From Nitrosomonas aestuarii (lineage in GTDB: Bacteria > Pseudomonadota > Gammaproteobacteria > Burkholderiales > Nitrosomonadaceae): a stretch of DNA of 64,000 nt. A program made the position numbers and the translations under genes. Location: assembly GCF_003046585.1 (NCBI RefSeq), contig NZ_QAAE01000004.1, forward strand, positions 186,001 to 250,000. The letters run 5' to 3'. The notes beneath the pieces are model-generated. The model saw only the letters and a list, made by a program, of their open reading frames with translations, did no database searches and was not told the origin of the DNA. Shown here one piece after another: positions 1 to 64,000 of the stretch; the first letter of the stretch is position 1; every line of letters starts with the position of its first letter.

Positions 1-593
1 CGAAAAAAATCTTCCGGTTCATCAACATCATAGCCTTTTTGCAATTTTTTCACCGAACCCATCTCTACCTGACATAGCTGGCTCAAAGCAATTCCGAGCC
101 GGTCTGTACTCCAAGGCAGTTTGGACAAACCGGGCCATCTGCTTCGATTGGCCATCAACACGACACCACCATCAGTGGCGGGTATCAGCACAGCGTTGTT
201 TTCATGCAACCCCGCTTTTACAGCCGCATAGTCTTCCGGTCTCAGTCCGGGAGAGTCGCTTCCAATATAAATCAGTTGCGTTCGTTTATTTTTTTCGTGA
301 CGTAAAGTATCATCCAGTACATTAAGACGTTGCCCCAGATTTCCGCTGATTTGCGGCACCACCTTGCATTGAGAGGAAAATCGCTTAGCACGCGCCCATG
401 CCCAGCGTTCGTCATTCTGACTGGCAGGGGCCAATACCACCGGCCCTGGCCACTCGGCAGCGTCTTCAAATGCACATGCCAATAACGCTTGAGCAATCTG
501 TAACGTCAATTCTGTTCCAAATCGCGTTGCAAGCCGCTGCTTACCGACACCGAGTTCGGGCTTTTTGTGAACCAATACCAGCGTTGCATCCAT
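1..593 (-). CDS. TIGR04282/DUF2064 glycosyltransferase-like protein, 3' end cut by window
   Basis: Reading the minus strand from an ATG at 593 gives 197 uninterrupted codons that run off the left edge, so the C-terminus is missing. The protein starts MDATLVLVHKKPELGVGKQRLA and later has IYIGSDSPGL followed by ATDGGVVLM. This is the pattern of the DUF2064 (TIGR04282) family, which has a nucleotide-diphospho-sugar transferase fold related to CofC/MobA; the K-P-x-x-G-x-x-K/R-x-R-L loop is the N-terminal nucleotide-binding signature. No enzymatic function is firmly established for the family. The gene is divergent from the two-component genes at 1015. Family assignment is from motif recognition only. 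Confidence 0.72.
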   Translation of the reverse strand, partial: MDATLVLVHKKPELGVGKQRLATRFGTELTLQIAQALLACAFEDAAEWPGPVVLAPASQNDERWAWARAKRFSSQCKVVPQISGNLGQRLNVLDDTLRHEKNKRTQLIYIGSDSPGLRPEDYAAVKAGLHENNAVLIPATDGGVVLMANRSRWPGLSKLPWSTDRLGIALSQLCQVEMGSVKKLQKGYDVDEPEDFF

Positions 594-1014
594 TATATTA
601 TGTTGTATATTTATAACATTGCGAATCACTTGCGCCTGCTATTGTTCATTTCTGTCTGTTTGGTCGCATCATCCTTATGAACCTTACAATCAGATTAAAT
701 CTGATTTGCTACCCTTATTTCCAATACTATTATTTGTCCACTGCAATTTTTATACCCAGCATTCTGCAAGATTTTCTTGAGAATTTCAGTATCACATTAT
801 TTTTTTAGCATTAATAGATTTTTCTTCACACTTTTTTTATACACTTATCTATATAATGGTTATTAAAATACATGCGACACAATAATAAAGATATAGGCAA
901 TTACATAAAAAAAATGATAGTCTGAACCCAAAAAGTTAAGAAGTCGGAGTAATTTTTTGTGTTTTACTCGAATAATCTGCCGTATATATCAAAAACAAAA
1001 GCAGGAGAATTAAT
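594..1014. other. AT-rich intergenic region between divergent genes
   Basis: This stretch of 421 bases lies between the divergent DUF2064 gene and the response regulator. It is very AT-rich, with long A and T runs. I see no convincing reading frame, RNA gene or repeat in it. It must hold the promoters of both flanking genes, but I could not assign -35/-10 boxes with confidence. Confidence 0.5.
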
Positions 1015-1398
1015 ATGACAAAAAGAATCGCGCATGTCGATGACGATGCAGACATTCGTGATGCGGTGGGGCGCATCTTGCGAAAACATGGCTACCAGGT
1101 CGATCATTATCTGACTATGAAGGAATTGATTAATACGCTGGAACAAGGTGTCAACCTCCCGGATCTCGCCATTCTAGATGTAATGGTTGAATCAATGGAT
1201 GCCGGATTGACGGCCTACGCAGAAATTCATAAACGTTATCCACAAATACAAACCATTTTTTTAACTTCCTTGGGCGACATGATCCGACCATACTTTGACA
1301 AGGAGTCGAATGAGTGGGTGAGCATTATGGAGAAACCCGTAGAGCCGGAAAGCCTGCTCGACGTGATTCAAGATCGCCTTGGTCAGACAGTCAAATAA
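1015..1398 (+). CDS. Stand-alone response regulator receiver protein
   Basis: A 127-residue protein made of a single CheY-like receiver domain. The acidic pocket is D9-D10-D11 (VDDDADIR) and the phospho-acceptor is D55 (LAILDVMVE). The conserved TSLGD segment and the lysine of the EKPVEPESLL motif follow near residue 107. There is no DNA-binding or enzymatic output domain, so it probably signals by protein contact or acts as a phosphate relay. A clear Shine-Dalgarno sequence (AGGAG) precedes the ATG. It lies 29 bases upstream of a histidine kinase on the same strand and is almost certainly its cognate partner. The target of the output is not visible. Confidence 0.88.
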   Translation: MTKRIAHVDDDADIRDAVGRILRKHGYQVDHYLTMKELINTLEQGVNLPDLAILDVMVESMDAGLTAYAEIHKRYPQIQTIFLTSLGDMIRPYFDKESNEWVSIMEKPVEPESLLDVIQDRLGQTVK

Positions 1399-1427
1399 TA
1401 ACAATTATAAATTGAGCAGACAATGAT

Positions 1428-2906
1428 ATGGCGGACGCAAAATTTACTTGGGACAAAACCCAAACGCCCATCGCATTTTCGTTAAAAAACGAATGCGCGT
1501 CTAAACTGAGTGACGATATATTAATCAGCAATATCCGCTGGTTTATCATTTTTCGTTGGGGGGTTATCAGCGCATTAATTCTGTTGCACATATTGGCGTT
1601 GTTAATGCCTGACTCGCTGATACAGTTTCGTATCATTGAAGAAAACAACTGGCCTATCGCTATCACACTGGTTCTGGGAATTGCCAATTTATTTTATATT
1701 TTCGCACTGGATCATTGCAAACCCGGAAAATTTAACACCCCATCTATTAACCTCTGGTCCCAGATTATAATTGATCTTATTTGTTTGTCGGTAGTTGTTC
1801 ATTATGTCGGCAGTACAGCAACACCCGCACCGTTTTTCTATATTCTGCATATCGCGCTGGCATGTATTTTTTTCTCCACGTTGGAAAGCCTCCTGGTAGC
1901 CGTGATCGTCAGCATCATGTACACCATCGTACTGCTGACTGAATATTCCCTGGCCATGCAGATTCCACAATCAATATTGATCGACCCATCGGTGACACAT
2001 GACGGCATCAGTAAAAATCTGATGTTTTTCTGGATGTTCGCACTGGATATTTTATTTTTTACCGTCTGGTACCTGGTCTCAAGATTGTCACTTGTTGTAC
2101 GGGCGCATGAAATTCAGTTGGCAGAAGCCTACAAGCGCATAAATCAGGCACAGCAGGAAAAAGATCAATATGCTGTACTCATGACACACCAGCTTAAGTC
2201 TCCGTTGGATGCGATACGCAGCAAAATTAATCTGATCAAAGGCGGCTACTGCGGAGAAGTGCCCTCCGATCTCAAGGAAACATTGCTGAAAATTGATCTG
2301 CGTGCTACCAATATGGCCGGTTTGATTTTGGATTTGCTAAAACTTCAACGGCTCAAGGAAACCTGTTTATGCACTGCAGAAATACAACCGGTAAACATTC
2401 AACACTCACTACAAAAATGCGTAGACAAACTGACGCCGGTTATCAATAACAAAGCAATCACTCTGAATGTTTCTCTTAATAATTTTATTTTTCAGGGCAT
2501 ACCCGATCAGGTGGAGATTCTATTTGAAAATATTATTTCCAATGCTATAGCCTACTCACACAAAAATGGATCTGTAGAAATTACATCCGATCTGGATATA
2601 AAAAATAAAAGCGCCACACTGACTATTATCGATCATGGTATCGGCATTGACAGTGATGATTTACCGAACATTTTTAATGAATATTTTTACTCACCACGCG
2701 CTGCATTACATAATAAAGCGAGCAGCGGCGTGGGTTTATCCATAGTTAAAATTGCAGCTGAAAATAATAACCTGCATATCAATGTCACCAGCGAACCCGG
2801 AGAAGGGACTGCCTTCACCATTATTTTCCCTGAAATACAGATACCTGCATCAACTGACAAAACTGATTCCACTGCAACATTTGGCAATCCACTACAACAG
2901 CCATAG
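1428..2906 (+). CDS. Membrane-bound sensor histidine kinase
   Basis: A 492-residue protein. The N-terminal 220 residues contain about six hydrophobic helices (near 38-60, 75-95, 110-128, 135-150, 152-172 and 198-220) with no large periplasmic loop, so sensing is probably within the membrane. A short coiled linker leads to a HisKA domain with the phospho-acceptor H254 in MTHQLKSPLDAI. A HATPase_c domain follows, with N box IISNAIAYS, G1 box DHGIGID and G2 box GVGLSIVK. It is the kinase partner of the receiver just upstream. The ATG at 1428 is taken as start although its ribosome binding site is weak. The signal sensed is unknown. Confidence 0.88.
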   Translation: MADAKFTWDKTQTPIAFSLKNECASKLSDDILISNIRWFIIFRWGVISALILLHILALLMPDSLIQFRIIEENNWPIAITLVLGIANLFYIFALDHCKPGKFNTPSINLWSQIIIDLICLSVVVHYVGSTATPAPFFYILHIALACIFFSTLESLLVAVIVSIMYTIVLLTEYSLAMQIPQSILIDPSVTHDGISKNLMFFWMFALDILFFTVWYLVSRLSLVVRAHEIQLAEAYKRINQAQQEKDQYAVLMTHQLKSPLDAIRSKINLIKGGYCGEVPSDLKETLLKIDLRATNMAGLILDLLKLQRLKETCLCTAEIQPVNIQHSLQKCVDKLTPVINNKAITLNVSLNNFIFQGIPDQVEILFENIISNAIAYSHKNGSVEITSDLDIKNKSATLTIIDHGIGIDSDDLPNIFNEYFYSPRAALHNKASSGVGLSIVKIAAENNNLHINVTSEPGEGTAFTIIFPEIQIPASTDKTDSTATFGNPLQQP

Positions 2907-2943
2907 CCTGATTTCCCGAAGACAGATATTAATATAACTGACT

Positions 2944-3618
2944 TTATTTACCTGCAGCTTTTACAGCAGTATAAAGCGTTAGTGTTCCGAAAATAGTGTT
3001 TAACGACTGATGTTGACAAACCCGAGAAAATCCCGCCTCACAAAATACTTCAATTAACCTGCCAGAAACATTATCCTGGGTGTTACTGAAGCCATCAACT
3101 AACTGAACAACAAAAAAAAGACAGCGCATCAACTTGTTACTGGCACGTCCCCAATCTATAACGTGCAATTCTCCACCCGGTTTCAATACTCGAAATAGTT
3201 CATTCGCAACCTGTTTTTTACGCCCCCAGGAAAGATGATGGAAAAACAGACTTGAAACCACTCGGTCAAAACTGTCAACCGGATAAGGTAAATTTTCAGC
3301 AAATGCATGTTCAAATTGAATATCAACACCAATCTGGCTGGCTTTCCGTTCAGCAATCGACAGCATTTTCCGGTCACAGTCAAGCGCGGCAATACCGACT
3401 GATGGAAAATCACGTTTGATCAGAATTGCCAGCGCCCCGGTACCACAACCAAGATCAAGTACCTGTTGCCCTTTCTCCAACCGGGCCTGCACAATCAGTG
3501 CATCCTTTAGCAGATTTCCGCGACCTGCAAAACGCATGAGCGGATCATAGAAGGGCGTCAGCCAATGATATCCCAAGGCCGGCACATAATTTTTATGATT
3601 CAGTTTCTGCTTTGTCAT
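2944..3618 (-). CDS. Class I SAM-dependent methyltransferase
   Basis: A 224-residue protein with the glycine-rich SAM-binding motif LDLGCGTGALAI at residues 54-65, an acidic residue at the end of strand 2 (AALDCDRKML) and a motif near AENLPYPVDSFDRVVSS. This is the methyltransferase type 11/25 layout seen in UbiE-like small-molecule methyltransferases. The substrate cannot be deduced. The gene is convergent with the histidine kinase, 37 bases apart, and appears to be transcribed alone. The stretch LSWGRKKQVANELFRVLKPGG is typical of the family. Confidence 0.82.
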   Translation of the reverse strand: MTKQKLNHKNYVPALGYHWLTPFYDPLMRFAGRGNLLKDALIVQARLEKGQQVLDLGCGTGALAILIKRDFPSVGIAALDCDRKMLSIAERKASQIGVDIQFEHAFAENLPYPVDSFDRVVSSLFFHHLSWGRKKQVANELFRVLKPGGELHVIDWGRASNKLMRCLFFVVQLVDGFSNTQDNVSGRLIEVFCEAGFSRVCQHQSLNTIFGTLTLYTAVKAAGK

Positions 3619-4537
3619 AACACTTTATCGTACTGTTATATCACAGGAGGATTTTTACAGGCAATTTCGCTTCTTCTACACAAAATACGAATGAATGTAC
3701 GGAAGTCAGTACAGTGACTCACAGGTGCGATCGTATTATTAAAAGATATTCGGCAATTACGCACTACTATAATATATCAAAGTGTTAGTTCTAATAAACA
3801 CCATTTTTTTCCTATACTCTGAATGTATCAATGGACTCGCATCTACCTGCGTCAAGAGGTCTACACCCATAATTTTGCTTACAATAACAGCTGTGCAACC
3901 AGTCTGATTCAATCAGGTCTTTTGCGGAAATATCAAACAGCAGCAGAGATAATGCTTTTGTCCAGAAACGCCATGCAAAAAAATAATTGAAGCTCACTTG
4001 CATACCGGTAAGATGGTGCTCTATATGACGATCGGACTAAAAATCGATCGAGCGTTAACACAGTATGCCACTAGCACCCTGGTGATGCTGAAATTCAAAG
4101 CAATAATCCTTCTGTCACATGAAACGCTTCCACATTCCGGGCAAGCCATTTCTAAGACTATAATAGCCATGCCATTGCAACTCGGATATCACAGAGCATA
4201 CTTGCTGATTGGTGCAAAGGAACCAGAGGTGATCATGACTAGTAAGCCGTATACCTCGAGTTATTCACGATTGATGATTCTCTATCGTTTCTGTTGTCAA
4301 TTGTCTGATTTTCAAAAAACGTTTAGACTCATTGAATCAAAAAAATTTAATAACGCTATCGGACTACGATTGTCAACTTATCTTGATGAGAACCAAGCAC
4401 AAAATAATACAACACTTTTCAATTTCTGAAGATAAACAATGTTTCGCGGTGATACAATCCGCATCGTTGCCGACCGTAATCCGAACAGTTTTTGAACGTT
4501 GCCAGTACAAAATTGGCTACAATTAGAGGGGGAAATC
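3619..4537. other. Long intergenic region without a convincing gene
   Basis: About 920 bases between the methyltransferase start and the hibernation factor. The longest frame (3998-4429, 143 codons) has no recognisable family, no ribosome binding site and irregular composition. I do not regard it as a gene. No RNA gene, terminator or repeat copy was recognised. The length suggests decayed or regulatory DNA. Confidence 0.45.
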
Positions 4538-4852
4538 ATGCAGATTCAAGTCAATACCGACCATAATATTGAGGGTCACGAGAAATTTTCAGACCAAGTT
4601 AAAGCCAAGATCGCGGACGCACTGAATCGTTTCAGCAGGCATGTTACGCGAATTGAAGTGCACGTCAGCGACGAAAATAGCGACAAGGGAGGCATGAACG
4701 ACAAACGTTGCTTAATAGAAGCACGTTTGGAAGGCCGGCAACCCATCGCGGTTACGCATCAAGCGGCAACCTTGGATCTGGCGGTTAACGGCGCTACCGA
4801 TAAATTAAAGAACGCGATCGAAAGCACGCTCGGACGACTGGATAGTCATTAA
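4538..4852 (+). CDS. HPF/RaiA-family ribosome-associated protein
   Basis: A 104-residue single-domain protein starting MQIQVNTDHNIEGHEKFSDQ. It matches the short ribosome hibernation promoting factor/RaiA fold: a beta-alpha-beta-beta-beta-alpha domain with RIEVHVSDENSD and a basic C-terminal helix. Such proteins bind in the 30S decoding channel and help inactivate or dimerise ribosomes in starvation. The ATG at 4538 is preferred over an upstream in-frame ATG at 4499 because AGAGGGGGAAATC sits right before it and the family begins here. It does not sit in the usual rpoN-hpf-ptsN neighbourhood. The long form's C-terminal dimerisation domain is absent. Confidence 0.82.
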   Translation: MQIQVNTDHNIEGHEKFSDQVKAKIADALNRFSRHVTRIEVHVSDENSDKGGMNDKRCLIEARLEGRQPIAVTHQAATLDLAVNGATDKLKNAIESTLGRLDSH

Positions 4853-4904
4853 GATCCTGTTTTAACTTGACGGCAGCGCGCCTCTTTGGATCAGACATCT
4901 CTGG

Positions 4905-5043
4905 CAGACCATTGAAAAGCGTTTTTGAGGCGAGCGATGTAAAATAATAACAAGCGGCAAAACGGGGTTTATGCATAAAAATGGACGTTTTGAGCCTGTT
5001 TTTAACGCTGCAGCAGCAGCGCCGGCTGTTTTTCAACAGCATC
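4905..5043 (-). repeat. MITE-like dispersed repeat, copy 1 (inverted relative to copy 3)
   Basis: Terminal inverted repeats are visible: the left end reads CAGACCATTGAAAAGCG, and the right end CTGTTTTTCAACAGCAT is its approximate complement. The reverse complement shares both ends with the copy at 48814-49023, plus an internal block (ATGCATAAA followed by CCCGTTTTGCCGC). It lacks about 70 bases of that copy's centre. It contains no gene. It lies between the 3' end of the hibernation factor gene and the 3' end of the glycogen/trehalose operon. Confidence 0.6.
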
Positions 5044-5138
5044 TCTGTTAACCGGAAGCACCAGAATGATTTAATTCAGCTGATCGCAGTTACTGGCTAT
5101 CGCCCGGCAGATTTAATGATGACAAAGTAGAGCACAAT

Positions 5139-8100
5139 TCACGACTCATCCTCCAGCAATAAGGCAGCTGGAAAATGACGCAAGATGCTGCCGACACTCA
5201 GCCGCAGCTCCTTACCAACGCTTTCTGCCTGGTAACGTTCTCCAGTCAACCAGTTATGCCATTTTTTAAAAGGCACCGTAATACAAGTATCGTTCCATAT
5301 TTGCTCACCAAGAGGATCAGCACCGCCTGCCAACCGAAATACCAATCTTGGCGCAACAACAACGACAGTTTGTTTATCAAGCTGACGTGCGAAAGCGCAT
5401 ATATGATCGGCATGCATCCCGGAAACATCGAGCGGCAAATAGTCTCCATCACGAAACAATTCGAAATAATCGCGCCGAAGTTGCAGGCTTCGCCAGGTCA
5501 AATATAACTTGGCGCGCCCGTCTTCGATAGTTTTCATCAAGTCATGACTGAAATGGCATAGCGTGCTGGCCGACGTCACGGCATTTTCCACTTCCGTCAA
5601 CAACCTGCGCCGCAATACATAGTCCACTGGACGCCGGTTATCCGGATCAACCAAACTGAAATCCCACAGTTCATTGCCCTGATAGATGTCGGGAACACCC
5701 GGCGAAGTCAATTTAAGCAAAGTCTGCGACAAACTATTAAACAGGCCTGCACGACTCAGCGGTCTCAGAAAAGCTAAAAAATCCGCCAAAAAAAGATTAT
5801 TGTCGATGTCATTAAGCACAGCATGTACAAAGTCGGTTACCGCTGCTTCATACTCAGCATTGGGATTAATCCAAGAAGTGTATAACTTGGCTTCTTTAGC
5901 CGCTTTGAGCATATATGTCTCGATACGCTCCCGGAATGCTTCCAGGCCTGATTGATCGAGCGGCTCCAACGGCCACACACCCACCAGAGTCTGATAGAAA
6001 AAATACTCATCATTTTTGACCGGGACCGGCTGATCATCGACCAGTCGCTTCTTATTGCGATTGAGCCGCGCCCAGCGGCGTACCCGCGACCGCCATTCTT
6101 CAGGCAACTCTGTCAGCACATTAATACGCGCACGAACATCTTCGCTGCGTTTGCCATCGTGCGTGGAAGTACTCAGCATAGCATGCGGCCAATTTTGCGC
6201 CCGCTCCTGATTCTGATGATGAAAAGCGGATACGGACACACCGAACTTGTCGGGCTCCCCGCCCACCTCGTTCAGAGAAAGTAAGCGGTTATAGCGATAA
6301 AAAACCGTGTCTTCCAGTCCTTTAGCCATCACCGGGCCTGTATACTGCTGAAACTTTCTGGCGAAGTTGATTACCTTTTTCTGGTAATCCGCATGTTTAC
6401 CTTCTGCAATTTCGAGTAAAAGCACCTCGCGCACAAAGTCAAACACAGAATTGTCAGAAGCGGCAGCACGTTTCTTGCTGACGTTAACTGCCCAATCCAC
6501 ATAACGCCGGTCTTCCTCACTGATATGTTTCGGTTGCACATAGGTACGATATACGGGGAAACAGGCCACTATCTGACTCAAAACCTCGCGCAGGCTATTC
6601 AGTGTAAAGTCTCGAGTATGACGATCCAGTTCCGCAATGCGGCTGAGTTGCAAAGCCAGCACATTGAGCTCACTAGCCAAAGCGGTGTGTATGATCAACT
6701 TTTTACAATCATATACAAGCGCCTCCAAATTGATACTGTAGCCAATAAATTCACGGTAAACCCGCTCCATTTTGTTCTCTGCGGCCGCGTCAACAAATAA
6801 CCCATTCAACAAATTGGTAAAGTCATAACCAGTTGTGCCGTGCACGGCCCAGTCATCCCGTAACCGCTCATATCTGGCGAGGATTTTTTCTACAAAAAGA
6901 TAAATCGGTTTGGTTTGCGCTGATGTCGGCGAAGTCTTGCCGATTATTTGATTATATTGTTCAGCAACCCGCATTCCTTGCGTTGCAGCCACCTGGGCTT
7001 GCAGCAAGTGAAAATAAGCGGCCGGATTATATAGGCCATCAGGATGGTCGATACGAAGACCTTGAACCTTTTTCTTAGCAACCAATTCCAGCACATACTT
7101 ATGAGTCGCCACAAAAACCCGCGGATTTTCCATACGCAGCGCGGCTAAATCATTGATATCAAAAAACCGCCTGTAATTGATCTCATCTGAAGCAACGCGC
7201 CACGATGCCAGGCGCCAAGCTTGGCAATCCATCAACTCATGCAGTAATCCGACATCAACATGATCATTAAATTCACGCAGATTTTCATCGATAAACCGTG
7301 CAATGTCGGCGTCGTGATACAGGCGCGCCAAAGTGGCCTTGTGCACTTCTTTGTCTCTGGCACGCTCAGCAATAAGTGCCGTTCCGGTTTCCGAGCGGAG
7401 TGGCAAATTGCCAAAGGCAGTAATGAGCGATCGAAACTCCATCAAACGCAAATCTTCAGCATCTATGAGTGCTTCTAACTGATGTATATTCAGTGCCAAA
7501 ATGCGAGGATATTCCTGTGGATCAATAGGAAACACATGCTCGTAATAACGAATATGGAATATCCCGTGTTCACTATCAAATACCAGCTTCAGTTCGCCTT
7601 GATCCAGTATATTCCCGTAATGATCACTCAGTATGGGCACCAATACCTTACCGCGTAATGTATCCTTCAACGAATCCCAGTCGATATCAAAAAACATTGC
7701 ATAAACCGATGCCGGCCCGTTCTCCAAAACATCCAGCCACCACGCATTATCGCTGCCCATGACACCCATATGATTGGGAACAATATCCAGAATCAGGCCT
7801 ACATGATGTTTTTCCAACACATCTGCGAATCTCGCAAAAGCATCTTCACCGCCCAGCTCCATATTCATTCTGTTATGATCAATAATGTCATAACCATGAG
7901 TGCTGGCGGGACGCGCCTGTAAACAAGGTGAAGCATAACAGTGACTAATTCCCAGTTGATCCAAATAGGAAACAAGTGCCGTAGCTTGTTCAAACGTAAA
8001 TCCCCGATGAAATTGCCATCGATAGGTACTGCGCGGAATGACGGCCGTCATTGATGACGTTTGGTTCGCGTACGTTTCCGGCAATGCTTTCACCGCACCG

Positions 8101-10301
8101 CCACGTTCGTTGCGCAAAGCATTGCCGAAAGCCATTACCCGCAAATCTTCCCCCCATAACTCCAGATCCAACGGCAGCTTCCGGCGCCAGTTAGGATACT
8201 GATCAATAGTACCGGGCAAATTGATCTGCTCCATCTGACCAAGGATATCTTCAAGCTGTGTAATCATTACCTGAGAAGGCGTTCTGGCAAGATATCGATG
8301 GATGGCTATGGCAAATTCCGTGGTCATTTCCGGAATGGCCACTGGCTGTACGTTGATGCCGGCTGGCAACAGGCTCTCTCGCTCGAGTGCCAGTAACAGG
8401 CGGGCACGATTTTCGGCACGCTCGATAATCTGGTGCTCGCGCAGCCCGTCATTGGGAAATAGATCCAAATGCTTGCGTAGCTCTAAATCCAGTCCGAGCC
8501 AGTAACCGGCCAGAGTAGGCAAATCATGCGTCGTTACTGCTACCAGCGCCTGCGGTTCAAAATCATGCGGTGATTTAAAACTACCGTCAATTGTCTTCTC
8601 GAAATAAAATAGCCGATATGAAAGCACGCCCAGCGGATGCAAAGCTTCGCGGACATCATCCGGCACCGTTCCAAGATCTTCGCCAATCACCAAACAAAAA
8701 TTACGCTGACTCTCAAGCGCCAGAATCCCCAGCAAGTCTTCGAAAGGATAATGAACATAAGCACCATCCGCCGGGGACTTCCCGGATGGCACCCAAAGCA
8801 GCCTTCTTAATGCCATAACATGATCTATGCGCAAGGCTCCGGCAGCACGCATGTTTTGTCTCAAGGTCGCAATAAACGGCGCATAGGCCTGCTCGCGTAA
8901 CTGCTGTGGATTCCACGGTGGCAGCCCCCAATCTTGTCCTTTCAGATTAAAATCATCCGGCGGTGAACCGATTCGCGCCTGCAAGGCATAAATTTCCTGA
9001 TTGGACCAGGCTTCAGCACCGCCAACATCTACACTGACAGCAAGATCCTGGTACAAACCGATATCCAGTCCCAGCTCATAAGCACGATCACCGGCCGCCT
9101 GAAGTTGACTATGTGCTTGCCACTGTAGATACTCAAAAAATGTGACACGCGTTTCATGTTCAGTCGCAAAAACAGCTACAGCTTCGGACTCTGGATGGCG
9201 ATAGGGCTCAGGCCAGACCGGCCATCCCCATACTTCAGAATTCTGACGGTGCAACCATTCCTGCAATGCTTCATACAAGGCATGTCGATACAACGTGTCA
9301 CCCTGTTCCTCTCGAAAATGGTGAAATGTACCAGCGTATTCACTACCGGTATCCAGATGATGTCTTCGAAAATGATTGTACAGAATGTTCAGTACGGACA
9401 TTTTAGTTTTAGCGACACCTGCATAATCCACCAGTTCAGTCGCTCGTAAAGCACGCAGCTGAGCCTGAAAAGCTTCGTCAGAAACATATTGCCGTGCTTC
9501 GGGACATTCGGCAAAATCCGGTATGATTTCTATATCCAAGAACAAGCAATTCAAAAATAAACGGCTGGAAGGACTATATGGGCTTGCATGCTCGGGATTA
9601 TGCGGAAACAAAGCATGCAGCGGATTCAAACCTACCAGACCAGCCCCTGCCTGCGCCGAAAACTCAAGTATCCGCACCAGGTCTGTATAATCGCCGATGC
9701 CCCAATTGCGTGAAGAACGTACGGCGTAAAGCTGAACAGCAAATCCCCATACCCGCCCGTCATTTCGAATCGCCTCCGGTTGATAACAGGTACGAGGCAC
9801 CACAATAAGCGACATAGTAGCTGGCTGCGTTTCCGGTTGATCGAGATCATACAATTCGAAGCTGTGGTAACCTAGGTCAGGAATTTCCGCTAATTCCAGC
9901 AAATATCGCTGCCAGTTTTCTCCCTTAACTGCCTGCTGAGCCACCAGTTTCAAGTCTGCTATACGGAATTCCCCATTTCTTGAATCGTTATTTTCGTATA
10001 TCAACCTCCAACGGAACCGATGACCGCCTTGGTTTTCAGGGACGCCTATTTCAATGTGAATGAAATCCACATCCTCTCGTACTACTTGGACGGGCGGCAG
10101 CACACGACCAAAGTTATTCATTTCTACCTGGACCAGGGCATTTTCCATAGCCTGATCATTTTCCGTGGATATTCCCATGGCGGTAAGTAAATCGCGCTTG
10201 GTATTTTGCGATGCCGGGTGATGCTTTCCCCAAATATCCTGATATTCACCAGCAATATAATAATGCGCACATAACTTTTCAAGCAGCGATTGGCGCTTCA
10301 T
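5139..10301 (-). CDS. MalQ::TreY fusion: 4-alpha-glucanotransferase plus maltooligosyl trehalose synthase
   Basis: A 1720-residue two-enzyme protein. Residues 1 to about 745 are a GH77 4-alpha-glucanotransferase (MalQ) with nucleophile D493 (LRIDHVMALRR) and acid/base E541 (IGEDLGTVP). From about residue 751 (MTAVIPRSTYRWQFHRGF) a full GH13_26 TreY follows, with nucleophile D1085 (LRIDHPDGLY), acid E1138 (FVEKIL) and STHDGKRSEDVRARI. MalQ rearranges malto-oligosaccharides; TreY turns the reducing end into a trehalosyl unit. The junction has no ribosome binding site, so it is a true fusion. The ATG at 10301 overlaps the treZ stop (ATGA) and has a GGAGAG site; an upstream in-frame start is less likely. 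Last gene of the operon. Confidence 0.9.
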   Translation of the reverse strand: MKRQSLLEKLCAHYYIAGEYQDIWGKHHPASQNTKRDLLTAMGISTENDQAMENALVQVEMNNFGRVLPPVQVVREDVDFIHIEIGVPENQGGHRFRWRLIYENNDSRNGEFRIADLKLVAQQAVKGENWQRYLLELAEIPDLGYHSFELYDLDQPETQPATMSLIVVPRTCYQPEAIRNDGRVWGFAVQLYAVRSSRNWGIGDYTDLVRILEFSAQAGAGLVGLNPLHALFPHNPEHASPYSPSSRLFLNCLFLDIEIIPDFAECPEARQYVSDEAFQAQLRALRATELVDYAGVAKTKMSVLNILYNHFRRHHLDTGSEYAGTFHHFREEQGDTLYRHALYEALQEWLHRQNSEVWGWPVWPEPYRHPESEAVAVFATEHETRVTFFEYLQWQAHSQLQAAGDRAYELGLDIGLYQDLAVSVDVGGAEAWSNQEIYALQARIGSPPDDFNLKGQDWGLPPWNPQQLREQAYAPFIATLRQNMRAAGALRIDHVMALRRLLWVPSGKSPADGAYVHYPFEDLLGILALESQRNFCLVIGEDLGTVPDDVREALHPLGVLSYRLFYFEKTIDGSFKSPHDFEPQALVAVTTHDLPTLAGYWLGLDLELRKHLDLFPNDGLREHQIIERAENRARLLLALERESLLPAGINVQPVAIPEMTTEFAIAIHRYLARTPSQVMITQLEDILGQMEQINLPGTIDQYPNWRRKLPLDLELWGEDLRVMAFGNALRNERGGAVKALPETYANQTSSMTAVIPRSTYRWQFHRGFTFEQATALVSYLDQLGISHCYASPCLQARPASTHGYDIIDHNRMNMELGGEDAFARFADVLEKHHVGLILDIVPNHMGVMGSDNAWWLDVLENGPASVYAMFFDIDWDSLKDTLRGKVLVPILSDHYGNILDQGELKLVFDSEHGIFHIRYYEHVFPIDPQEYPRILALNIHQLEALIDAEDLRLMEFRSLITAFGNLPLRSETGTALIAERARDKEVHKATLARLYHDADIARFIDENLREFNDHVDVGLLHELMDCQAWRLASWRVASDEINYRRFFDINDLAALRMENPRVFVATHKYVLELVAKKKVQGLRIDHPDGLYNPAAYFHLLQAQVAATQGMRVAEQYNQIIGKTSPTSAQTKPIYLFVEKILARYERLRDDWAVHGTTGYDFTNLLNGLFVDAAAENKMERVYREFIGYSINLEALVYDCKKLIIHTALASELNVLALQLSRIAELDRHTRDFTLNSLREVLSQIVACFPVYRTYVQPKHISEEDRRYVDWAVNVSKKRAAASDNSVFDFVREVLLLEIAEGKHADYQKKVINFARKFQQYTGPVMAKGLEDTVFYRYNRLLSLNEVGGEPDKFGVSVSAFHHQNQERAQNWPHAMLSTSTHDGKRSEDVRARINVLTELPEEWRSRVRRWARLNRNKKRLVDDQPVPVKNDEYFFYQTLVGVWPLEPLDQSGLEAFRERIETYMLKAAKEAKLYTSWINPNAEYEAAVTDFVHAVLNDIDNNLFLADFLAFLRPLSRAGLFNSLSQTLLKLTSPGVPDIYQGNELWDFSLVDPDNRRPVDYVLRRRLLTEVENAVTSASTLCHFSHDLMKTIEDGRAKLYLTWRSLQLRRDYFELFRDGDYLPLDVSGMHADHICAFARQLDKQTVVVVAPRLVFRLAGGADPLGEQIWNDTCITVPFKKWHNWLTGERYQAESVGKELRLSVGSILRHFPAALLLEDES

Positions 10302-12151
10302 GCAGACTCTCCCTGAAGAAACCACCCCGCTGACCAGGCAGGCAATCGATTCGCCGCCAATTCAGTGGGCAAACTGGCTGGAAACGCAAACAAGACATTG
10401 CTGGTTTTTAAATCTGCATCTGTATACTGAACTGGCGTCTCACCAAAATTGCCCAGCAAAATCAGCGCAGATCCATCACCTAAATGCCATTGCACCCGTA
10501 AACTGGCCTCGCCCAACTGGGCAAATTCTGCCGTATTTCCCTGCATACCGGATAACAATGGCATAATTCTATGATGTCTGAGAGTGAGCAGACGTCTATA
10601 AAATGCAAGCCAGTCATTATGTAATGGCATTCGTATATCGTTCCAATCCAGTTTGCTGCGTTCAAAGGTATCCCGTGCATTGGGATCGGGAATAGTTTCT
10701 CTTACCTTGGGATCAGCAAACTGCTCAAAACGCGCAAACTCCCGACGCCGTCCCTCGGTAACAGCGGTTGCCAGCTCGTCATTAAAATCACAAAAAAAGA
10801 GAAACGGCTGCTTGGCCGCAAACTCTTCCCCCATAAACAGTAAAGGTGGCGAGGGCGCCAGTAACATCACAGTCACCATTGCCTGCAATGCATTCGCATC
10901 GACCAGGGAACTGATACGTTCACCAAATGCACGGTTACCGACCTGGTCATGATTCTGCAGAAAAGAAACAAAGGCAGTGAGCGGCAATGTCCGGCTGGGT
11001 TCGCCACGGACTGTATCATCCCGGTAAGGAGAAGGCTCTCCCTGATAGCCGAACCCTTCCGTCAGGCAACGCCCCAGATACCAAATGGGTCGATCAGCGT
11101 AGTCGGCATAATAACCACCGCGCTCAGCTGTGAGCAGAATATGCATGGCATGATGCATATCGTCGTTCCATTGCGCCACATACTGCCGTGGGTTACCCGA
11201 TTCACTTCGATTAAGATAATGCGCGGCATTATGATCGTTTTCCAGTACCAGATGCACATAACGATCACGGCCTGGTCCCTGTTTTACAGCTTCGGCCAAC
11301 TCCTCCAGAATATCGGGTGAAGAGTCATCCACAATGGCATGTACCGCATCCAATCGTAATCCATCAAGATGGTATTCCTCCAGCCAATAAAGCGCATTGT
11401 GAATAAAAAACTGGCGCACCGTTTCACTGTCTGCTCCATCGAAATTCAAGGCTGCGCCCCAGGGCGTATGATGGCGTTCGGTAAAAAACTTCGACGCATA
11501 AGCGTGCAGATAATTCCCATCAGGGCCGAAGTGGTTGTACACCACATCCAGAAAAACCATAATGCCTTTTTGATGCGCGGTCTGAACCAGATCCTTAAAT
11601 GCATCTGGAGTGCCGTAGCTGCTGTCGGGTGCAAACGGCAACACACCGTCATAACCCCAGTTTCGGGAGCCTGGAAAATCCGCCACCGGCATCAGTTCAA
11701 TCGCTGTAACACCCAATTCCACCAAATAATCCAGACGTTTCTTGACCGCAGCAAAATTACCTTCGGCAGAAAAAGTACCCACGTGCAGTTCATAAATAAC
11801 CGCTTCCTCCCATGGCCGTCCATGCCAGCCGGTGTCTTTCCAATGCCAGCTCCCAGGGTTGATAACCTGGCTCGGCCCATGTACATCCTCGGGCTGAAAA
11901 CGGGCGGCTGGGTCTGGCACATTCAGATCATTATTGATACGGTATCGATAACGGCTGCCGTCCGTAGCCCGGCCAGTTAGCAACATGAACCAACCGCCAT
12001 CTTCCTTGGTCATCGACAAAACTGTCTCGCCTGCCACCTGATCCGCCAGACAGAGATCTACCCGCTGAGCCCCCGGCGCCCATAGTCGAAAACGTACCTG
12101 CCCGTCATTTTGCAATTCGGCACCAAAAGGCATTTTGTGCTGACGTATCAT
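10298..12151 (-). CDS. treZ: Malto-oligosyltrehalose trehalohydrolase
   Basis: A 617-residue GH13_10 enzyme that releases trehalose from maltooligosyl-trehalose, the second step after TreY. An N-terminal CBM48/E-set domain ([22 protein letters not shown]) is followed by the catalytic barrel with nucleophile D268 ([12 protein letters not shown]), acid/base E304 (LVLENDHNA) and the [13 protein letters not shown] segment. Length fits the family. Its ATG overlaps the glgX stop by four bases (ATGA) and its own stop overlaps the malQ::treY start, so these genes are translationally coupled. Confidence 0.93.
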
Positions 12152-14301
12152 CGGCTTTGTTTCCGTATATGTGTAAGTAGAACAAGCGAACGTCCTTGAA
12201 GCGGATAACTCTCACCACTGCAATACTGTTGCGCAACAAACGGCATTGATGTGTTAAATGTATCGATGAGAACCTGCCAGTTCTGGTCTCCTATAAAATC
12301 TGGAAGCTGGAACGATATTTGCTCGTGATGGGCGTTCAGTAAGATCAGAAAGTCATCATCGGTGATTTGATGTCCATGCGCGTCACGCTCATCAATACCT
12401 GATCCTGCGAGATAAGTTCCCAGGGAGCGTGCGAAATCATGCTGCCACTGCTCGTCACTCATCTCCAAACCATCTGGATTAAGCCAGATAATGTCTTTTT
12501 TATTCTTGATACTGTGCCCTTGAAAAAAATTGCGTCGGCGGAAACTGGGATGTTTTTTGGTCAGCCGTATCAGTTGTTGTACAAAATTGATTAATTCATG
12601 ATTTTCTTTGTCCAGGTTCCAGTTTAACCAGCTGATTTCGTTGTCCTGACAATAGGCATTATTATTGCCTTGCTGGCTGCGCCCCATTTCATCACCGGCT
12701 ACCAGCATCGGCACACCCTGCGAAAGAAAAAGCGTTGCCAGAAAGTTACGTTTTTGACGCATGCGCAGAGTGCGGATTTCAGGATCGTCGGTTTCTCCTT
12801 CCGCACCACAATTCCAACTGCGATTATGGTCTTCGCCGTCGCGGCTTTCTTCTTGATTGGCTTCGTTATGTTTCTGATTGTAGCTAACCAGATCATGCAA
12901 GGTAAATCCGTCATGCGCTGTGATAAAGTTAATGCTGGCATAAGGTCGGCGTCCGCTATGTTCGTAAAGGTCGCTGGAACCGGTCAGTCGATAGCCCAAC
13001 TCGCCGATCACCCCGCCTTCACCCTTCCAGTAATCACGTACGACATCGCGGAATTTGCCATTCCATTCTGTCCAGCCTACAGGAAAATTACCTACCTGAT
13101 AACCACCGGCACCCAGATCCCAGGGTTCTGCAATGAGTTTCACCTGTGAGAGCACCGGGTCCTGGTGAATGATATCGAGAAAAGCCCCAAGACGGTCTGC
13201 CTCGTGCAACCCGCGGGCCAGCGCAGCGGCCAGATCAAAACGAAAGCCGTCCACGTGCATCTCTATCACCCAGTAACGCAGGCTGTCCATGATCAGTTGC
13301 AGTACGCGCGGGTGCATCATATTCAAGGTATTGCCACAACCGGTGTAATCCATGTAATAACGTGCATCGTCCGGCACCGTACGGTAGTAGACGGCATTAT
13401 CAATACCACGAAAGGACAGTGTCGGTCCGAGTTGATTACCTTCAGCCGTATGATTGTAGACAACATCTAGAATCACTTCGATACCCGACGCATGCAGCGT
13501 TTTAACCATAGTCTTGAATTCGTTCACCAGTCCGTTTGCCGCGTAACGGCTGTCTGGAGTAAAGAAACCAATAGAGTTATAACCCCAGTAATTACGCAAT
13601 CCCCGTTCCACCAGGTTACGGTCGTCTATGAAAGCGTGAATTGGCATCAATTCTATTGCCGTAACACCTAGATGGCGAAAGTGCTCGATTACTGGTTCGC
13701 AGGCCAGTGCGGCATAAGTGCCGCGCAGCCAGGGCGGCACCTCGGGGTGTTGCTGAGTAAAACCTTTGACATGTAATTCATAGATGACAGTTTCATGCCA
13801 GGGTATATTGGGCGGGCGGTCGTCACCCCAGGTGAATGCCGGATCAATAACCCGACATTTGGGCATGCCACGTGCATTATCGCTGCGATCAAATGAAAGA
13901 TCGGCACGATTGCTGCTGATTTTGTAACCAAAATGCGCGTCACTCCAACGCAGCGTACCGTGAATATCTTTGGCATAAGGATCAAGTAATAATTTATTGG
14001 GATTAAACCGATGCCCTTCTTCCGGTTTATAGGGTCCGTATACCCGATAGCCATATAACAGTCCGGGACGCGCTTCAGGCAGATAACCATGCCACACGCG
14101 GTCTGTTTGCTCCAGCAGTTGGATACGTTGGACTTCATGTAGCCCTTTGAGATCGAACAGGCACAATTCAACTTTTTCCGCATGCTCTGAAAATAGCGCG
14201 AAATTGACCCCGGCCCCGTCCCAGGTAGCACCCAATGGATAAGGCTTACCAGGCCACAGGCGTGAAAAGTTTTTTTTATTTTGAGTGTGTGTTTTACTCA
14301 T
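12148..14301 (-). CDS. glgX: Glycogen debranching enzyme GlgX
   Basis: A 717-residue GH13_11 enzyme that cleaves alpha-1,6 branches left on glycogen. An N-terminal CBM48 domain ([17 protein letters not shown]) precedes the barrel with nucleophile D356 ([13 protein letters not shown]), acid/base E392 (LIAEPWDLG) and [17 protein letters not shown]. The start chosen is the ATG at 14301 ([10 protein letters not shown]), which overlaps the glgC stop by eight bases and has GGGGA upstream; an in-frame start 36 bases earlier lies further inside glgC and is less likely. It would supply short linear glucans to MalQ, TreY and TreZ, encoded just downstream. Confidence 0.93.
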
Positions 14302-15562
14302 TATAGCCAGGTCCCCTGCCGCGAGAATCGCGTGCAAAATAACTCACTTCGCCCAACGGCACCACCACCAGACCTGTCGGCGTGACATGATAGCGACGCC
14401 GGTCTTCTTCCGGGTTATAACCGATACGGGCATTAGATTCGATAATGTTATGCCGGTCTACGATAACCCGGCGCAAGCGTGCGCCGCGGCAAATCCGCAC
14501 ATAATCCATAATAATACAATCTTCCAGGTCCGCGCCGGGTTCCACAATTGTTTCACGGCGAATGATGCAGTTGCGAACGTTGGCTTGATCTATGACCGTT
14601 GCCGCACCAAGTAAACTGTTGTCTATTTGACCGTTTATTATTCTCGCCACCGGCCCTTGATAATTACTGGAAAAAATCGGCCACTGTGGATTAAAAGCAT
14701 CAAAACGCGGCTGCATTCCCAATACATCCTGGTTGGCTTCAAAATAAGCGTCAAGAGTACCTACATCACGCCAATACCCCATTTCTTCGTATGTCTTTAT
14801 ACCCGGTATTGCATTAGTGGCGAAGTTGTAAGCGAACAGTCTGTGCTTGCTTTTCAACAACATCGGCAGAACATGTCGCCCAAAATCGGTTTCTTTCCGC
14901 TGATGCGAAACTTCCAGCGCCTCGATCAAAACATCCGCATTAAACAAATAATTGCCCATGGAAGCAAAGGCCCGGTTTGGATCTGAAGGCATCGCCTTAG
15001 GGTGTTCAGGTTTTTCCTGGAACGCCGTAATTCTGCCATCACTATCCGCCTCGATAATACCGAAATCCGATGAACGTTCAATGGGTACCGGCAGTGCCGC
15101 CACACTGACGTCAGCCCTTTCTTGCATATGAAACCGCACCATTTGCCGAATGTCCATGCGGTAGATATGATCAGCCCCGAACACTACAACAATATCCGGT
15201 TTGTGCTCTTTGAGCAGATTAAGGTTTTGATACACCGCATCGGCGGTGCCTGTAAACCAGGATTTGTCATCTTGCATCTGTGGTGGTGTCACTGTGACGA
15301 AATGACCTGGCAGCATGGCAGAAATTCCCCAGGCCTTGCGAATATGTTCGATCAGCGACTGAGACTTATATTGCACCAGTAAATAAATAGCGCGAATTTC
15401 TGAGTTAACCAGATTACTCAGAACAAAGTCAACGATTCGATAGCGTCCCCCGAAAGGCACTCCGGGTTTACAACGTTCCGCAGTCAGCGGTTTCAGCCGG
15501 CTGCCCTCACCTCCGGCCATCACAAAGGCTAAAATCCTAGGTATGTATCGTTTCTCCTGCAT
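14294..15562 (-). CDS. glgC: Glucose-1-phosphate adenylyltransferase (ADP-glucose pyrophosphorylase)
   Basis: A 422-residue enzyme making ADP-glucose from glucose-1-phosphate and ATP, the committed step of classical glycogen synthesis. The nucleotide-binding motif [11 protein letters not shown] is at residues 17-27, followed by [18 protein letters not shown]. The C-terminal half shows the left-handed beta-helix repeats ([22 protein letters not shown]). AGGAGGTAGCGTC gives a strong ribosome binding site. No glycogen synthase (glgA) or GlgM accompanies it in this window, so the consumer of ADP-glucose must be encoded elsewhere. Confidence 0.95.
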
Positions 15563-15574
15563 GACGCTACCTCC

Positions 15575-18500
15575 TCAAAAATTTTCTGGCGCTGTCTTCA
15601 AAATTGCCAGCAATCCGGCTAATGGAATACCTACCCATTCGATACGATGATCCAGTTCATAACGCAGCTCGTATAACGCTTTCTCTATTACAAATAGTTC
15701 AATTAATTGCTCGGCTTGCACGACATCATGAGGCCATGTATGACAGTCGGCCACACCTTCACGGTAGCCGGATAGAAATGCATCGCGGGCCACCGTTTCC
15801 CATTCAAGTGCATAAGGCAGTAGTCGGTCATAATCTGCTGGACGCTCCGCAGTGCAATTGGCCAGCACCACCGAAACGGCGTAGTTGAATGAACGAAGCA
15901 TACCAGCCACATCCCGCAGGGGCGAATGCTTGATCCGGCGTTCGTCAAGCGATCGCGCCGGTTCTCCTTCGAAATCGATAATGGTAAAGTCATTGCCGGT
16001 GAGTAGTACCTGACCCAAATGATAGTCGCCGTGGTATCGGGTCTTAACTATTGTATCGGGCTTGCCGGTTGACAGTTCAGAAACCCGATCCAGCAGCGTT
16101 TTTTTCATCAGCAGGAATTCGTCTGCAGTTTTTCTGTTATTTTCCGAGATAGTTTCGCGGCGGGCGTCTAACTGCTCCATTGTGACGTGTACATCCTGAC
16201 AAACCTGTTCGCGCCAGGCGTGAAAATCTTCCGATAATATCGGCTCCGGCTCAAAAGCGGGATCACCACAGTGAACAGCCAGGGCTTTATGCAACTCCCC
16301 GGTACGCAACCCAAGAATATGCATCATCCACTGGTAATCACTGTGCTTGTCCTCAGATTCAGCAGTTATTGTCGGCTTCGTCAAATAATCCTCAAAAAAA
16401 CGTGTCAGATAATCAACGGTATAAGTCCAACCATCGCCTTGATTTGAAACATAGCCCTGAATCAATGCAAGCGTTACTGAAGTGCCATCATTTTCATGGT
16501 ACTCAATGGACCCGACAACCGGCGAGATATTACGGTAAGGCGAAATCTCAGTCAAAAACCGCCCCATTTCCATTTCCAGATTGACCCCGTCCCGTATCTG
16601 TCGATAAAATTTAAAAAACAACCTGTCACCAAGAATCGCTGCGCTGTTAGTACCTTCTACAATGGGTCGCCGCAAATCTGTCAGCATGGATTTGTCAACG
16701 AGCCGCGAATAAGCGGAGGTTGGGCAAAATTTAATTACACCTGAATCCACAGCAAATTCCAAAGACGCAGCCATCGCGTCAATAATCGCAAGGGAAAAAG
16801 ACGCATCACAAAGCGCATCAAAAATAATGCCTACACTGGCCCGCTGACGTATCTTGGCTAAAGCGACAGGTAGCAGTGCCCGGATGGGCATTTCGTCAGG
16901 CTCGCCCCATCCGATCGCCAATTGCAGAAAATAAATTTGGGTTTTCCCGGTAACAAAATGAACCTTGATCCATAACCACAGCCAGGTATGCTTTTTTTCT
17001 GGCCAGGTTGTCAACGTCATGATCTCCACGCGTTCAAGCGGTTCAGCTTTGGCAGCAAACCAGCGTTGCGTTGGCAAGTATCCCGGCAGAATTTCTCGTT
17101 CCAGCTGACTGCGCAATTGCTTCGCCATGGTTTTCCGAGAAGCCTCTGATTGCTCGGGAAAGAAGCTGCGCCAGCCATCAAACAATACCAGCACAGGCAA
17201 TTCCAGCGGCGACAGGGCCTCCACATGCCACGCCGGGGCTTCTGTATTGGCGGTAAGACAAAACCAGTAGAAATTATGTCCGGGCAATGTTAACAAGTAG
17301 GGCAAATCACCAATCGGCGGAAACACAGTTCGTCCCAGCATTTCAACGGGTACCTTACCCCTGAATCTGGACAAATCGAGTTCAACCGGCTGAGCGGAGC
17401 GGGATAAATTAGCCACACACAAAATAGACTCTTCACCGTATTCGCGGATATACGCGAGAATTTTTCGATTACCGGGACTTAAAAACTTAAGTGTGCCGCG
17501 CCCAAATGTAAGATGTGACTGACGTACTGCAATCAGGCGTTTCATCCAATTTAACAACGAGGCTGGCTTACGGTTCTGTGCTTCCACGTTTACCGCTTCA
17601 TAGCCGTAGATCGGATCCATGATAGGCGGCAGATAGAGAAATTGCGGATCTGCCTTGGAAAAACCGGCATTACGATCGGGACTCCATTGCATGGGCGTAC
17701 GCACACCGTGACGGTCACCCAGAAAAAAATTGTCTCCCATACCGATCTCATCACCATAATAAATGATAGGTGATCCCGGCATGGACATAAGCAAACTGTT
17801 CATCAGCTTGATTTTATCGGGATCGTTGTCCATGAGCGGCGCTAAGCGGCGGCGGATACCCACGTTGATACGCATGCGCGGGTCAGCCGCATACCGTTCG
17901 TACATATAATCCCGTTCCCGGTCGGTAACCATCTCCAGCGTCAGTTCGTCATGATTACGCAGGAAAATTGCCCATTGACAGGCATTCGGAATCTCAGGCG
18001 TCTGCTGCATGATTTCTACAATTGGATAGCGGTCTTCCAGTGCGACAGCCATGTACATGCGCGGCATCAATGGAAAATGATAAGCCATGTGACATTCGTC
18101 ACCTTGCCCAAAGTAATCCTGCACATCCTCCGGCCATTGATTGGCTTCCGCCAGGAACAAACGATTCTGGTAATGCGCATCGACAACAGATCGCATATGC
18201 TTCAATACAGCATGTGTCTCGGGCAGGTTCTCATTGCTGGTGCCATCTTTTACGCACAAATAGGGAACGGCATCCAGACGAAGTCCGTCAACCCCCATAT
18301 CCAGCCAGAAGTTCATGACCCGGATTACGGCTTTAACCACCTCAGGATTGTTGTGGTTGAGATCCGGTTGATGGTGGAAAAAGCGGTGCCAATAGAAAGC
18401 CTGAGCAACGTCATCCCAGGTCCAGTTGGAAACCTCACTGTCGGTAAAAATGATGCGCGTTTCAGGAAATTTCTGACTGGTCTGGCTCCATACATAAAAA

Positions 18501-18901
18501 TCCCGTTTCCTGCTGTCTGCCGGCGCGCGGCGCGCAGCCTGGAACCAGGGATGCTGATCCGATGTATGATTGATCACCAATTCGGTGATTACCCGCAAAC
18601 CTCGGCGATGCGCTTCGCGCATGAAGTTACGGAAATCCTTACGTGTACCGTAGTCTGGATGAATGTTGCGATAATCGGAAATATCATAGCCGTCGTCGCG
18701 CTGCGGGGATGGATAAAATGGCAGCAACCAGATGGTGTTCACGCCCAGATCCTGGATATAGTCCAGTTTTTGCGTCAGTCCCCGGAAATCACCGATACCG
18801 TTGTTATCATGATCGAAAAAAGCCTTAACATGTAACTGATAGATAATCGCATCCTTGTACCAGAGTGGATCGTCTTGCATGCCTGCCCCCTGCCAATCCA
18901 T
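15575..18901 (-). CDS. TreS::maltokinase fusion (trehalose synthase / maltose-1-phosphate synthesis)
   Basis: An 1108-residue bifunctional protein. Residues 1 to about 550 are GH13_16 trehalose synthase, which interconverts trehalose and maltose: nucleophile D210 (GLRLDAVPYL), acid/base E252 (FLAEANQWP) and D318 (FLRNHDEL). The C-terminal part is a maltokinase of the aminoglycoside-phosphotransferase-like fold, with GDRLFFKFYRQ, catalytic YHGDYHLGQV and metal-binding IIDFEGEP. Together they turn trehalose into maltose-1-phosphate, the donor for GlgE encoded 14 bases upstream. A perfect AGAGGAG site precedes the ATG. TreS-maltokinase fusions are known in other bacteria. Confidence 0.93.
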   Translation of the reverse strand: MDWQGAGMQDDPLWYKDAIIYQLHVKAFFDHDNNGIGDFRGLTQKLDYIQDLGVNTIWLLPFYPSPQRDDGYDISDYRNIHPDYGTRKDFRNFMREAHRRGLRVITELVINHTSDQHPWFQAARRAPADSRKRDFYVWSQTSQKFPETRIIFTDSEVSNWTWDDVAQAFYWHRFFHHQPDLNHNNPEVVKAVIRVMNFWLDMGVDGLRLDAVPYLCVKDGTSNENLPETHAVLKHMRSVVDAHYQNRLFLAEANQWPEDVQDYFGQGDECHMAYHFPLMPRMYMAVALEDRYPIVEIMQQTPEIPNACQWAIFLRNHDELTLEMVTDRERDYMYERYAADPRMRINVGIRRRLAPLMDNDPDKIKLMNSLLMSMPGSPIIYYGDEIGMGDNFFLGDRHGVRTPMQWSPDRNAGFSKADPQFLYLPPIMDPIYGYEAVNVEAQNRKPASLLNWMKRLIAVRQSHLTFGRGTLKFLSPGNRKILAYIREYGEESILCVANLSRSAQPVELDLSRFRGKVPVEMLGRTVFPPIGDLPYLLTLPGHNFYWFCLTANTEAPAWHVEALSPLELPVLVLFDGWRSFFPEQSEASRKTMAKQLRSQLEREILPGYLPTQRWFAAKAEPLERVEIMTLTTWPEKKHTWLWLWIKVHFVTGKTQIYFLQLAIGWGEPDEMPIRALLPVALAKIRQRASVGIIFDALCDASFSLAIIDAMAASLEFAVDSGVIKFCPTSAYSRLVDKSMLTDLRRPIVEGTNSAAILGDRLFFKFYRQIRDGVNLEMEMGRFLTEISPYRNISPVVGSIEYHENDGTSVTLALIQGYVSNQGDGWTYTVDYLTRFFEDYLTKPTITAESEDKHSDYQWMMHILGLRTGELHKALAVHCGDPAFEPEPILSEDFHAWREQVCQDVHVTMEQLDARRETISENNRKTADEFLLMKKTLLDRVSELSTGKPDTIVKTRYHGDYHLGQVLLTGNDFTIIDFEGEPARSLDERRIKHSPLRDVAGMLRSFNYAVSVVLANCTAERPADYDRLLPYALEWETVARDAFLSGYREGVADCHTWPHDVVQAEQLIELFVIEKALYELRYELDHRIEWVGIPLAGLLAILKTAPENF

Positions 18902-18915
18902 GTTATCTCCTCTTG

Positions 18916-20913
18916 TTACAGATAGTAATCAAAATCCTGTTCACTGCGCACACGTCGGCGCAGACGAAATATGTGAACAGGTACAACATGAGGCTGCAAC
19001 TCGACATAGTTGCGCGGCCCATTCCAGATAAAGCGAGCGTTACTCAATAAATCATGCACTTGATAAGAGCGACCAGCTTCTAATCCAAAAGTATCCAATG
19101 GAATATCGACCCAGCCCGATTGCGTATGATGAGGATCCAGGTTGACCACTACTAAAACGATATTAGTCAAATCCTCTGTTGTTTTACTGTAACAGATAAG
19201 CGAATCGTTATCTACCGATTGAAATTGCAATGTCCGGTTGTGTTGCAGTGCAGGGTTTTCCTTGCGGATACGGTTGATTCGGGCAACATAATCTTTAAGG
19301 CTATCGTGCCGGTTCAGCTCCCAGTTTCGGATTTGATATTTTTCCGAATTGAGATATTCCTCGCTACCGGGTTTTCGCGGTGTATTCTCGAATAACTCGA
19401 ATGCCGGACCATAAATGCCGTAACTGGCGCCCAACGTAGCGGCAAGCGCCAACCGGATCATGAAAGCCGGTCGGCCACCAAACTGCAGATATTCAGTCAG
19501 TATGTCCGGTGTATTCGGCCACAGATTAGGACGCAGGTATTCACGTTCCGGGCCATGGGCAAGTTGCACAAGGTATTCTGTCAGCTCGTGTTTGGTGTTA
19601 CGCCAGGGAAAATAATTATATGACTGACTGAAACCCAGCTTGGCCAGATAATGCAGCACCTTGGGCCGGGTAAATGCTTCAGCCAGAAAAATAGTTTCAG
19701 GATGGTCGCGTTTGATGTTGGCAATCAACCATTCCCAGAAATAAAAACTCTTGGTATGGGGATTATCCACCCGGAAAATTCGCACGCCCTGTTCAATCCA
19801 AAAACGGAAAACATCCTCCAGTTCAACCCATAAACCTTGCCAGTCCGCGGTTTCAAAATCAAAAGGATAGATATCTTCGTATTTCTTCGGCGGATTCTCA
19901 GCATATTGCACGCTGCCGTCGGGGCGATGCCGGAACCACGCAGGGTGTTCCGTTACATAAGGATGATCCGGTGAACACTGAAAAGCGATATCCAGGGCAA
20001 TTTCCAGTCCATGGCCGCGGGCGCGGGTCACCAGGCTACGGAATTCCTGCAGGGTACCCAGTTCAGGATGGACACTGAGATGCCCGCCTTCTTTTGAGCC
20101 GATCGCCCATGGACTGCCCGTGTCGGATTCATAGGCTATCAAAGTGTTATTGCGGCCTTTGCGTTTAGTATGACCGATGGGGTGTATGGGCGGCAGATAG
20201 AGCACATCAAACCCCATTTCGGCGATATAGGGCAGGCGGGCTTCACAATCTGCGAAGGTGCCATGACAATCGGATTGTTCACTGCAGGAACGCGGAAAAG
20301 TTTCATACCAGGCGCCAAAGCGGGCCAACTCCGGATCAACCACCACCACCAGTGTGTGATCATAAATAGTGGTCAGCAGAAGGTCGACGTTACGTGCCAT
20401 AAGCTGAGCAAGTTCTTCTCCCATCGCCACGTCCATACGCGTATGCCGGTCATCATTATCGTTCAAAATCCGTGCAGCTTGCTGCAGTTTTTTTGCATCT
20501 GCACCTGACGCATGTTTCGCAGCCGCCTCAATGAGTTCCGCCCCCACCAAAAGCGCAATATCAATATCTTCCGGTTCGATACGCCTGGTCAGATCATGGC
20601 GCCACGATAAAAAATGATCAATCCGGGCGGCGACGGTATACAGATAACGCCCTAGATCCCGCACCGGGAATGAGCCCTGCCAGCGATCATTGCCTAATGG
20701 CTTCATCAATACAGTATGCCATTGTGCACTGATTTCATTGCGATACTGTAACTGACATTGAATATGATCATGGCCATCGGTGAACACATCGGCTTCCACT
20801 ACAACGGATTCACCCACTGTACGTTTAATAGGAAAACGCCCGCCGTTTATCTGCGGTGTTACGCGTTCAACGACCACGCGACGTCTGCCTTCTTTGGGTA
20901 AATTATGTACCAT
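18916..20913 (-). CDS. glgE: Alpha-1,4-glucan:maltose-1-phosphate maltosyltransferase
   Basis: A 665-residue GH13_3 enzyme that extends alpha-1,4-glucan with maltosyl units from maltose-1-phosphate. The N-terminal domain (RVTPQINGGRFPIKR) is characteristic. The barrel carries nucleophile D383 (RIFRVDNPHTKSFYFWEW) and acid/base E412 (FLAEAFTRP). NTLIAYESDTGSPWAIGS is also typical of the family. The start codon directly follows the glgB stop (TAAATG), with GGAGG inside the glgB end. It uses the product of the next gene and hands linear glucan to GlgB. Confidence 0.95.
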   Translation of the reverse strand: MVHNLPKEGRRRVVVERVTPQINGGRFPIKRTVGESVVVEADVFTDGHDHIQCQLQYRNEISAQWHTVLMKPLGNDRWQGSFPVRDLGRYLYTVAARIDHFLSWRHDLTRRIEPEDIDIALLVGAELIEAAAKHASGADAKKLQQAARILNDNDDRHTRMDVAMGEELAQLMARNVDLLLTTIYDHTLVVVVDPELARFGAWYETFPRSCSEQSDCHGTFADCEARLPYIAEMGFDVLYLPPIHPIGHTKRKGRNNTLIAYESDTGSPWAIGSKEGGHLSVHPELGTLQEFRSLVTRARGHGLEIALDIAFQCSPDHPYVTEHPAWFRHRPDGSVQYAENPPKKYEDIYPFDFETADWQGLWVELEDVFRFWIEQGVRIFRVDNPHTKSFYFWEWLIANIKRDHPETIFLAEAFTRPKVLHYLAKLGFSQSYNYFPWRNTKHELTEYLVQLAHGPEREYLRPNLWPNTPDILTEYLQFGGRPAFMIRLALAATLGASYGIYGPAFELFENTPRKPGSEEYLNSEKYQIRNWELNRHDSLKDYVARINRIRKENPALQHNRTLQFQSVDNDSLICYSKTTEDLTNIVLVVVNLDPHHTQSGWVDIPLDTFGLEAGRSYQVHDLLSNARFIWNGPRNYVELQPHVVPVHIFRLRRRVRSEQDFDYYL

Positions 20914-22839
20914 TTATGCCTCCGACTTGAAAAAAAGAACCGCCAGCGGCGGCAGATTCAATGCCAGCGAATGAGATCTGTCGTGCAGATTGACAGGTGC
21001 AGCTTCTACGCCACCGAAATTGCCATAACCGCTACCCCCGTAGATAATGGCATCACTGTTCAGTGCTTCGCACCACCACCCGCCGCGCGGCACTCCCACA
21101 TGATAGTTGATGCGCGGAACCGGGGTGAAATTGCACACCACCAGGATGATATCGTTGTTGCGCTTCGCTTTCCTGACAAAGCTTAAGGTACTCTCTTCCC
21201 AGTTGTGACTGTCGACCCATTCAAAACCTTCAGATTCGAAATCCTGTTCATAGAGCGCCGGTTCGCTGCGATAGAAATGATTCAGGTCTCTTAACCAGTC
21301 ATGTATGCCGCGGTGCGGTGCCTGTTGCAGCAGATGCCATTCCAGGCTGTGATCATGGTGCCACTCACGCCATTGCGCAAACTCACAACCCATAAACAGC
21401 AGCTTCTTGCCGGGATGGCCGTACATATAGCCGAAAAGCACCCGTAGATTGGCAAACTTTTGCCATTCGTCGCCAGGCATCTTGCCGATCAAGGAGCCCT
21501 TGCCATGGACTACTTCGTCATGTGAAAAGGGAAGCAGAAAGTTTTCATGAAATGCATAGCACAGACTGAAAGTAAGCTGATCATGATGGTGTTTTCGAAA
21601 AACCGGTTCTCTGGAAAAATATTTCAGTGTGTCGTGCATCCAGCCCATATTCCACTTCATCCCAAAACCCAGACCACCCAGGTAGGTAGGGCGGGAAACC
21701 GCAGGCCAGGCGGTGGATTCCTCAGCAATCGTCTGTACATCCGGATAATCCCTGTATACCGCTTCATTCAAACTGCGCAGAAACCCGATCGCGTCCAGAT
21801 TCTCATTGCCACCGTGTTTATTGGGAATCCATTCGCCTTCCTGTCGACCGTAATCCAGATAAAGCATGGAAGCGACTGCATCTACGCGCAAACTATCGAC
21901 ATGATATTTGTCCAACCAGAATAAAGCGCTGCTCATCAAAAAGGAACGGACTTCATGACGCCCATAGTTAAAAATATAACTGTGCCAGTCAGGATGGTAT
22001 CCCTGCCTGGGGTCAGCATGTTCAAATAAATGCGTGCCATCGAAGTAGCGCAAACCGTGGACATCGTCAGGAAAATGAGAGGGCACCCAGTCCAGAATCA
22101 CACCTACCCCCCTCTGGTGCAGACAATCAACGAGATACATGAAGTCCTGAGGTGATCCGTAGCGCGCAGTTGGCGCAAAATAACCGGTCGTCTGATAACC
22201 CCATGAACCATAGAAAGGATGTTCTGTTATCGGCAGAAACTCGACATGCGTAAACGCCATATTGCTGATATAGTCAGGCAACCACTCGGCCAGCTCCCGG
22301 TATGTAGGCAGGCGATCCGCTTTTTCCTGCATGCGCCGCCAAGAACCCAGATGCATTTCATAAATGGACAAAGGTGCATTCAGACTGTTGTCTCTGGACC
22401 GGCGCTTCATCCATGCATTGTCGTTCCAGTGATAATCCAGCGCACAGACTTTTGAAGCCGTTTTGGGTGGCGCTTCCCAACAAAAGGCGAAAGGATCACC
22501 TTTGTCTGCCTGATAATTGTGATGTCGTGAAACGACGCGATACTTATAAGTAATATTTTGTCCGAGACCCGGTATGAACCCTTCCCAGATTCCGGAACCA
22601 TCCTCACGTATTCTTAAAGGATGCGTATCGGCGTCCCAACTGTTGAAATCGCCTATCACCGAGACGTACCGGGCGTTAGGTGCCCACACTGCAAACAATA
22701 CGCCGCTCTTGTCCTCAATGGTCAGCATATGCGCGCCAAGCTTGTCATAAAGCCTGACATGAGTACCCTGTTTGAAAAGATAGATATCGTTGTCTGTCAG
22801 CAACGTGATGCCATACTTTATCGATTCTGTCGTATTCAT
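20914..22839 (-). CDS. glgB: 1,4-alpha-glucan branching enzyme
   Basis: A 641-residue GH13_9 enzyme that introduces alpha-1,6 branches. A single CBM48 domain ([20 protein letters not shown]) precedes the barrel with nucleophile D320 ([13 protein letters not shown]) and acid/base E373 ([10 protein letters not shown]). [21 protein letters not shown] is a hallmark. It is shorter than the roughly 730-residue E. coli enzyme because the extra N-terminal N1 domain is missing, a recognised short form. It is the first gene of the seven-gene operon; GGGAGAAGCGGC precedes the ATG. Confidence 0.95.
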
Positions 22840-23436
22840 GCCGCTTCTCCCAGTACCGGAAATTTAAAGGGTTATTTGCCGGACTCAATCATTAACATTT
22901 TTCTGCAAAATCCTGATTATTCTAAAATGGATGTGTTATGCAATAAAATTTTCCATATCGACATCACATTCAAATCTCGGATTCTTGTGGCTGAATCAGT
23001 CTATAATTTTCTATTAGTTTACAGGGTTGGAAAGAAACAATGTATGAATATGCACTATAGAAATGATGCATACAGTTAATTTTCCCCTGTTACTGGCTTG
23101 ACAGATTTCTTGACAAAGGCTGTACGTTACGACGAATTATCCTGCGCACCCTTTACTCGTCATTTCTAAGCTGTTGGAGTACCAGGAGCTGAATGTCTTG
23201 TTGCAAAAGATGAGTCATTGCAGATACCACACGACATTAAATCAATTACCAAAATTTACCACCTATCAACATCCAAAGGCTTTCAGCAACAAGAATTAAA
23301 TAATTGTATTAAATACTTATTAATGAATATGATGAAAAATATTCAGCATTGATTTCTGGCCTTTTCCTGGCAATTTTTGCATGTTGTCTAACACATCATC
23401 TGTTACGGTAACGTTTCTCAAACGATATGTCAGCCC
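22840..23436. other. Intergenic region upstream of the glycogen/trehalose operon
   Basis: About 600 AT-rich bases that must contain the promoter of the glgB-led operon. I could not assign promoter boxes reliably. Short open stretches occur on both strands but none has a start with a ribosome binding site or a recognisable family. The right boundary is the terminator of the next gene. Confidence 0.45.
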
Positions 23437-23461
23437 ATAAAAAAACCCACCGAAGTGGGTT
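23437..23461 (-). terminator. Rho-independent terminator of the secreted-protein gene
   Basis: On the minus strand AACCCAC-TTCG-GTGGGTT forms a seven-pair stem with a stable TTCG tetraloop, followed directly by a run of seven to eight T. It lies about 80 bases after the stop codon of the small secreted-protein gene transcribed in the same direction. Confidence 0.85.
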
Positions 23462-23542
23462 GTGAAGATTACCATTTAAAACAATGGAAACTACAGGGTT
23501 GCTTTTGACTGTTCTTTTAAAACCATATGGGTGGCACCAAGT

Positions 23543-23950
23543 CTATCCTTTAATCTTGCCTGATTCGGCGAATTGCTTGCGATTTTTTTGCTTTTCGGCC
23601 ATTTTGTTATGGTACGCAGCTTTTTGCAGATTTTCTACTGCAGCTTTTTCGAATTCGTGAATTTTATAAACTACATGCTTTTTGATACGTTGCCCGTTTC
23701 TACCCAGGAAGCTGGTGCTGGGCTTATGATTGATCGCTTCTACCTGTTCTTGTATTTTAGCCTGCATCTCTTTGGCCTGATCTTCATAATAGTGCGCCAA
23801 CGTTTCATGATCGGTATTACCTGCGGCATTCATTACAGTTGATCTGGCTTGTGTGTCTTGTTCGGCTGCAAAGGCGATTGATGGCAGCTTGATCATCATA
23901 AGAGCAAATATGAATAGAATCGTGAAATATTGAATGGTTGCTGTTTTCAT
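23543..23950 (-). CDS. Small secreted hypothetical protein, helical
   Basis: A 135-residue protein with a signal peptide (MKTATIQYFTILFIFALM, cleavage likely after AFA near residue 28). The mature part is charged and mostly helical, with HYYEDQAKEMQAKIQEQVEAI and a C-terminal EKAAVENLQKAAYHNKMAEKQ. I do not recognise a named family, although similar short exported helical proteins are, to my recollection, common in Nitrosomonas. The ATG at 23950 is chosen because GAAGGAGATAACATC precedes it; an in-frame start 21 bases upstream would put this site inside the gene. It has its own terminator and appears monocistronic. Confidence 0.68.
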   Translation of the reverse strand: MKTATIQYFTILFIFALMMIKLPSIAFAAEQDTQARSTVMNAAGNTDHETLAHYYEDQAKEMQAKIQEQVEAINHKPSTSFLGRNGQRIKKHVVYKIHEFEKAAVENLQKAAYHNKMAEKQKNRKQFAESGKIKG

Positions 23951-24167
23951 GATGTTATCTCCTTCAATCAAATACTAACTGAGGATCAAGTTTAAACAAG
24001 GCAATACCTAAAGTATATTGGGGAGACTATTATTTTATTCTAAGGGTAACCATTAGCCTGTGTGACAATAATTCTCAACATTATTGACATAAACCAATAA
24101 AATGGATCAAGGTAATTCCATCAATCGATCAAACCATTAACACCCTTCCGACAATTGATGGATTATC

Positions 24168-27100
24168 TTATTTATTTAACTCATGCCTGCCTATTCTTGA
24201 TTTAAATTTATCATCCAGATAAAGGTAAATAACAGGCGTAATAAACAGCGTAATCACCTGCGAGAACAATAGTCCTCCGACCACTGTGAGACCAAGTGGC
24301 TGACGCAGCTCAGCACCCGCACCAAGACCGAAAGCTATGGGAAGCGCGCCCATTAATGCGGCCACCGTAGTCATCATAATCGGCCGAAATCGCAATAAGC
24401 AAGCAGACCGAATGGCCTCAATCGGTTTAATGTGCATACTACGTTGCGCATCGAGCGCAAAATCAATCATCATAATTGCATTCTTCTTCACTATCCCAAT
24501 CAATAACAAAATCCCGATCATGGCAATAATCGATAATTCAATATTGAATAACCATAATATCGCCAGTGCGCCAGCAGCCGCTGAAGGTAACCCGGAGAGA
24601 ATAGTGATGGGATGTATATAGCTTTCGTACAGCACCCCCAGCAAAACATAAATCACAAAAATTGCCATGATGATCAACACTATCTGGCTCATCTGAGAAG
24701 ATTCAAAGGCTGCAGCATCTCCTGCATAGCTCGCGAGCACACTTTCAGGTATATTCAAATCCTGTTTTAGCTCAGCAATTCGCATCGAAGCATCCCCCAG
24801 TGCAACACCGGGGGCCAGATTGAAAGAGATTGTTACCGATTCCAGTTGTCCGGTATGGTTGATGGCAACTGGCCCCACCTCACGTTCTGCGAAAACAACA
24901 GTAGATAATGGTATTAATGTACCATTTTTGCCGCGCAAATGAATTTTGTCAAAAGCACTTTCATCCATTTGATCCTCGGCTATAACCTGCATAATAACTT
25001 TATAGCTGTTACTCGAAGTATAAATCGTTGAAACCTGGCGTTCACCAAATGCGCTATAGAGAACAGACCGGATATCTGCCATTTGCACACCCAGCAAATT
25101 GGCCTTATCACGATCAATATTAAGCCTCACTTGCAAGCCTTTCAACTGCATATCACTGGTAACATCACGAAAAATATGCTGCTCCTTAAGCATATGCGAT
25201 ATTAGTTTATCAGCGGCATTATGCAGATTATCGGAATGTACACTGCGCAATACATATTGATAACGACTTTTACTCGTGCGTGCACCGAGTCTCAGATTCT
25301 GAACAGGACTGATAAAAACTCTTATTCCAGGAATCGCGCCCACATCACGACGTAGTTTTTCAGCTATTTCCTCTATGTGCGGGCGCTCATTACGCGGCTT
25401 AAAAGTCACGAACATGCGTGCATTATTGCTGTCTGTAACATTGATACTCAGGATTTCGACTGCGGGATGAATTCGTATTACCTTTTCCGCCTGTTGCAAT
25501 AAAGTAACCATGGCGGGAAAAGAAATATCCTCAACTGCTTCCACAGTAATAATTGCCTGTCCGGTATCCTCATTCGGAAAAAAGCCTTTAGGTAAAATCG
25601 TAAACAATACGATTGTCGCTATCAAAGTGCTCAGTGCAATTCCAAGTATTATGCGTTTATGAAGTAATGCCCAGTCAAGCGCACATTCATATATTTTCGA
25701 TATTCGGACAAAACCACGCTCAAACCATTTCTGCCACTTGGCATTTTTTTCATTTCTTATTAATGGCTCTGCCAGATACCGACTAGCCATTACAGGAACA
25801 AGTGTCAGCGATACTAACGCTGACGTCAATACGGCAATCCCGACAACGGCAGCAAATTCATGAAATAACAATCCAATTACACCGGGCATAAAAAAAACTG
25901 GTATAAAAACCGCAACCAGCGAAACAGAAATAGAAATAATAGTAAAGCTAACTTCCTTTGACCCTTGCAATGCTGCTTGCAGCGGTGGTGCACCATTCTC
26001 GATATGGCGTACAATATTTTCCAGCACAACTATGGCATCATCAACAACCAATCCGACCGCGAGTGTAATGGCAAGTAATGAGATATTATTCAGGGTATAG
26101 CCGAATAATTGCATGAAAACCACTGCTCCCAGCAGCGATATCGTCAATGACAGCGTTGGTATCAAAATTGCGCTGGGCTTGCGCAGAAAAACAAAGACCA
26201 CCAAAACAACAAGCATAATCGTCAGAATCAGCGTCACTTCAATGTCATGAATGGCGTCCCGGACGGAAATTGACCTGTCACTGAGCAACTTGAGTTGAAC
26301 TGATGACGGCATCTGTGCATTTAATCCAGGCATCAGCATTTTAATCGCATCAACGGCTGCTACAGTGTTCGCTCCTGGTTCACGCTGTACTGCCATTGTA
26401 ATTGCACGTTCACCATTAATCCAGATTGTACTTTTAATTGATTCCACACTGTCTTCAACCTGTGCCACATCTGATAAACGTACCGGGGCGCTCCCTTGAG
26501 GCGCTGCCACAATAAGATCGGCAAATGCTTCGGCATTATTGAGTTGACGATTGGCTTGAATAGTCAGGGTCTGACGTGACCCATCAAGTGTACCAACCGG
26601 TGAATTAGCATTTGCAGTACTCAGTACGTCCGCAAGATCATCAATCGTTAAATTACGTGCGGCAAGGGCTGCAGAATTCACGCGTATACGTACAACATAC
26701 TTTTTTTGGCCATTAATTTGCACCTGCGCCAAGCCTGGAAGTGCAGATATAGCAGGCGATATCAGATTCTCAGCAAATTCGTTCAAATCCGCCAGCGGCA
26801 TTGTAGGTGATGTTAAAGCAAGATGAATAATCGGCGCTTCGGCTGGATTGATCTTGCTGTAGGACGGTGGCAAGGTCATTTCAGCAGGCAGCAAGGGCTG
26901 GACACGCAGCAATGCTGCCTGCACATCTATGGATGCTCTGTCCATCGGATGATTCTGATTAAATTCCAGTGTGACTGAACTCTCACCGAGTATGCTTGCT
27001 GAGCTGATCACAGAAAGACCTGAAATGGCGGATAATTCCCTTTCCAATTGAGTCGCCACCGCAGAAGCCATTGTTTCAGGACTGGCACCTGGAAGTTCAG

Positions 27101-27245
27101 CTTTGACCACAATAGTGGGCGCATCGTAACTGGGCAATGCAGCAATTGGCAGATTATTATAAGCAATGACGCCAGCTATGATTAGCGACACTGATAATAA
27201 TACCGTCATAACCGGACGGCGAATGCATAATTCAGATAGATTCAT
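24168..27245 (-). CDS. RND efflux transporter, HAE1 family (MdtB/MdtC/AcrB-like)
   Basis: A 1025-residue inner-membrane pump subunit. It has the 12-helix RND layout with an N-terminal helix (CIRRPVMTVLLSVSLIIAGV), two large periplasmic loops and the proton-relay motif VGLVVDDAIVVLEN in TM4. The second-half motif LLLIGIVKKNAIMMIDFA is also present. The sequence resembles the MdtB/MdtC branch more than AcrB. Its ATG overlaps the stop of the periplasmic adaptor gene (ATGA). No outer-membrane channel gene is nearby. The pair lies just downstream of the siderophore locus on the same strand, so a role in siderophore or metal export is possible but unproven. Confidence 0.9.
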   Translation of the reverse strand: MNLSELCIRRPVMTVLLSVSLIIAGVIAYNNLPIAALPSYDAPTIVVKAELPGASPETMASAVATQLERELSAISGLSVISSASILGESSVTLEFNQNHPMDRASIDVQAALLRVQPLLPAEMTLPPSYSKINPAEAPIIHLALTSPTMPLADLNEFAENLISPAISALPGLAQVQINGQKKYVVRIRVNSAALAARNLTIDDLADVLSTANANSPVGTLDGSRQTLTIQANRQLNNAEAFADLIVAAPQGSAPVRLSDVAQVEDSVESIKSTIWINGERAITMAVQREPGANTVAAVDAIKMLMPGLNAQMPSSVQLKLLSDRSISVRDAIHDIEVTLILTIMLVVLVVFVFLRKPSAILIPTLSLTISLLGAVVFMQLFGYTLNNISLLAITLAVGLVVDDAIVVLENIVRHIENGAPPLQAALQGSKEVSFTIISISVSLVAVFIPVFFMPGVIGLLFHEFAAVVGIAVLTSALVSLTLVPVMASRYLAEPLIRNEKNAKWQKWFERGFVRISKIYECALDWALLHKRIILGIALSTLIATIVLFTILPKGFFPNEDTGQAIITVEAVEDISFPAMVTLLQQAEKVIRIHPAVEILSINVTDSNNARMFVTFKPRNERPHIEEIAEKLRRDVGAIPGIRVFISPVQNLRLGARTSKSRYQYVLRSVHSDNLHNAADKLISHMLKEQHIFRDVTSDMQLKGLQVRLNIDRDKANLLGVQMADIRSVLYSAFGERQVSTIYTSSNSYKVIMQVIAEDQMDESAFDKIHLRGKNGTLIPLSTVVFAEREVGPVAINHTGQLESVTISFNLAPGVALGDASMRIAELKQDLNIPESVLASYAGDAAAFESSQMSQIVLIIMAIFVIYVLLGVLYESYIHPITILSGLPSAAAGALAILWLFNIELSIIAMIGILLLIGIVKKNAIMMIDFALDAQRSMHIKPIEAIRSACLLRFRPIMMTTVAALMGALPIAFGLGAGAELRQPLGLTVVGGLLFSQVITLFITPVIYLYLDDKFKSRIGRHELNK

Positions 27246-28465
27246 TGCGTCTCTATTTCGAAGCCATGTTTTTCTGAAGCACTCCGATCTGGAGTTTGGA
27301 CCAGCCGGTTACTGGCCTGAAGGACGCTATAAGCGGTGTTATCATAGGTGGCCGATTCGACGACAACACTACCTGGCGTTATATTCTGAGCACCTTCTGC
27401 AACAACCCGCACGCCAGACGCGATGCCTTCTCCTTCAATTACAGCAAGACCATCCTGGATCAAGCGCACATCAACTGGCCGAAAAATTACGCTGCTATCT
27501 TGCTCTATTACATAAACAAATTTTTTCTTGGGACCAGTTTGAACTGCCTGCGCAGGAACTGTAAAAACACCGGCAAGCAGTCGCGGTGCAAGCATAACTT
27601 TGGCGTACATTCCTGGCCAAAGATAGTTATTTGAATTGGAAAATTCAGCCTTAAGACGAATAGTGCCACTCGCGGTATCTACTGCGTTATCAACAAATAT
27701 TAAAGAACCTTGCTGTATAGTCTGTTCTATTTGCACACTGACATTTACCTGCCCTTTTGTAAGTGCTTGCTGTATGGTATTGAACTCCCGCTCTGGCAAC
27801 GAAAAGCTGATATGCATCGGATCAATTTGCGTGATGCTGACCATTGCAGCATCATCTGGCGTTACCAAGCTTCCCGGATTCACTGGTATCGCACCTGTAC
27901 GCCCCGAAATGGGCGCAATAATCTCAGTAAAACTGCGGATCACATTTGTTGCTTCCACAGCTGCGCGGTCGAATCCAAGCTGGCCGCGCAGACTATCCAC
28001 TTGACTATGTACCGCATCCAGAGCCGCATGCGAAATAAAGCCCTTATCGAACAACTCTCGGTGGCGTTGAAGCTGCCGTTCGGCATTTGCCAGATCGGAA
28101 CGGGATTTAGCCAGCCGCGCTTCAGCTTTCCTGTGATTAGCCTCTGCAACACGCGCATCCAATGTAAACAATTTGTCACCTTTCTGAACAAACTGACCCT
28201 CCCTAATATGTACGACTTCAATCGTAGCGCTGATCTGTGGGCGTACATCTACCATCTGTTTCGCTGTCACAATCCCGTTGGCTACAAGTCTGACAGGCAC
28301 ATCAATCTGAGAAACTTCAGCACTCACTACCTGCACGACATCCCTACGTACATCTTTATCATTTTGAGCGGAACCCGCTTGCTGGTACCAAAACCAGATA
28401 CTGTATAACAATGAGACAAATAAAAAACTTTGAAATATTGTTCGTATGATTTTCACATTAAACAT
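27242..28465 (-). CDS. RND efflux periplasmic adaptor subunit (membrane fusion protein)
   Basis: A 407-residue HlyD/AcrA-type adaptor. An N-terminal membrane anchor (IIRTIFQSFLFVSLLYSIWF) is followed by the barrel-sandwich half RLVANGIVTAKQMVDVRPQ, a coiled-coil hairpin around residues 95-150 and the second half IIAPISGRTGAIPVNPGSLV. A beta-barrel and membrane-proximal domain complete it. The ATG at 28465 is preferred to an upstream in-frame TTG (28498) that lacks a ribosome binding site. It overlaps the pump gene by four bases. The gap to the PepSY gene upstream is about 100 bases, so read-through from the siderophore operon is possible. Confidence 0.87.
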   Translation of the reverse strand: MFNVKIIRTIFQSFLFVSLLYSIWFWYQQAGSAQNDKDVRRDVVQVVSAEVSQIDVPVRLVANGIVTAKQMVDVRPQISATIEVVHIREGQFVQKGDKLFTLDARVAEANHRKAEARLAKSRSDLANAERQLQRHRELFDKGFISHAALDAVHSQVDSLRGQLGFDRAAVEATNVIRSFTEIIAPISGRTGAIPVNPGSLVTPDDAAMVSITQIDPMHISFSLPEREFNTIQQALTKGQVNVSVQIEQTIQQGSLIFVDNAVDTASGTIRLKAEFSNSNNYLWPGMYAKVMLAPRLLAGVFTVPAQAVQTGPKKKFVYVIEQDSSVIFRPVDVRLIQDGLAVIEGEGIASGVRVVAEGAQNITPGSVVVESATYDNTAYSVLQASNRLVQTPDRSASEKHGFEIETQ

Positions 28466-28566
28466 TGTGGATTCAGATCCTGTTTCTTCGAAATACAAAC
28501 ACCGTTATTAAGTCCAATTCTTTGAGCGATAAAATTTGAAATAAAAAAATAAAAATATTAATTAAA

Positions 28567-29769
28567 TCATGATATTAATTTATAAAATAGACGCAAAGTC
28601 CAAGCCCCAAAGCGCTTACTCACACAAAAACAATAATCTAAAAGATTACCTGCGTATTTAATCAAGGATACCTTGTAAACTTGCTTGCGCTTCTCTGTCT
28701 TTCTCTTATTCCGCCACATAACATAGCCAGTAAAAAACAAGACGGTCATAAAAAAACCGGCAATTGCTTGTAAAATACGGGTAGGCAGTCCACCTGCCAC
28801 ACCCACATGTACTGGATACAGTAGGTTATAGATGCGCGTCCCCAAAGGAGCTGTTAACGCATTCTCGAACAACAGCATTTCGCCTATATATTGATCGAAA
28901 AAAATAAAGCTCCTGCCGTTGGGGTGAAGCTCTGCTGAATTTTTTTTCCGAACAATCCAGGAAGATTGCGGCGTTTGTGGAAAACTTATCCAGGTTGTTT
29001 GAACAGGCAACAGGCGATCAGCCTGTTGTAATAAATCATCAACTGAAGGTAATCTGTTCGTCTTCCTAGACGGATCGGATAAAGGTGACGCCAGCCTTGG
29101 CGGGCTAACTGTCAGAAAATTAAACAACTCGGCAGTCGTTTTATTAAAGACCAGGCAAACGCCCGTTATGGCAATGATCAATAGAAAAAATACCGTATAG
29201 ATCCCGAGTGCGCGATGCATATCAAAAATCACCTTTTTCCAGGAACTCGACCAGTTCACACCGAAACCTTGAGAGACTCTGCCGCTTGGTGGATACCACA
29301 AGTAAAGACCGGTAACTCCCATACAAATCAACAACAATCCACCAACGCCAAGAATAATTTTTCCACGTTCTCCAAATAGAAGCTGTGTGTGCATAAGCGT
29401 TACCCAGCCCATGAATGTATCTTTTTGTTGGTGTGCACCGATTAACTCACCACTGTAAGTATCTGCATAAACAAACAAATCATGCGCATTATTCATTTTC
29501 AACAGATAGGTCTGCTCGGGCATACGCGGCATGCGGAGAGAAAAGATGCTGTCCTGCGGGTATGCGCGTTTGACCGCATCCAATATAGTTTGCACGGGAA
29601 CCCGCTCGACACCTGCTTCCGTTGTCATTAATTCTGGATATATGAATGTCTCGATTTCCTCCCGGAACACAATCAAACTACCAGTCAGCGAAACGATAAC
29701 CAGAAAAAAACCAGCCACCAAACCAGTGTAAAGATGCAAATTAAAAACGATTCGACGCACTTTCAACAT
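28567..29769 (-). CDS. PepSY-associated transmembrane protein (iron-uptake associated)
   Basis: A 400-residue inner-membrane protein of the PepSY_TM family. It has about four membrane helices, the first starting RRIVFNLHLYTGLVAGFFLV, then LILGVGGLLLICMGVTGLYLWYP-type segments, and periplasmic PepSY regions between. RRIxFxLHLxTG is the family signature. Relatives (PiuB/FoxB-like) sit in siderophore loci and are linked to periplasmic reduction or release of iron. It follows the SbnG-like gene by 50 bases and is probably the last gene of the siderophore operon. No ABC importer is encoded nearby, which would fit a periplasmic iron-release role; that is inference. Confidence 0.82.
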   Translation of the reverse strand: MLKVRRIVFNLHLYTGLVAGFFLVIVSLTGSLIVFREEIETFIYPELMTTEAGVERVPVQTILDAVKRAYPQDSIFSLRMPRMPEQTYLLKMNNAHDLFVYADTYSGELIGAHQQKDTFMGWVTLMHTQLLFGERGKIILGVGGLLLICMGVTGLYLWYPPSGRVSQGFGVNWSSSWKKVIFDMHRALGIYTVFFLLIIAITGVCLVFNKTTAELFNFLTVSPPRLASPLSDPSRKTNRLPSVDDLLQQADRLLPVQTTWISFPQTPQSSWIVRKKNSAELHPNGRSFIFFDQYIGEMLLFENALTAPLGTRIYNLLYPVHVGVAGGLPTRILQAIAGFFMTVLFFTGYVMWRNKRKTEKRKQVYKVSLIKYAGNLLDYCFCVSKRFGAWTLRLFYKLIS

Positions 29770-29819
29770 AGAAGACGTTTTGATGCGATATTCCGTCCAA
29801 CAGTTATTTTCTTTAAAAA

Positions 29820-30590
29820 TTAATCTAATTGCTTAAATCCTGCCAGATGCGCTTTGATCGCACGGCATCCCACTCCCCTGTCATCTCCCAGCAAATACGC
29901 CTGAATACAATATTTCTGTTCAATTTCGGACCGACTGGAGGCGCGGGGAACAGCACAAAATGGAATGCTTCTGTTAAGGCATGTTAAAGCGATTTTATCG
30001 ATGGCATGTTGCACGTGCGGATGCAGCGGCTGTCCTGGCACGCCATAGGACTGGGACAGATCGATCGCGCCCTCGAGCACCATATCGATGCCAGGGACAG
30101 ACAAGATGTCATCCAGATTCTCAACACCCTCCTTATCTTCGATCATGACAACCACCATAATCTCCGAATTGGCGCGTTCGAAATAGGTAAGCAAATCAAT
30201 TGTTCCAAAACCCGTTGTGCGCCCTCCGCTGATCCCGCGTTTCCCTGCCGGATAATAACGGGCTGCTGCAACGGCTTGCTCAGCTTCTGCACGACTCTGC
30301 ACATGCGGCACAACAATACCTTGTGCACCACAATCCAAAGCTCGCAAGATAGTTCCTGGATTCGCATCAGGTACGCGCACCAGCGGCGTAATTCCGGCGC
30401 ACTCGGCTGCCCGTATCATGTTTTCAATGGTTTCTGGATTAACACAAATATGTTCCATATCCAGAATAACGAAATCATAGCCAGCGTAGCCTATCATCTC
30501 GACCAACAGTGGCGACGGGATCGAATTCAGCAATCCAAATACAGTTTTTTTATTACCCAGTTCACGTTTAAGTTGATTGATTTGTAACAT
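29820..30590 (-). CDS. HpcH/HpaI aldolase family protein, SbnG-like citrate synthase
   Basis: A 256-residue TIM-barrel class II aldolase of the HpcH/HpaI family. It has FVILDMEHICVNPE near the N-terminus, the metal-binding glutamate in VVVMIEDKEGVENLD, and MVLEGAIDLSQSYGVPG. In staphyloferrin B loci the homologous SbnG condenses oxaloacetate and acetyl-CoA to citrate for the siderophore. Its position seven bases after the PLP decarboxylase of a citrate-type siderophore operon makes the same job likely here. GGAG precedes the ATG. A catabolic aldolase function cannot be excluded from sequence alone. Confidence 0.8.
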   Translation of the reverse strand: MLQINQLKRELGNKKTVFGLLNSIPSPLLVEMIGYAGYDFVILDMEHICVNPETIENMIRAAECAGITPLVRVPDANPGTILRALDCGAQGIVVPHVQSRAEAEQAVAAARYYPAGKRGISGGRTTGFGTIDLLTYFERANSEIMVVVMIEDKEGVENLDDILSVPGIDMVLEGAIDLSQSYGVPGQPLHPHVQHAIDKIALTCLNRSIPFCAVPRASSRSEIEQKYCIQAYLLGDDRGVGCRAIKAHLAGFKQLD

Positions 30591-30597
30591 ATTCTGA

Positions 30598-31806
30598 TTA
30601 CTCCACAGGCAAGTACCATTTCATCGGGTATGGATGTCGCAAAAAATCATGGTGGGAAATATTCCAGGCATATGCACCTGCATAAGGAAATACCAGCAAA
30701 TCTCCACAGCATACCGATTTAACTGGGGCATCGAATGCCAACAAATCTTTCGGTGTACATAATTGACCCACAATACTTACCTTTTCATTTGAAATTTTTG
30801 GCCGCGTATAGGTATGGGACCATGCATGGACTGGTAACACATGGAATGGGTGGCTATGGCCCTGTGCATAGGGCGTACGGAAATGATGCGTACCACCTCT
30901 GCCGATCAGAAAATTCTTGCCATAACTGTGCTTGATATCGATGACCTGCATCACATAGTAGCCGCATGCCGCAGTAATATAACGTCCCAATTCAAATCGA
31001 ATATCAACCCCGGATAACACATCATTGTCTAACAATGTTGCCAATCCGGTGCTGAAAGTCTCCCAGTCAAATTGCTGCTCAGGCTGCCGGTAATTGATGC
31101 CGATACCACCACCAACATTGACATGATCAATGTTCAAATCATATTCGTCGCACCATTGGCGCACCTGTAACTGATAGGTTTCCAGTAATTTCAAATGAGC
31201 TTGGGCATTTAACTGGTGTGATAGCAAATGAAAATGAAAACCACGCAATTGAATTTCAGGATGAACCCGCAACCAACTCAGACATTCTTTTAACTGCTGG
31301 ATATGAATTCCAAACGGCGTGGGTTTCCCGCCCATAATCAAGCTGGATTTCACCAGATTGTCAACCGGCAAGTTGACGCGCAACAGTATCGCCGCCACCT
31401 GGCCAACCCGCTGTGCAATCTCGGCCAGTCGCTGTAATTCGTTAAAACTTTCGATATGCAAACACTCAACGTTATATTCAATCGCGCTACTGAGTTCCCG
31501 ATCTAGCTTGCCTGGTCCGCTAAAGACTACCGGAATATCGGCAAAATGTTCACGCACCCAGTCCAGTTCGCCGCCAGACGAAACCTCAAAGCCATTTACC
31601 AGTGGCGCCAATGTCTTTAAAACAGGCAAATCGGAGTTTGCTTTTATTGCATAGAACAACTTGCAATTATCCGGCAATGTATTAACAAGTCCGATCACAT
31701 GTTGGCGTAAGGCTTTCAAGTCATATACATAGGCACATATTGGCTCATCGGCTTTGTCTTCTGCATCTCGAATACTTGCAAAAACCTCCGACAATCTCAA
31801 CTTCAC
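30598..31806 (-). CDS. PLP-dependent decarboxylase, PvsE/SbnH-like (siderophore)
   Basis: A 402-residue fold type III PLP decarboxylase of the DapDC/LysA/ornithine family. The PLP lysine is K55 in FYAIKANSD. HVNVGGGIGINYR is the glycine-rich phosphate-binding loop, and FELGRYITAACGYYV and SVCCGDLLVFPYAGAYAW are family motifs. In vibrioferrin loci PvsE makes the ethanolamine unit by decarboxylating a serine-derived group; in staphyloferrin B SbnH acts on a citryl intermediate. The GTG at 31806 is chosen: it overlaps the upstream stop (GTGA) and has GGAGG at good spacing, whereas an in-frame TTG at 31812 abuts that site. Confidence 0.85.
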   Translation of the reverse strand: MKLRLSEVFASIRDAEDKADEPICAYVYDLKALRQHVIGLVNTLPDNCKLFYAIKANSDLPVLKTLAPLVNGFEVSSGGELDWVREHFADIPVVFSGPGKLDRELSSAIEYNVECLHIESFNELQRLAEIAQRVGQVAAILLRVNLPVDNLVKSSLIMGGKPTPFGIHIQQLKECLSWLRVHPEIQLRGFHFHLLSHQLNAQAHLKLLETYQLQVRQWCDEYDLNIDHVNVGGGIGINYRQPEQQFDWETFSTGLATLLDNDVLSGVDIRFELGRYITAACGYYVMQVIDIKHSYGKNFLIGRGGTHHFRTPYAQGHSHPFHVLPVHAWSHTYTRPKISNEKVSIVGQLCTPKDLLAFDAPVKSVCCGDLLVFPYAGAYAWNISHHDFLRHPYPMKWYLPVE

Positions 31807-33638
31807 ACGCAACCCTCCATTAAAGAGCCTAATGGATTATTGACCGGCAAGTAGTCAAACGCACGATCTGGTCGCTTAAAAAAACGGTTGATCAAATTAG
31901 CTTTGCCTGGAAATGGTTCACCACTCAGTAATGCATTGACGCGGCGTGCTGAGACGCTGTCGCCGTAATGTCTTTGATAAGCATACAAATGATGACGCAC
32001 CACCGACCATAAACGATTCTGCATTGCCGGCTTTCCTGTACTGAGTTGGTTGATTGCTTCACATAAATTATTGACAAACAGGCAATAGCAGACCCGTTTC
32101 CATCCCTGATCACCGCTGTACCAAAGTGCTTCACGTGCACGTGAGCTGATGGTCTCCAGTTGCTTTTCGTCATAACGTTCTTGCACCAGCTTGACACCCT
32201 CAAAATCCCGTAAAAAGATCTGTCTCGGTTCTCCCTCAATCAGTCCAATCAGTACATTTTGCAAGTGCGGCTCAAAGATGATGCCATGTGCAAAATAACA
32301 ATAAAGGACCGGATACATGATTTCAGCAACATAGCTTGAGAACCATTGCTCAGCCGCTGCCTCAAAGGACATATCGTTCCGTTGTCTCATATCCGTGAGC
32401 AATTCATGAAGACGGGCTTCACCATAGACATGGTTACCGAATAAAGCACCTGCTAACAGCGGTGTTACACCGGGTAACGCGACTTGATTAAAATTCTGTC
32501 GCAGAATCATACCAAACCCTTCAGTCACTTCCTTATCCTGCTGAGAATTACCTGATTCCAAGTCTATTGAAATAAATGCCGGCTCCTCAAGTATCTGGAT
32601 ATTCGGAAATTCTCGCCTCAAACCGGGCATCAAGGTACGCATGACCTCAGTTATTTTTACGGCACCCTCAAGTTCATAAACTGCGTTCTTGCGCACGCAG
32701 TTGGTAATCCGAATATTCAAGGAACATTTATAAAAATATGGGTTTTCAGGGTTAAACAACGTTCGGATCGACGAAGTAGGATAATAATGCTCGCCTTGTT
32801 GTCCCACATTACGAATATAACCATCCCGGATAGCCGTTTTAACACTGGGATGAGTGAGCAGATAACGCGCCTGCCATGGATGAGTTGGGATCAGAGCAAA
32901 CTCATCGTTTCGAATAATACTGTCAGGTGCCTGTGCCGCAATTATCTCATCACATGTTTCAGAAATCACTGACCTTTGCATTATAAATTCCCGCCGCACT
33001 GCAAAATAATGTAACGGAAAGCTCGCACCCATTTCCGGGGAATATCGCCGCATATCTTTATCGGTTACGCCCTGGCGACTTTTGGGCGCAGGATGAAAGG
33101 GATGCCCATAAACCAGCGACTGCTCGGATTCAATGAATGCCAGCAAGGATTGCTGCGAAAAAGATCGTGGATTGAATGTGCTCAATATGGCGGCTGTCAC
33201 GGCAACGCTGTCATGTATCTGTTGCATCAATTCTTTGTTTAAAGGTACGCTATATTTCAATGACAGCTCATTTAACAAAAACCCCACAAGCATCTGCCAA
33301 TCCAACACGATCCAGGGTTTTCCGAAAGACTTATGATAAAATGGAGATTGATAGCGAAAGTTGCCAGTAGTCGAAGCGCCACTGACCACCGTTAACAGGC
33401 GATTCCCGGTAAATGGCAGGTAAATATGTAGAATACGGCCACCGCTACGTTGTAAAGCCAAACGTACAGACGCCGGATTATCATTCTGACTGAACAAAGG
33501 CCCTACGTTTAAATGTCCATCTGGACCTGCCACCTCACGACAGTAACAATTTAACAGCGTTTCCATGGTGCGTCGGCCTGCTTCTTGTTGCGCTATCACA
33601 TCAGAATCGATAACTTCTGCCAAGTTATTTAAGTGCAT
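31803..33638 (-). CDS. IucA/IucC-family NIS siderophore synthetase, PvsD-like
   Basis: A 611-residue NRPS-independent siderophore synthetase, which joins a carboxylic acid (citrate or 2-oxoglutarate units) to an amine or alcohol using ATP. The IucA_IucC domain includes LIPTHPWQARYLL, SSIRTLFNPENPYFYKCSLNIR and VRKNAVYELEGAVKI. The FhuF-like C-terminal part includes HGIIFEPHLQNVLIGL and IFLRDFEGVKL. Second of two NIS enzymes in the cluster. It follows the exporter gene by 21 bases and overlaps the decarboxylase gene. By gene order it corresponds to pvsD. Confidence 0.9.
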   Translation of the reverse strand: MHLNNLAEVIDSDVIAQQEAGRRTMETLLNCYCREVAGPDGHLNVGPLFSQNDNPASVRLALQRSGGRILHIYLPFTGNRLLTVVSGASTTGNFRYQSPFYHKSFGKPWIVLDWQMLVGFLLNELSLKYSVPLNKELMQQIHDSVAVTAAILSTFNPRSFSQQSLLAFIESEQSLVYGHPFHPAPKSRQGVTDKDMRRYSPEMGASFPLHYFAVRREFIMQRSVISETCDEIIAAQAPDSIIRNDEFALIPTHPWQARYLLTHPSVKTAIRDGYIRNVGQQGEHYYPTSSIRTLFNPENPYFYKCSLNIRITNCVRKNAVYELEGAVKITEVMRTLMPGLRREFPNIQILEEPAFISIDLESGNSQQDKEVTEGFGMILRQNFNQVALPGVTPLLAGALFGNHVYGEARLHELLTDMRQRNDMSFEAAAEQWFSSYVAEIMYPVLYCYFAHGIIFEPHLQNVLIGLIEGEPRQIFLRDFEGVKLVQERYDEKQLETISSRAREALWYSGDQGWKRVCYCLFVNNLCEAINQLSTGKPAMQNRLWSVVRHHLYAYQRHYGDSVSARRVNALLSGEPFPGKANLINRFFKRPDRAFDYLPVNNPLGSLMEGCV

Positions 33639-33659
33639 GACTTCTCCTATTAATTATTA

Positions 33660-34832
33660 CTATGAATCACTTAGCCGCTCCCGGCATAATGTCAATCCAG
33701 CCAGATGACAACCGGCAATAAACATAATCAAAGCACCGATAAAGAAAGGCGCCTTCATATCAATAGCCTGTACAGCAACACCCGCTACTAAACCGGCAGC
33801 AACTGCTCCCCACTTAGAATTGCTTTCGAACCATCCGAACGTACGTCCGGCATTGTCACAGCGCACAATGCCTACAATCAAAACATGCAAACCGATAAAC
33901 CCCAACGTCATACTGAATCCCATTAAGATACGCCAGGCCATTACCGAAAATAATGAAGGAAACAACGCTTGACCGAACAGGGATAAAGCAAACAGAAAAT
34001 AGGAGACAGACAGCATGCGCACCGGCTCGTATTGCCATCGATTTCGACTTAACGGAATTGCAATCAATAAATAAACAAGGTGTGGGAGTCCGAACAATAA
34101 ACCAGCTACTGCTGGCATATCTGATTCAGTACTCATCTGAATAAAAGGTACAAAATAAGGAAAAGTAATGACAGTAGCAAAAATGAATGCAAACTGCAGC
34201 AGGTATAATTCTGTCGGCGTTACTTCGGGCGCTTTGCTTTTACTCTGTAAGGTCGGAACCGATTCCGGTTGCACAGAATAATTCGGCAGCAAGACAATAC
34301 AAACAGCGGCAATTAGCGGCAACAAAGCCAGATAACGGTATAACTCCAGCGGGGAATCAATCATAATGAACAGACCCAACCCAACTGGCGCAATAACGAG
34401 TGCCGCACGGGCAGACCACTGCATTAATGTCAGGCTGTTGGCAAGCAGCGCGCCATTGACTACTGTTGCCAAATAAGCGTTAGATGCGGCAAAAGTTCCA
34501 CCAAGCAGTCCCTGTAAGGACAATGCAACAAAAAACACCCAAGTGTTAGGAGCAAATCCTGCCAGCAAAAAGCTGCCCGCCAGCCCGATCTGAGCACGTA
34601 GCAACAGCGGTTTTTTACCATACCTGTCCGCCAGCTTCCCCCACCAGGGACTGCTTATTGCTGCAAAAAATGTCGGCACGACGTAAAACCAGCCAGCCAG
34701 ATAAACTTCTTCACTGTGTAATGATTTATCCAGTATCAATGCAAAATAAGGTGGCATACCAAGTGCCGCAAAGGCCGCGACAAAGTGGCAAATCATAATT
34801 GTAGTAACAATATGACGCTGATTTTTATTCAT
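33660..34832 (-). CDS. MFS transporter, probable siderophore exporter, PvsC-like
   Basis: A 390-residue major facilitator with 12 predicted helices. The conserved loop 2-3 motif is visible as WWGKLADRYGKKPLL, the drug/siderophore exporter form. The start overlaps the upstream NIS synthetase stop by four bases (ATGA). In vibrioferrin (PvsC) and staphyloferrin B (SbnD) clusters the MFS protein between the synthetase genes exports the finished siderophore, and the same role is inferred here. Confidence 0.87.
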   Translation of the reverse strand: MNKNQRHIVTTIMICHFVAAFAALGMPPYFALILDKSLHSEEVYLAGWFYVVPTFFAAISSPWWGKLADRYGKKPLLLRAQIGLAGSFLLAGFAPNTWVFFVALSLQGLLGGTFAASNAYLATVVNGALLANSLTLMQWSARAALVIAPVGLGLFIMIDSPLELYRYLALLPLIAAVCIVLLPNYSVQPESVPTLQSKSKAPEVTPTELYLLQFAFIFATVITFPYFVPFIQMSTESDMPAVAGLLFGLPHLVYLLIAIPLSRNRWQYEPVRMLSVSYFLFALSLFGQALFPSLFSVMAWRILMGFSMTLGFIGLHVLIVGIVRCDNAGRTFGWFESNSKWGAVAAGLVAGVAVQAIDMKAPFFIGALIMFIAGCHLAGLTLCRERLSDS

Positions 34833-36676
34833 ATCACCCTCAAAAAATTGGGTGAGCTCATACCATAAAATTTGTTAACATCATTTGCACCTGTCTCGTT
34901 TTTCTCCGCCAGCGTAGCCGCGGTCAGCAAGTATTTTATATAGAGTCGATCATTCTTCAGCAGCAGTTGACGGGCGAATGAAACATCTTCACCTTCCGCC
35001 ATCAATTCTTTCAGCACAACATCAATTCGCCGCCTGACCTGAGAATACAAAGTATTGACGGACAAACCAAGAATAGGTCCGATACCCTCTACCAGCACGG
35101 CAATATTGAGCTGCAAGGTAATGGTCGCAAACATCTGCCCAAGCGGCAATGTGTCAGAAACAATAATGCGCCGATCCTGCAGGTTGGCCACATGCGTTGC
35201 CAAATATGGCCAACGCATGGTCAGATAGTCAAAATGAATACGCGCCGCATCGTTGTCTTTCAAGAGCAAACGCAAGCGTGGACTTTCCTGACTCAAGACA
35301 ACAACCGAATTCTGCTGATTCGACTCCAGCGCAATCCCATAGCGTAGCCAGAGTAATAAATGGAAACGCAGTGTAAGTTCAAGGTAATCATTCCAGAATA
35401 ATTCCAGATTCCCGTCATAATATTTCTCTGCTGCCTCCTCAATCACCGTTTTGCCGGCAGGTGTTTTCGCCAGTAGCGCGGCCACCGGAATAAGCGTGCT
35501 GTTACTCAGGCTTTCGACTGGATAACGACGGAGGATATAACCCAAAAACATCTGATGATCCGCGTGTCCGCCACAATCTTCCTCAGTCAGCACCAGACGG
35601 TTAGCAACCGACGGCTCACTGGCTGCAATACCGGAAAGTAAAGACTGGATGCAATGTCCATCATGAATCGTACTCGGCTTAATGGTACGAATGTTTTTTG
35701 CACCCAGAGTGCGGATAGTCAACGGCAATTTTAGATGCCATTCCGGCATATCAAGCAGTATTACCGTGCGTACAGATAAAGTAGGCGCGACCGTAAGATA
35801 AGGCTTAGGCGCTCGAATGACGTTAGGTATTGCAGCCGCACTTAGTAGATCTTCAAGTTGATATTCCCACACGAATGGATGGACCGGAATAAGGTCGTGC
35901 GTATCTGCCAGCGCAGCAGGCAAGCCGATGGTATCAAATGAAGGCCATAATTGTGGCAAAACTTGTTTGTTAAATTCGCTTGGATAAAAAAATGCGTTTG
36001 GTACTGCCAGCCAATGGATCAGAAACTTATTCTGGAATTCCGGGCTGTAAGCAGCAAGCGATTTAAAATCAAACCCTGGTTTGGCACGTGCAGTCGGATA
36101 AAAGGGATGATCAAGAAATGCGCCAAGCCGATCGTAGTGTATCAGACGGGATGCCCAACTCGGCAACTCAGCGCCCGTTACTTTACCATTCAGTGCGTTG
36201 TATTCATTAAACCAGCGCTCACGCTCATTTTCGCAGATCTGTCGATGTTCCACAGCTAGTTTACATTCTTCTGCAAATACTTTAAAAGCTGACACAGCAG
36301 CCGGACCCAAGCCTTGAGAAAAGCACGCAATAAGGTCATCCAGCGTATACATCTCCTCAACTTTATTATCTTTCTGCCATAACAATGGCAATCCGACTCC
36401 ACGCCAACGTTGCATAAACGTGGTTTGAGCTACTGGAATCCATATATTTCCATCACCGAAATGACTGATTTTGAGCCACTGATGATATCCTTTCAGGTGC
36501 ATGCCCCACTTTGTCGACAGCGCATCACCCGGCATTACTTCCGCCTGATCAATACAGTCCCGAACATTTTCACGCAACAAAGTATCCACCACACGTTGAT
36601 AAATATACTGCGCATGATCGGCGTGCTCATGCATCACAGGAAATTCATTTGTCTCGCCATACATGATTGCCTTCAT
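34829..36676 (-). CDS. IucA/IucC-family NIS siderophore synthetase, PvsB-like
   Basis: A 615-residue NIS synthetase. Visible motifs are LIPVHPFVWEYQLEDLL, LTVAPTLSVRTVILLDMP, TIRTLGAKNIRTIKPSTI and the C-terminal LRYGIALESNQQNSVVVL. The ATG at 36676 is chosen because it overlaps the pvsA-like stop (ATGA) and has GGGAA upstream; an in-frame start 51 bases earlier lies deeper inside that gene. By order it corresponds to vibrioferrin pvsB. The two NIS enzymes differ enough in motifs to act on different condensations. Confidence 0.9.
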   Translation of the reverse strand: MKAIMYGETNEFPVMHEHADHAQYIYQRVVDTLLRENVRDCIDQAEVMPGDALSTKWGMHLKGYHQWLKISHFGDGNIWIPVAQTTFMQRWRGVGLPLLWQKDNKVEEMYTLDDLIACFSQGLGPAAVSAFKVFAEECKLAVEHRQICENERERWFNEYNALNGKVTGAELPSWASRLIHYDRLGAFLDHPFYPTARAKPGFDFKSLAAYSPEFQNKFLIHWLAVPNAFFYPSEFNKQVLPQLWPSFDTIGLPAALADTHDLIPVHPFVWEYQLEDLLSAAAIPNVIRAPKPYLTVAPTLSVRTVILLDMPEWHLKLPLTIRTLGAKNIRTIKPSTIHDGHCIQSLLSGIAASEPSVANRLVLTEEDCGGHADHQMFLGYILRRYPVESLSNSTLIPVAALLAKTPAGKTVIEEAAEKYYDGNLELFWNDYLELTLRFHLLLWLRYGIALESNQQNSVVVLSQESPRLRLLLKDNDAARIHFDYLTMRWPYLATHVANLQDRRIIVSDTLPLGQMFATITLQLNIAVLVEGIGPILGLSVNTLYSQVRRRIDVVLKELMAEGEDVSFARQLLLKNDRLYIKYLLTAATLAEKNETGANDVNKFYGMSSPNFLRVI

Positions 36677-37881
36677 GAGTCGATTTCCCATACCAATTGC
36701 TCGCCGATACGGCTCATTTCCTGACACAAGTACTGAGCATCTAAGCCCGTACCGCGTAAAACACCGAGATAGTCCTTATTAGAGTTTGTCAAATTGATCA
36801 TATCTCCAATCGCACGCAGTGGTTTGAAGGTGATCTGAATATCTTCGACTTGTTGAAAAAATGGCTCAGGCGCATAAAGAAGGCGGCCACCAGAACTTGC
36901 GGTAAAATAACGAATCAAAGCCGCACCTGGTGAAAAATTCATATGTGGAAGCGACTCCCCAAGATAAAGCCTCAGAACAAGTTCAAATAATGGAATATCA
37001 AGCGCATCCTGCAGCATAAATTCGCGATAATCACCGATATTGCGATAATTAATCTCAATTAAACGGGGGCCTGCACCTGTCATGACGAATTCTGTGTGAC
37101 AAGCGCCAAAACCAATACCGAAGTTGCGAATAATGTTTAACACCTCGGTTTCCTGTTCCACAGTGAGTCCAGTCCCCCAGCTTGCTTCCAGTTCGATAAA
37201 ATGAGGCGGTGGTGACAATTTCACCTGAAAACCACCCAGCACATGAAGCCTTTCATTATCACCAAGCGTTTCCAGCGTATAAAGCGGGCCCTCAATGTAC
37301 TCCTCAATGAGCAATGATTGGCCCGGATGAATATTCCAGGCCGCAGCACATTGCGTCTTGAGTTCAGTCCGGTAATAAATGAGACTCACTTGTTGACTGG
37401 CAACGCCTTCGCATGGCTTGGTAATGCATGGAAACGGAATACTGTCCAAAATTTGCTCAAGTTCCGTCTTATTGGATACCACTGCGTACCAAAGTCCATC
37501 AATCCCTCGGCGCTGTAGTTCGGCGCGCATTTCCGCTTTATGTTTAGCGCGATATGTAACATGCCAGTTTTTGCAAGGTAAACCGAAATAATCTGCAGCA
37601 ATCGCGGTACTTGTCTGCAAGTGATCACTGTTAGAAAAAATAGCTGCTGGTTTCTGGGGGCGGCGTGTAACCGCTTCGATTACAGCAAGCGGATTGAACA
37701 CGTCACAGCTAAAAATTGCTGCAGGGTAAGCTGATAACGTGGATTGACTGAAATATTCTCGATGCGCTTCTGCGTTATCGGTCAGCAGCACTACAGACAA
37801 TCCAAGGCGTTGCGCTGCCGGTATAAATCCGGTATTAACGGAATCAGTTATTACATGAGTTAAAATAATTATCTCTCGCAT
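36673..37881 (-). CDS. ATP-grasp domain protein, PvsA-like (siderophore assembly)
   Basis: A 402-residue ATP-grasp ligase. An N-terminal Rossmann-like part (IIILTHVITDSVNTGFIPAA) precedes the ATP-grasp fold with ITKPCEGVASQQVSL, LLIEEYIEGPLYTLE and the metal-binding ending RLIEINYRNIGDYREFM. In vibrioferrin loci PvsA is an ATP-grasp enzyme proposed to make an amide linkage in the alanine/2-oxoglutarate half. No ATP-grasp enzyme is part of the classic staphyloferrin B cluster, so this gene tips the call toward a vibrioferrin-type product. A strong AAAAGGAG site precedes the ATG, 14 bases after the receptor gene. Confidence 0.87.
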   Translation of the reverse strand: MREIIILTHVITDSVNTGFIPAAQRLGLSVVLLTDNAEAHREYFSQSTLSAYPAAIFSCDVFNPLAVIEAVTRRPQKPAAIFSNSDHLQTSTAIAADYFGLPCKNWHVTYRAKHKAEMRAELQRRGIDGLWYAVVSNKTELEQILDSIPFPCITKPCEGVASQQVSLIYYRTELKTQCAAAWNIHPGQSLLIEEYIEGPLYTLETLGDNERLHVLGGFQVKLSPPPHFIELEASWGTGLTVEQETEVLNIIRNFGIGFGACHTEFVMTGAGPRLIEINYRNIGDYREFMLQDALDIPLFELVLRLYLGESLPHMNFSPGAALIRYFTASSGGRLLYAPEPFFQQVEDIQITFKPLRAIGDMINLTNSNKDYLGVLRGTGLDAQYLCQEMSRIGEQLVWEIDS

Positions 37882-37895
37882 GACAACTGCTCCTT

Positions 37896-39977
37896 TTAAA
37901 AATCAAGTTGGGCTGTGAATAATAATGTTCGTCCTGGCGCAGGCATACGGCCTCGACTAAAATCAACACCTCTGAAAAAATAGTGATGATTGAACATGTT
38001 ATTGATCGCCAGACCCGCTTTGATTTTTCTTTTATCCCAGCGAAAATTACGGGTTATTTGTGCATTCCATACCCAGAACGATGGAATTCTCCCGATGGAA
38101 CCTTCTTCATTTTCGATCAGCGTATTAGCGCCATCGCTAAATGACTTGCTTTGATAAAGACCATTCAGGTTCCAGTTCCAGTCTGCGCGACTATAATTAG
38201 CCCAGAAGTTAAGCTGGTGATGTGCTGCCAAAGGAAGTTCATTGCCTTTAAATTGACCTGAACGCTGTTCCGTATCAATATAGGTGTAACCCGTTCTGAG
38301 ATCGAGCCCGTCAATCTGTTTCGGTTGCCACGTAAATTCAGTTTCAATACCTTGATGGCGAGATTTTCCAAGATTTCGAAAACCCACATCCTGACTTACA
38401 AATTCCAGTTTGTTGTCAAAATCTATGCGAAAGGCAGCAAGATTGACGCCAATGTTTTGAAGCGGAGTCAAACGAAGCCCCACCTCAAAATTATCTGCCC
38501 GTTCGGCAGCCTGGGCTCCTCCAAATGTGATCTGTGTAAACTGTACCGGACGCAGCGATTCATGAAAGTTGCCAAATAAAAATATGGCATCAGTGATCTG
38601 ATAACCAACATCGACCCCCGGCAACCAGTCTTTGGTTGGATTGCTCTCTTTAGAACCGGTTTGATTATTACGAAAATCCAGATACACCTGCTCGCGGCGG
38701 ACGCCTGGCGTGATCTTCAACTTGTCATCGAAAAGAAAAAACGTATCGCTAATATAAGCAGCAAAAGCATGATTACCAAAACGCCAGTCACGTGCAACGC
38801 TAAATTCATTTGTCAATAAATCACGCGCATCAACAATGTAATCAACCTCTTCACGCATATAACGTGCGCCGATAGAAATTTTTTGCTTAATTCCCTTGTT
38901 GATATAAAAAGAAAGCCGCGGTTCACTACCATACACTAAAAATTCCCTTGGCGAGGATCGTTCCAGTGTAGACGTCTCATCCGCATTCAGAGCATCACCA
39001 AAGAAGAACTGTCGGTCACTGCGATGCGCAAAATTTGTCCAGCTGAATTCAGCACCATTATCAAAGTACTGGTTATAAATCAAACTCCCTCTCAAAGTAT
39101 CCCCTGTAAATCGATCTAACGGGCGAGTGGACTGGTGGCGATCTTGTTTATATGATTCGGGTGTTAATGCACCGGGCAAATTATTCTTGGTTTTATAATA
39201 TTGTAGACTGCCTTTGATATCGATATTGTTAGCGGGATACCAGTTTACATCAGCCATGATATTGGTAACCTGCGTATCGGAGTGTGCTCGTATCGAGTCG
39301 CCGTTAATAAAATTACCCTGTAATTGCAGTCCGAGTTTATCGTTAACGAAACCACCCACACGAATATAGCTGTCCGCCAGCATGCGTTCAGTGGAAGGCG
39401 ACAAAGAGAGTGTTTCTCGTATAGTCATTGTTTTCTTTGCCGGAATTCGCTTTGTTACAAAATTAATAACGCCGCCAACGTTATTAGGGCCATAATGAAC
39501 GGCAACACCGCCTCTCGCCACATCGATGCTTTCTATAGCATTCATCGTTAGCGGAAACAACGACAGGCCGGTTTGCCCATAAGGCGCAAGCGTAACAGGT
39601 ATCCCATCAACCAGAATCAACGCCTGTTCGCTTCGTAACGGGCTGAGCCCGCGTATCCCTATATTAGGTAAAATTCCTGTACCACTTTCATCAAAAACTC
39701 GCACACCCGGCACATTGCGTAACGCATCTTCCACAGTACGTGCACCAGATTCCGTCAGTTCCTTGTTGGTAATTACAGTTCGCGCTCCCGGATGACTCTT
39801 CACTGTTTCCGGTGTTGGATAACCCAGCCAGTCAGATTTGATAGTCAGCTCTTTAAATGTAGTAACCGATTGATCTTGTTGCTGCGCCTGCACCAGACCA
39901 GAAATAAAGAGCAACAGGTAAGACACAACAATCGATTTAATGGCAACATACATTACCCATTGGAGACTTCTCCGCAC
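37896..39977 (-). CDS. TonB-dependent outer-membrane ferric-siderophore receptor (FecA/PvuA-like)
   Basis: A 693-residue receptor with a signal peptide ending near VQA at about residue 31, a plug domain (VITNKELTESGARTVEDAL, NVPGVRVFDESGTGILPNIG) and a 22-strand barrel ending in LFTAQLDF with the C-terminal aromatic residue needed for insertion. It resembles ferric-citrate-type receptors, suiting a citrate-based siderophore. No N-terminal STN signalling domain is present, so it is not a sigma/anti-sigma transducer. The start is GTG at 39977 with TTTAGGAG at ideal spacing. It is first in the siderophore operon and is probably Fur-controlled. Confidence 0.92.
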   Translation of the reverse strand: MRRSLQWVMYVAIKSIVVSYLLLFISGLVQAQQQDQSVTTFKELTIKSDWLGYPTPETVKSHPGARTVITNKELTESGARTVEDALRNVPGVRVFDESGTGILPNIGIRGLSPLRSEQALILVDGIPVTLAPYGQTGLSLFPLTMNAIESIDVARGGVAVHYGPNNVGGVINFVTKRIPAKKTMTIRETLSLSPSTERMLADSYIRVGGFVNDKLGLQLQGNFINGDSIRAHSDTQVTNIMADVNWYPANNIDIKGSLQYYKTKNNLPGALTPESYKQDRHQSTRPLDRFTGDTLRGSLIYNQYFDNGAEFSWTNFAHRSDRQFFFGDALNADETSTLERSSPREFLVYGSEPRLSFYINKGIKQKISIGARYMREEVDYIVDARDLLTNEFSVARDWRFGNHAFAAYISDTFFLFDDKLKITPGVRREQVYLDFRNNQTGSKESNPTKDWLPGVDVGYQITDAIFLFGNFHESLRPVQFTQITFGGAQAAERADNFEVGLRLTPLQNIGVNLAAFRIDFDNKLEFVSQDVGFRNLGKSRHQGIETEFTWQPKQIDGLDLRTGYTYIDTEQRSGQFKGNELPLAAHHQLNFWANYSRADWNWNLNGLYQSKSFSDGANTLIENEEGSIGRIPSFWVWNAQITRNFRWDKRKIKAGLAINNMFNHHYFFRGVDFSRGRMPAPGRTLLFTAQLDF

Positions 39978-40411
39978 TTTTTTCTCCTAAATAAACGGAC
40001 CAATATTAAAAATTTATGGCTGGCTTCCTGCCCAGGAAATGGGTGCGGTGGCTGGCTGCTGTGAATTTTTTCTGAGTAATTATTAAAATCTCACTTTCTA
40101 TCTGTAACTTGAAAAAATATTATTGAAAGCGGATTTTTGAATTTAATTCGTTCTAAATTTGTACATTGAACAAACATAGCAACAAGAATGTATTCGGTTT
40201 ATTGCTTTAACTAAATCTCAACTAAAAGAGGCGAAGTCTTCAACACCGCCTCAAATATACAAATTAAACATCAAAAACGGACCACTACCGACTCATAAAA
40301 CCGGCAGGTTCGTCCAGATGAAGCCAACCATAATTATTTAGCGTGCTCAGCACACAGTTTTCTCACATTACGGTGGTTATACCAATATCAGTCTTTGATT
40401 GGCTACAAGTT
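39978..40411. other. Leader region between the Fur-like palindrome and the receptor gene
   Basis: About 430 AT-rich bases between the receptor start and the Fur-like operator. I see no gene in it. It should contain the siderophore operon promoter or a long 5' leader; no clear -10/-35 pair was assigned. Confidence 0.4.
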
Positions 40412-40445
40412 AATAACAATAATAATAATGATAATGATTGTTATT
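40412..40445. promoter_or_regulatory. Fur-like operator, overlapping palindrome
   Basis: AATAACAAT and ATTGTTATT form a perfect nine-base inverted repeat around ATAATAATGATAATG. The 19 bases at 40424-40442 match the classical Fur box (GATAATGATAATCATTATC) at 15 of 19 positions by eye. It lies between the divergent siderophore receptor (minus strand) and the amidohydrolase (plus strand). Iron-dependent repression of the siderophore operon is the natural reading, although it sits about 450 bases upstream of the receptor start. Confidence 0.68.
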
Positions 40446-40805
40446 TGCTTTGTCCATTAAAAAATATATTCCTGATGCCTGATTAATGAAAAATTCAAAG
40501 ACATAATGAAAACGCCATAAATGCTGCACCTCAATAAGCATCCAGCACAAGTCATTTATCACAAAGCTCGCAGGCTGACATCATCAGTCTCTCGACAACA
40601 ACAAATGTTGCGCTTCGTGCCTGAATTACCGCGCTATTATGCTGTAGCCCCTTGTATGTTAGACTCTGCAAAACACACACTTTATTCTCATAGTTATTGA
40701 TCAAGCCAGCAAGATCAATTGTGACCACATTACTCGGCCAGTCCTTTAACAACCCTCAACCAAGCCGTGTAAATTTTTCCTTTATTTAATAAATTGAGGT
40801 GTATT
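40446..40805. other. Intergenic region upstream of the amidohydrolase
   Basis: About 360 bases with no recognisable gene. A 66-codon minus-strand frame here starts at TTG and has no known relatives that I recognise. It should contain the promoter of the plus-strand amidohydrolase. Confidence 0.4.
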
Positions 40806-42272
40806 ATGGATTTTGACCCGGAAGGCAAACGACTGCCCATCAAGATTGATACTGCGACCAATGCTGAATATTGTCCGCAACCACTCACAGTAACTGAACA
40901 GGCGGCTAATCACGCCGCGCATCAGGTTGTAGACCAGGCGGCCAAAGCCACTCGCAAAAGCCGGAGGACGTTCTTGAAAACGCTGGCCGGCTCTGCTGCC
41001 ACTTTACTTGCATTCAATCAGGTTTTTGCGCGCTCCGGCCAAACAGGCGGGTATTTCTCAGTTGCCCAAGAGGCGGCGTACGATTCGTCGGTTGCGTACG
41101 CCAGTATTGGCGGTGATGAGTTTATTTTCGATATTCAGAATCATTGTGTCGACCCTTCCGAAAAATGGACTCAGGGTAAATCCGGACAACGCTGGACCAC
41201 CGTACTTAACCAAGTATTTAGTCAGCGGCGTAAATGTGCAGGAGATCAATTTGACTGCTACTCGGCTGAACAAATGATCAAAGAAGTGTTTCTGGACAGC
41301 GACACGGATGTCTGCGTGGTATCCGCGCTCTGGGGCGGACGCGACAGTAATCCGACGCCGATTGATTATGCAGCCGAAGCGCGCCAGCTTGCCGCTGCAA
41401 GCGGCGCAAAGCATCGTATTCTCATTCAGGGCGGCGTGATGCCAAATGAACCGGGTGGACTCGAGTTCATGGAAACGCAGGCAAAAGATTATGGTGTTGC
41501 GGCATGGAAGATTTACCCGCAGTGGGGTCCCAACGGATCGGGATATTTTATGGACGACCCCGATTACGGAATACCCATGATTGAGAAAGCGCGTGATCTC
41601 GACGTAAAAATAATCTGCGCGCATCGTGGCCTGCCGTTAGGCGGCATGGCCTATCAATACTCACACCCTGCCGACATTGCCCGCGCGGCACGGCTATATC
41701 CAGACGTCACCTTTATATGCTATCACTCCGGTTTTGAAGCAGGCGTGGATGAAGGTCCCTATCGTCCGGATACGGCACAAGGGGTCGACCGTCTCATCAA
41801 GGCGCATCAGGAAAATGGCTTTGGTCCCAATAAAGGCAATCTCTACGCGGAGCTTGGAAGCGTATGGCGTTATTTCATGAGCAAACCGGACCAGGCCGCT
41901 CATCTGCTGGGAAAACTGATCCAATACTTTGGTGCAGAACGTATCTGCTGGGGCACGGATGCGCTTTGGTATGGCAGTCCACAGGACCAAATTCAGGCCT
42001 TTCGCAGTTTTCAGATCAGCGAATCGTTTCAGGAACAGTATGGTTATCCAGCCATTACCCCTCGCATGCGCCAACGGATTTTTGGCCAGAATGCCGCTAA
42101 AGTCTATGGATTGGATGTACCGCAAATGCAGAAAACGCTGCGCAGTGACAACATCTCCAAACTTAAAACAGTTTACAGTGAAGTCAGCAACCCCAGTTTC
42201 GAAACTTTTGGGCCAAAAACCCGGCGCGAATTTCTCAGTATCGTATCCGCACATCACGGCAGGCCCGGATGA
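40806..42272 (+). CDS. Amidohydrolase family 2 (TIM-barrel) protein with Tat-type signal
   Basis: A 488-residue protein. After an unusually long N-terminal extension of about 50 residues comes a twin-arginine segment (SRRTFLKTLAGSAATLLAF), predicting export of a folded enzyme to the periplasm. The main part is an amidohydrolase-related barrel: FDIQNHCVDP, AAWKIYPQWGPNG, IICAHRGLP, FICYHSGFEAG and CWGTDALWYGSP supply histidine and aspartate metal ligands. Relatives include ACMSD-like decarboxylases and hydrolases; the substrate is unknown. The ATG at 40806 has TTGAGGTG upstream; an in-frame TTG at 40794 is part of that site. Confidence 0.82.
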   Translation: MDFDPEGKRLPIKIDTATNAEYCPQPLTVTEQAANHAAHQVVDQAAKATRKSRRTFLKTLAGSAATLLAFNQVFARSGQTGGYFSVAQEAAYDSSVAYASIGGDEFIFDIQNHCVDPSEKWTQGKSGQRWTTVLNQVFSQRRKCAGDQFDCYSAEQMIKEVFLDSDTDVCVVSALWGGRDSNPTPIDYAAEARQLAAASGAKHRILIQGGVMPNEPGGLEFMETQAKDYGVAAWKIYPQWGPNGSGYFMDDPDYGIPMIEKARDLDVKIICAHRGLPLGGMAYQYSHPADIARAARLYPDVTFICYHSGFEAGVDEGPYRPDTAQGVDRLIKAHQENGFGPNKGNLYAELGSVWRYFMSKPDQAAHLLGKLIQYFGAERICWGTDALWYGSPQDQIQAFRSFQISESFQEQYGYPAITPRMRQRIFGQNAAKVYGLDVPQMQKTLRSDNISKLKTVYSEVSNPSFETFGPKTRREFLSIVSAHHGRPG

Positions 42273-42385
42273 CAACATATAATTGAGCGCAAAGGAAATT
42301 CTACTACATAAGGCGCAGCGCTTATAAGGTATATGCTATAGTCTCAGACAGTGAAGATATCATCCTTTCTCAGGAGGAAAAAATC

Positions 42386-43123
42386 ATGACGGATTATCTT
42401 GACGTCCGTGAAGCGATCGTTGACAAAGCGGTTGCCATTGCAGAGCGCTCATGCTGGGAAGCAGTGCGGCTTTTTGATATAGCCACTGAACTCAATATTA
42501 CGCTCAATGACATACGCTTGCATTTTCGTGAAAAAGAAGATTTAATCGATGCTTGGTTTGACCGTGCCGATGCTTGCATGCTTGAGGTTTCTGAACAAAG
42601 CGGCTTTCTGTCTTTAGACCCGAGTGCGCGCCTGCAAAAATTAGTCATGGCCTGGCTTGATGCAATGGCCGCACATCGCAAGGTAACCCGGCAAATGATC
42701 GGCGCCAAATTGGAACCCGGTCATATCCATATCCAGATTCCCGCAATAATGCGCGTCAGCCGTACCGTGCAATGGATGCGTGAAGCAGCACAGCGAGATG
42801 CGGCTTTTTTGCGCCGCGCTTTGGAAGAAACAGCGTTGACCACGCTGTATCTGGCAACGTTTACCCACTGGATGTTTGATGAATCCACCAATTCACACCG
42901 TACTCGCACTTTTCTGGAGCAGAATCTGCAACTGGCCGAAATGCTGGATCATGCCGTATATGGCAGTACACACACTCGAAGCGGCGGCGAATCTGGAACA
43001 AAACCCGCAGGTGAAACCAAGCTCATTCCCAAAATGACTGCTGCCCATATGGATGCTTCTAAGTCTACATCCATCCGCTCAGCAGAATCTGTTGCAGCAG
43101 AAACACAAACAAAGCCTGACTAA
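42386..43123 (+). CDS. TetR-like / COQ9-like helical protein
   Basis: A 245-residue protein. The first 60 residues resemble a TetR helix-turn-helix (VREAIVDKAVAIAERSCWEA, RLFDIATELNITLNDIRLHF, EKEDLIDAWF). The C-terminal helices (ALEETALTTLYLATFTHWMF, TRTFLEQNLQ) look like those of COQ9, a TetR-fold lipid-binding protein of ubiquinone synthesis, rather than a classic ligand-binding repressor domain. The last 50 residues are a low-complexity polar tail. It may be a transcription regulator or a lipid-binding protein. A near-perfect AGGAGG site precedes it, and the next gene starts two bases after its stop. Confidence 0.68.
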   Translation: MTDYLDVREAIVDKAVAIAERSCWEAVRLFDIATELNITLNDIRLHFREKEDLIDAWFDRADACMLEVSEQSGFLSLDPSARLQKLVMAWLDAMAAHRKVTRQMIGAKLEPGHIHIQIPAIMRVSRTVQWMREAAQRDAAFLRRALEETALTTLYLATFTHWMFDESTNSHRTRTFLEQNLQLAEMLDHAVYGSTHTRSGGESGTKPAGETKLIPKMTAAHMDASKSTSIRSAESVAAETQTKPD

Positions 43124-43125
43124 AA

Positions 43126-44193
43126 ATGGATCCGCTCACGCATGCGTTGAGCGGCGCACTGCTCGCCAGAGCCGCTGCTGCCTCAAATTCATCACAGTGT
43201 AGCGGACTGGCCGGATCATCCCGTTTACCGTTACGCTGGCAGGTTGCTACCGGATTTGCCGCTGCAGCTTTTCCTGACCTGGACTTTGCCCTGCGGCTGC
43301 TGGATACACTGACTTATTTAAACTGGCATCAGGGTCCGACACACTCGTTGATCATGCTACCGCTATGGGCATGGTTACTCGCATACCTGTTTTCACGGTT
43401 TTTTCGTGGTTGTTATGCATGGCGGGAATTTTATCTGCCCGCCTGTCTGGGGTTAACCATTCATATTGCCGGTGATTTAATCACTTCATACGGACTCATG
43501 TTGTTTGCCCCACTTTCAACCGAGCGCTATGCGCTGCCACTGGCATTTGTTATTGATCCCTGGCTCAGCCTGATCATTATTGCAGGGCTGTCAGCTTCAT
43601 GGTTTTGTCCCGACAAACGCGCTGCCGCGATTACCGCATTGATCGGGTTAACAGGTTATGTTTTATTTTTATGGACTTTACACACGCAAGCAACCAGCAT
43701 CGCAAAGCATCATGCTAAAACGCTGCCACATGCACGCATCAGTGTCTTGCCACAACCCCTGTCACCTTTTCACTGGAAAGTCATCATCCGAGAAGGTGAA
43801 AGCTACCACATCGCGCTTGTCGATCTCAGAAAAAACGACAATCATCGTTCAAACTTCCCAGATAAATGGCCTTTATCAAAAATGGCTGCAGCTTATCGTC
43901 CTGTTTCGGAAAATAACTGGCAGATATATCAACAATTTGGAGAAAACCCGGTGCAACACGCAGCTATCCGAAATGCATGGCTGCATCCGGCATTTGAGCC
44001 TTTCAGGGAATTTTCCAAATACCCTGCTCTTGACCGTATTGATCATTCGGATAACAGGCTTTGCTATTGGTTTTACGATATGCGTTTTAAATTCCCGGAA
44101 CTGCCGCCCTCTTTTCTGTTTGGAATATGTCGCCACGATAATGCATCAGATTGGGAGATGCTGCGCCACCGGGGATTGTTTTACATTGATTGA
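43126..44193 (+). CDS. YdjM-like inner-membrane metal-dependent hydrolase (DUF457)
   Basis: A 355-residue membrane protein that begins MDPLTHALSGALLARAAAA, the signature of the YdjM/LexA-regulated membrane-bound hydrolase family (PF04307). Conserved HxxTHS-type residues occur in NWHQGPTHSLIMLPLW, followed by helices and LTIHIAGDLITSYG. The C-terminal 150 residues are soluble. The biochemical role of the family is not settled. It is translationally close to the TetR/COQ9-like gene (two bases) and convergent with holB. Confidence 0.83.
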   Translation: MDPLTHALSGALLARAAAASNSSQCSGLAGSSRLPLRWQVATGFAAAAFPDLDFALRLLDTLTYLNWHQGPTHSLIMLPLWAWLLAYLFSRFFRGCYAWREFYLPACLGLTIHIAGDLITSYGLMLFAPLSTERYALPLAFVIDPWLSLIIIAGLSASWFCPDKRAAAITALIGLTGYVLFLWTLHTQATSIAKHHAKTLPHARISVLPQPLSPFHWKVIIREGESYHIALVDLRKNDNHRSNFPDKWPLSKMAAAYRPVSENNWQIYQQFGENPVQHAAIRNAWLHPAFEPFREFSKYPALDRIDHSDNRLCYWFYDMRFKFPELPPSFLFGICRHDNASDWEMLRHRGLFYID

Positions 44194-44222
44194 TCTGGCG
44201 CAAAAACCACTTTCACTTCGAG

Positions 44223-45311
44223 TCAAACAAAATCAGGCGTACAGGATGATGAAACGATTAATTTCCCATAATTAATCAGAATTTCTTCCAGAAACAACCG
44301 GCCGTTGACAGGATGCCGGGATAATGGCTGGCGGACGTTCAAAAAATTTATAAATGCAAGGCATGCCTGCTGACTAATCTGTTGACACATTGCACCAATA
44401 CGCCCCGCTAAATGAGGATGATAGCGCACTTTCCCGGTTGCCTGACAACTTGCCAGGTCATAACACCATTTCTGCAGCCAATCAACTGTCATCGTTAAAT
44501 CCTGATTCTGCAATAACTCAGCCAACGCCAGTGGATCAAACTGTTGAACTGCGCTGATTTGCTCTATAAATTGCTGATGCTGTTTTATATTTTCCTGAAA
44601 TGACAAGGCTGATAACGGCGCATAACCGGCCATTGCCAACAAAGCGGGCATGTTTTGTGCCGCATTGCTGTCATTGGCTTGTTGCTTGAGCCAGCGCACA
44701 GCTGTATCCGCATCAGGTATAGGCATATTGATTTGCTGGCAACGGCTTCTGACGGTCGCCAACAAACGTCGTGGCTGGTGCGACACCAGAATAAAGAAAG
44801 TTTTTTCAGGCGGTTCTTCGAGTTTTTTTAATAAAGCATTAGCAGCGGCGGCATTCATGGCTTCCGCCGGATAAATCAACACGATTTTGTAACCGTCCTG
44901 GTGACCTGACAAATACACCAGGTCATTCAGCTTGCGGATCTGATCAACACCGATTTGCTGACCCGGTTTTTTTTTTGTTTTATCACTGACAGTCGGACCA
45001 TCAGCCTCTTCGCGCGCTGAATTATCCACGTATTCGGTGTGATTACCCAAGGCTGCGGACAATGCCTGCGGTATAACCAGCGCAAAATTTGGATGTGTGT
45101 GTTGCTCAAACCAACCACAACTTGCGCATTTATCGCAAGCGGCATTGTCCACATCTGGTTGCATACATAGTAGCGATTTAGCCAGAAAACGGGCAAATGT
45201 GAATTTACCGATGCCTTTTTTACCTTTCAGCAATAAAGCATGGCAACGAAACTCGTGATTACGCATTAATTTTTGCCCTACTTCCTGTTGCCAGGCAAAC
45301 AGCTTATCCAT
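44223..45311 (-). CDS. holB: DNA polymerase III subunit delta'
   Basis: A 362-residue clamp-loader subunit. The P-loop region is [20 protein letters not shown], followed by the zinc-binding cluster [10 protein letters not shown]. Sensor-type motifs follow in [20 protein letters not shown] and [19 protein letters not shown], then [15 protein letters not shown] spacer of about 35 residues between the zinc module and the core carries a lysine-rich stretch. The gene overlaps tmk by eight bases, a classic tmk-holB pair. DNA replication, cytoplasmic. Confidence 0.94.
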
Positions 45312-45939
45312 CGGTTATTACGTCAATTAATTTTTCCAGTGCCTGTTCCACTGCAGCGCTGACAGCGGTAACAGATTGACGCGCATCAATGACCTGAATA
45401 CGCGCTGGAAACTGATTCGCGCGTCTGAGATAGGCAACACGCACGCGTTGAAAAAAATTCTTCTGTTCCTGTTCAAAACGATCCGGTGTTTTCACCGAAC
45501 TGACACGCTGCTGGCCCAGTTCAACAGGCACGTCAAAATACAACGTCAAATCCGGTTGTAAGGTATCCTGTACCCATTGCTCCAGTAACGCGAGCTTTTC
45601 CCAATTCAACCCCCTGCCCCCACCCTGGTAGGCAAAACTGGCATCGGTAAAACGATCGGAAATAACCCAGCTTCCATCATTCAACGCCGGAACAATGACT
45701 TTATCGAGATGTTCGCGCCGCGCTGCAAACATCAGCAGAGCTTCTGTTTCAGCATGCATTGTAACTGACTTGTCAAGCAGCACTGTACGCAGTTGCTCAC
45801 CCAGTGGTGTACCGCCCGGTTCCCGGGTCACCACAACCGGCAATCCTTTCTGCTGCAATAATGCAGCCAATAAATCAAGTTGCGTTGATTTGCCTGCGCC
45901 GTCAATGCCTTCAAGTGTGATGAATTTACCGGATTTCAT
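45304..45939 (-). CDS. tmk: Thymidylate kinase
   Basis: A 211-residue kinase converting dTMP to dTDP. The P-loop [10 protein letters not shown] is at residues 11-20. [16 protein letters not shown] holds the conserved DR/EP motif, [20 protein letters not shown] the dTMP-binding site, and [14 protein letters not shown] and [12 protein letters not shown] the lid region. It is divergent from ampD and translationally coupled to holB. Confidence 0.96.
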
Positions 45940-46026
45940 GATCGTGATTATAGAGAAAATATGTTGTTATCAGGTATCATTCAATCAGACACACATAATT
46001 TCACACTGATTAATTTGAACAATTCC

Positions 46027-46611
46027 ATGAAAATTGATTCCGGCGGCCGCCTTCATCACTCCGACGATGGCTTTCAATTTATCCCTTCCCCCAATTATGA
46101 TGACCGTCCTGAGGGAGTCGAAATCACCTTGCTGGTCATACACAGCATCAGCCTGCCACCTGGTGAATTTGAAGGTAATGGTATCATTGATCTTTTCACC
46201 AACCAACTCAATCAACAGGCACATTCCTATTACGCAACTATCGCCGGATTAAAAGTATCCAGTCATTTCTTAATCCGCCGTGATGGCGAAATCATTCAGT
46301 TCGTACCCTGCCAGCGCCGCGCCTGGCACGCCGGCGTATCAAACTGGAACAACAAAGAACGGTGCAATGATTTTTCTTTGGGTATTGAACTTGAAGGCAG
46401 CGACACTACACCTTTCACCGATGCACAATATAGTACATTAACTGCGCTGACCCAGTGTTTACGCAAACACTATCCCATTACCGACATTGCCGGACATGCG
46501 GATATTGCACCAGGACGCAAAACTGATCCGGGCCCGTACTTTGACTGGGCGCGCTACCGTTCATCCTTGCAGAAACAACATCGGGATCAGATATTTGACA
46601 GACGTGAATAA
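46027..46611 (+). CDS. ampD: 1,6-anhydro-N-acetylmuramyl-L-alanine amidase AmpD
   Basis: A 194-residue cytoplasmic zinc amidase that removes the peptide from anhydro-muropeptides in peptidoglycan recycling. The Amidase_2 fold has zinc ligands in LLVIHSISLPP (H) and in GHADIAPGRKTDPGP (H and D). PSPNYDDRP is the AmpD N-terminal hallmark. The start is uncertain: the ATG at 46027 gives the usual family length, but an in-frame ATG at 45961 is possible and neither has a strong ribosome binding site. Confidence 0.9.
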   Translation: MKIDSGGRLHHSDDGFQFIPSPNYDDRPEGVEITLLVIHSISLPPGEFEGNGIIDLFTNQLNQQAHSYYATIAGLKVSSHFLIRRDGEIIQFVPCQRRAWHAGVSNWNNKERCNDFSLGIELEGSDTTPFTDAQYSTLTALTQCLRKHYPITDIAGHADIAPGRKTDPGPYFDWARYRSSLQKQHRDQIFDRRE

Positions 46612-47299
46612 GCACTGCAATGATTGCGGGGCAAATAGGCACTGACACAGGCCAGCACGTTTCAATTTTGTGTCTTACTCAGCGAGAACGGGCCCGGAAG
46701 AATCAGAATCATCCAGAAAATCTACATAATCGCGATGAAGCAGCGCCGTGCACATTACTCGCCAATCTACATCATCTGAAACTCCATGAAATTGCGCTTA
46801 CCGAACGTGAAAAAAGGCAGCACCGGTTTATGGACACTGTTAAGGAAACTTTTCCTGAACTGACAGAACGATGGGGTTGTCGGAAAACAGCTTTATAGCG
46901 CCGCCATCTACAAATTCCCCACCGCGTTTTTATGATCTCGCGCGCGAACGGATAGACCGGCTGTCAGACATAAAGCGCTGCATTGCAGAAAGCTTGTTCA
47001 ATCCGCTAAACAATGACTGCAACCAAGCAAGCATAAAGCGTTGACGGAAGATAAACGGGAAACTTTCTATCTGTTAATGCTGACACAAGCAGCACCCATG
47101 CAAAATGAAGCCGATTTCTAAATGCAACTACTGGTCAACTTGTTGCAATACTATTATCAACAATTTTTTTATTAGCCCGCCACTGAATGTATAAACCCAT
47201 TCAAAGCACATTTACCAACAGATTATTTTAATTGATTTCGGCTTAATCAATCTCTGGACACAACTTGATCTCATCGACTTATTGAAAAAGTGCGGCGAC
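46612..47299. other. Gap with broken coding-like stretches
   Basis: No intact gene can be supported. Open pieces at 46620-46898 (92 codons) and 46871-47044 (57 codons, containing YDLARERIDRLSDIKRCIAE) have protein-like composition but no ribosome binding sites and no recognised family. They could be fragments of the same decayed locus as the TPR remnant downstream. Confidence 0.4.
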
Positions 47300-47514
47300 A
47301 TATAAACTGCCGAAGCGATGGCGCAACCTGTCTGCTTCTCAAATCATAGTTGCCTATACACCTCCAACAAGACAATATCAGTGATGCATTAAACCTGTAT
47401 CAAGCTTCGCTCAAAACACGCGAACAAATTCTCAACAACTATGGACAAAGCGAGCAACGGCTGCACGCTTTTCCCCAATTTGCACAGGCGATTATCAAGG
47501 AACATGAATGCTGA
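47300..47514 (+). pseudogene. Remnant of a tetratricopeptide-repeat protein, frameshifted
   Basis: Reading from 47362, LQQDNISDALNLYQASLKT followed by REQILNNYGQSEQRL strongly resembles the repeat unit of TPR proteins of the RRDLSVSLNKxGD type. Just upstream, in a different frame, WRNLSAS (from 47319) matches the start of the same repeat, so a frameshift lies near 47340-47350. A stop (TAG) precedes the repeat in its own frame and there is no start codon. The piece ends at a TGA at 47512-47514. This is a decayed fragment of a once larger gene. Confidence 0.55.
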
Positions 47515-47660
47515 TAAAAGTTGCGGTAGAATGCCTTAAGGGACTTAATGAAGAATATCTGGATGTACAATTATTGGCATTCCAGAAATACTTTACGGCT
47601 TTTAAAACCAAACTGCATGCAATTGATCACGCTGGTCAATCCATGCAGAATAATACTTAA

Positions 47661-47757
47661 CAGGCTGGCCTTCAGTCATTCAAAATCTGCTTGCAACAAT
47701 TATGTCGCCCGTTTTTGCCTTGCATCGGCTGCTTCGAAAATATTTTTCAACAACCTG
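47661..47757 (+). repeat. MITE-like dispersed repeat, copy 2 (right part only)
   Basis: About 97 bases starting CAGGCTGGCCTTCAG and ending TATTTTTCAACAACCTG align with the right half of the copy at 48814-49023, at roughly 75-80 percent identity by eye. The block AAAATCTGCTTGCA is identical. The left terminal repeat was not found, so this copy is partial or decayed. Confidence 0.6.
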
Positions 47758-47957
47758 CTAAACATTCATCAGGCCAGTCTAATATTAACGCATATCACAA
47801 ATAATGACAGGAAAATCAGTTTTTTATTGCTGCAAACCCCATAACAGGGCAGAATTAACCCTGACAGCTGCACGGATAAGCGCAATGGCTGATTGCACCT
47901 CGCATTCGGGTACAATATTAGTGACGTATCATTTTTTTATGACAAAAGGAGCTTTTC

Positions 47958-48776
47958 ATGGCGAATTCGAGTAATGCACTTTGGATAGGTGGCATCGTTA
48001 TAGTGGCCGCTTTGACAGCAGTTGAGCTGTTGTCTTCGCGAGACAATGATGACACGATTGAAGCTATTGACAGCGGCACAGTTGCAGGGGCGGTGCCCCC
48101 TGCTTCGCCGCAGCAGGATGCCGGTCAGATTGCTATGGGTGCGACAGATACGGCAGGAACTCCCGGTGCCGACAATAAATCTGAATTTACCGAGATGTAT
48201 AAACCCGATCCTGAATACGACGCATCGTCCGAATATGCCTCAGATTTAATTGTTGATCTGGACAATCCGGAAGCAAACATCGCAACTGCAACCGATCAAT
48301 TAAAAAACCTGCAGGACGAAGTTGAATCAAGTGCTGCAAAAATGGCCGGAACACTGAATCAGTTGGACGAATCGTTGTTGGCAGAAGAAGCTCCGGCGCA
48401 ACCAGCCGGGGACGAATTTGCAGACATTCGACCACTGAGCGATGCAGATGATGAAGAGCATGAAATGCAATCCACGGCATCGCATCATGCTATTTCACAA
48501 CATTTGGCCGCTGCCGAAGAAGCCATCAAAGCACTGCGCATGACCACACCGGCAGGTGATAACGCCTACGAACACTATCAAGCTGTGCTGGCAATCGATC
48601 CGAATAATGCCAAGGCGCACGCCGGAATAGAGAAAATGGTCGACATATATGTTTATTTTGTCGAGAAGGCGATTGCAGAAGATGAACTAAACAATGCCAG
48701 AGTTTATTTGCAGCGCGCAGAAAATATCAAGCCCGGCTCATCAAAGCTTAAAAGCCTGCGTGCTGAACTTAATTAA
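47958..48776 (+). CDS. Membrane-anchored acidic protein with TPR-like C-terminus
   Basis: A 272-residue protein I do not recognise by name. One N-terminal membrane helix (ALWIGGIVIVAALTAVELL) is followed by a very acidic, Ala/Asp/Glu-rich region of about 150 residues that is probably disordered or helical. A C-terminal pair of TPR-like helices follows (YEHYQAVLAIDPNNAKAHAG and ARVYLQRAENIKPGSSKLK). Topology suggests a periplasmic scaffold or assembly protein. AAAAGGAG precedes the ATG. No operon partner: the gatB end with a repeat lies downstream. Confidence 0.72.
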   Translation: MANSSNALWIGGIVIVAALTAVELLSSRDNDDTIEAIDSGTVAGAVPPASPQQDAGQIAMGATDTAGTPGADNKSEFTEMYKPDPEYDASSEYASDLIVDLDNPEANIATATDQLKNLQDEVESSAAKMAGTLNQLDESLLAEEAPAQPAGDEFADIRPLSDADDEEHEMQSTASHHAISQHLAAAEEAIKALRMTTPAGDNAYEHYQAVLAIDPNNAKAHAGIEKMVDIYVYFVEKAIAEDELNNARVYLQRAENIKPGSSKLKSLRAELN

Positions 48777-48813
48777 TCCTGTGTACATTTTGCAGTCACA
48801 CAGTTAAAAGGAA

Positions 48814-49023
48814 AGGCTGTTGAATAACTACCCGTGTTGCCGCCGCAGCGTTAATACCATGCTCATAATACTTATTTATTATGCATAAATCTCGTTTTCT
48901 ACTCGAGACATTATGTGTCTCGCCTATCAGGCCGGCTTTCAGGCGCCCAAAATCTGCTTGCAGCAATTTTGCCGCCTGTTTTTGTCTTGTATTGTCAGCC
49001 TCGAAAACGTTTTTCAACGGCCT
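48814..49023 (+). repeat. MITE-like dispersed repeat, copy 3 (complete, about 210 bp)
   Basis: The left end AGGCTGTTGAATAAC and right end GTTTTTCAACGGCCT are inverted repeats (13 of 15 positions). A perfect internal stem CGAGACA-ttatg-TGTCTCG lies at 48904-48922. It carries no plausible gene. The right end stops one base short of the gatB stop codon, so it forms part of the gatB 3' region. Related sequence occurs at 4905-5043 and 47661-47757. Confidence 0.68.
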
Positions 49024-49024
49024 G

Positions 49025-50461
49025 TTAACTTAATTTTTTCTTGAGGATGGCATTTACTTGCGTCGGATTGGCTTGGCCTTTGGTCGCTTTCATGACCTGG
49101 CCGACCAGTGCATTAAATGCTTTTTCCTTGCCATTTCGATAGTCGGCAACCTGCTGTTCATTGGCCGCCAGCACTTCGTCGACCAGCTTCTCAATTGCAC
49201 TGTTATCTGAAATCTGTTTCAGTCCTTTGGTTTCAATAATGGCATCGACATCCTGATCCAACTCGCCCGACCACATACATTCGAAAACCGTTTTGGCAGC
49301 TTTACCGGAAACGGTGCCGTCATGGATACGCGCTAATAACGCAGCCAGTTTTTCAGGCGGTACCGGACAGGCCGTAATATCCATATCTTCCTTGTTCAGC
49401 CGTGCGCTGATTTCACCCATAATCCAGTTGGCACACAGTTTGGCTTGCGCGGGCAATTGCTTCGCGACCGCTTCGAAATAATCTGCTATTTCGCGAGAAC
49501 TTGTCAACACGGACGCATCATAGGCGGACAAATCATACTCAGAAATATAACGCGCTCGTCGCGCTTGAGGCAATTCAGGCAAAACGCTTTTCAACTGATC
49601 GATCCACGCCGGTGAAATTTCAACCGGTAACAAGTCTGGGTCAGGGAAATAACGGTAATCGTTGGCATCTTCCTTGCTGCGCATAGTACGTGTCTCGTCC
49701 TTATTGGCATCGTATAACCGCGTCTCCTGCCGGATTGTACCGCCATCTTCAAGAATATCTATTTGCCGATCGACTTCAAAATCAATCGCTTTTTCCAGAA
49801 AACGGAACGAATTCAGATTCTTGATTTCACAACGCGTACCGAATTTTTCGACACCGCGTGGCCGCACCGACACATTGGCGTCGCAACGAAATGAACCTTC
49901 CTGCATATTGCCGTCGCAAATACCTATCCAGCGTACCAATGCATGCAGCGTTTTTGCATACGCAACCGCTTCTGCGCTGCTGCGCATATCAGGCTCCGAA
50001 ACAATTTCCAACAACGGAGTACCCGCGCGGTTCAAATCGATACCGCTCATGCCATGAAAATCCTCATGCAACGACTTACCGGCATCTTCTTCCAGATGCG
50101 CACGTGTCAAGCGGATGTATTTTTCTGTCTCGCCCACTTGAATGCAGATATTGCCACCCTCTACAATCGGCAATTCATATTGGCTGATCTGGTAGCCTTT
50201 GGGCAAATCAGGGTAAAAGTAATTTTTACGTGCAAAAATTGAAGGTGAATTAATTTTTGCACCGACCGCAAGACCTAGTTTGATGGCATGTTCGACAGCA
50301 CCGCGATTCAAAACCGGTAATACACCTGGCAGCGCCAGATCTACAGCACAGGCTTGCGTATTCGGCATCGCGCCGTAAGCAATTGATGCGCCCGAAAAAA
50401 TTTTGGATTGCGTAGACAATTGAGTATGTACCTCAAGACCAATGACAATTTCCCACTGCAT
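49025..50461 (-). CDS. gatB: Aspartyl/glutamyl-tRNA amidotransferase subunit B
   Basis: A 478-residue subunit that phosphorylates and transamidates misacylated Glu-tRNA(Gln)/Asp-tRNA(Asn). [15 protein letters not shown] at the N-terminus, [18 protein letters not shown] and [14 protein letters not shown] are family hallmarks. The C-terminal YqeY-like tail ([19 protein letters not shown]) binds tRNA. It follows gatA by 50 bases. Its stop codon abuts the terminal repeat of a MITE-like element. Confidence 0.96.
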
Positions 50462-50511
50462 GTTTGATTTTCCGACTAGATAGTAATAATTTTAATTAGA
50501 CATCTTTATAT

Positions 50512-51963
50512 TTACAAATCAGGAGCCTGCTGATGCCAGTCTGTAACTAGCTGATATTGATGCGCGACATTCAACATTCGTGCCTCGGCAAAATAATTGC
50601 CGACAATATGTAATCCTACAGGCCTGTTTTTTTCGCCGAATCCAATGGGAATCGACATACCCGGCAACCCCGCCAGACTGGCACCGCTTGTATAAATATC
50701 TGACAGATACATTTGTATCGGATCACTGCTTTTCTCACCGATATCAAACGCAACCGTTGGCGCCGTCGGCCCCATGATGACATCACAATGCGTGAATGCA
50801 CGTTTGAAATCCTCTGCAATCAACCGGCGTAATTTTTGTGCCTTGATATAGTAAGCGTCATAATAACCGTGCGACAAAACATAAGTGCCTATCAGGATAC
50901 GGCGTTTTACTTCGGCGCCGAACCCTTCCGCCCGGCTTTTACGGTACATGTCTCCAAGATTTTCATAGGCTTTCGCGCGATGACCATACCGCACACCATC
51001 AAAGCGCGATAGATTACTCGAAGCTTCAGCAGGTGCCAGCACATAATAAACTGGTATGGATAGCGATGAATTCGCCAGTGATACTTCAAGCGTCTCTGCG
51101 CCGAGTTTACGATATTCGCCCAGAGCCTGTTCGACTGCTTTTTCAACGTCGCTACTCATTCCCTCGGCAAAATATTCTTTTGGCAACCCAATGCGCAGAC
51201 CGGACAACGGCTTCTCCAGATTGCGCATATAATCTTCTGTTTCGCGTTGCAAACTGGTTGAGTCGCGCGCGTCGAATCCGGTCATTACATTGAGCATCAG
51301 CGCCAGGTCTTCAGCGGATTTTGCCATAGGGCCGCCTTGATCAAGACTGGATGCAAAAGCGATCATGCCATAACGTGATACGGTGCCATACGTGGGCTTG
51401 ATACCCGATATGCCGCACAAGGCTGCGGGCTGGCGAATCGAGCCGCCGGTATCGGTGCCGGTTGCAACAGGCGCCATGCGCGCGGCAACCGCGCAAGCCG
51501 AACCACCTGAACTGCCCCCCGGCACGGCGGCCACATCCCATGGATTCCTGACCGGTCCATAGAACGAAGTTTCATTACTCGAACCCATGGCAAACTCATC
51601 CATGTTGGTCTTACCGATATTGACCGCACCCGCCTGATTAAAACGCTCAATCACGCACGCATCATATGGCGAGACAAAGTTGGACAACATTTTAGAGCCA
51701 CAAGTCGTCAGCCACCCTTTTGCACAGAAAATATCCTTCTGCGCCACTGGGATACCTGTCAAAGGAATGGCTTTATCTGTCGCAATTTTCTGGTCGGCAA
51801 TGCGGGCCTGCGCCAGCGCCTTCTCATCATCAACGGTTATGAACGCGTTGTATTGCGGATTCAGCTGTTTGATACGTTTTAGAAATTCGGTTGTTAACTC
51901 CACACTCGAAATCTCTCTATCCGCCAGCCGTTTGGATAGCTGCTTAAGACTGTCATTAAACAT
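50512..51963 (-). CDS. gatA: Aspartyl/glutamyl-tRNA amidotransferase subunit A
   Basis: A 483-residue amidase-signature subunit that releases ammonia from glutamine. The catalytic Lys is in [13 protein letters not shown], and the cis-Ser and nucleophile Ser are in [15 protein letters not shown] and [16 protein letters not shown]. It works with GatB and GatC; the operon order gatC-gatA-gatB is canonical, although 167 bases separate gatC from gatA. Confidence 0.96.
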
Positions 51964-52130
51964 GGTATTTACTAATCGGGAGGTATAGAATACGAAGGTT
52001 GTGAGATTGTTGCTATAATTTTATATTTACTGAGCGCTGATTCATCAAAATATGCCGACCGGATTAGTTGCGAAGCGATATTTCAAACCGGACTTTTTCA
52101 GATAACATTATTCGAAACTTGCTCAATCAT

Positions 52131-52418
52131 TTATTCAATCACTTTTGGTACAAGATACAGACCTTCTTCGATCTGCGGAGCTACGGATTGAAAAAGTTCG
52201 CGCTGGTCAGATTCAGTCACGACATCTTCACGCAACCGCTGCACCACATCTTGCGCATGAGACATCGGCTCAATCTGAGATGTATCAACAGTCTGCATGG
52301 TCTCAATCAAATTAAAAATATCGGATAACTGCACCAATGTCGCCTTTGCCTCATCTTCACTGACCTTGATATAAGCAAGTTCAGCAATTTGTTTTACATC
52401 ATTAACAGATAAAGTCAT
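52131..52418 (-). CDS. gatC: Aspartyl/glutamyl-tRNA amidotransferase subunit C
   Basis: A 95-residue stabilising subunit of the amidotransferase. It begins [20 protein letters not shown] and has the [19 protein letters not shown] belt motif near the C-terminus. It is divergent from mreB; the roughly 130 bases between them must hold both promoters. Confidence 0.94.
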
Positions 52419-52453
52419 ATAGAATGAGAATCTTATATTTAAAGAAGTAATAG

Positions 52454-53605
<1,152 letters not shown>

Positions 53606-53641
53606 CGATAATCCTCAGCTTAGATAAGCATACGTTAATTA

Positions 53642-53671
53642 AATGAGCCTAATACACGGATACGGCTCATT
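53642..53671 (+). other. Inverted repeat between mreB and mreC (possible attenuator)
   Basis: AATGAGCC and GGCTCATT form a perfect eight-pair stem with a 14-base loop, 37 bases after the mreB stop. No T-run follows directly, although GAGAGGTTTTTT occurs a few bases later. It could be a weak terminator, or an mRNA-stabilising stem that sets mreB above mreC. Confidence 0.4.
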
Positions 53672-53773
53672 CCAACAACGAGAGGTTTTTTGCATTAGTT
53701 ACGAACTTAACACAGTATTAGCAGTTTTATGCGCAAGCCTCTCAAAGACTGATTTTTTGCAGTACTGAATAAA

Positions 53774-54673
53774 ATGGATTCAACTCCTCAGTTTTTCAGG
53801 CACGGCCCCGGTCCATTTGCCCGGTTAGGTTTTTTTATTCTTTTATCATGCCTGCTCATGGCTGAAGACTTACGCTTCAAAGTTTTTCCTGAATTCCGTC
53901 AGACAATTGCAATCATGATTTATCCATTGCAAAAAGCAGCACTTTTTCCATCCGCTACCAATGCAATAATCAAGCAACTAATCGGTAATTTTCACCTGCT
54001 CGAAGAAAACGCTTATCTGAGAGAGCGCTATCTTCGTGACAGCGAAAAGCTTTTGCGTTTACGCGCGTTAGAATCCGAAAACAAACACTTACGAAAACTT
54101 CTCGGCGCTGTCAACACAATTGAAACCAAAACAACAGCCAAAGCAGTCATGGCCGAAATTCTCTATACGCCCCGCGATCCGTTCAGCCACAAAATTACCT
54201 TGAACAAAGGCAATCTGCATAATATCCAGGCGGGTCAGATTGTAATTGACAACAAAGGCATTATCGGACAAATCACGCAGGTTTATCCATTGACAGCCGA
54301 AGTAACGCTGATTACCGACAAAGATCACTCTGTTCCGATACAGATAGTACGTAACAATATCAGAACTGTGATCTCGGGCACCGGAAAAAACAATGAAATT
54401 GAATTACGCTATCTATCTGTTAACACAGACATTCGGGAAGGCGATTTACTAGCCACTTCAGGAATAGGTGGCGTATATCCGCGCGGACTACCGGTAGCCA
54501 CTGTTTCAGAAATCAAGCGCCACCCAGCGGATAACTTTGCACAAATAACCGGCATTCCGATTGCAGGTGTCGATCGCAATCGACAGGTGTTAATTTTATC
54601 CTTCTCTGCCACTTTACCAGACCCGTCTGAAAAACTCATCAAGGAATCCAGTGTTGAGCCTAAAAATAATTGA
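53774..54673 (+). CDS. mreC: Rod shape-determining protein MreC
   Basis: A 299-residue bitopic protein of the elongasome. One N-terminal helix (LGFFILLSCLLMAEDL) is followed by a coiled coil (LLEENAYLRERYLRDSEKLL) and two beta domains with AGQIVIDNKGIIGQI and GDLLATSGIGGVYPRGLPV. It links cytoplasmic MreB to periplasmic penicillin-binding proteins. It lies 168 bases after mreB and overlaps mreD. Confidence 0.94.
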   Translation: MDSTPQFFRHGPGPFARLGFFILLSCLLMAEDLRFKVFPEFRQTIAIMIYPLQKAALFPSATNAIIKQLIGNFHLLEENAYLRERYLRDSEKLLRLRALESENKHLRKLLGAVNTIETKTTAKAVMAEILYTPRDPFSHKITLNKGNLHNIQAGQIVIDNKGIIGQITQVYPLTAEVTLITDKDHSVPIQIVRNNIRTVISGTGKNNEIELRYLSVNTDIREGDLLATSGIGGVYPRGLPVATVSEIKRHPADNFAQITGIPIAGVDRNRQVLILSFSATLPDPSEKLIKESSVEPKNN

Positions 54674-55205
54674 TGAATCGAAATTACATCCCCACAAGTA
54701 TTTCAGCCGCGATATGCTTGCTCCTGCAAAATTATGGTATGTGCTTCTCAGTCTCGCTTTAGCGTTGATTCTGAATTTTATTCCATCACAATCATTTTCA
54801 CTCTCAGCCCGCCCTGATTTTGCGGCGCTGGTTATACTTTTTTGGAGTATCAATCAGCCGCAGCGGATGGGAATGAGTATTGCTTTTTGCATAGGCTTAA
54901 TGATGGATGTCCATAATGCCGGAATATTGGGTCACCATGCACTCGCCTATTGTGCTATTGTTTATATCGCATCAGTATTTCGTCGTAGACTGAGAATTTT
55001 CGATTTAATGCAACAAGCGCCTCAAGTAGGCCTTATTCTTCTAATTATGCAGGGACTCCTTGTATTAATTGCATTACTGAATGGTTCAAATTTACCAGAC
55101 TGGACATTCTTTCTGGCATCACTCACCGGCGCCATCGTCTGGCCTCTTATCGCTTTTATATTGAGTATTCCGTTAAGGCCCAGGCCCGATTCTGAAACAA
55201 TATGA
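54651..55205 (+). CDS. mreD: Rod shape-determining protein MreD
   Basis: A 184-residue membrane protein with five to six helices (LWYVLLSLALALILNFIPS, ADFAALVILFWSI-like segments, GLILLIMQGLLVLIAL) and RMGMSIAFCIGLMMDVHNAG typical of MreD. The start is taken as GTG at 54651, with AAGGA upstream and a 23-base overlap with mreC. An internal ATG at 54714 would give a protein closer to common length but has no ribosome binding site. Translational coupling to mreC and mrdA is evident. Confidence 0.88.
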   Translation: MLSLKIIDESKLHPHKYFSRDMLAPAKLWYVLLSLALALILNFIPSQSFSLSARPDFAALVILFWSINQPQRMGMSIAFCIGLMMDVHNAGILGHHALAYCAIVYIASVFRRRLRIFDLMQQAPQVGLILLIMQGLLVLIALLNGSNLPDWTFFLASLTGAIVWPLIAFILSIPLRPRPDSETI

Positions 55206-57109
55206 AACCAACTGTAGAACTGAGAAATCATCCGCTCGAATTATATAAATTCCGCAGGCGCCTGGCCTTCAGCGCCGGATTTATATTGTTGTTGTTTCTC
55301 GCTCTGCTTTCCCGTTTTTTTTATTTGCAGGTGACACAAGGAGAGCATTATCATACTTTAGCTGAAGCGAATCGGATTTCCATTGCACCATTGGTGCCCA
55401 ATCGCGGGTTGATTCTCGATCGAAACGGTAAAATACTTGCTCAAAATTATTCCACTTACACGTTGGAGATCACCCCCAATAAAATTCAAGACCTTGAATC
55501 CACACTTGAAGAATTGGCCACCATAATTGAAATCACACCGAGCGATCTGGAACAATTCCGAAAATTACTCAGGGAAAACAAGCGTTTTAAAAGCCTTCCT
55601 ATTCGCAATCGCTTAACTGACAAAGAAGTGGCCCGTTTTGCTGCCCATCGTTACCGTTTTCCAGGCATTGAAATTCAGGCGCGTATTCTACGTTATTATC
55701 CCTATGGTGAGCTGGCGTCCCATGTCGTTGGATATATCAGCCGTATTAGCGATAAAGATCTCGAGTATCTGGAACAATCCGGCGAACTTGATAATTACAG
55801 GGGCTCGCATTTTATAGGCCGTATTGGTATTGAACAAAGTTATGAAAAGGAATTGCATGGCATCACCGGTTTTGATGAGGTTGAAACCGATGCAGCCGGT
55901 CGTTCTATCCGAGTGTTGTCACGCACACCCCCAGTATCCGGTAATAATCTGCTGCTTACACTGGATATTAATTTGCAACAAGTTGCTGACGATGCTTTTG
56001 GCAATCGCCGTGGAGCCTTAGTCGCAATTGATCCCAATAATGGCGAGGTACTTGCATTCGTCAGCAAACCGGGGTTTGATGCCAATTTATTTGTTGGCGG
56101 TATTGATCACAAAAACTGGAATTTATTGAATAATTCAATTGACAGACCTCTCAATAACCGTGCTTTACGCGGCGTTTACCCGCCAGGTTCGACATTCAAG
56201 CCTTTTATGGCGCTGGCTGCACTCGAGTTAGGGCTGCGCTCACCCGGGTACGCTATCAGTGACATCGGTTACTTCACTCTGCCAGGTTCGGAACGCCGTT
56301 ATCGCGACTGGAAAGTCGGCGGACATGGCCGGGTAGACCTGCATAAATCACTGGTCGTTTCTTGTGACACTTACTATTACAGTCTCGCGCACGATATGGG
56401 CATTGACCGTATACATAGCTATATCAAACAATTTGGATTGGGAAAGAAAACAGGGATTGACATTTTTGGTGAAATCGAAGGGTTGCTGCCTTCACAAGAA
56501 TGGAAAATGCACAGGCATAATCAAAGATGGTATGCAGGCGACACGATATCGGTTGGCATCGGTCAGGGTTATGTGTTGACGACTCCACTACAACTGGCAT
56601 TTGCTACCGCAATCATCGCCAATCATGGAACAGCTTATCAACCGCATCTCGTTAAACAAATCACAAACAGTCAAACAGACACCGCACGCGAGCTCTCCAA
56701 ACAAAAATTATACACAATCAACCATCAACCGCAGAATATGGAATTAGTGCGCAAGGCCATGGTAGATGTAACGCGACCCGGCGGCACAGCTTCAAATTCC
56801 GCAGCAGGTGCTGAATATACATTTGCAGGAAAAACAGGCACATCACAAGTGATTGGCATCAAACAAAATGAACGCTATAAGGAAGAACTTGTCGCTGAAC
56901 GACATCGTGATCATGCCATGTTTGTCGCCTATGCACCCGCCGAAAATCCAACCATTGCGTTAGCTATTCTGGTCGAAAACGGCGGCAGCGGTGGTTCCAC
57001 CGCCGCACCAATTGCACGACAGGTGCTTGATTATTTTTTGCTCGGTAAATTACCCGTTTCAAAAGAAGCAGAAAACGTGGCGGTATCTGAACATACGCAT
57101 GACCATTAG
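55202..57109 (+). CDS. mrdA: Penicillin-binding protein 2 (peptidoglycan transpeptidase)
   Basis: A 635-residue elongasome transpeptidase. Membrane anchor near residues 22-42 (LAFSAGFILLLFLALLSRFF), PBP dimerisation domain, then the transpeptidase domain with S330 in YPPGSTFKPF, the SxN-type motif SCDTYYY and K544 in GKTGTSQ. It overlaps mreD by four bases (ATGA) and precedes rodA by eight bases. Target of mecillinam-type beta-lactams in relatives. Confidence 0.95.
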   Translation: MKPTVELRNHPLELYKFRRRLAFSAGFILLLFLALLSRFFYLQVTQGEHYHTLAEANRISIAPLVPNRGLILDRNGKILAQNYSTYTLEITPNKIQDLESTLEELATIIEITPSDLEQFRKLLRENKRFKSLPIRNRLTDKEVARFAAHRYRFPGIEIQARILRYYPYGELASHVVGYISRISDKDLEYLEQSGELDNYRGSHFIGRIGIEQSYEKELHGITGFDEVETDAAGRSIRVLSRTPPVSGNNLLLTLDINLQQVADDAFGNRRGALVAIDPNNGEVLAFVSKPGFDANLFVGGIDHKNWNLLNNSIDRPLNNRALRGVYPPGSTFKPFMALAALELGLRSPGYAISDIGYFTLPGSERRYRDWKVGGHGRVDLHKSLVVSCDTYYYSLAHDMGIDRIHSYIKQFGLGKKTGIDIFGEIEGLLPSQEWKMHRHNQRWYAGDTISVGIGQGYVLTTPLQLAFATAIIANHGTAYQPHLVKQITNSQTDTARELSKQKLYTINHQPQNMELVRKAMVDVTRPGGTASNSAAGAEYTFAGKTGTSQVIGIKQNERYKEELVAERHRDHAMFVAYAPAENPTIALAILVENGGSGGSTAAPIARQVLDYFLLGKLPVSKEAENVAVSEHTHDH

Positions 57110-57117
57110 GCGAAAAC

Positions 57118-58254
57118 ATGTCGAATCTATCCAATTCCAAATTAGAAATATCTGCGTTTGAACTCGGTAAATTATGGCATTATTTCACGCGTTATATCGA
57201 TAGCTTTCTATTGACAGGCATTTTAATTCTGATGATTGTTGGGCTGATCACACTCTATAGCGCTACCGGCGGAGATATCAATAAAATCAGCAAGCAGGCG
57301 GCTCATATGTTGATTGCTTTATCAATTATGTGGCTGGTAGCAAATATTCCCTTACAGCAAATAATGCGACTTGCGCTTCCCCTGTATTTGCTTGGTTTCA
57401 TTTTATTAGTCGGGGTCGCGCTCTTTGGCGAAATCAACAACGGCGCGCGCCGCTGGCTTGATATCGGCATAACCCGCATTCAGCCATCTGAAATCATGAA
57501 GATAGCCGTACCACTAATGATGGCCTGGTATTTTGACAAATATGAAATTACTTTGCGAATAAGGGATTATTTCGGCGCCACAATTATTCTGTTATTGCCT
57601 GTTTTGTTGATCTTGCGTCAACCAGACCTGGGAACAGCTTTATTAATTGCAGCAAGTGGTTTCTATGTATTATTTCTGGCTGGATTATCATGGCGGGTAA
57701 TAGGCGGGCTGATTGTTGCCGCGATCGGCAGTGTTCCGATACTTTGGTCTTTCATGCATGATTATCAGCGACAACGTGTTCTAACACTACTGGATCCGTC
57801 GCAAGACGCGCTCGGCGCCGGCTATCACACCATTCAGTCATCCATTGCCATTGGCTCAGGCGGCATTGTTGGCAAGGGTTGGCAGAACGGAACACAAACC
57901 CAGTTAGACTTTTTACCGGAACAAAGTACCGATTTTATTTTTGCTGTTTTCTCAGAAGAATTTGGCTTAATTGGCAATTCTCTATTATTATTACTCTATT
58001 TAATCGTCATTGGACGTTGCATGGTTATAACCGCAAATGCATCAACGCAATTCACACGGCTCATAGCAGGCTCAATTACACTCACGTTTTGTACCTATAT
58101 TTTCGTAAATATGGGCATGGTGAGCGGTATTCTGCCTGTTGTCGGTGTACCATTGCCCTTGATCAGTTATGGCGGTACAGCTCTGGTAACAATGTTACTG
58201 GGCTTTGGCATTTTAATGAGTATACAAACACATCCTAAACTCGTAAAAACATGA
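57118..58254 (+). CDS. mrdB: Rod shape-determining glycosyltransferase RodA (SEDS)
   Basis: A 378-residue SEDS-family integral membrane protein with about ten helices. Signatures include NGARRWLDIGITRIQPSEIMK, LRQPDLGTALLIAASGF, PEQSTDFIFAVFSEEFGLIG and GVPLPLISYGGTALVTML. It polymerises lipid II together with PBP2, encoded just upstream. Its stop overlaps the rlpA start (ATGA). Confidence 0.95.
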   Translation: MSNLSNSKLEISAFELGKLWHYFTRYIDSFLLTGILILMIVGLITLYSATGGDINKISKQAAHMLIALSIMWLVANIPLQQIMRLALPLYLLGFILLVGVALFGEINNGARRWLDIGITRIQPSEIMKIAVPLMMAWYFDKYEITLRIRDYFGATIILLLPVLLILRQPDLGTALLIAASGFYVLFLAGLSWRVIGGLIVAAIGSVPILWSFMHDYQRQRVLTLLDPSQDALGAGYHTIQSSIAIGSGGIVGKGWQNGTQTQLDFLPEQSTDFIFAVFSEEFGLIGNSLLLLLYLIVIGRCMVITANASTQFTRLIAGSITLTFCTYIFVNMGMVSGILPVVGVPLPLISYGGTALVTMLLGFGILMSIQTHPKLVKT

Positions 58255-59198
58255 TAAACACTAAAGTTAGACCTCATAGCATACGAAAATATTTTCCTTC
58301 AATATCAACACTGGTTATTAAAGTGATCGCACCCGTAGTTTTTCTGTCTATTTCAGGCTGCGCCAGCACATCCCAGTACAGCGCTCTGGATAAGACTGAC
58401 ACAGCGGATTCATCAAGCCAGAAAATTTCCCTGCAAAAAGGTGGCGGGTACTACCTGGACGATGGCCCGGGAGATAATCCACCTAACGATATTCACCTTA
58501 TTCCGGATGCCGTCCCGAAACTGGAGCCTCTCCGCGAATCCAATATGCGTCCTTATCAGGTAATGGGACAATCGTTTGAACCAATGACCTCGCTAGAACC
58601 TTATAAAGAACGTGGCATGGCTTCCTGGTACGGTCGACGCTATCATGGGAATCAAACAGCGTCTGGAGAGGTTTATGATATGTATGAAATGTCTGCTGCG
58701 CACCCCACTTTACCCCTACCAAGTTACGCGCGCGTCACCAATATTCAAAATGGTAAATCTGTGACCGTACGTATCAATGATCGCGGCCCATTTCTTTCTG
58801 ACCGGCTGATAGACCTGTCATACACCGCCGCCTATAAACTGGATCTCATAGCGGACGGCAGTGGTGAAGTAATCGTTGAAACGATTTTGCCAGATCAAAT
58901 ACAAAAAATAGCTTCATCAAGAGCACAAGAACCATCCACTGTCATCGCAGGCAACCAGAAGAATGCAAACGAAACCTATCTACAGCTTGGTGCATTTGGT
59001 ACTGTAAATAATGCACGTAATTATTTATCGCACATTCAGGAAAGACTCCCTTGGCTTGGCAAAACAATCAACATCAGCAAAAAGAACGGTCTGTTTAAAG
59101 TTCACGCTGGCCCTTATGCCAACCAATTACTCGCCCGACAGGCAGCCAATACAATCACCCAGCGATTATCGATCAGACCTGTAATTATCTTTGATTGA
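58251..59198 (+). CDS. rlpA: RlpA-family septal lytic transglycosylase lipoprotein
   Basis: A 315-residue outer-membrane lipoprotein. A lipobox (LSISGC) ends the signal sequence near residue 37. The double-psi beta-barrel has GMASWYGRRYHGNQTASGE, VTVRINDRGPF and the catalytic-type Asp. A C-terminal SPOR domain (YLQLGAFGTVNNARNYL, LFKVHAGPYANQLLARQAA) binds denuded glycan. RlpA cleaves naked glycan strands and often follows rodA, as here. Confidence 0.93.
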   Translation: MINTKVRPHSIRKYFPSISTLVIKVIAPVVFLSISGCASTSQYSALDKTDTADSSSQKISLQKGGGYYLDDGPGDNPPNDIHLIPDAVPKLEPLRESNMRPYQVMGQSFEPMTSLEPYKERGMASWYGRRYHGNQTASGEVYDMYEMSAAHPTLPLPSYARVTNIQNGKSVTVRINDRGPFLSDRLIDLSYTAAYKLDLIADGSGEVIVETILPDQIQKIASSRAQEPSTVIAGNQKNANETYLQLGAFGTVNNARNYLSHIQERLPWLGKTINISKKNGLFKVHAGPYANQLLARQAANTITQRLSIRPVIIFD

Positions 59199-59240
59199 AT
59201 ATTTCGCAGACTATCTCATCAAGACAGTATTTGTAAACGC

Positions 59241-59270
59241 AAAAAAAATCCCTACTATAGAGTAGGGATT
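59241..59270 (-). terminator. Rho-independent terminator on the minus strand
   Basis: AATCCCTACT-CTAT-AGTAGGGATT forms a perfect ten-pair stem on the minus strand and is followed by a run of eight T. There is no comparable T-run on the plus strand, so it does not serve rlpA well. It lies about 56 bases downstream of the small minus-strand reading frame at 59327-59449. Confidence 0.78.
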
Positions 59271-59326
59271 GAAGGGCCTCGTCATAACTCATTAACTACA
59301 AATCATATTAAACTACAGCAAATATT

Positions 59327-59449
59327 TTAAACACCGATGACGCGATACAACCATATATCTTTTGATTCTGGCTCAAAGATATTGCGATCACTTGAATAAA
59401 ACGAACTATAATACGCATTGAGTAAGTCCAAAGCGAATTGAATAGACAT
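59327..59449 (-). CDS. Candidate 40-residue small protein
   Basis: A 40-codon frame beginning MSIQFALDLLNAYYSSFYSS and ending with SKDIWLYRVIGV. It is acidic and aromatic, with an amphipathic first half, no signal peptide and no recognised family. ACGGTG lies upstream of the ATG as a weak ribosome binding site. A strong terminator in the same orientation follows about 56 bases after its stop. Together this suggests an independent small transcript, coding or non-coding. Confidence 0.45.
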   Translation of the reverse strand: MSIQFALDLLNAYYSSFYSSDRNIFEPESKDIWLYRVIGV

Positions 59450-59787
59450 AAATCACCGTCATTTCTTCCATATAACTGTGTTTTTAGTCACACCAAATCC
59501 CGAACACCAAAATCCAATGATTTAAACAATGACATGCAATCCTACCAATCAAAAAAAATTTTCCGTGTCGGATTTCCCGGGGAGAGAGTCCAGAAATGGT
59601 ATTCATAACGAAGAGAAGCTGCCTGCAGACAGATATTCTGCTGATGCGAGGCAAACAATTACTCTTTGCAACGGAAATAATCGGACAATATGACTGAAAT
59701 CTTTTTTCACAGCCAATCACACAATTCTCGAACAGTCACCTGTGCTGTTTTTTTAAAGTTATCGTCTAACTTGGACCTTATTCGCCC
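59450..59787. other. Intergenic region between the small minus-strand frame and the TraB gene
   Basis: About 340 bases without a supportable gene. A 78-codon minus-strand frame here looks non-coding. The region should hold the promoters of the small minus-strand transcript and of the plus-strand TraB-family gene. Confidence 0.4.
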
Positions 59788-61029
59788 ATGACCAACAAAG
59801 AACCATCCGATATAAAGATTGCTAATAGCGATCGCTTATTAACTGAGCCGATTAAAACGGTCCAAATCGACAACCGTAGTATCACAATGCTGGGTACCGC
59901 ACATGTTTCAAAAGCCAGTGCGGATAAAGTCCAAGAACTCATCGCAACGGGAAAATATGACGCAGTAGCGATTGAATTATGTCCAAGTCGCCATAAAGCA
60001 ATTGTCAATCCTGATGCGATGGCTCAAATGGATTTATTTCAAGTGATTAAATGCGGCCAGGCCAGTATGGTTGCCGCCAGTCTCGCATTAGGCGCATTTC
60101 AGCAACGCATGGCCGAACAATTTGACATTGAACCTGGTGCAGAAATGCGTGTAGCCATCAAAGACGCGCAGATGGCGAAATTGCCCGTTATATTGATAGA
60201 TCGGGAAATCGGCGTCACGCTCAAACGTATTTATCATAATATCCCATGGTGGAAGCGAATGGGTTTGTTCGGCGGCTTGATCGGCAGTGTGGTCAGCAAA
60301 GAAAAAGTCAGCGCAGCTGAAATTGAAAGACTAAAAGAAGGTGATGTGCTGGAAAGCACATTTTCCCAGTTTGCAGAGGATGAAAAAGATTTATTTAAAC
60401 CGCTAATCAGTGAGCGCGACGAATATATGTCCGCCCGTCTCATCAAAGAAAGCAAAGAGAATAATTATCAACATATTCTGGCTGTTGTCGGTGCCGGTCA
60501 CATGAATGGCATGCAATATCAGATTGAAAACAACCGCATTACAAACCCCGATGAAACCATAGCGCTACTGGATGTCCAACCTGCTTCATCAGGCTGGTTT
60601 AAATATTTACCTTGGGCAATTGTCTTGCTGATTCTGATCGGTTTTGCAATCGGATTCATGCGCAGTCCGGAGATCGGCGCAGCCATGATACTGGATTGGA
60701 TACTCATCAATGGCGGACTCTCCGCGTTAGGTGCAGCTATAGCATTCGCACACCCACTAACAATTATGACCGCTTTTTTTGCGGCACCGCTAACATCGTT
60801 AAACCCGACCATAGGCGCAGGTATGGTGGTAGCGGCAACTGAAACTTATTTACGCAAACCCAAAGTAGGTGATTTCAATCGCCTGCGAAAAGATACTACC
60901 AGTCTGAAAGGCTGGTGGAACAACCAGGTCACACGCATTCTATTAATTTTTATCTTATCCACGCTAGGTTCAGCAATCGGCACGTATGTAGCTGGTTTTC
61001 GCATATTTGAGCGATTAAGCAGCAGCTAA
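59788..61029 (+). CDS. TraB/PrgY-family membrane protein
   Basis: A 413-residue protein of the TraB family, which shares a fold with Tiki/GumN-type proteases. The GTAHVS motif (TMLGTAHVSKAS), YDAVAIELCPSR and ILAVVGAGHMNGM mark the putative active site. The C-terminal 150 residues carry four hydrophobic helices, including YLPWAIVLLILIGFAIGF. In enterococcal relatives PrgY/TraB shuts off pheromone activity, but no role is established for the proteobacterial proteins. It is followed by an ABC exporter five bases downstream, probably an operon. Confidence 0.85.
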   Translation: MTNKEPSDIKIANSDRLLTEPIKTVQIDNRSITMLGTAHVSKASADKVQELIATGKYDAVAIELCPSRHKAIVNPDAMAQMDLFQVIKCGQASMVAASLALGAFQQRMAEQFDIEPGAEMRVAIKDAQMAKLPVILIDREIGVTLKRIYHNIPWWKRMGLFGGLIGSVVSKEKVSAAEIERLKEGDVLESTFSQFAEDEKDLFKPLISERDEYMSARLIKESKENNYQHILAVVGAGHMNGMQYQIENNRITNPDETIALLDVQPASSGWFKYLPWAIVLLILIGFAIGFMRSPEIGAAMILDWILINGGLSALGAAIAFAHPLTIMTAFFAAPLTSLNPTIGAGMVVAATETYLRKPKVGDFNRLRKDTTSLKGWWNNQVTRILLIFILSTLGSAIGTYVAGFRIFERLSSS

Positions 61030-61034
61030 ATGAC

Positions 61035-62912
61035 ATGAAAACCGTATTTGGTTTTTTTGAGCGGCTCGTCACCCCTTTTCCACCTGAACACCCGACCGAG
61101 CCTCCGAAAGGACTATATCAATTTTGCCGTCATTATATTCGTGGCATCGAACCCTACCTGATTCTGATGGCCTTTCTAACCACCTGCCTGGCCATCAGTG
61201 AGGCCATGCTATATGGCATTCTGGGAAAAATGGTTGATTGGCTGGCAGAAAGAAACTCGCAGCAGTTTTTCGATACTGAATGGCCGCTCTTGCTGGCAAT
61301 GTCGATCTTTATACTAGTTTTCATTCCGGTTATTGTGTTATTGCATTCTCTGGTTATCCATCAGACACTCATGGGAAATTTCCCTATGCGCGTTCGTTGG
61401 CTGGCCCATCGCTATCTGATAAACCAAAGCTATGCATTTTTTCAACATGAATTCAGCGGCCGCATTGCAACTAAAGTTATGCAGACTGCGCTTTCTGTAC
61501 GCGAGACCGTCATGAAACTGCTGGATGTCATTCTTTTTGTAACCGTTTATTTGCTCACCACCCTGTTACTGGTTGTCGATGCCGAACCACTTTTGTGCAT
61601 TCCTTTACTGATTTGGCTCGTTACTTATATCTGTATCTTGTCTCATTTTGTGCCCCAACTGAAACGTATTTCCACCTTACAGGCAGATGCCCGTTCTCTG
61701 ATGACAGGACGTATTGTCGACAGCTACACAAATATAACAACCCTCAAATTATTTTCCCACAGCGAACGGGAATCAGCCTATGCAAAAACGGGGATGGAGG
61801 AATTCATCGCTACTGTTCATCCGCAAATGCGTCTGGCGACCTGGCTGAATATTTGTGTCTGGACAATCAATATGTTGCTGGTTTTTTCGACTTGTGCACT
61901 GGGTATCTATCTCTGGTCGAATCATGCAATAGGACCGGGGGCAATCGCTATCGTTATGAGCCTGGCTATTCGCCTGACAGGCATGTCGCACTGGATTATG
62001 TGGGAAGTAAATAATTTATTCGAGAACATTGGTATTGTTCAGGATGGCATCAATACGCTATCAAACCCACAGAATGTAAGAAACGAAGCAAACGCAGACA
62101 TTCTGAAAGTCTCAAGAGGAACGATACAATTTAAAGACGTATGCTTCTCATACCATTCTGATGAACAAAAATATGATTCTGGAAAAACTGCAAAAACCAT
62201 TCCATGGATTTTTCATAATCTTAATATCAAGATTGAGCAAGGTGAAAAAGTAGGTATTGTGGGTCGGTCCGGTGCAGGGAAATCAACATTTGTAAATTTG
62301 TTATTACGTTTTTATGATCTCCAGCGAGGCACTATTACCATTGACGACCAGGACATTCGACACGTTACCCAGGACAGTCTGCGTAACAATATCGCCATGG
62401 TTACACAAGATACTTCACTATTACATCGTTCTGTTCGCGATAATATTTTATTTGGAAAACCGGATGCGACAGAGGCACAAATGATCGCAGCAACTCAAAA
62501 AGCGCAAGCGCATGAATTTATCATGGAACTTCAGGACATCAAAGGCCGCAGAGATTATAATGCACATGTGGGCGAGCGCGGAGTTACTTTATCGGGTGGA
62601 CAGCGGCAACGTATCGCCATTGCCCGTGTACTGCTAAAAAATGCACCGATTCTTGTTCTGGATGAAGCCACTTCAGCGCTGGATTCAGAAGTCGAAGCCA
62701 GTATCCAGCAAAGCCTCTATCAACTCATGCAAGATAAAACCGTGATTGCCATCGCACACCGCTTATCGACTATCGCCGCAATGGATAGACTGATTGTTTT
62801 GGACAAAGGACGCATCGTGGAACAAGGCACACATGCCATGCTGATCGCCAACAATCAACTTTATTCGCAGCTTTGGCATCATCAATCGGGGGGATTCTTA
62901 GGCTTTGAGTAA
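61035..62912 (+). CDS. ABC transporter, fused permease and ATPase (MsbA/MDR type)
   Basis: A 625-residue half-transporter. The N-terminal six-helix exporter domain begins near residue 35 (YLILMAFLTTCLAISEAM). The ATPase has Walker A GRSGAGKST with K416, Q-loop VTQDTSLL, signature LSGGQRQRIAIAR, Walker B ILVLDEATSALDS and H-loop AIAHRLS. It works as a homodimer or with a partner. The substrate (lipid, drug or peptide) is not deducible. It lies directly after the TraB gene on the same strand. Confidence 0.93.
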   Translation: MKTVFGFFERLVTPFPPEHPTEPPKGLYQFCRHYIRGIEPYLILMAFLTTCLAISEAMLYGILGKMVDWLAERNSQQFFDTEWPLLLAMSIFILVFIPVIVLLHSLVIHQTLMGNFPMRVRWLAHRYLINQSYAFFQHEFSGRIATKVMQTALSVRETVMKLLDVILFVTVYLLTTLLLVVDAEPLLCIPLLIWLVTYICILSHFVPQLKRISTLQADARSLMTGRIVDSYTNITTLKLFSHSERESAYAKTGMEEFIATVHPQMRLATWLNICVWTINMLLVFSTCALGIYLWSNHAIGPGAIAIVMSLAIRLTGMSHWIMWEVNNLFENIGIVQDGINTLSNPQNVRNEANADILKVSRGTIQFKDVCFSYHSDEQKYDSGKTAKTIPWIFHNLNIKIEQGEKVGIVGRSGAGKSTFVNLLLRFYDLQRGTITIDDQDIRHVTQDSLRNNIAMVTQDTSLLHRSVRDNILFGKPDATEAQMIAATQKAQAHEFIMELQDIKGRRDYNAHVGERGVTLSGGQRQRIAIARVLLKNAPILVLDEATSALDSEVEASIQQSLYQLMQDKTVIAIAHRLSTIAAMDRLIVLDKGRIVEQGTHAMLIANNQLYSQLWHHQSGGFLGFE

Positions 62913-63018
62913 CCTGATACTCCATCGATTTATTAGTGACGTGCGTTCTGCAATCACCCAGTGGCTTGGCTTTTAATAAATTAAAATATTATTTACATTT
63001 TTCATCTATCATCAATCA

Positions 63019-64000
63019 ATGTCCGCTATGCTTCTGAAACCCGCCGATCTGCGCATTCAAATCGACTCTGATACACTTGGATTTGCGGATACTTCAGAAT
63101 TATTACAGTCGCCTTTGTCATGGATTGGACAGGAACGTGCCGAAATTGCCACACATTTTGGACTCAGCATGCAACAGCCCGATTATCACCTGTTTGTACT
63201 AGGCGAAGTCGGCAGCGGCCGGTCCTCATTATTGCATCAAGCAATGATTACTGTTGCAGCTAATACTGCCGCGCCTCCCGATCTATGCTATCTCTATAAT
63301 TTCACCACACCCGAAAAGCCTATTGCCATACGTTTACCGACCGGACAGGGCCGTCTATTGCGCCAGTCACTGGCGCAACTGGTAAAATCACTACCCGATG
63401 AAATAGCACGCTGTTTAAATGGTCAGGATTTCAAGATTAAATATGAGCAATTACTTAAGAAATTCAAGCACGCAGAAACAAAGTCATATACTGAACTGAG
63501 TTCATTTGCTGAGGAACGTCATTTCTCCATTCGGCGAGAGGCCGAACAAATCGTTTTTACCTTGCTGGACAGTAAAGGAAAAATTTTAACCGAAGATGAC
63601 TTATTCAAGCTCCCCAAGACACGCAGAACCGAAATTGATCAGGCTGAACAAGAACTGCATGCGGCGATTATTCGATATTTTGAAGAAATCAAACGTATTG
63701 AAAGTGACAAGAGAGCAGAACTTGCAGCGTTACAGCGAAATACCGTTGCCCCACTTTTAAATCAAAAACTTCGAACATTACGCAGCAGTCTGCATCAACA
63801 ACTCAGAAATCACTCACGACTCAAAATATTCCTGAATCAGGTCATACAGGATATTCTGAACAATCTGTCTTTGTTTGAATCAGCCAACGAAGTTGATGAC
63901 AAAAAACAAAACAATACACTGGATCAAGTATTGTCACGTTACCAGGTTAACCTTATTGTAGATAATTGTGAATTAAAAGGCGCACCGGTCATTGTTGAAG
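63019..64000 (+). CDS. LonB-like ATP-dependent protease, N-terminal part (cut by window)
   Basis: An open frame of 327 codons that runs off the right edge. It starts MSAMLLKPADLRIQIDSDTL and has a Walker-A-like loop GEVGSGRSS at residues 62-70, with arginine where lysine is usual. A long coiled-coil insert (about residues 140-290) follows, then YQVNLIVDNCELKGAPVIVE. This is the AAA_32 Lon-like family, related to E. coli YcbZ/LonH, where the proteolytic domain follows. The ATG at 63019 and a second at 63028 are both possible; the ribosome binding site is weak. Confidence 0.82.
   Translation, partial: MSAMLLKPADLRIQIDSDTLGFADTSELLQSPLSWIGQERAEIATHFGLSMQQPDYHLFVLGEVGSGRSSLLHQAMITVAANTAAPPDLCYLYNFTTPEKPIAIRLPTGQGRLLRQSLAQLVKSLPDEIARCLNGQDFKIKYEQLLKKFKHAETKSYTELSSFAEERHFSIRREAEQIVFTLLDSKGKILTEDDLFKLPKTRRTEIDQAEQELHAAIIRYFEEIKRIESDKRAELAALQRNTVAPLLNQKLRTLRSSLHQQLRNHSRLKIFLNQVIQDILNNLSLFESANEVDDKKQNNTLDQVLSRYQVNLIVDNCELKGAPVIVE

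Follow-up and report, generated by a model that had tools for sequence, protein, structure and literature searches.

Eight closely spaced genes of a strain of Nitrosomonas (taken in the wide sense), beginning with that of a TonB-dependent receptor, raise the question of which siderophore they make and how the iron that it binds would be taken up. In the window (i.e. the whole stretch of 64,000 nucleotides that was analysed) they appear as eight open reading frames, all on the minus strand and each with the expected domains (ORF list and domain search), which confirms what the first-pass annotation had observed in coordinates, domains and order. Together with two RND genes that follow them and two sites that precede them, they are:

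40456-40428, minus strand: promoter-like site (10/12 matches), overlapping the Fur-box-like site
40424-40442, strand not given: Fur-box-like site (15/19 matches to the E. coli consensus)
37896-39977, minus strand: TonB-dependent receptor, probable ferric-vibrioferrin receptor (PF00593/PF07715)
36673-37881, minus strand: PvsA, ATP-grasp ligase (PF13535)
34829-36727, minus strand: PvsB, NIS synthetase (IucA/IucC; PF04183/PF06276)
33660-34832, minus strand: PvsC, MFS exporter (PF07690)
31803-33638, minus strand: PvsD, NIS synthetase (IucA/IucC), AcsD-related (best solved relative 2w02)
30598-31812, minus strand: PvsE, PLP-dependent decarboxylase (PF02784/PF00278)
29820-30590, minus strand: predicted SbnG/AcsB-type citrate synthase, HpcH/HpaI fold (from solved relatives, clade and residues)
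28567-29769, minus strand: PepSY_TM inner-membrane protein, probable FoxB-type ferric-siderophore reductase (PF03929)
27242-28498, minus strand: RND periplasmic adaptor, possible member of the siderophore transcription unit (TIGR01730 above cut-off)
24168-27245, minus strand: RND inner-membrane pump (1025-aa ORF, named RND from its own sequence)

The spacing between the eight genes ranges from -55 to +50 bp. As the GTG start of pvsB makes it overlap pvsA by 55 bp, its true start may be further downstream. PvsA to PvsE are all present, contiguous and in the vibrioferrin order, as had been claimed earlier, and since many named genomes have the receptor and pvs genes arranged in this way, the order is not due to chance. 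The Vibrio vibrioferrin cluster shares the five biosynthetic genes and their order with the window, and has a related receptor (the pvsABCDE and pvu names for the Vibrio loci are presumed here, as the records bear generic product names), whereas the Vibrio loci that were read (V. fortis and Vibrio sp. THAF190c) include FecCD importer genes and, within the stretch, contain neither an SbnG nor a PepSY gene. The siderophore locus is made of parts of known kinds, in an arrangement that is a variant.

The product was approached through homology and phylogeny. Identity to V. fortis is 42% for PvsA, 36% for PvsB, 37% for PvsC, 33% for PvsD and 47% for PvsE, and the receptor is 41% identical to the V. 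fortis receptor that adjoins FecBCDE-like importer genes (its identity to the other V. fortis receptor is 23%, and to the Marinobacter one 46%). In the tree of NIS synthetases, PvsB belongs to a clade of 10 rows made up of pvs sequences only (support 100/99), to which AcsA-type and SbnC-like enzymes are sister. PvsD, the closest solved relative of which is AcsD (2w02, E 4e-83), lies in a clade that holds PvsD and AcsD as well as one staphyloferrin-type and one aerobactin-type synthetase, its inner order being resolved in part. The phylogeny that had been proposed as a check does not, in other words, place both synthetases with aerobactin or achromobactin enzymes, and PvsB groups with the PvsB of Vibrio, Marinobacter and Rhodococcus, in agreement with the vibrioferrin-type biosynthesis that had been suggested. 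Given the identities of PvsA-E (33-47%) and of the receptor, and the position of PvsB in the pvs-only clade, vibrioferrin is the likely product. In the order of steps that we take to hold from the pvs and acs literature, PvsD would couple citrate with L-serine, PvsE would decarboxylate the product to citryl-ethanolamine, PvsA would add alanine and PvsB 2-oxoglutarate, yielding vibrioferrin, and PvsC would export it. In an excerpt of a review (PMC6836290), PvsA, PvsB, PvsD and PvsE are given roles that differ from this order, and Marinobacter, the loci of which carry pvsABCDE and SbnG, is reported to produce vibrioferrin.

Other citrate-based siderophores were considered as well, and the aerobactin, achromobactin and staphyloferrin B readings were all rejected on gene content and the NIS tree. 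Staphyloferrin B clusters, including one in another Nitrosomonas genome (G021), share relatives of SbnG and of PvsE/SbnH (and in G021 also a PepSY gene), but have three NIS synthetases plus SbnA and SbnB. The window's contig stretch has two NIS synthetases, and neither a third one nor the diaminopropionate enzymes SbnA/SbnB occur among the eight locus proteins, as the first reading had also stated. PvsD, PvsE and SbnG have their counterparts in AcsD, AcsE and AcsB of the cluster on Sodalis plasmid pSG1 (generic names in the record; presumably achromobactin), but that cluster contains two further NIS synthetases, a diaminobutyrate aminotransferase and an ABC importer, and no PvsA or PvsB; the AcsA and AcsC synthetases and the aminotransferase are absent from the window's locus (compare locus L138). 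When phage sequences were searched with PvsA, a single weak match (20%) came up, and PHROGs had no match to PvsD.

A closer competitor is a vibrioferrin analogue, with the same scaffold but with another amino acid or keto acid used by PvsA or PvsB. The identities to V. fortis of PvsA, PvsB and the receptor are only 42%, 36% and 41%, and substrate specificity is not readable from sequence, which alone cannot fix the amine and amino acid that PvsA, PvsB and PvsD use. Nevertheless, the set of PvsA-E is complete and in vibrioferrin order, PvsB lies within the pvs clade, and the pvs loci of Vibrio and Marinobacter have receptors akin to the window's, so that an analogue seems fairly improbable and vibrioferrin itself is retained as the likely product.

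The second part of the question concerns iron entry. The TonB-dependent receptor would carry ferric vibrioferrin into the periplasm, which is where the resemblance to the Vibrio-type uptake system (PvuABCDE) ends, as its FecCD-type ABC importer has no counterpart. No ABC importer parts occur among the eight locus proteins, and a profile search of the genome gave no FecCD permease; its sole PF01032 match scores 225.8 bits as an ABC-3 metal permease vs 29.5 bits as FecCD (27 bits in the genome-wide profile search), and was rejected as a siderophore permease on that account. By profile search, the lack of an importer noted for the locus extends to the whole genome. Among 41 genomes of the genus, just one has a strong FecCD permease (the re-scoring as ABC-3 covered the match of the own genome only).

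Against the PDB sequences, the PepSY protein has FoxB (7abw) as its sole match at E<=1, and its AlphaFold model matches FoxB with Z 30 over 338 residues (next entry Z 9.3). Histidines 12, 127, 185 and 321 are invariant in 15/15 sequences and each aligns with a histidine of FoxB, from which we infer that the four are haem ligands. The protein is therefore a probable FoxB-type ferric-siderophore reductase, judging from its predicted fold, and it would pass electrons through two haems and release ferrous iron in the periplasm. The FoxB fold, the four histidines and the absence of a FecCD permease from the genome together indicate that iron is probably released outside the cytoplasm, and give good support to the periplasmic release that had been proposed. 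Since a profile search found FeoB_C in 0/41 genomes of the genus, ferrous iron, once released, lacks its usual way in; with strong FecCD permeases also this scarce, it would cross the inner membrane of these ammonia oxidisers by another carrier.

It could be argued that the PepSY protein serves some other redox or metal task (e.g. oxidase maturation), with ferric vibrioferrin imported by an unrelated permease, and a PepSY_TM protein of Bordetella is indeed tied to haem-copper oxidase function in an excerpt of PMC13038864. That FoxB is both the sole PDB sequence match and by far the top fold match, that the gene is located in a siderophore operon, and that a relative with 60% identity adjoins the receptor in the staphyloferrin B-like cluster of G021, all make this quite unlikely, and a FoxB-type reductase remains the preferred reading. 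In the 41 genomes of the genus, all 5 NIS clusters have a PepSY_TM gene no more than about 7 kb away. At the genome level, PepSY_TM is present in 4/4 genomes with NIS genes vs 19/37 without; it is common in the genus regardless of NIS genes.

For comparison across genomes, the best 80 loci were taken from 300 relatives of the PvsD of the window, a choice that biases the set towards that protein. From 94 mapped loci (L031-L118, L137-L142), 60 pvs loci were obtained after removal of 32 without full PvsA/B/D/E and of 2 near-duplicates; PvsC was not required, and the related Piscirickettsia loci L035 and L109 were both kept. A PvsD match at E<=1e-60 was present in 6/369 sampled genomes of the wider class, the window's own included. 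PepSY and FecCD occur together in 0/60 pvs loci, FecCD counts being lower bounds because stretches end early (in L113 a cut match falls below threshold, and the L109 genome carries FecCD genes beyond the stretch counted, on the same contig as its pvs locus). Once kinship is allowed for in a pair test, the apparent mutual exclusion of the two finds no confirmation. PepSY matches reach at least 400 bits in 10 loci and are 72-79 bits in five Methylococcales loci. The loci of Candidatus Nitrotoga and Thiobacillus have PvsABCDE-SbnG with a downstream PepSY protein 52-58% identical to the window's, in some cases with a second receptor gene between SbnG and PepSY. Cupriavidus necator H16 (plasmid pHG1) has receptor-pvsABCDE-SbnG in the same order as the window, but its receptor is only 25% identical over 185 residues and no PepSY or FecCD gene was found in the stretch. 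The Marinobacter locus resembles the window's in pvsABCDE and the SbnG relative, but has SbnG before PvsA and FecCD importer genes instead of PepSY.

The SbnG relative was found in 50/60 pvs loci, Marinobacter among them (L035, L050, L062, L065, L109, L113, L114, L118, L139 and L140 are without it; L075 was scored positive, its gene being split over two ORFs), and in neither Vibrio locus read. It is the usual case, then, that a collected pvs locus outside Vibrio includes an SbnG-like enzyme. To call the locus a hybrid, as was done initially, is misleading in view of this and of the related acsB in achromobactin clusters, and the SbnG relative by itself suggests no new product. In a search of the open-access literature, which most subscription papers fall outside, no link between vibrioferrin and SbnG was found.

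The relationship to SbnG that had been noticed holds up in three respects. The best solved relatives are 4tv5 and 4tv6 (SbnG; E 6e-67, the next aldolase having 2e-36), some 100 bits ahead of every other aldolase of solved structure; 4tv5 is named as SbnG in an excerpt of PMC7139808. In a tree with 38 rows chosen from loci plus the window and S. aureus SbnG, the window's protein, S. aureus SbnG and the Sodalis AcsB-type aldolase share a 30-row clade of siderophore-cluster genes (support 99/98), with 10 aldolase rows outside. Finally, Arg216, Gln180 and Ala175 (window numbering) are present in 58, 58 and 57 of 58 SbnG-type rows, compared to 0, 1 and 0 of 19 aldolase rows. We infer an SbnG/AcsB-type citrate synthase, which under iron limitation would turn oxaloacetate and acetyl-CoA into citrate, although it is not obviously needed, as the genome also has an ordinary citrate synthase gene. 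That it is instead a catabolic HpcH/HpaI aldolase, linked to pvs by chance, would fit the shared fold family and the statement of citrate synthase activity, among the relatives used, for the S. aureus enzyme only (excerpt of PMC7139808), but the nearness to SbnG, the supported clade, the recurrent linkage to pvs and the placement of the genome's own second HpcH/HpaI gene (an ordinary aldolase) outside that clade make this very improbable, and on the tree and diagnostic residues the ordinary-aldolase reading was rejected.

As for regulation, the Fur-box-like site (scored against what we take to be the E. coli consensus) is the only 15/19 match in the window and is not significant window-wide (block shuffles, mean 0.4); when the stretch upstream of the receptor is shuffled, 1/200 reaches 15 matches. 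The best Fur-like sites upstream of the receptor have 16 matches in locus L039 and 13 in L033, while the Nitrotoga and Thiobacillus loci tested reach 9-12, none comparable. Promoter-like sites are not more frequent in the window than in shuffles (37 vs 35.2). The operon is probably under Fur control, as far as such sites can tell.

The transcription unit may extend past 28567 to the RND adaptor and pump, i.e. to 24168. The gap from PepSY to the adaptor is 68 bp (the adaptor starts with TTG, and its true start may be further downstream), and adaptor and pump overlap (-4 bp). Close relatives of both follow PepSY in L033 and L039 and nowhere else among 88 mapped loci (elsewhere, L060 has a pump with 23% identity and L093 an adaptor with 24%); no adjoining RND pair was seen in the loci of Candidatus Nitrotoga and Thiobacillus. 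According to excerpts of PMC10760861, FoxB (Pseudomonas aeruginosa) and FsrB (Bradyrhizobium japonicum) are FoxB/COG3182-type membrane reductases, and the RND pump ExsFGH that accompanies FsrB acts on periplasmic ferric siderophore; the PepSY protein is predicted to be of this reductase type. Both FoxB and FsrB/ExsFGH serve foreign siderophores, whereas the probable reductase and pump of the window adjoin genes for an own siderophore, and the task of the RND pair may be to clear away or recycle this siderophore once it is emptied. Tentatively, the ten genes could even form a closed periplasmic iron cycle (citrate supply, export by PvsC, receptor, reductase, re-export by RND) in which the returning siderophore would not get back into the cytoplasm, although we consider this rather doubtful. 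That the locus is a vibrioferrin operon of Nitrosomonas sp., probably Fur-regulated, with citrate supplied by SbnG and FoxB-like release in the periplasm, we hold with good confidence.

Ammonia oxidisers have a heavy iron demand, because of their haem enzymes. In a Chrome Azurol S assay, no siderophore was obtained from N. europaea (excerpt of PMC3050691), and in vitro siderophore production had not been examined for any ammonia oxidiser according to an excerpt of a 2022 review (PMC9693385). The locus is a neat example of siderophore use in which neither a FecCD permease nor FeoB was found, and the SbnG-type enzyme, known from staphyloferrin B synthesis, proves usual in the collected pvs loci outside Vibrio. 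For the genus Nitrosomonas, the locus provides a predicted siderophore product that can be tested.

The eight genes described in the first-pass annotation are all present at the stated coordinates on the minus strand, each encoding the expected Pfam domains, and from receptor to PepSY gene no gap between neighbours exceeds 50 bp, some of them overlapping. An RND adaptor gene begins 68 bp past the PepSY gene and is overlapped by the pump gene by 4 bp. The terminator scan listed no site in the gap between the PepSY and RND genes. The transcription unit may comprise the following:

37896-39977, minus strand, receptor
between receptor and SbnG relative, minus strand, PvsA, PvsB, PvsC, PvsD and PvsE, in that order
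29820-30590, minus strand, SbnG relative (HpcH/HpaI aldolase family)
28567-29769, minus strand, PepSY protein
27242-28498, minus strand, RND adaptor (possible further member)
24168-27245, minus strand, RND pump (possible further member)

A separate minus-strand block at 10298-22839 is of the glycogen/trehalose type (GlgE, an amylase-maltokinase fusion, a GlgC-like nucleotidyl transferase and several alpha-amylase-family enzymes).

The biosynthetic proteins resemble those of a plasmid locus of Vibrio fortis (PvsA 42%, PvsB 36%, PvsC 37%, PvsD 33% and PvsE 47% identity), and the receptor shares 41% identity with the one of V. fortis that adjoins importer genes. In a 33-row tree of IucA/IucC-type (NIS) synthetases, for which the tool warned that long branches meet, the two synthetases do not both fall with aerobactin or achromobactin enzymes: PvsB lies in a clade of ten that holds PvsB proteins only (support 100/99), with AcsA-type and SbnC-like enzymes as its sister. 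PvsD, the nearest solved structure to which is AcsD, joins other PvsD proteins and AcsD inside a bigger, partly unresolved clade that also includes one staphyloferrin-type and one aerobactin-type synthetase. Judged by these protein relationships, the product is likely to be vibrioferrin, although it may possibly be an analogue of it. A PvsD-like synthetase also occurs in Oxalobacteraceae and related loci (L093, L096, L099-L102, L104, L105, L107, L110, L112 and L117), where another NIS gene and a PvsC-like exporter accompany it; matches to PvsA, PvsB, PvsE and SbnG are absent from these, and they possibly encode another citrate-type siderophore.

The likeness of the HpcH/HpaI protein to SbnG, proposed from the first reading, is borne out by its closest solved relative and by phylogeny. 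SbnG (4tv5) is its best solved relative (E 6e-67; other aldolases 2e-36 and weaker), and in a 40-row tree one clade (99/98) unites 30 siderophore-cluster proteins, including S. aureus SbnG (whose exact place is unsure, since long branches meet) and an AcsB-type aldolase of Sodalis. Ten aldolase rows fall outside, among them the second HpcH/HpaI gene of the same genome, on contig 17. Several residues separate the groups: Arg216 (58/58 SbnG-type rows versus 0/19 aldolase rows), Gln180 (58/58 versus 1/19) and Ala175 (57/58 versus 0/19). The label "hybrid", however, is not supported, as an SbnG relative occurs in 50 of the 60 deduplicated loci with full PvsA/B/D/E and therefore usually belongs to such pvs loci. 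Across the PvsB tree it is gained or lost at least four times, and both Vibrio loci are among the ten that do not have it. S. aureus SbnG is described as forming citrate from oxaloacetate and acetyl-CoA and as keeping staphyloferrin B synthesis going without TCA-cycle citrate (PMC7139808). The N. aestuarii genome also has a normal citrate synthase gene; the SbnG relative, as a second such enzyme, would likely supply citrate for the siderophore under iron shortage.

With respect to iron uptake, the first-pass annotation was right that the locus has no ABC importer, and the sole match to FecCD (PF01032, the siderophore importer permease) in the genome is an ABC-3 metal permease. Of the 41 genus genomes, G009 alone gave a strong FecCD match, the remaining ones having none or at most 36.3 bits. 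This agrees with a review according to which N. eutropha has no ABC transporter that takes up ferric iron and siderophores (PMC9693385). FeoB_C was found in 0/41 genus genomes (7/14 control genomes were positive). The only PDB sequence match of the PepSY protein at E<=1 is FoxB, and 338 residues of its AlphaFold model (mean pLDDT 85.6) match FoxB at Z 30 (next entry 9.3). Histidines 12, 127, 185 and 321 are invariant in 15/15 aligned proteins, each aligned with a FoxB histidine. The literature describes proteins of the FoxB type as reductases that act on ferric siderophores in the periplasm (PMC10866019, PMC13001220).

NIS genes occur in 4/41 genus genomes (five clusters in total), each cluster with a PepSY_TM gene within ~7 kb, although this link is suggestive only, because 19/37 genomes without NIS genes also have PepSY_TM. 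The N. aestuarii genome itself has a second siderophore cluster, of aerobactin type (L037, C1:40001-60000, at 6929-12551), in which a GNAT acetyltransferase and a lysine/ornithine N-monooxygenase accompany two NIS synthetases; a second PepSY_TM gene and a TonB receptor lie nearby. Another Nitrosomonas genome (G021) holds a staphyloferrin B-like cluster (L034, 483-14908), in which SbnA and SbnB exceed the NCBIfam cut-offs, with three NIS genes, SbnG, SbnH, a receptor and a PepSY protein 60% identical to that of the window. N. eutropha Nm 57 (L072/L144, 364-9845) has two NIS genes, an MFS gene, a PvsE-like decarboxylase, a receptor and PepSY; PvsA, PvsB and SbnG matches are absent, and by size and order the ORFs of at least 300 aa in this region include no aerobactin-type monooxygenase, the contig beginning at the cluster so that genes may be cut off. 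Aerobactin synthesis is nevertheless attributed to N. eutropha in a review.

Among the 60 loci, PepSY (23) and FecCD (at least 9, FecCD counts being lower bounds) never occur together, although a pair test that takes kinship into account does not bear out an exclusion. Loci close to that of the window have SbnG and PepSY, with no ABC importer seen within the stretch, whereas the Marinobacter locus combines SbnG with an importer and the Vibrio loci carry an importer but neither SbnG nor PepSY. In one pvs locus (L036 of G380, 1932-10978) the receptor, PvsA, PvsB and PvsC are each broken into two ORFs, as if in decay.

Close relatives of the RND adaptor and pump come next after PepSY in two locus stretches, L033 and L039, and were absent from the others mapped (88 mapped, some ending early). 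In L039 (1347-17111) the genes of the locus, those for PepSY and the RND pair among them, are 62-83% identical to their counterparts in the window; this contig is binned as Planctomycetota, its genome has no ammonia monooxygenase match, and it is possibly misbinned. In B. japonicum, an RND pump moves ferric siderophores out of the periplasm, and a mutant in FsrB, a FoxB-like reductase, is rescued when that pump is lost (PMC10760861). From gene position, a recycling or clearing role may be suggested for the RND pair.

The locus is probably regulated by Fur, as far as can be read from its upstream region. A 15/19 match to the E. coli Fur consensus at 40424-40442 is the sole one at that score in the window, and overlaps one of the two promoter-like sites that score highest (10/12) on the minus strand within the stretch scanned. 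When the window was block-shuffled, matches at this score averaged 0.4, and 1/200 shuffles of the upstream stretch attained it. Upstream of the receptor the best score is 16 in L039 and 13 in L033, and just 9-12 in six Nitrotoga and Thiobacillus loci. Since the site lies ~450 bp ahead of the receptor start, a long leader or an overlooked small gene is possible.

The N. aestuarii genome contains an ammonia monooxygenase gene. Genome G001, which has the same genus code, belongs to N. eutropha Nm 57, the initial 14 kb of its contig 11 matching L072 exactly; the window accordingly comes from Nitrosomonas as the genome database broadly defines it. The locus is probably an SbnG-bearing vibrioferrin operon of an ammonia oxidiser, for which iron release by reduction is predicted; its components are already known, and their arrangement is a variant.
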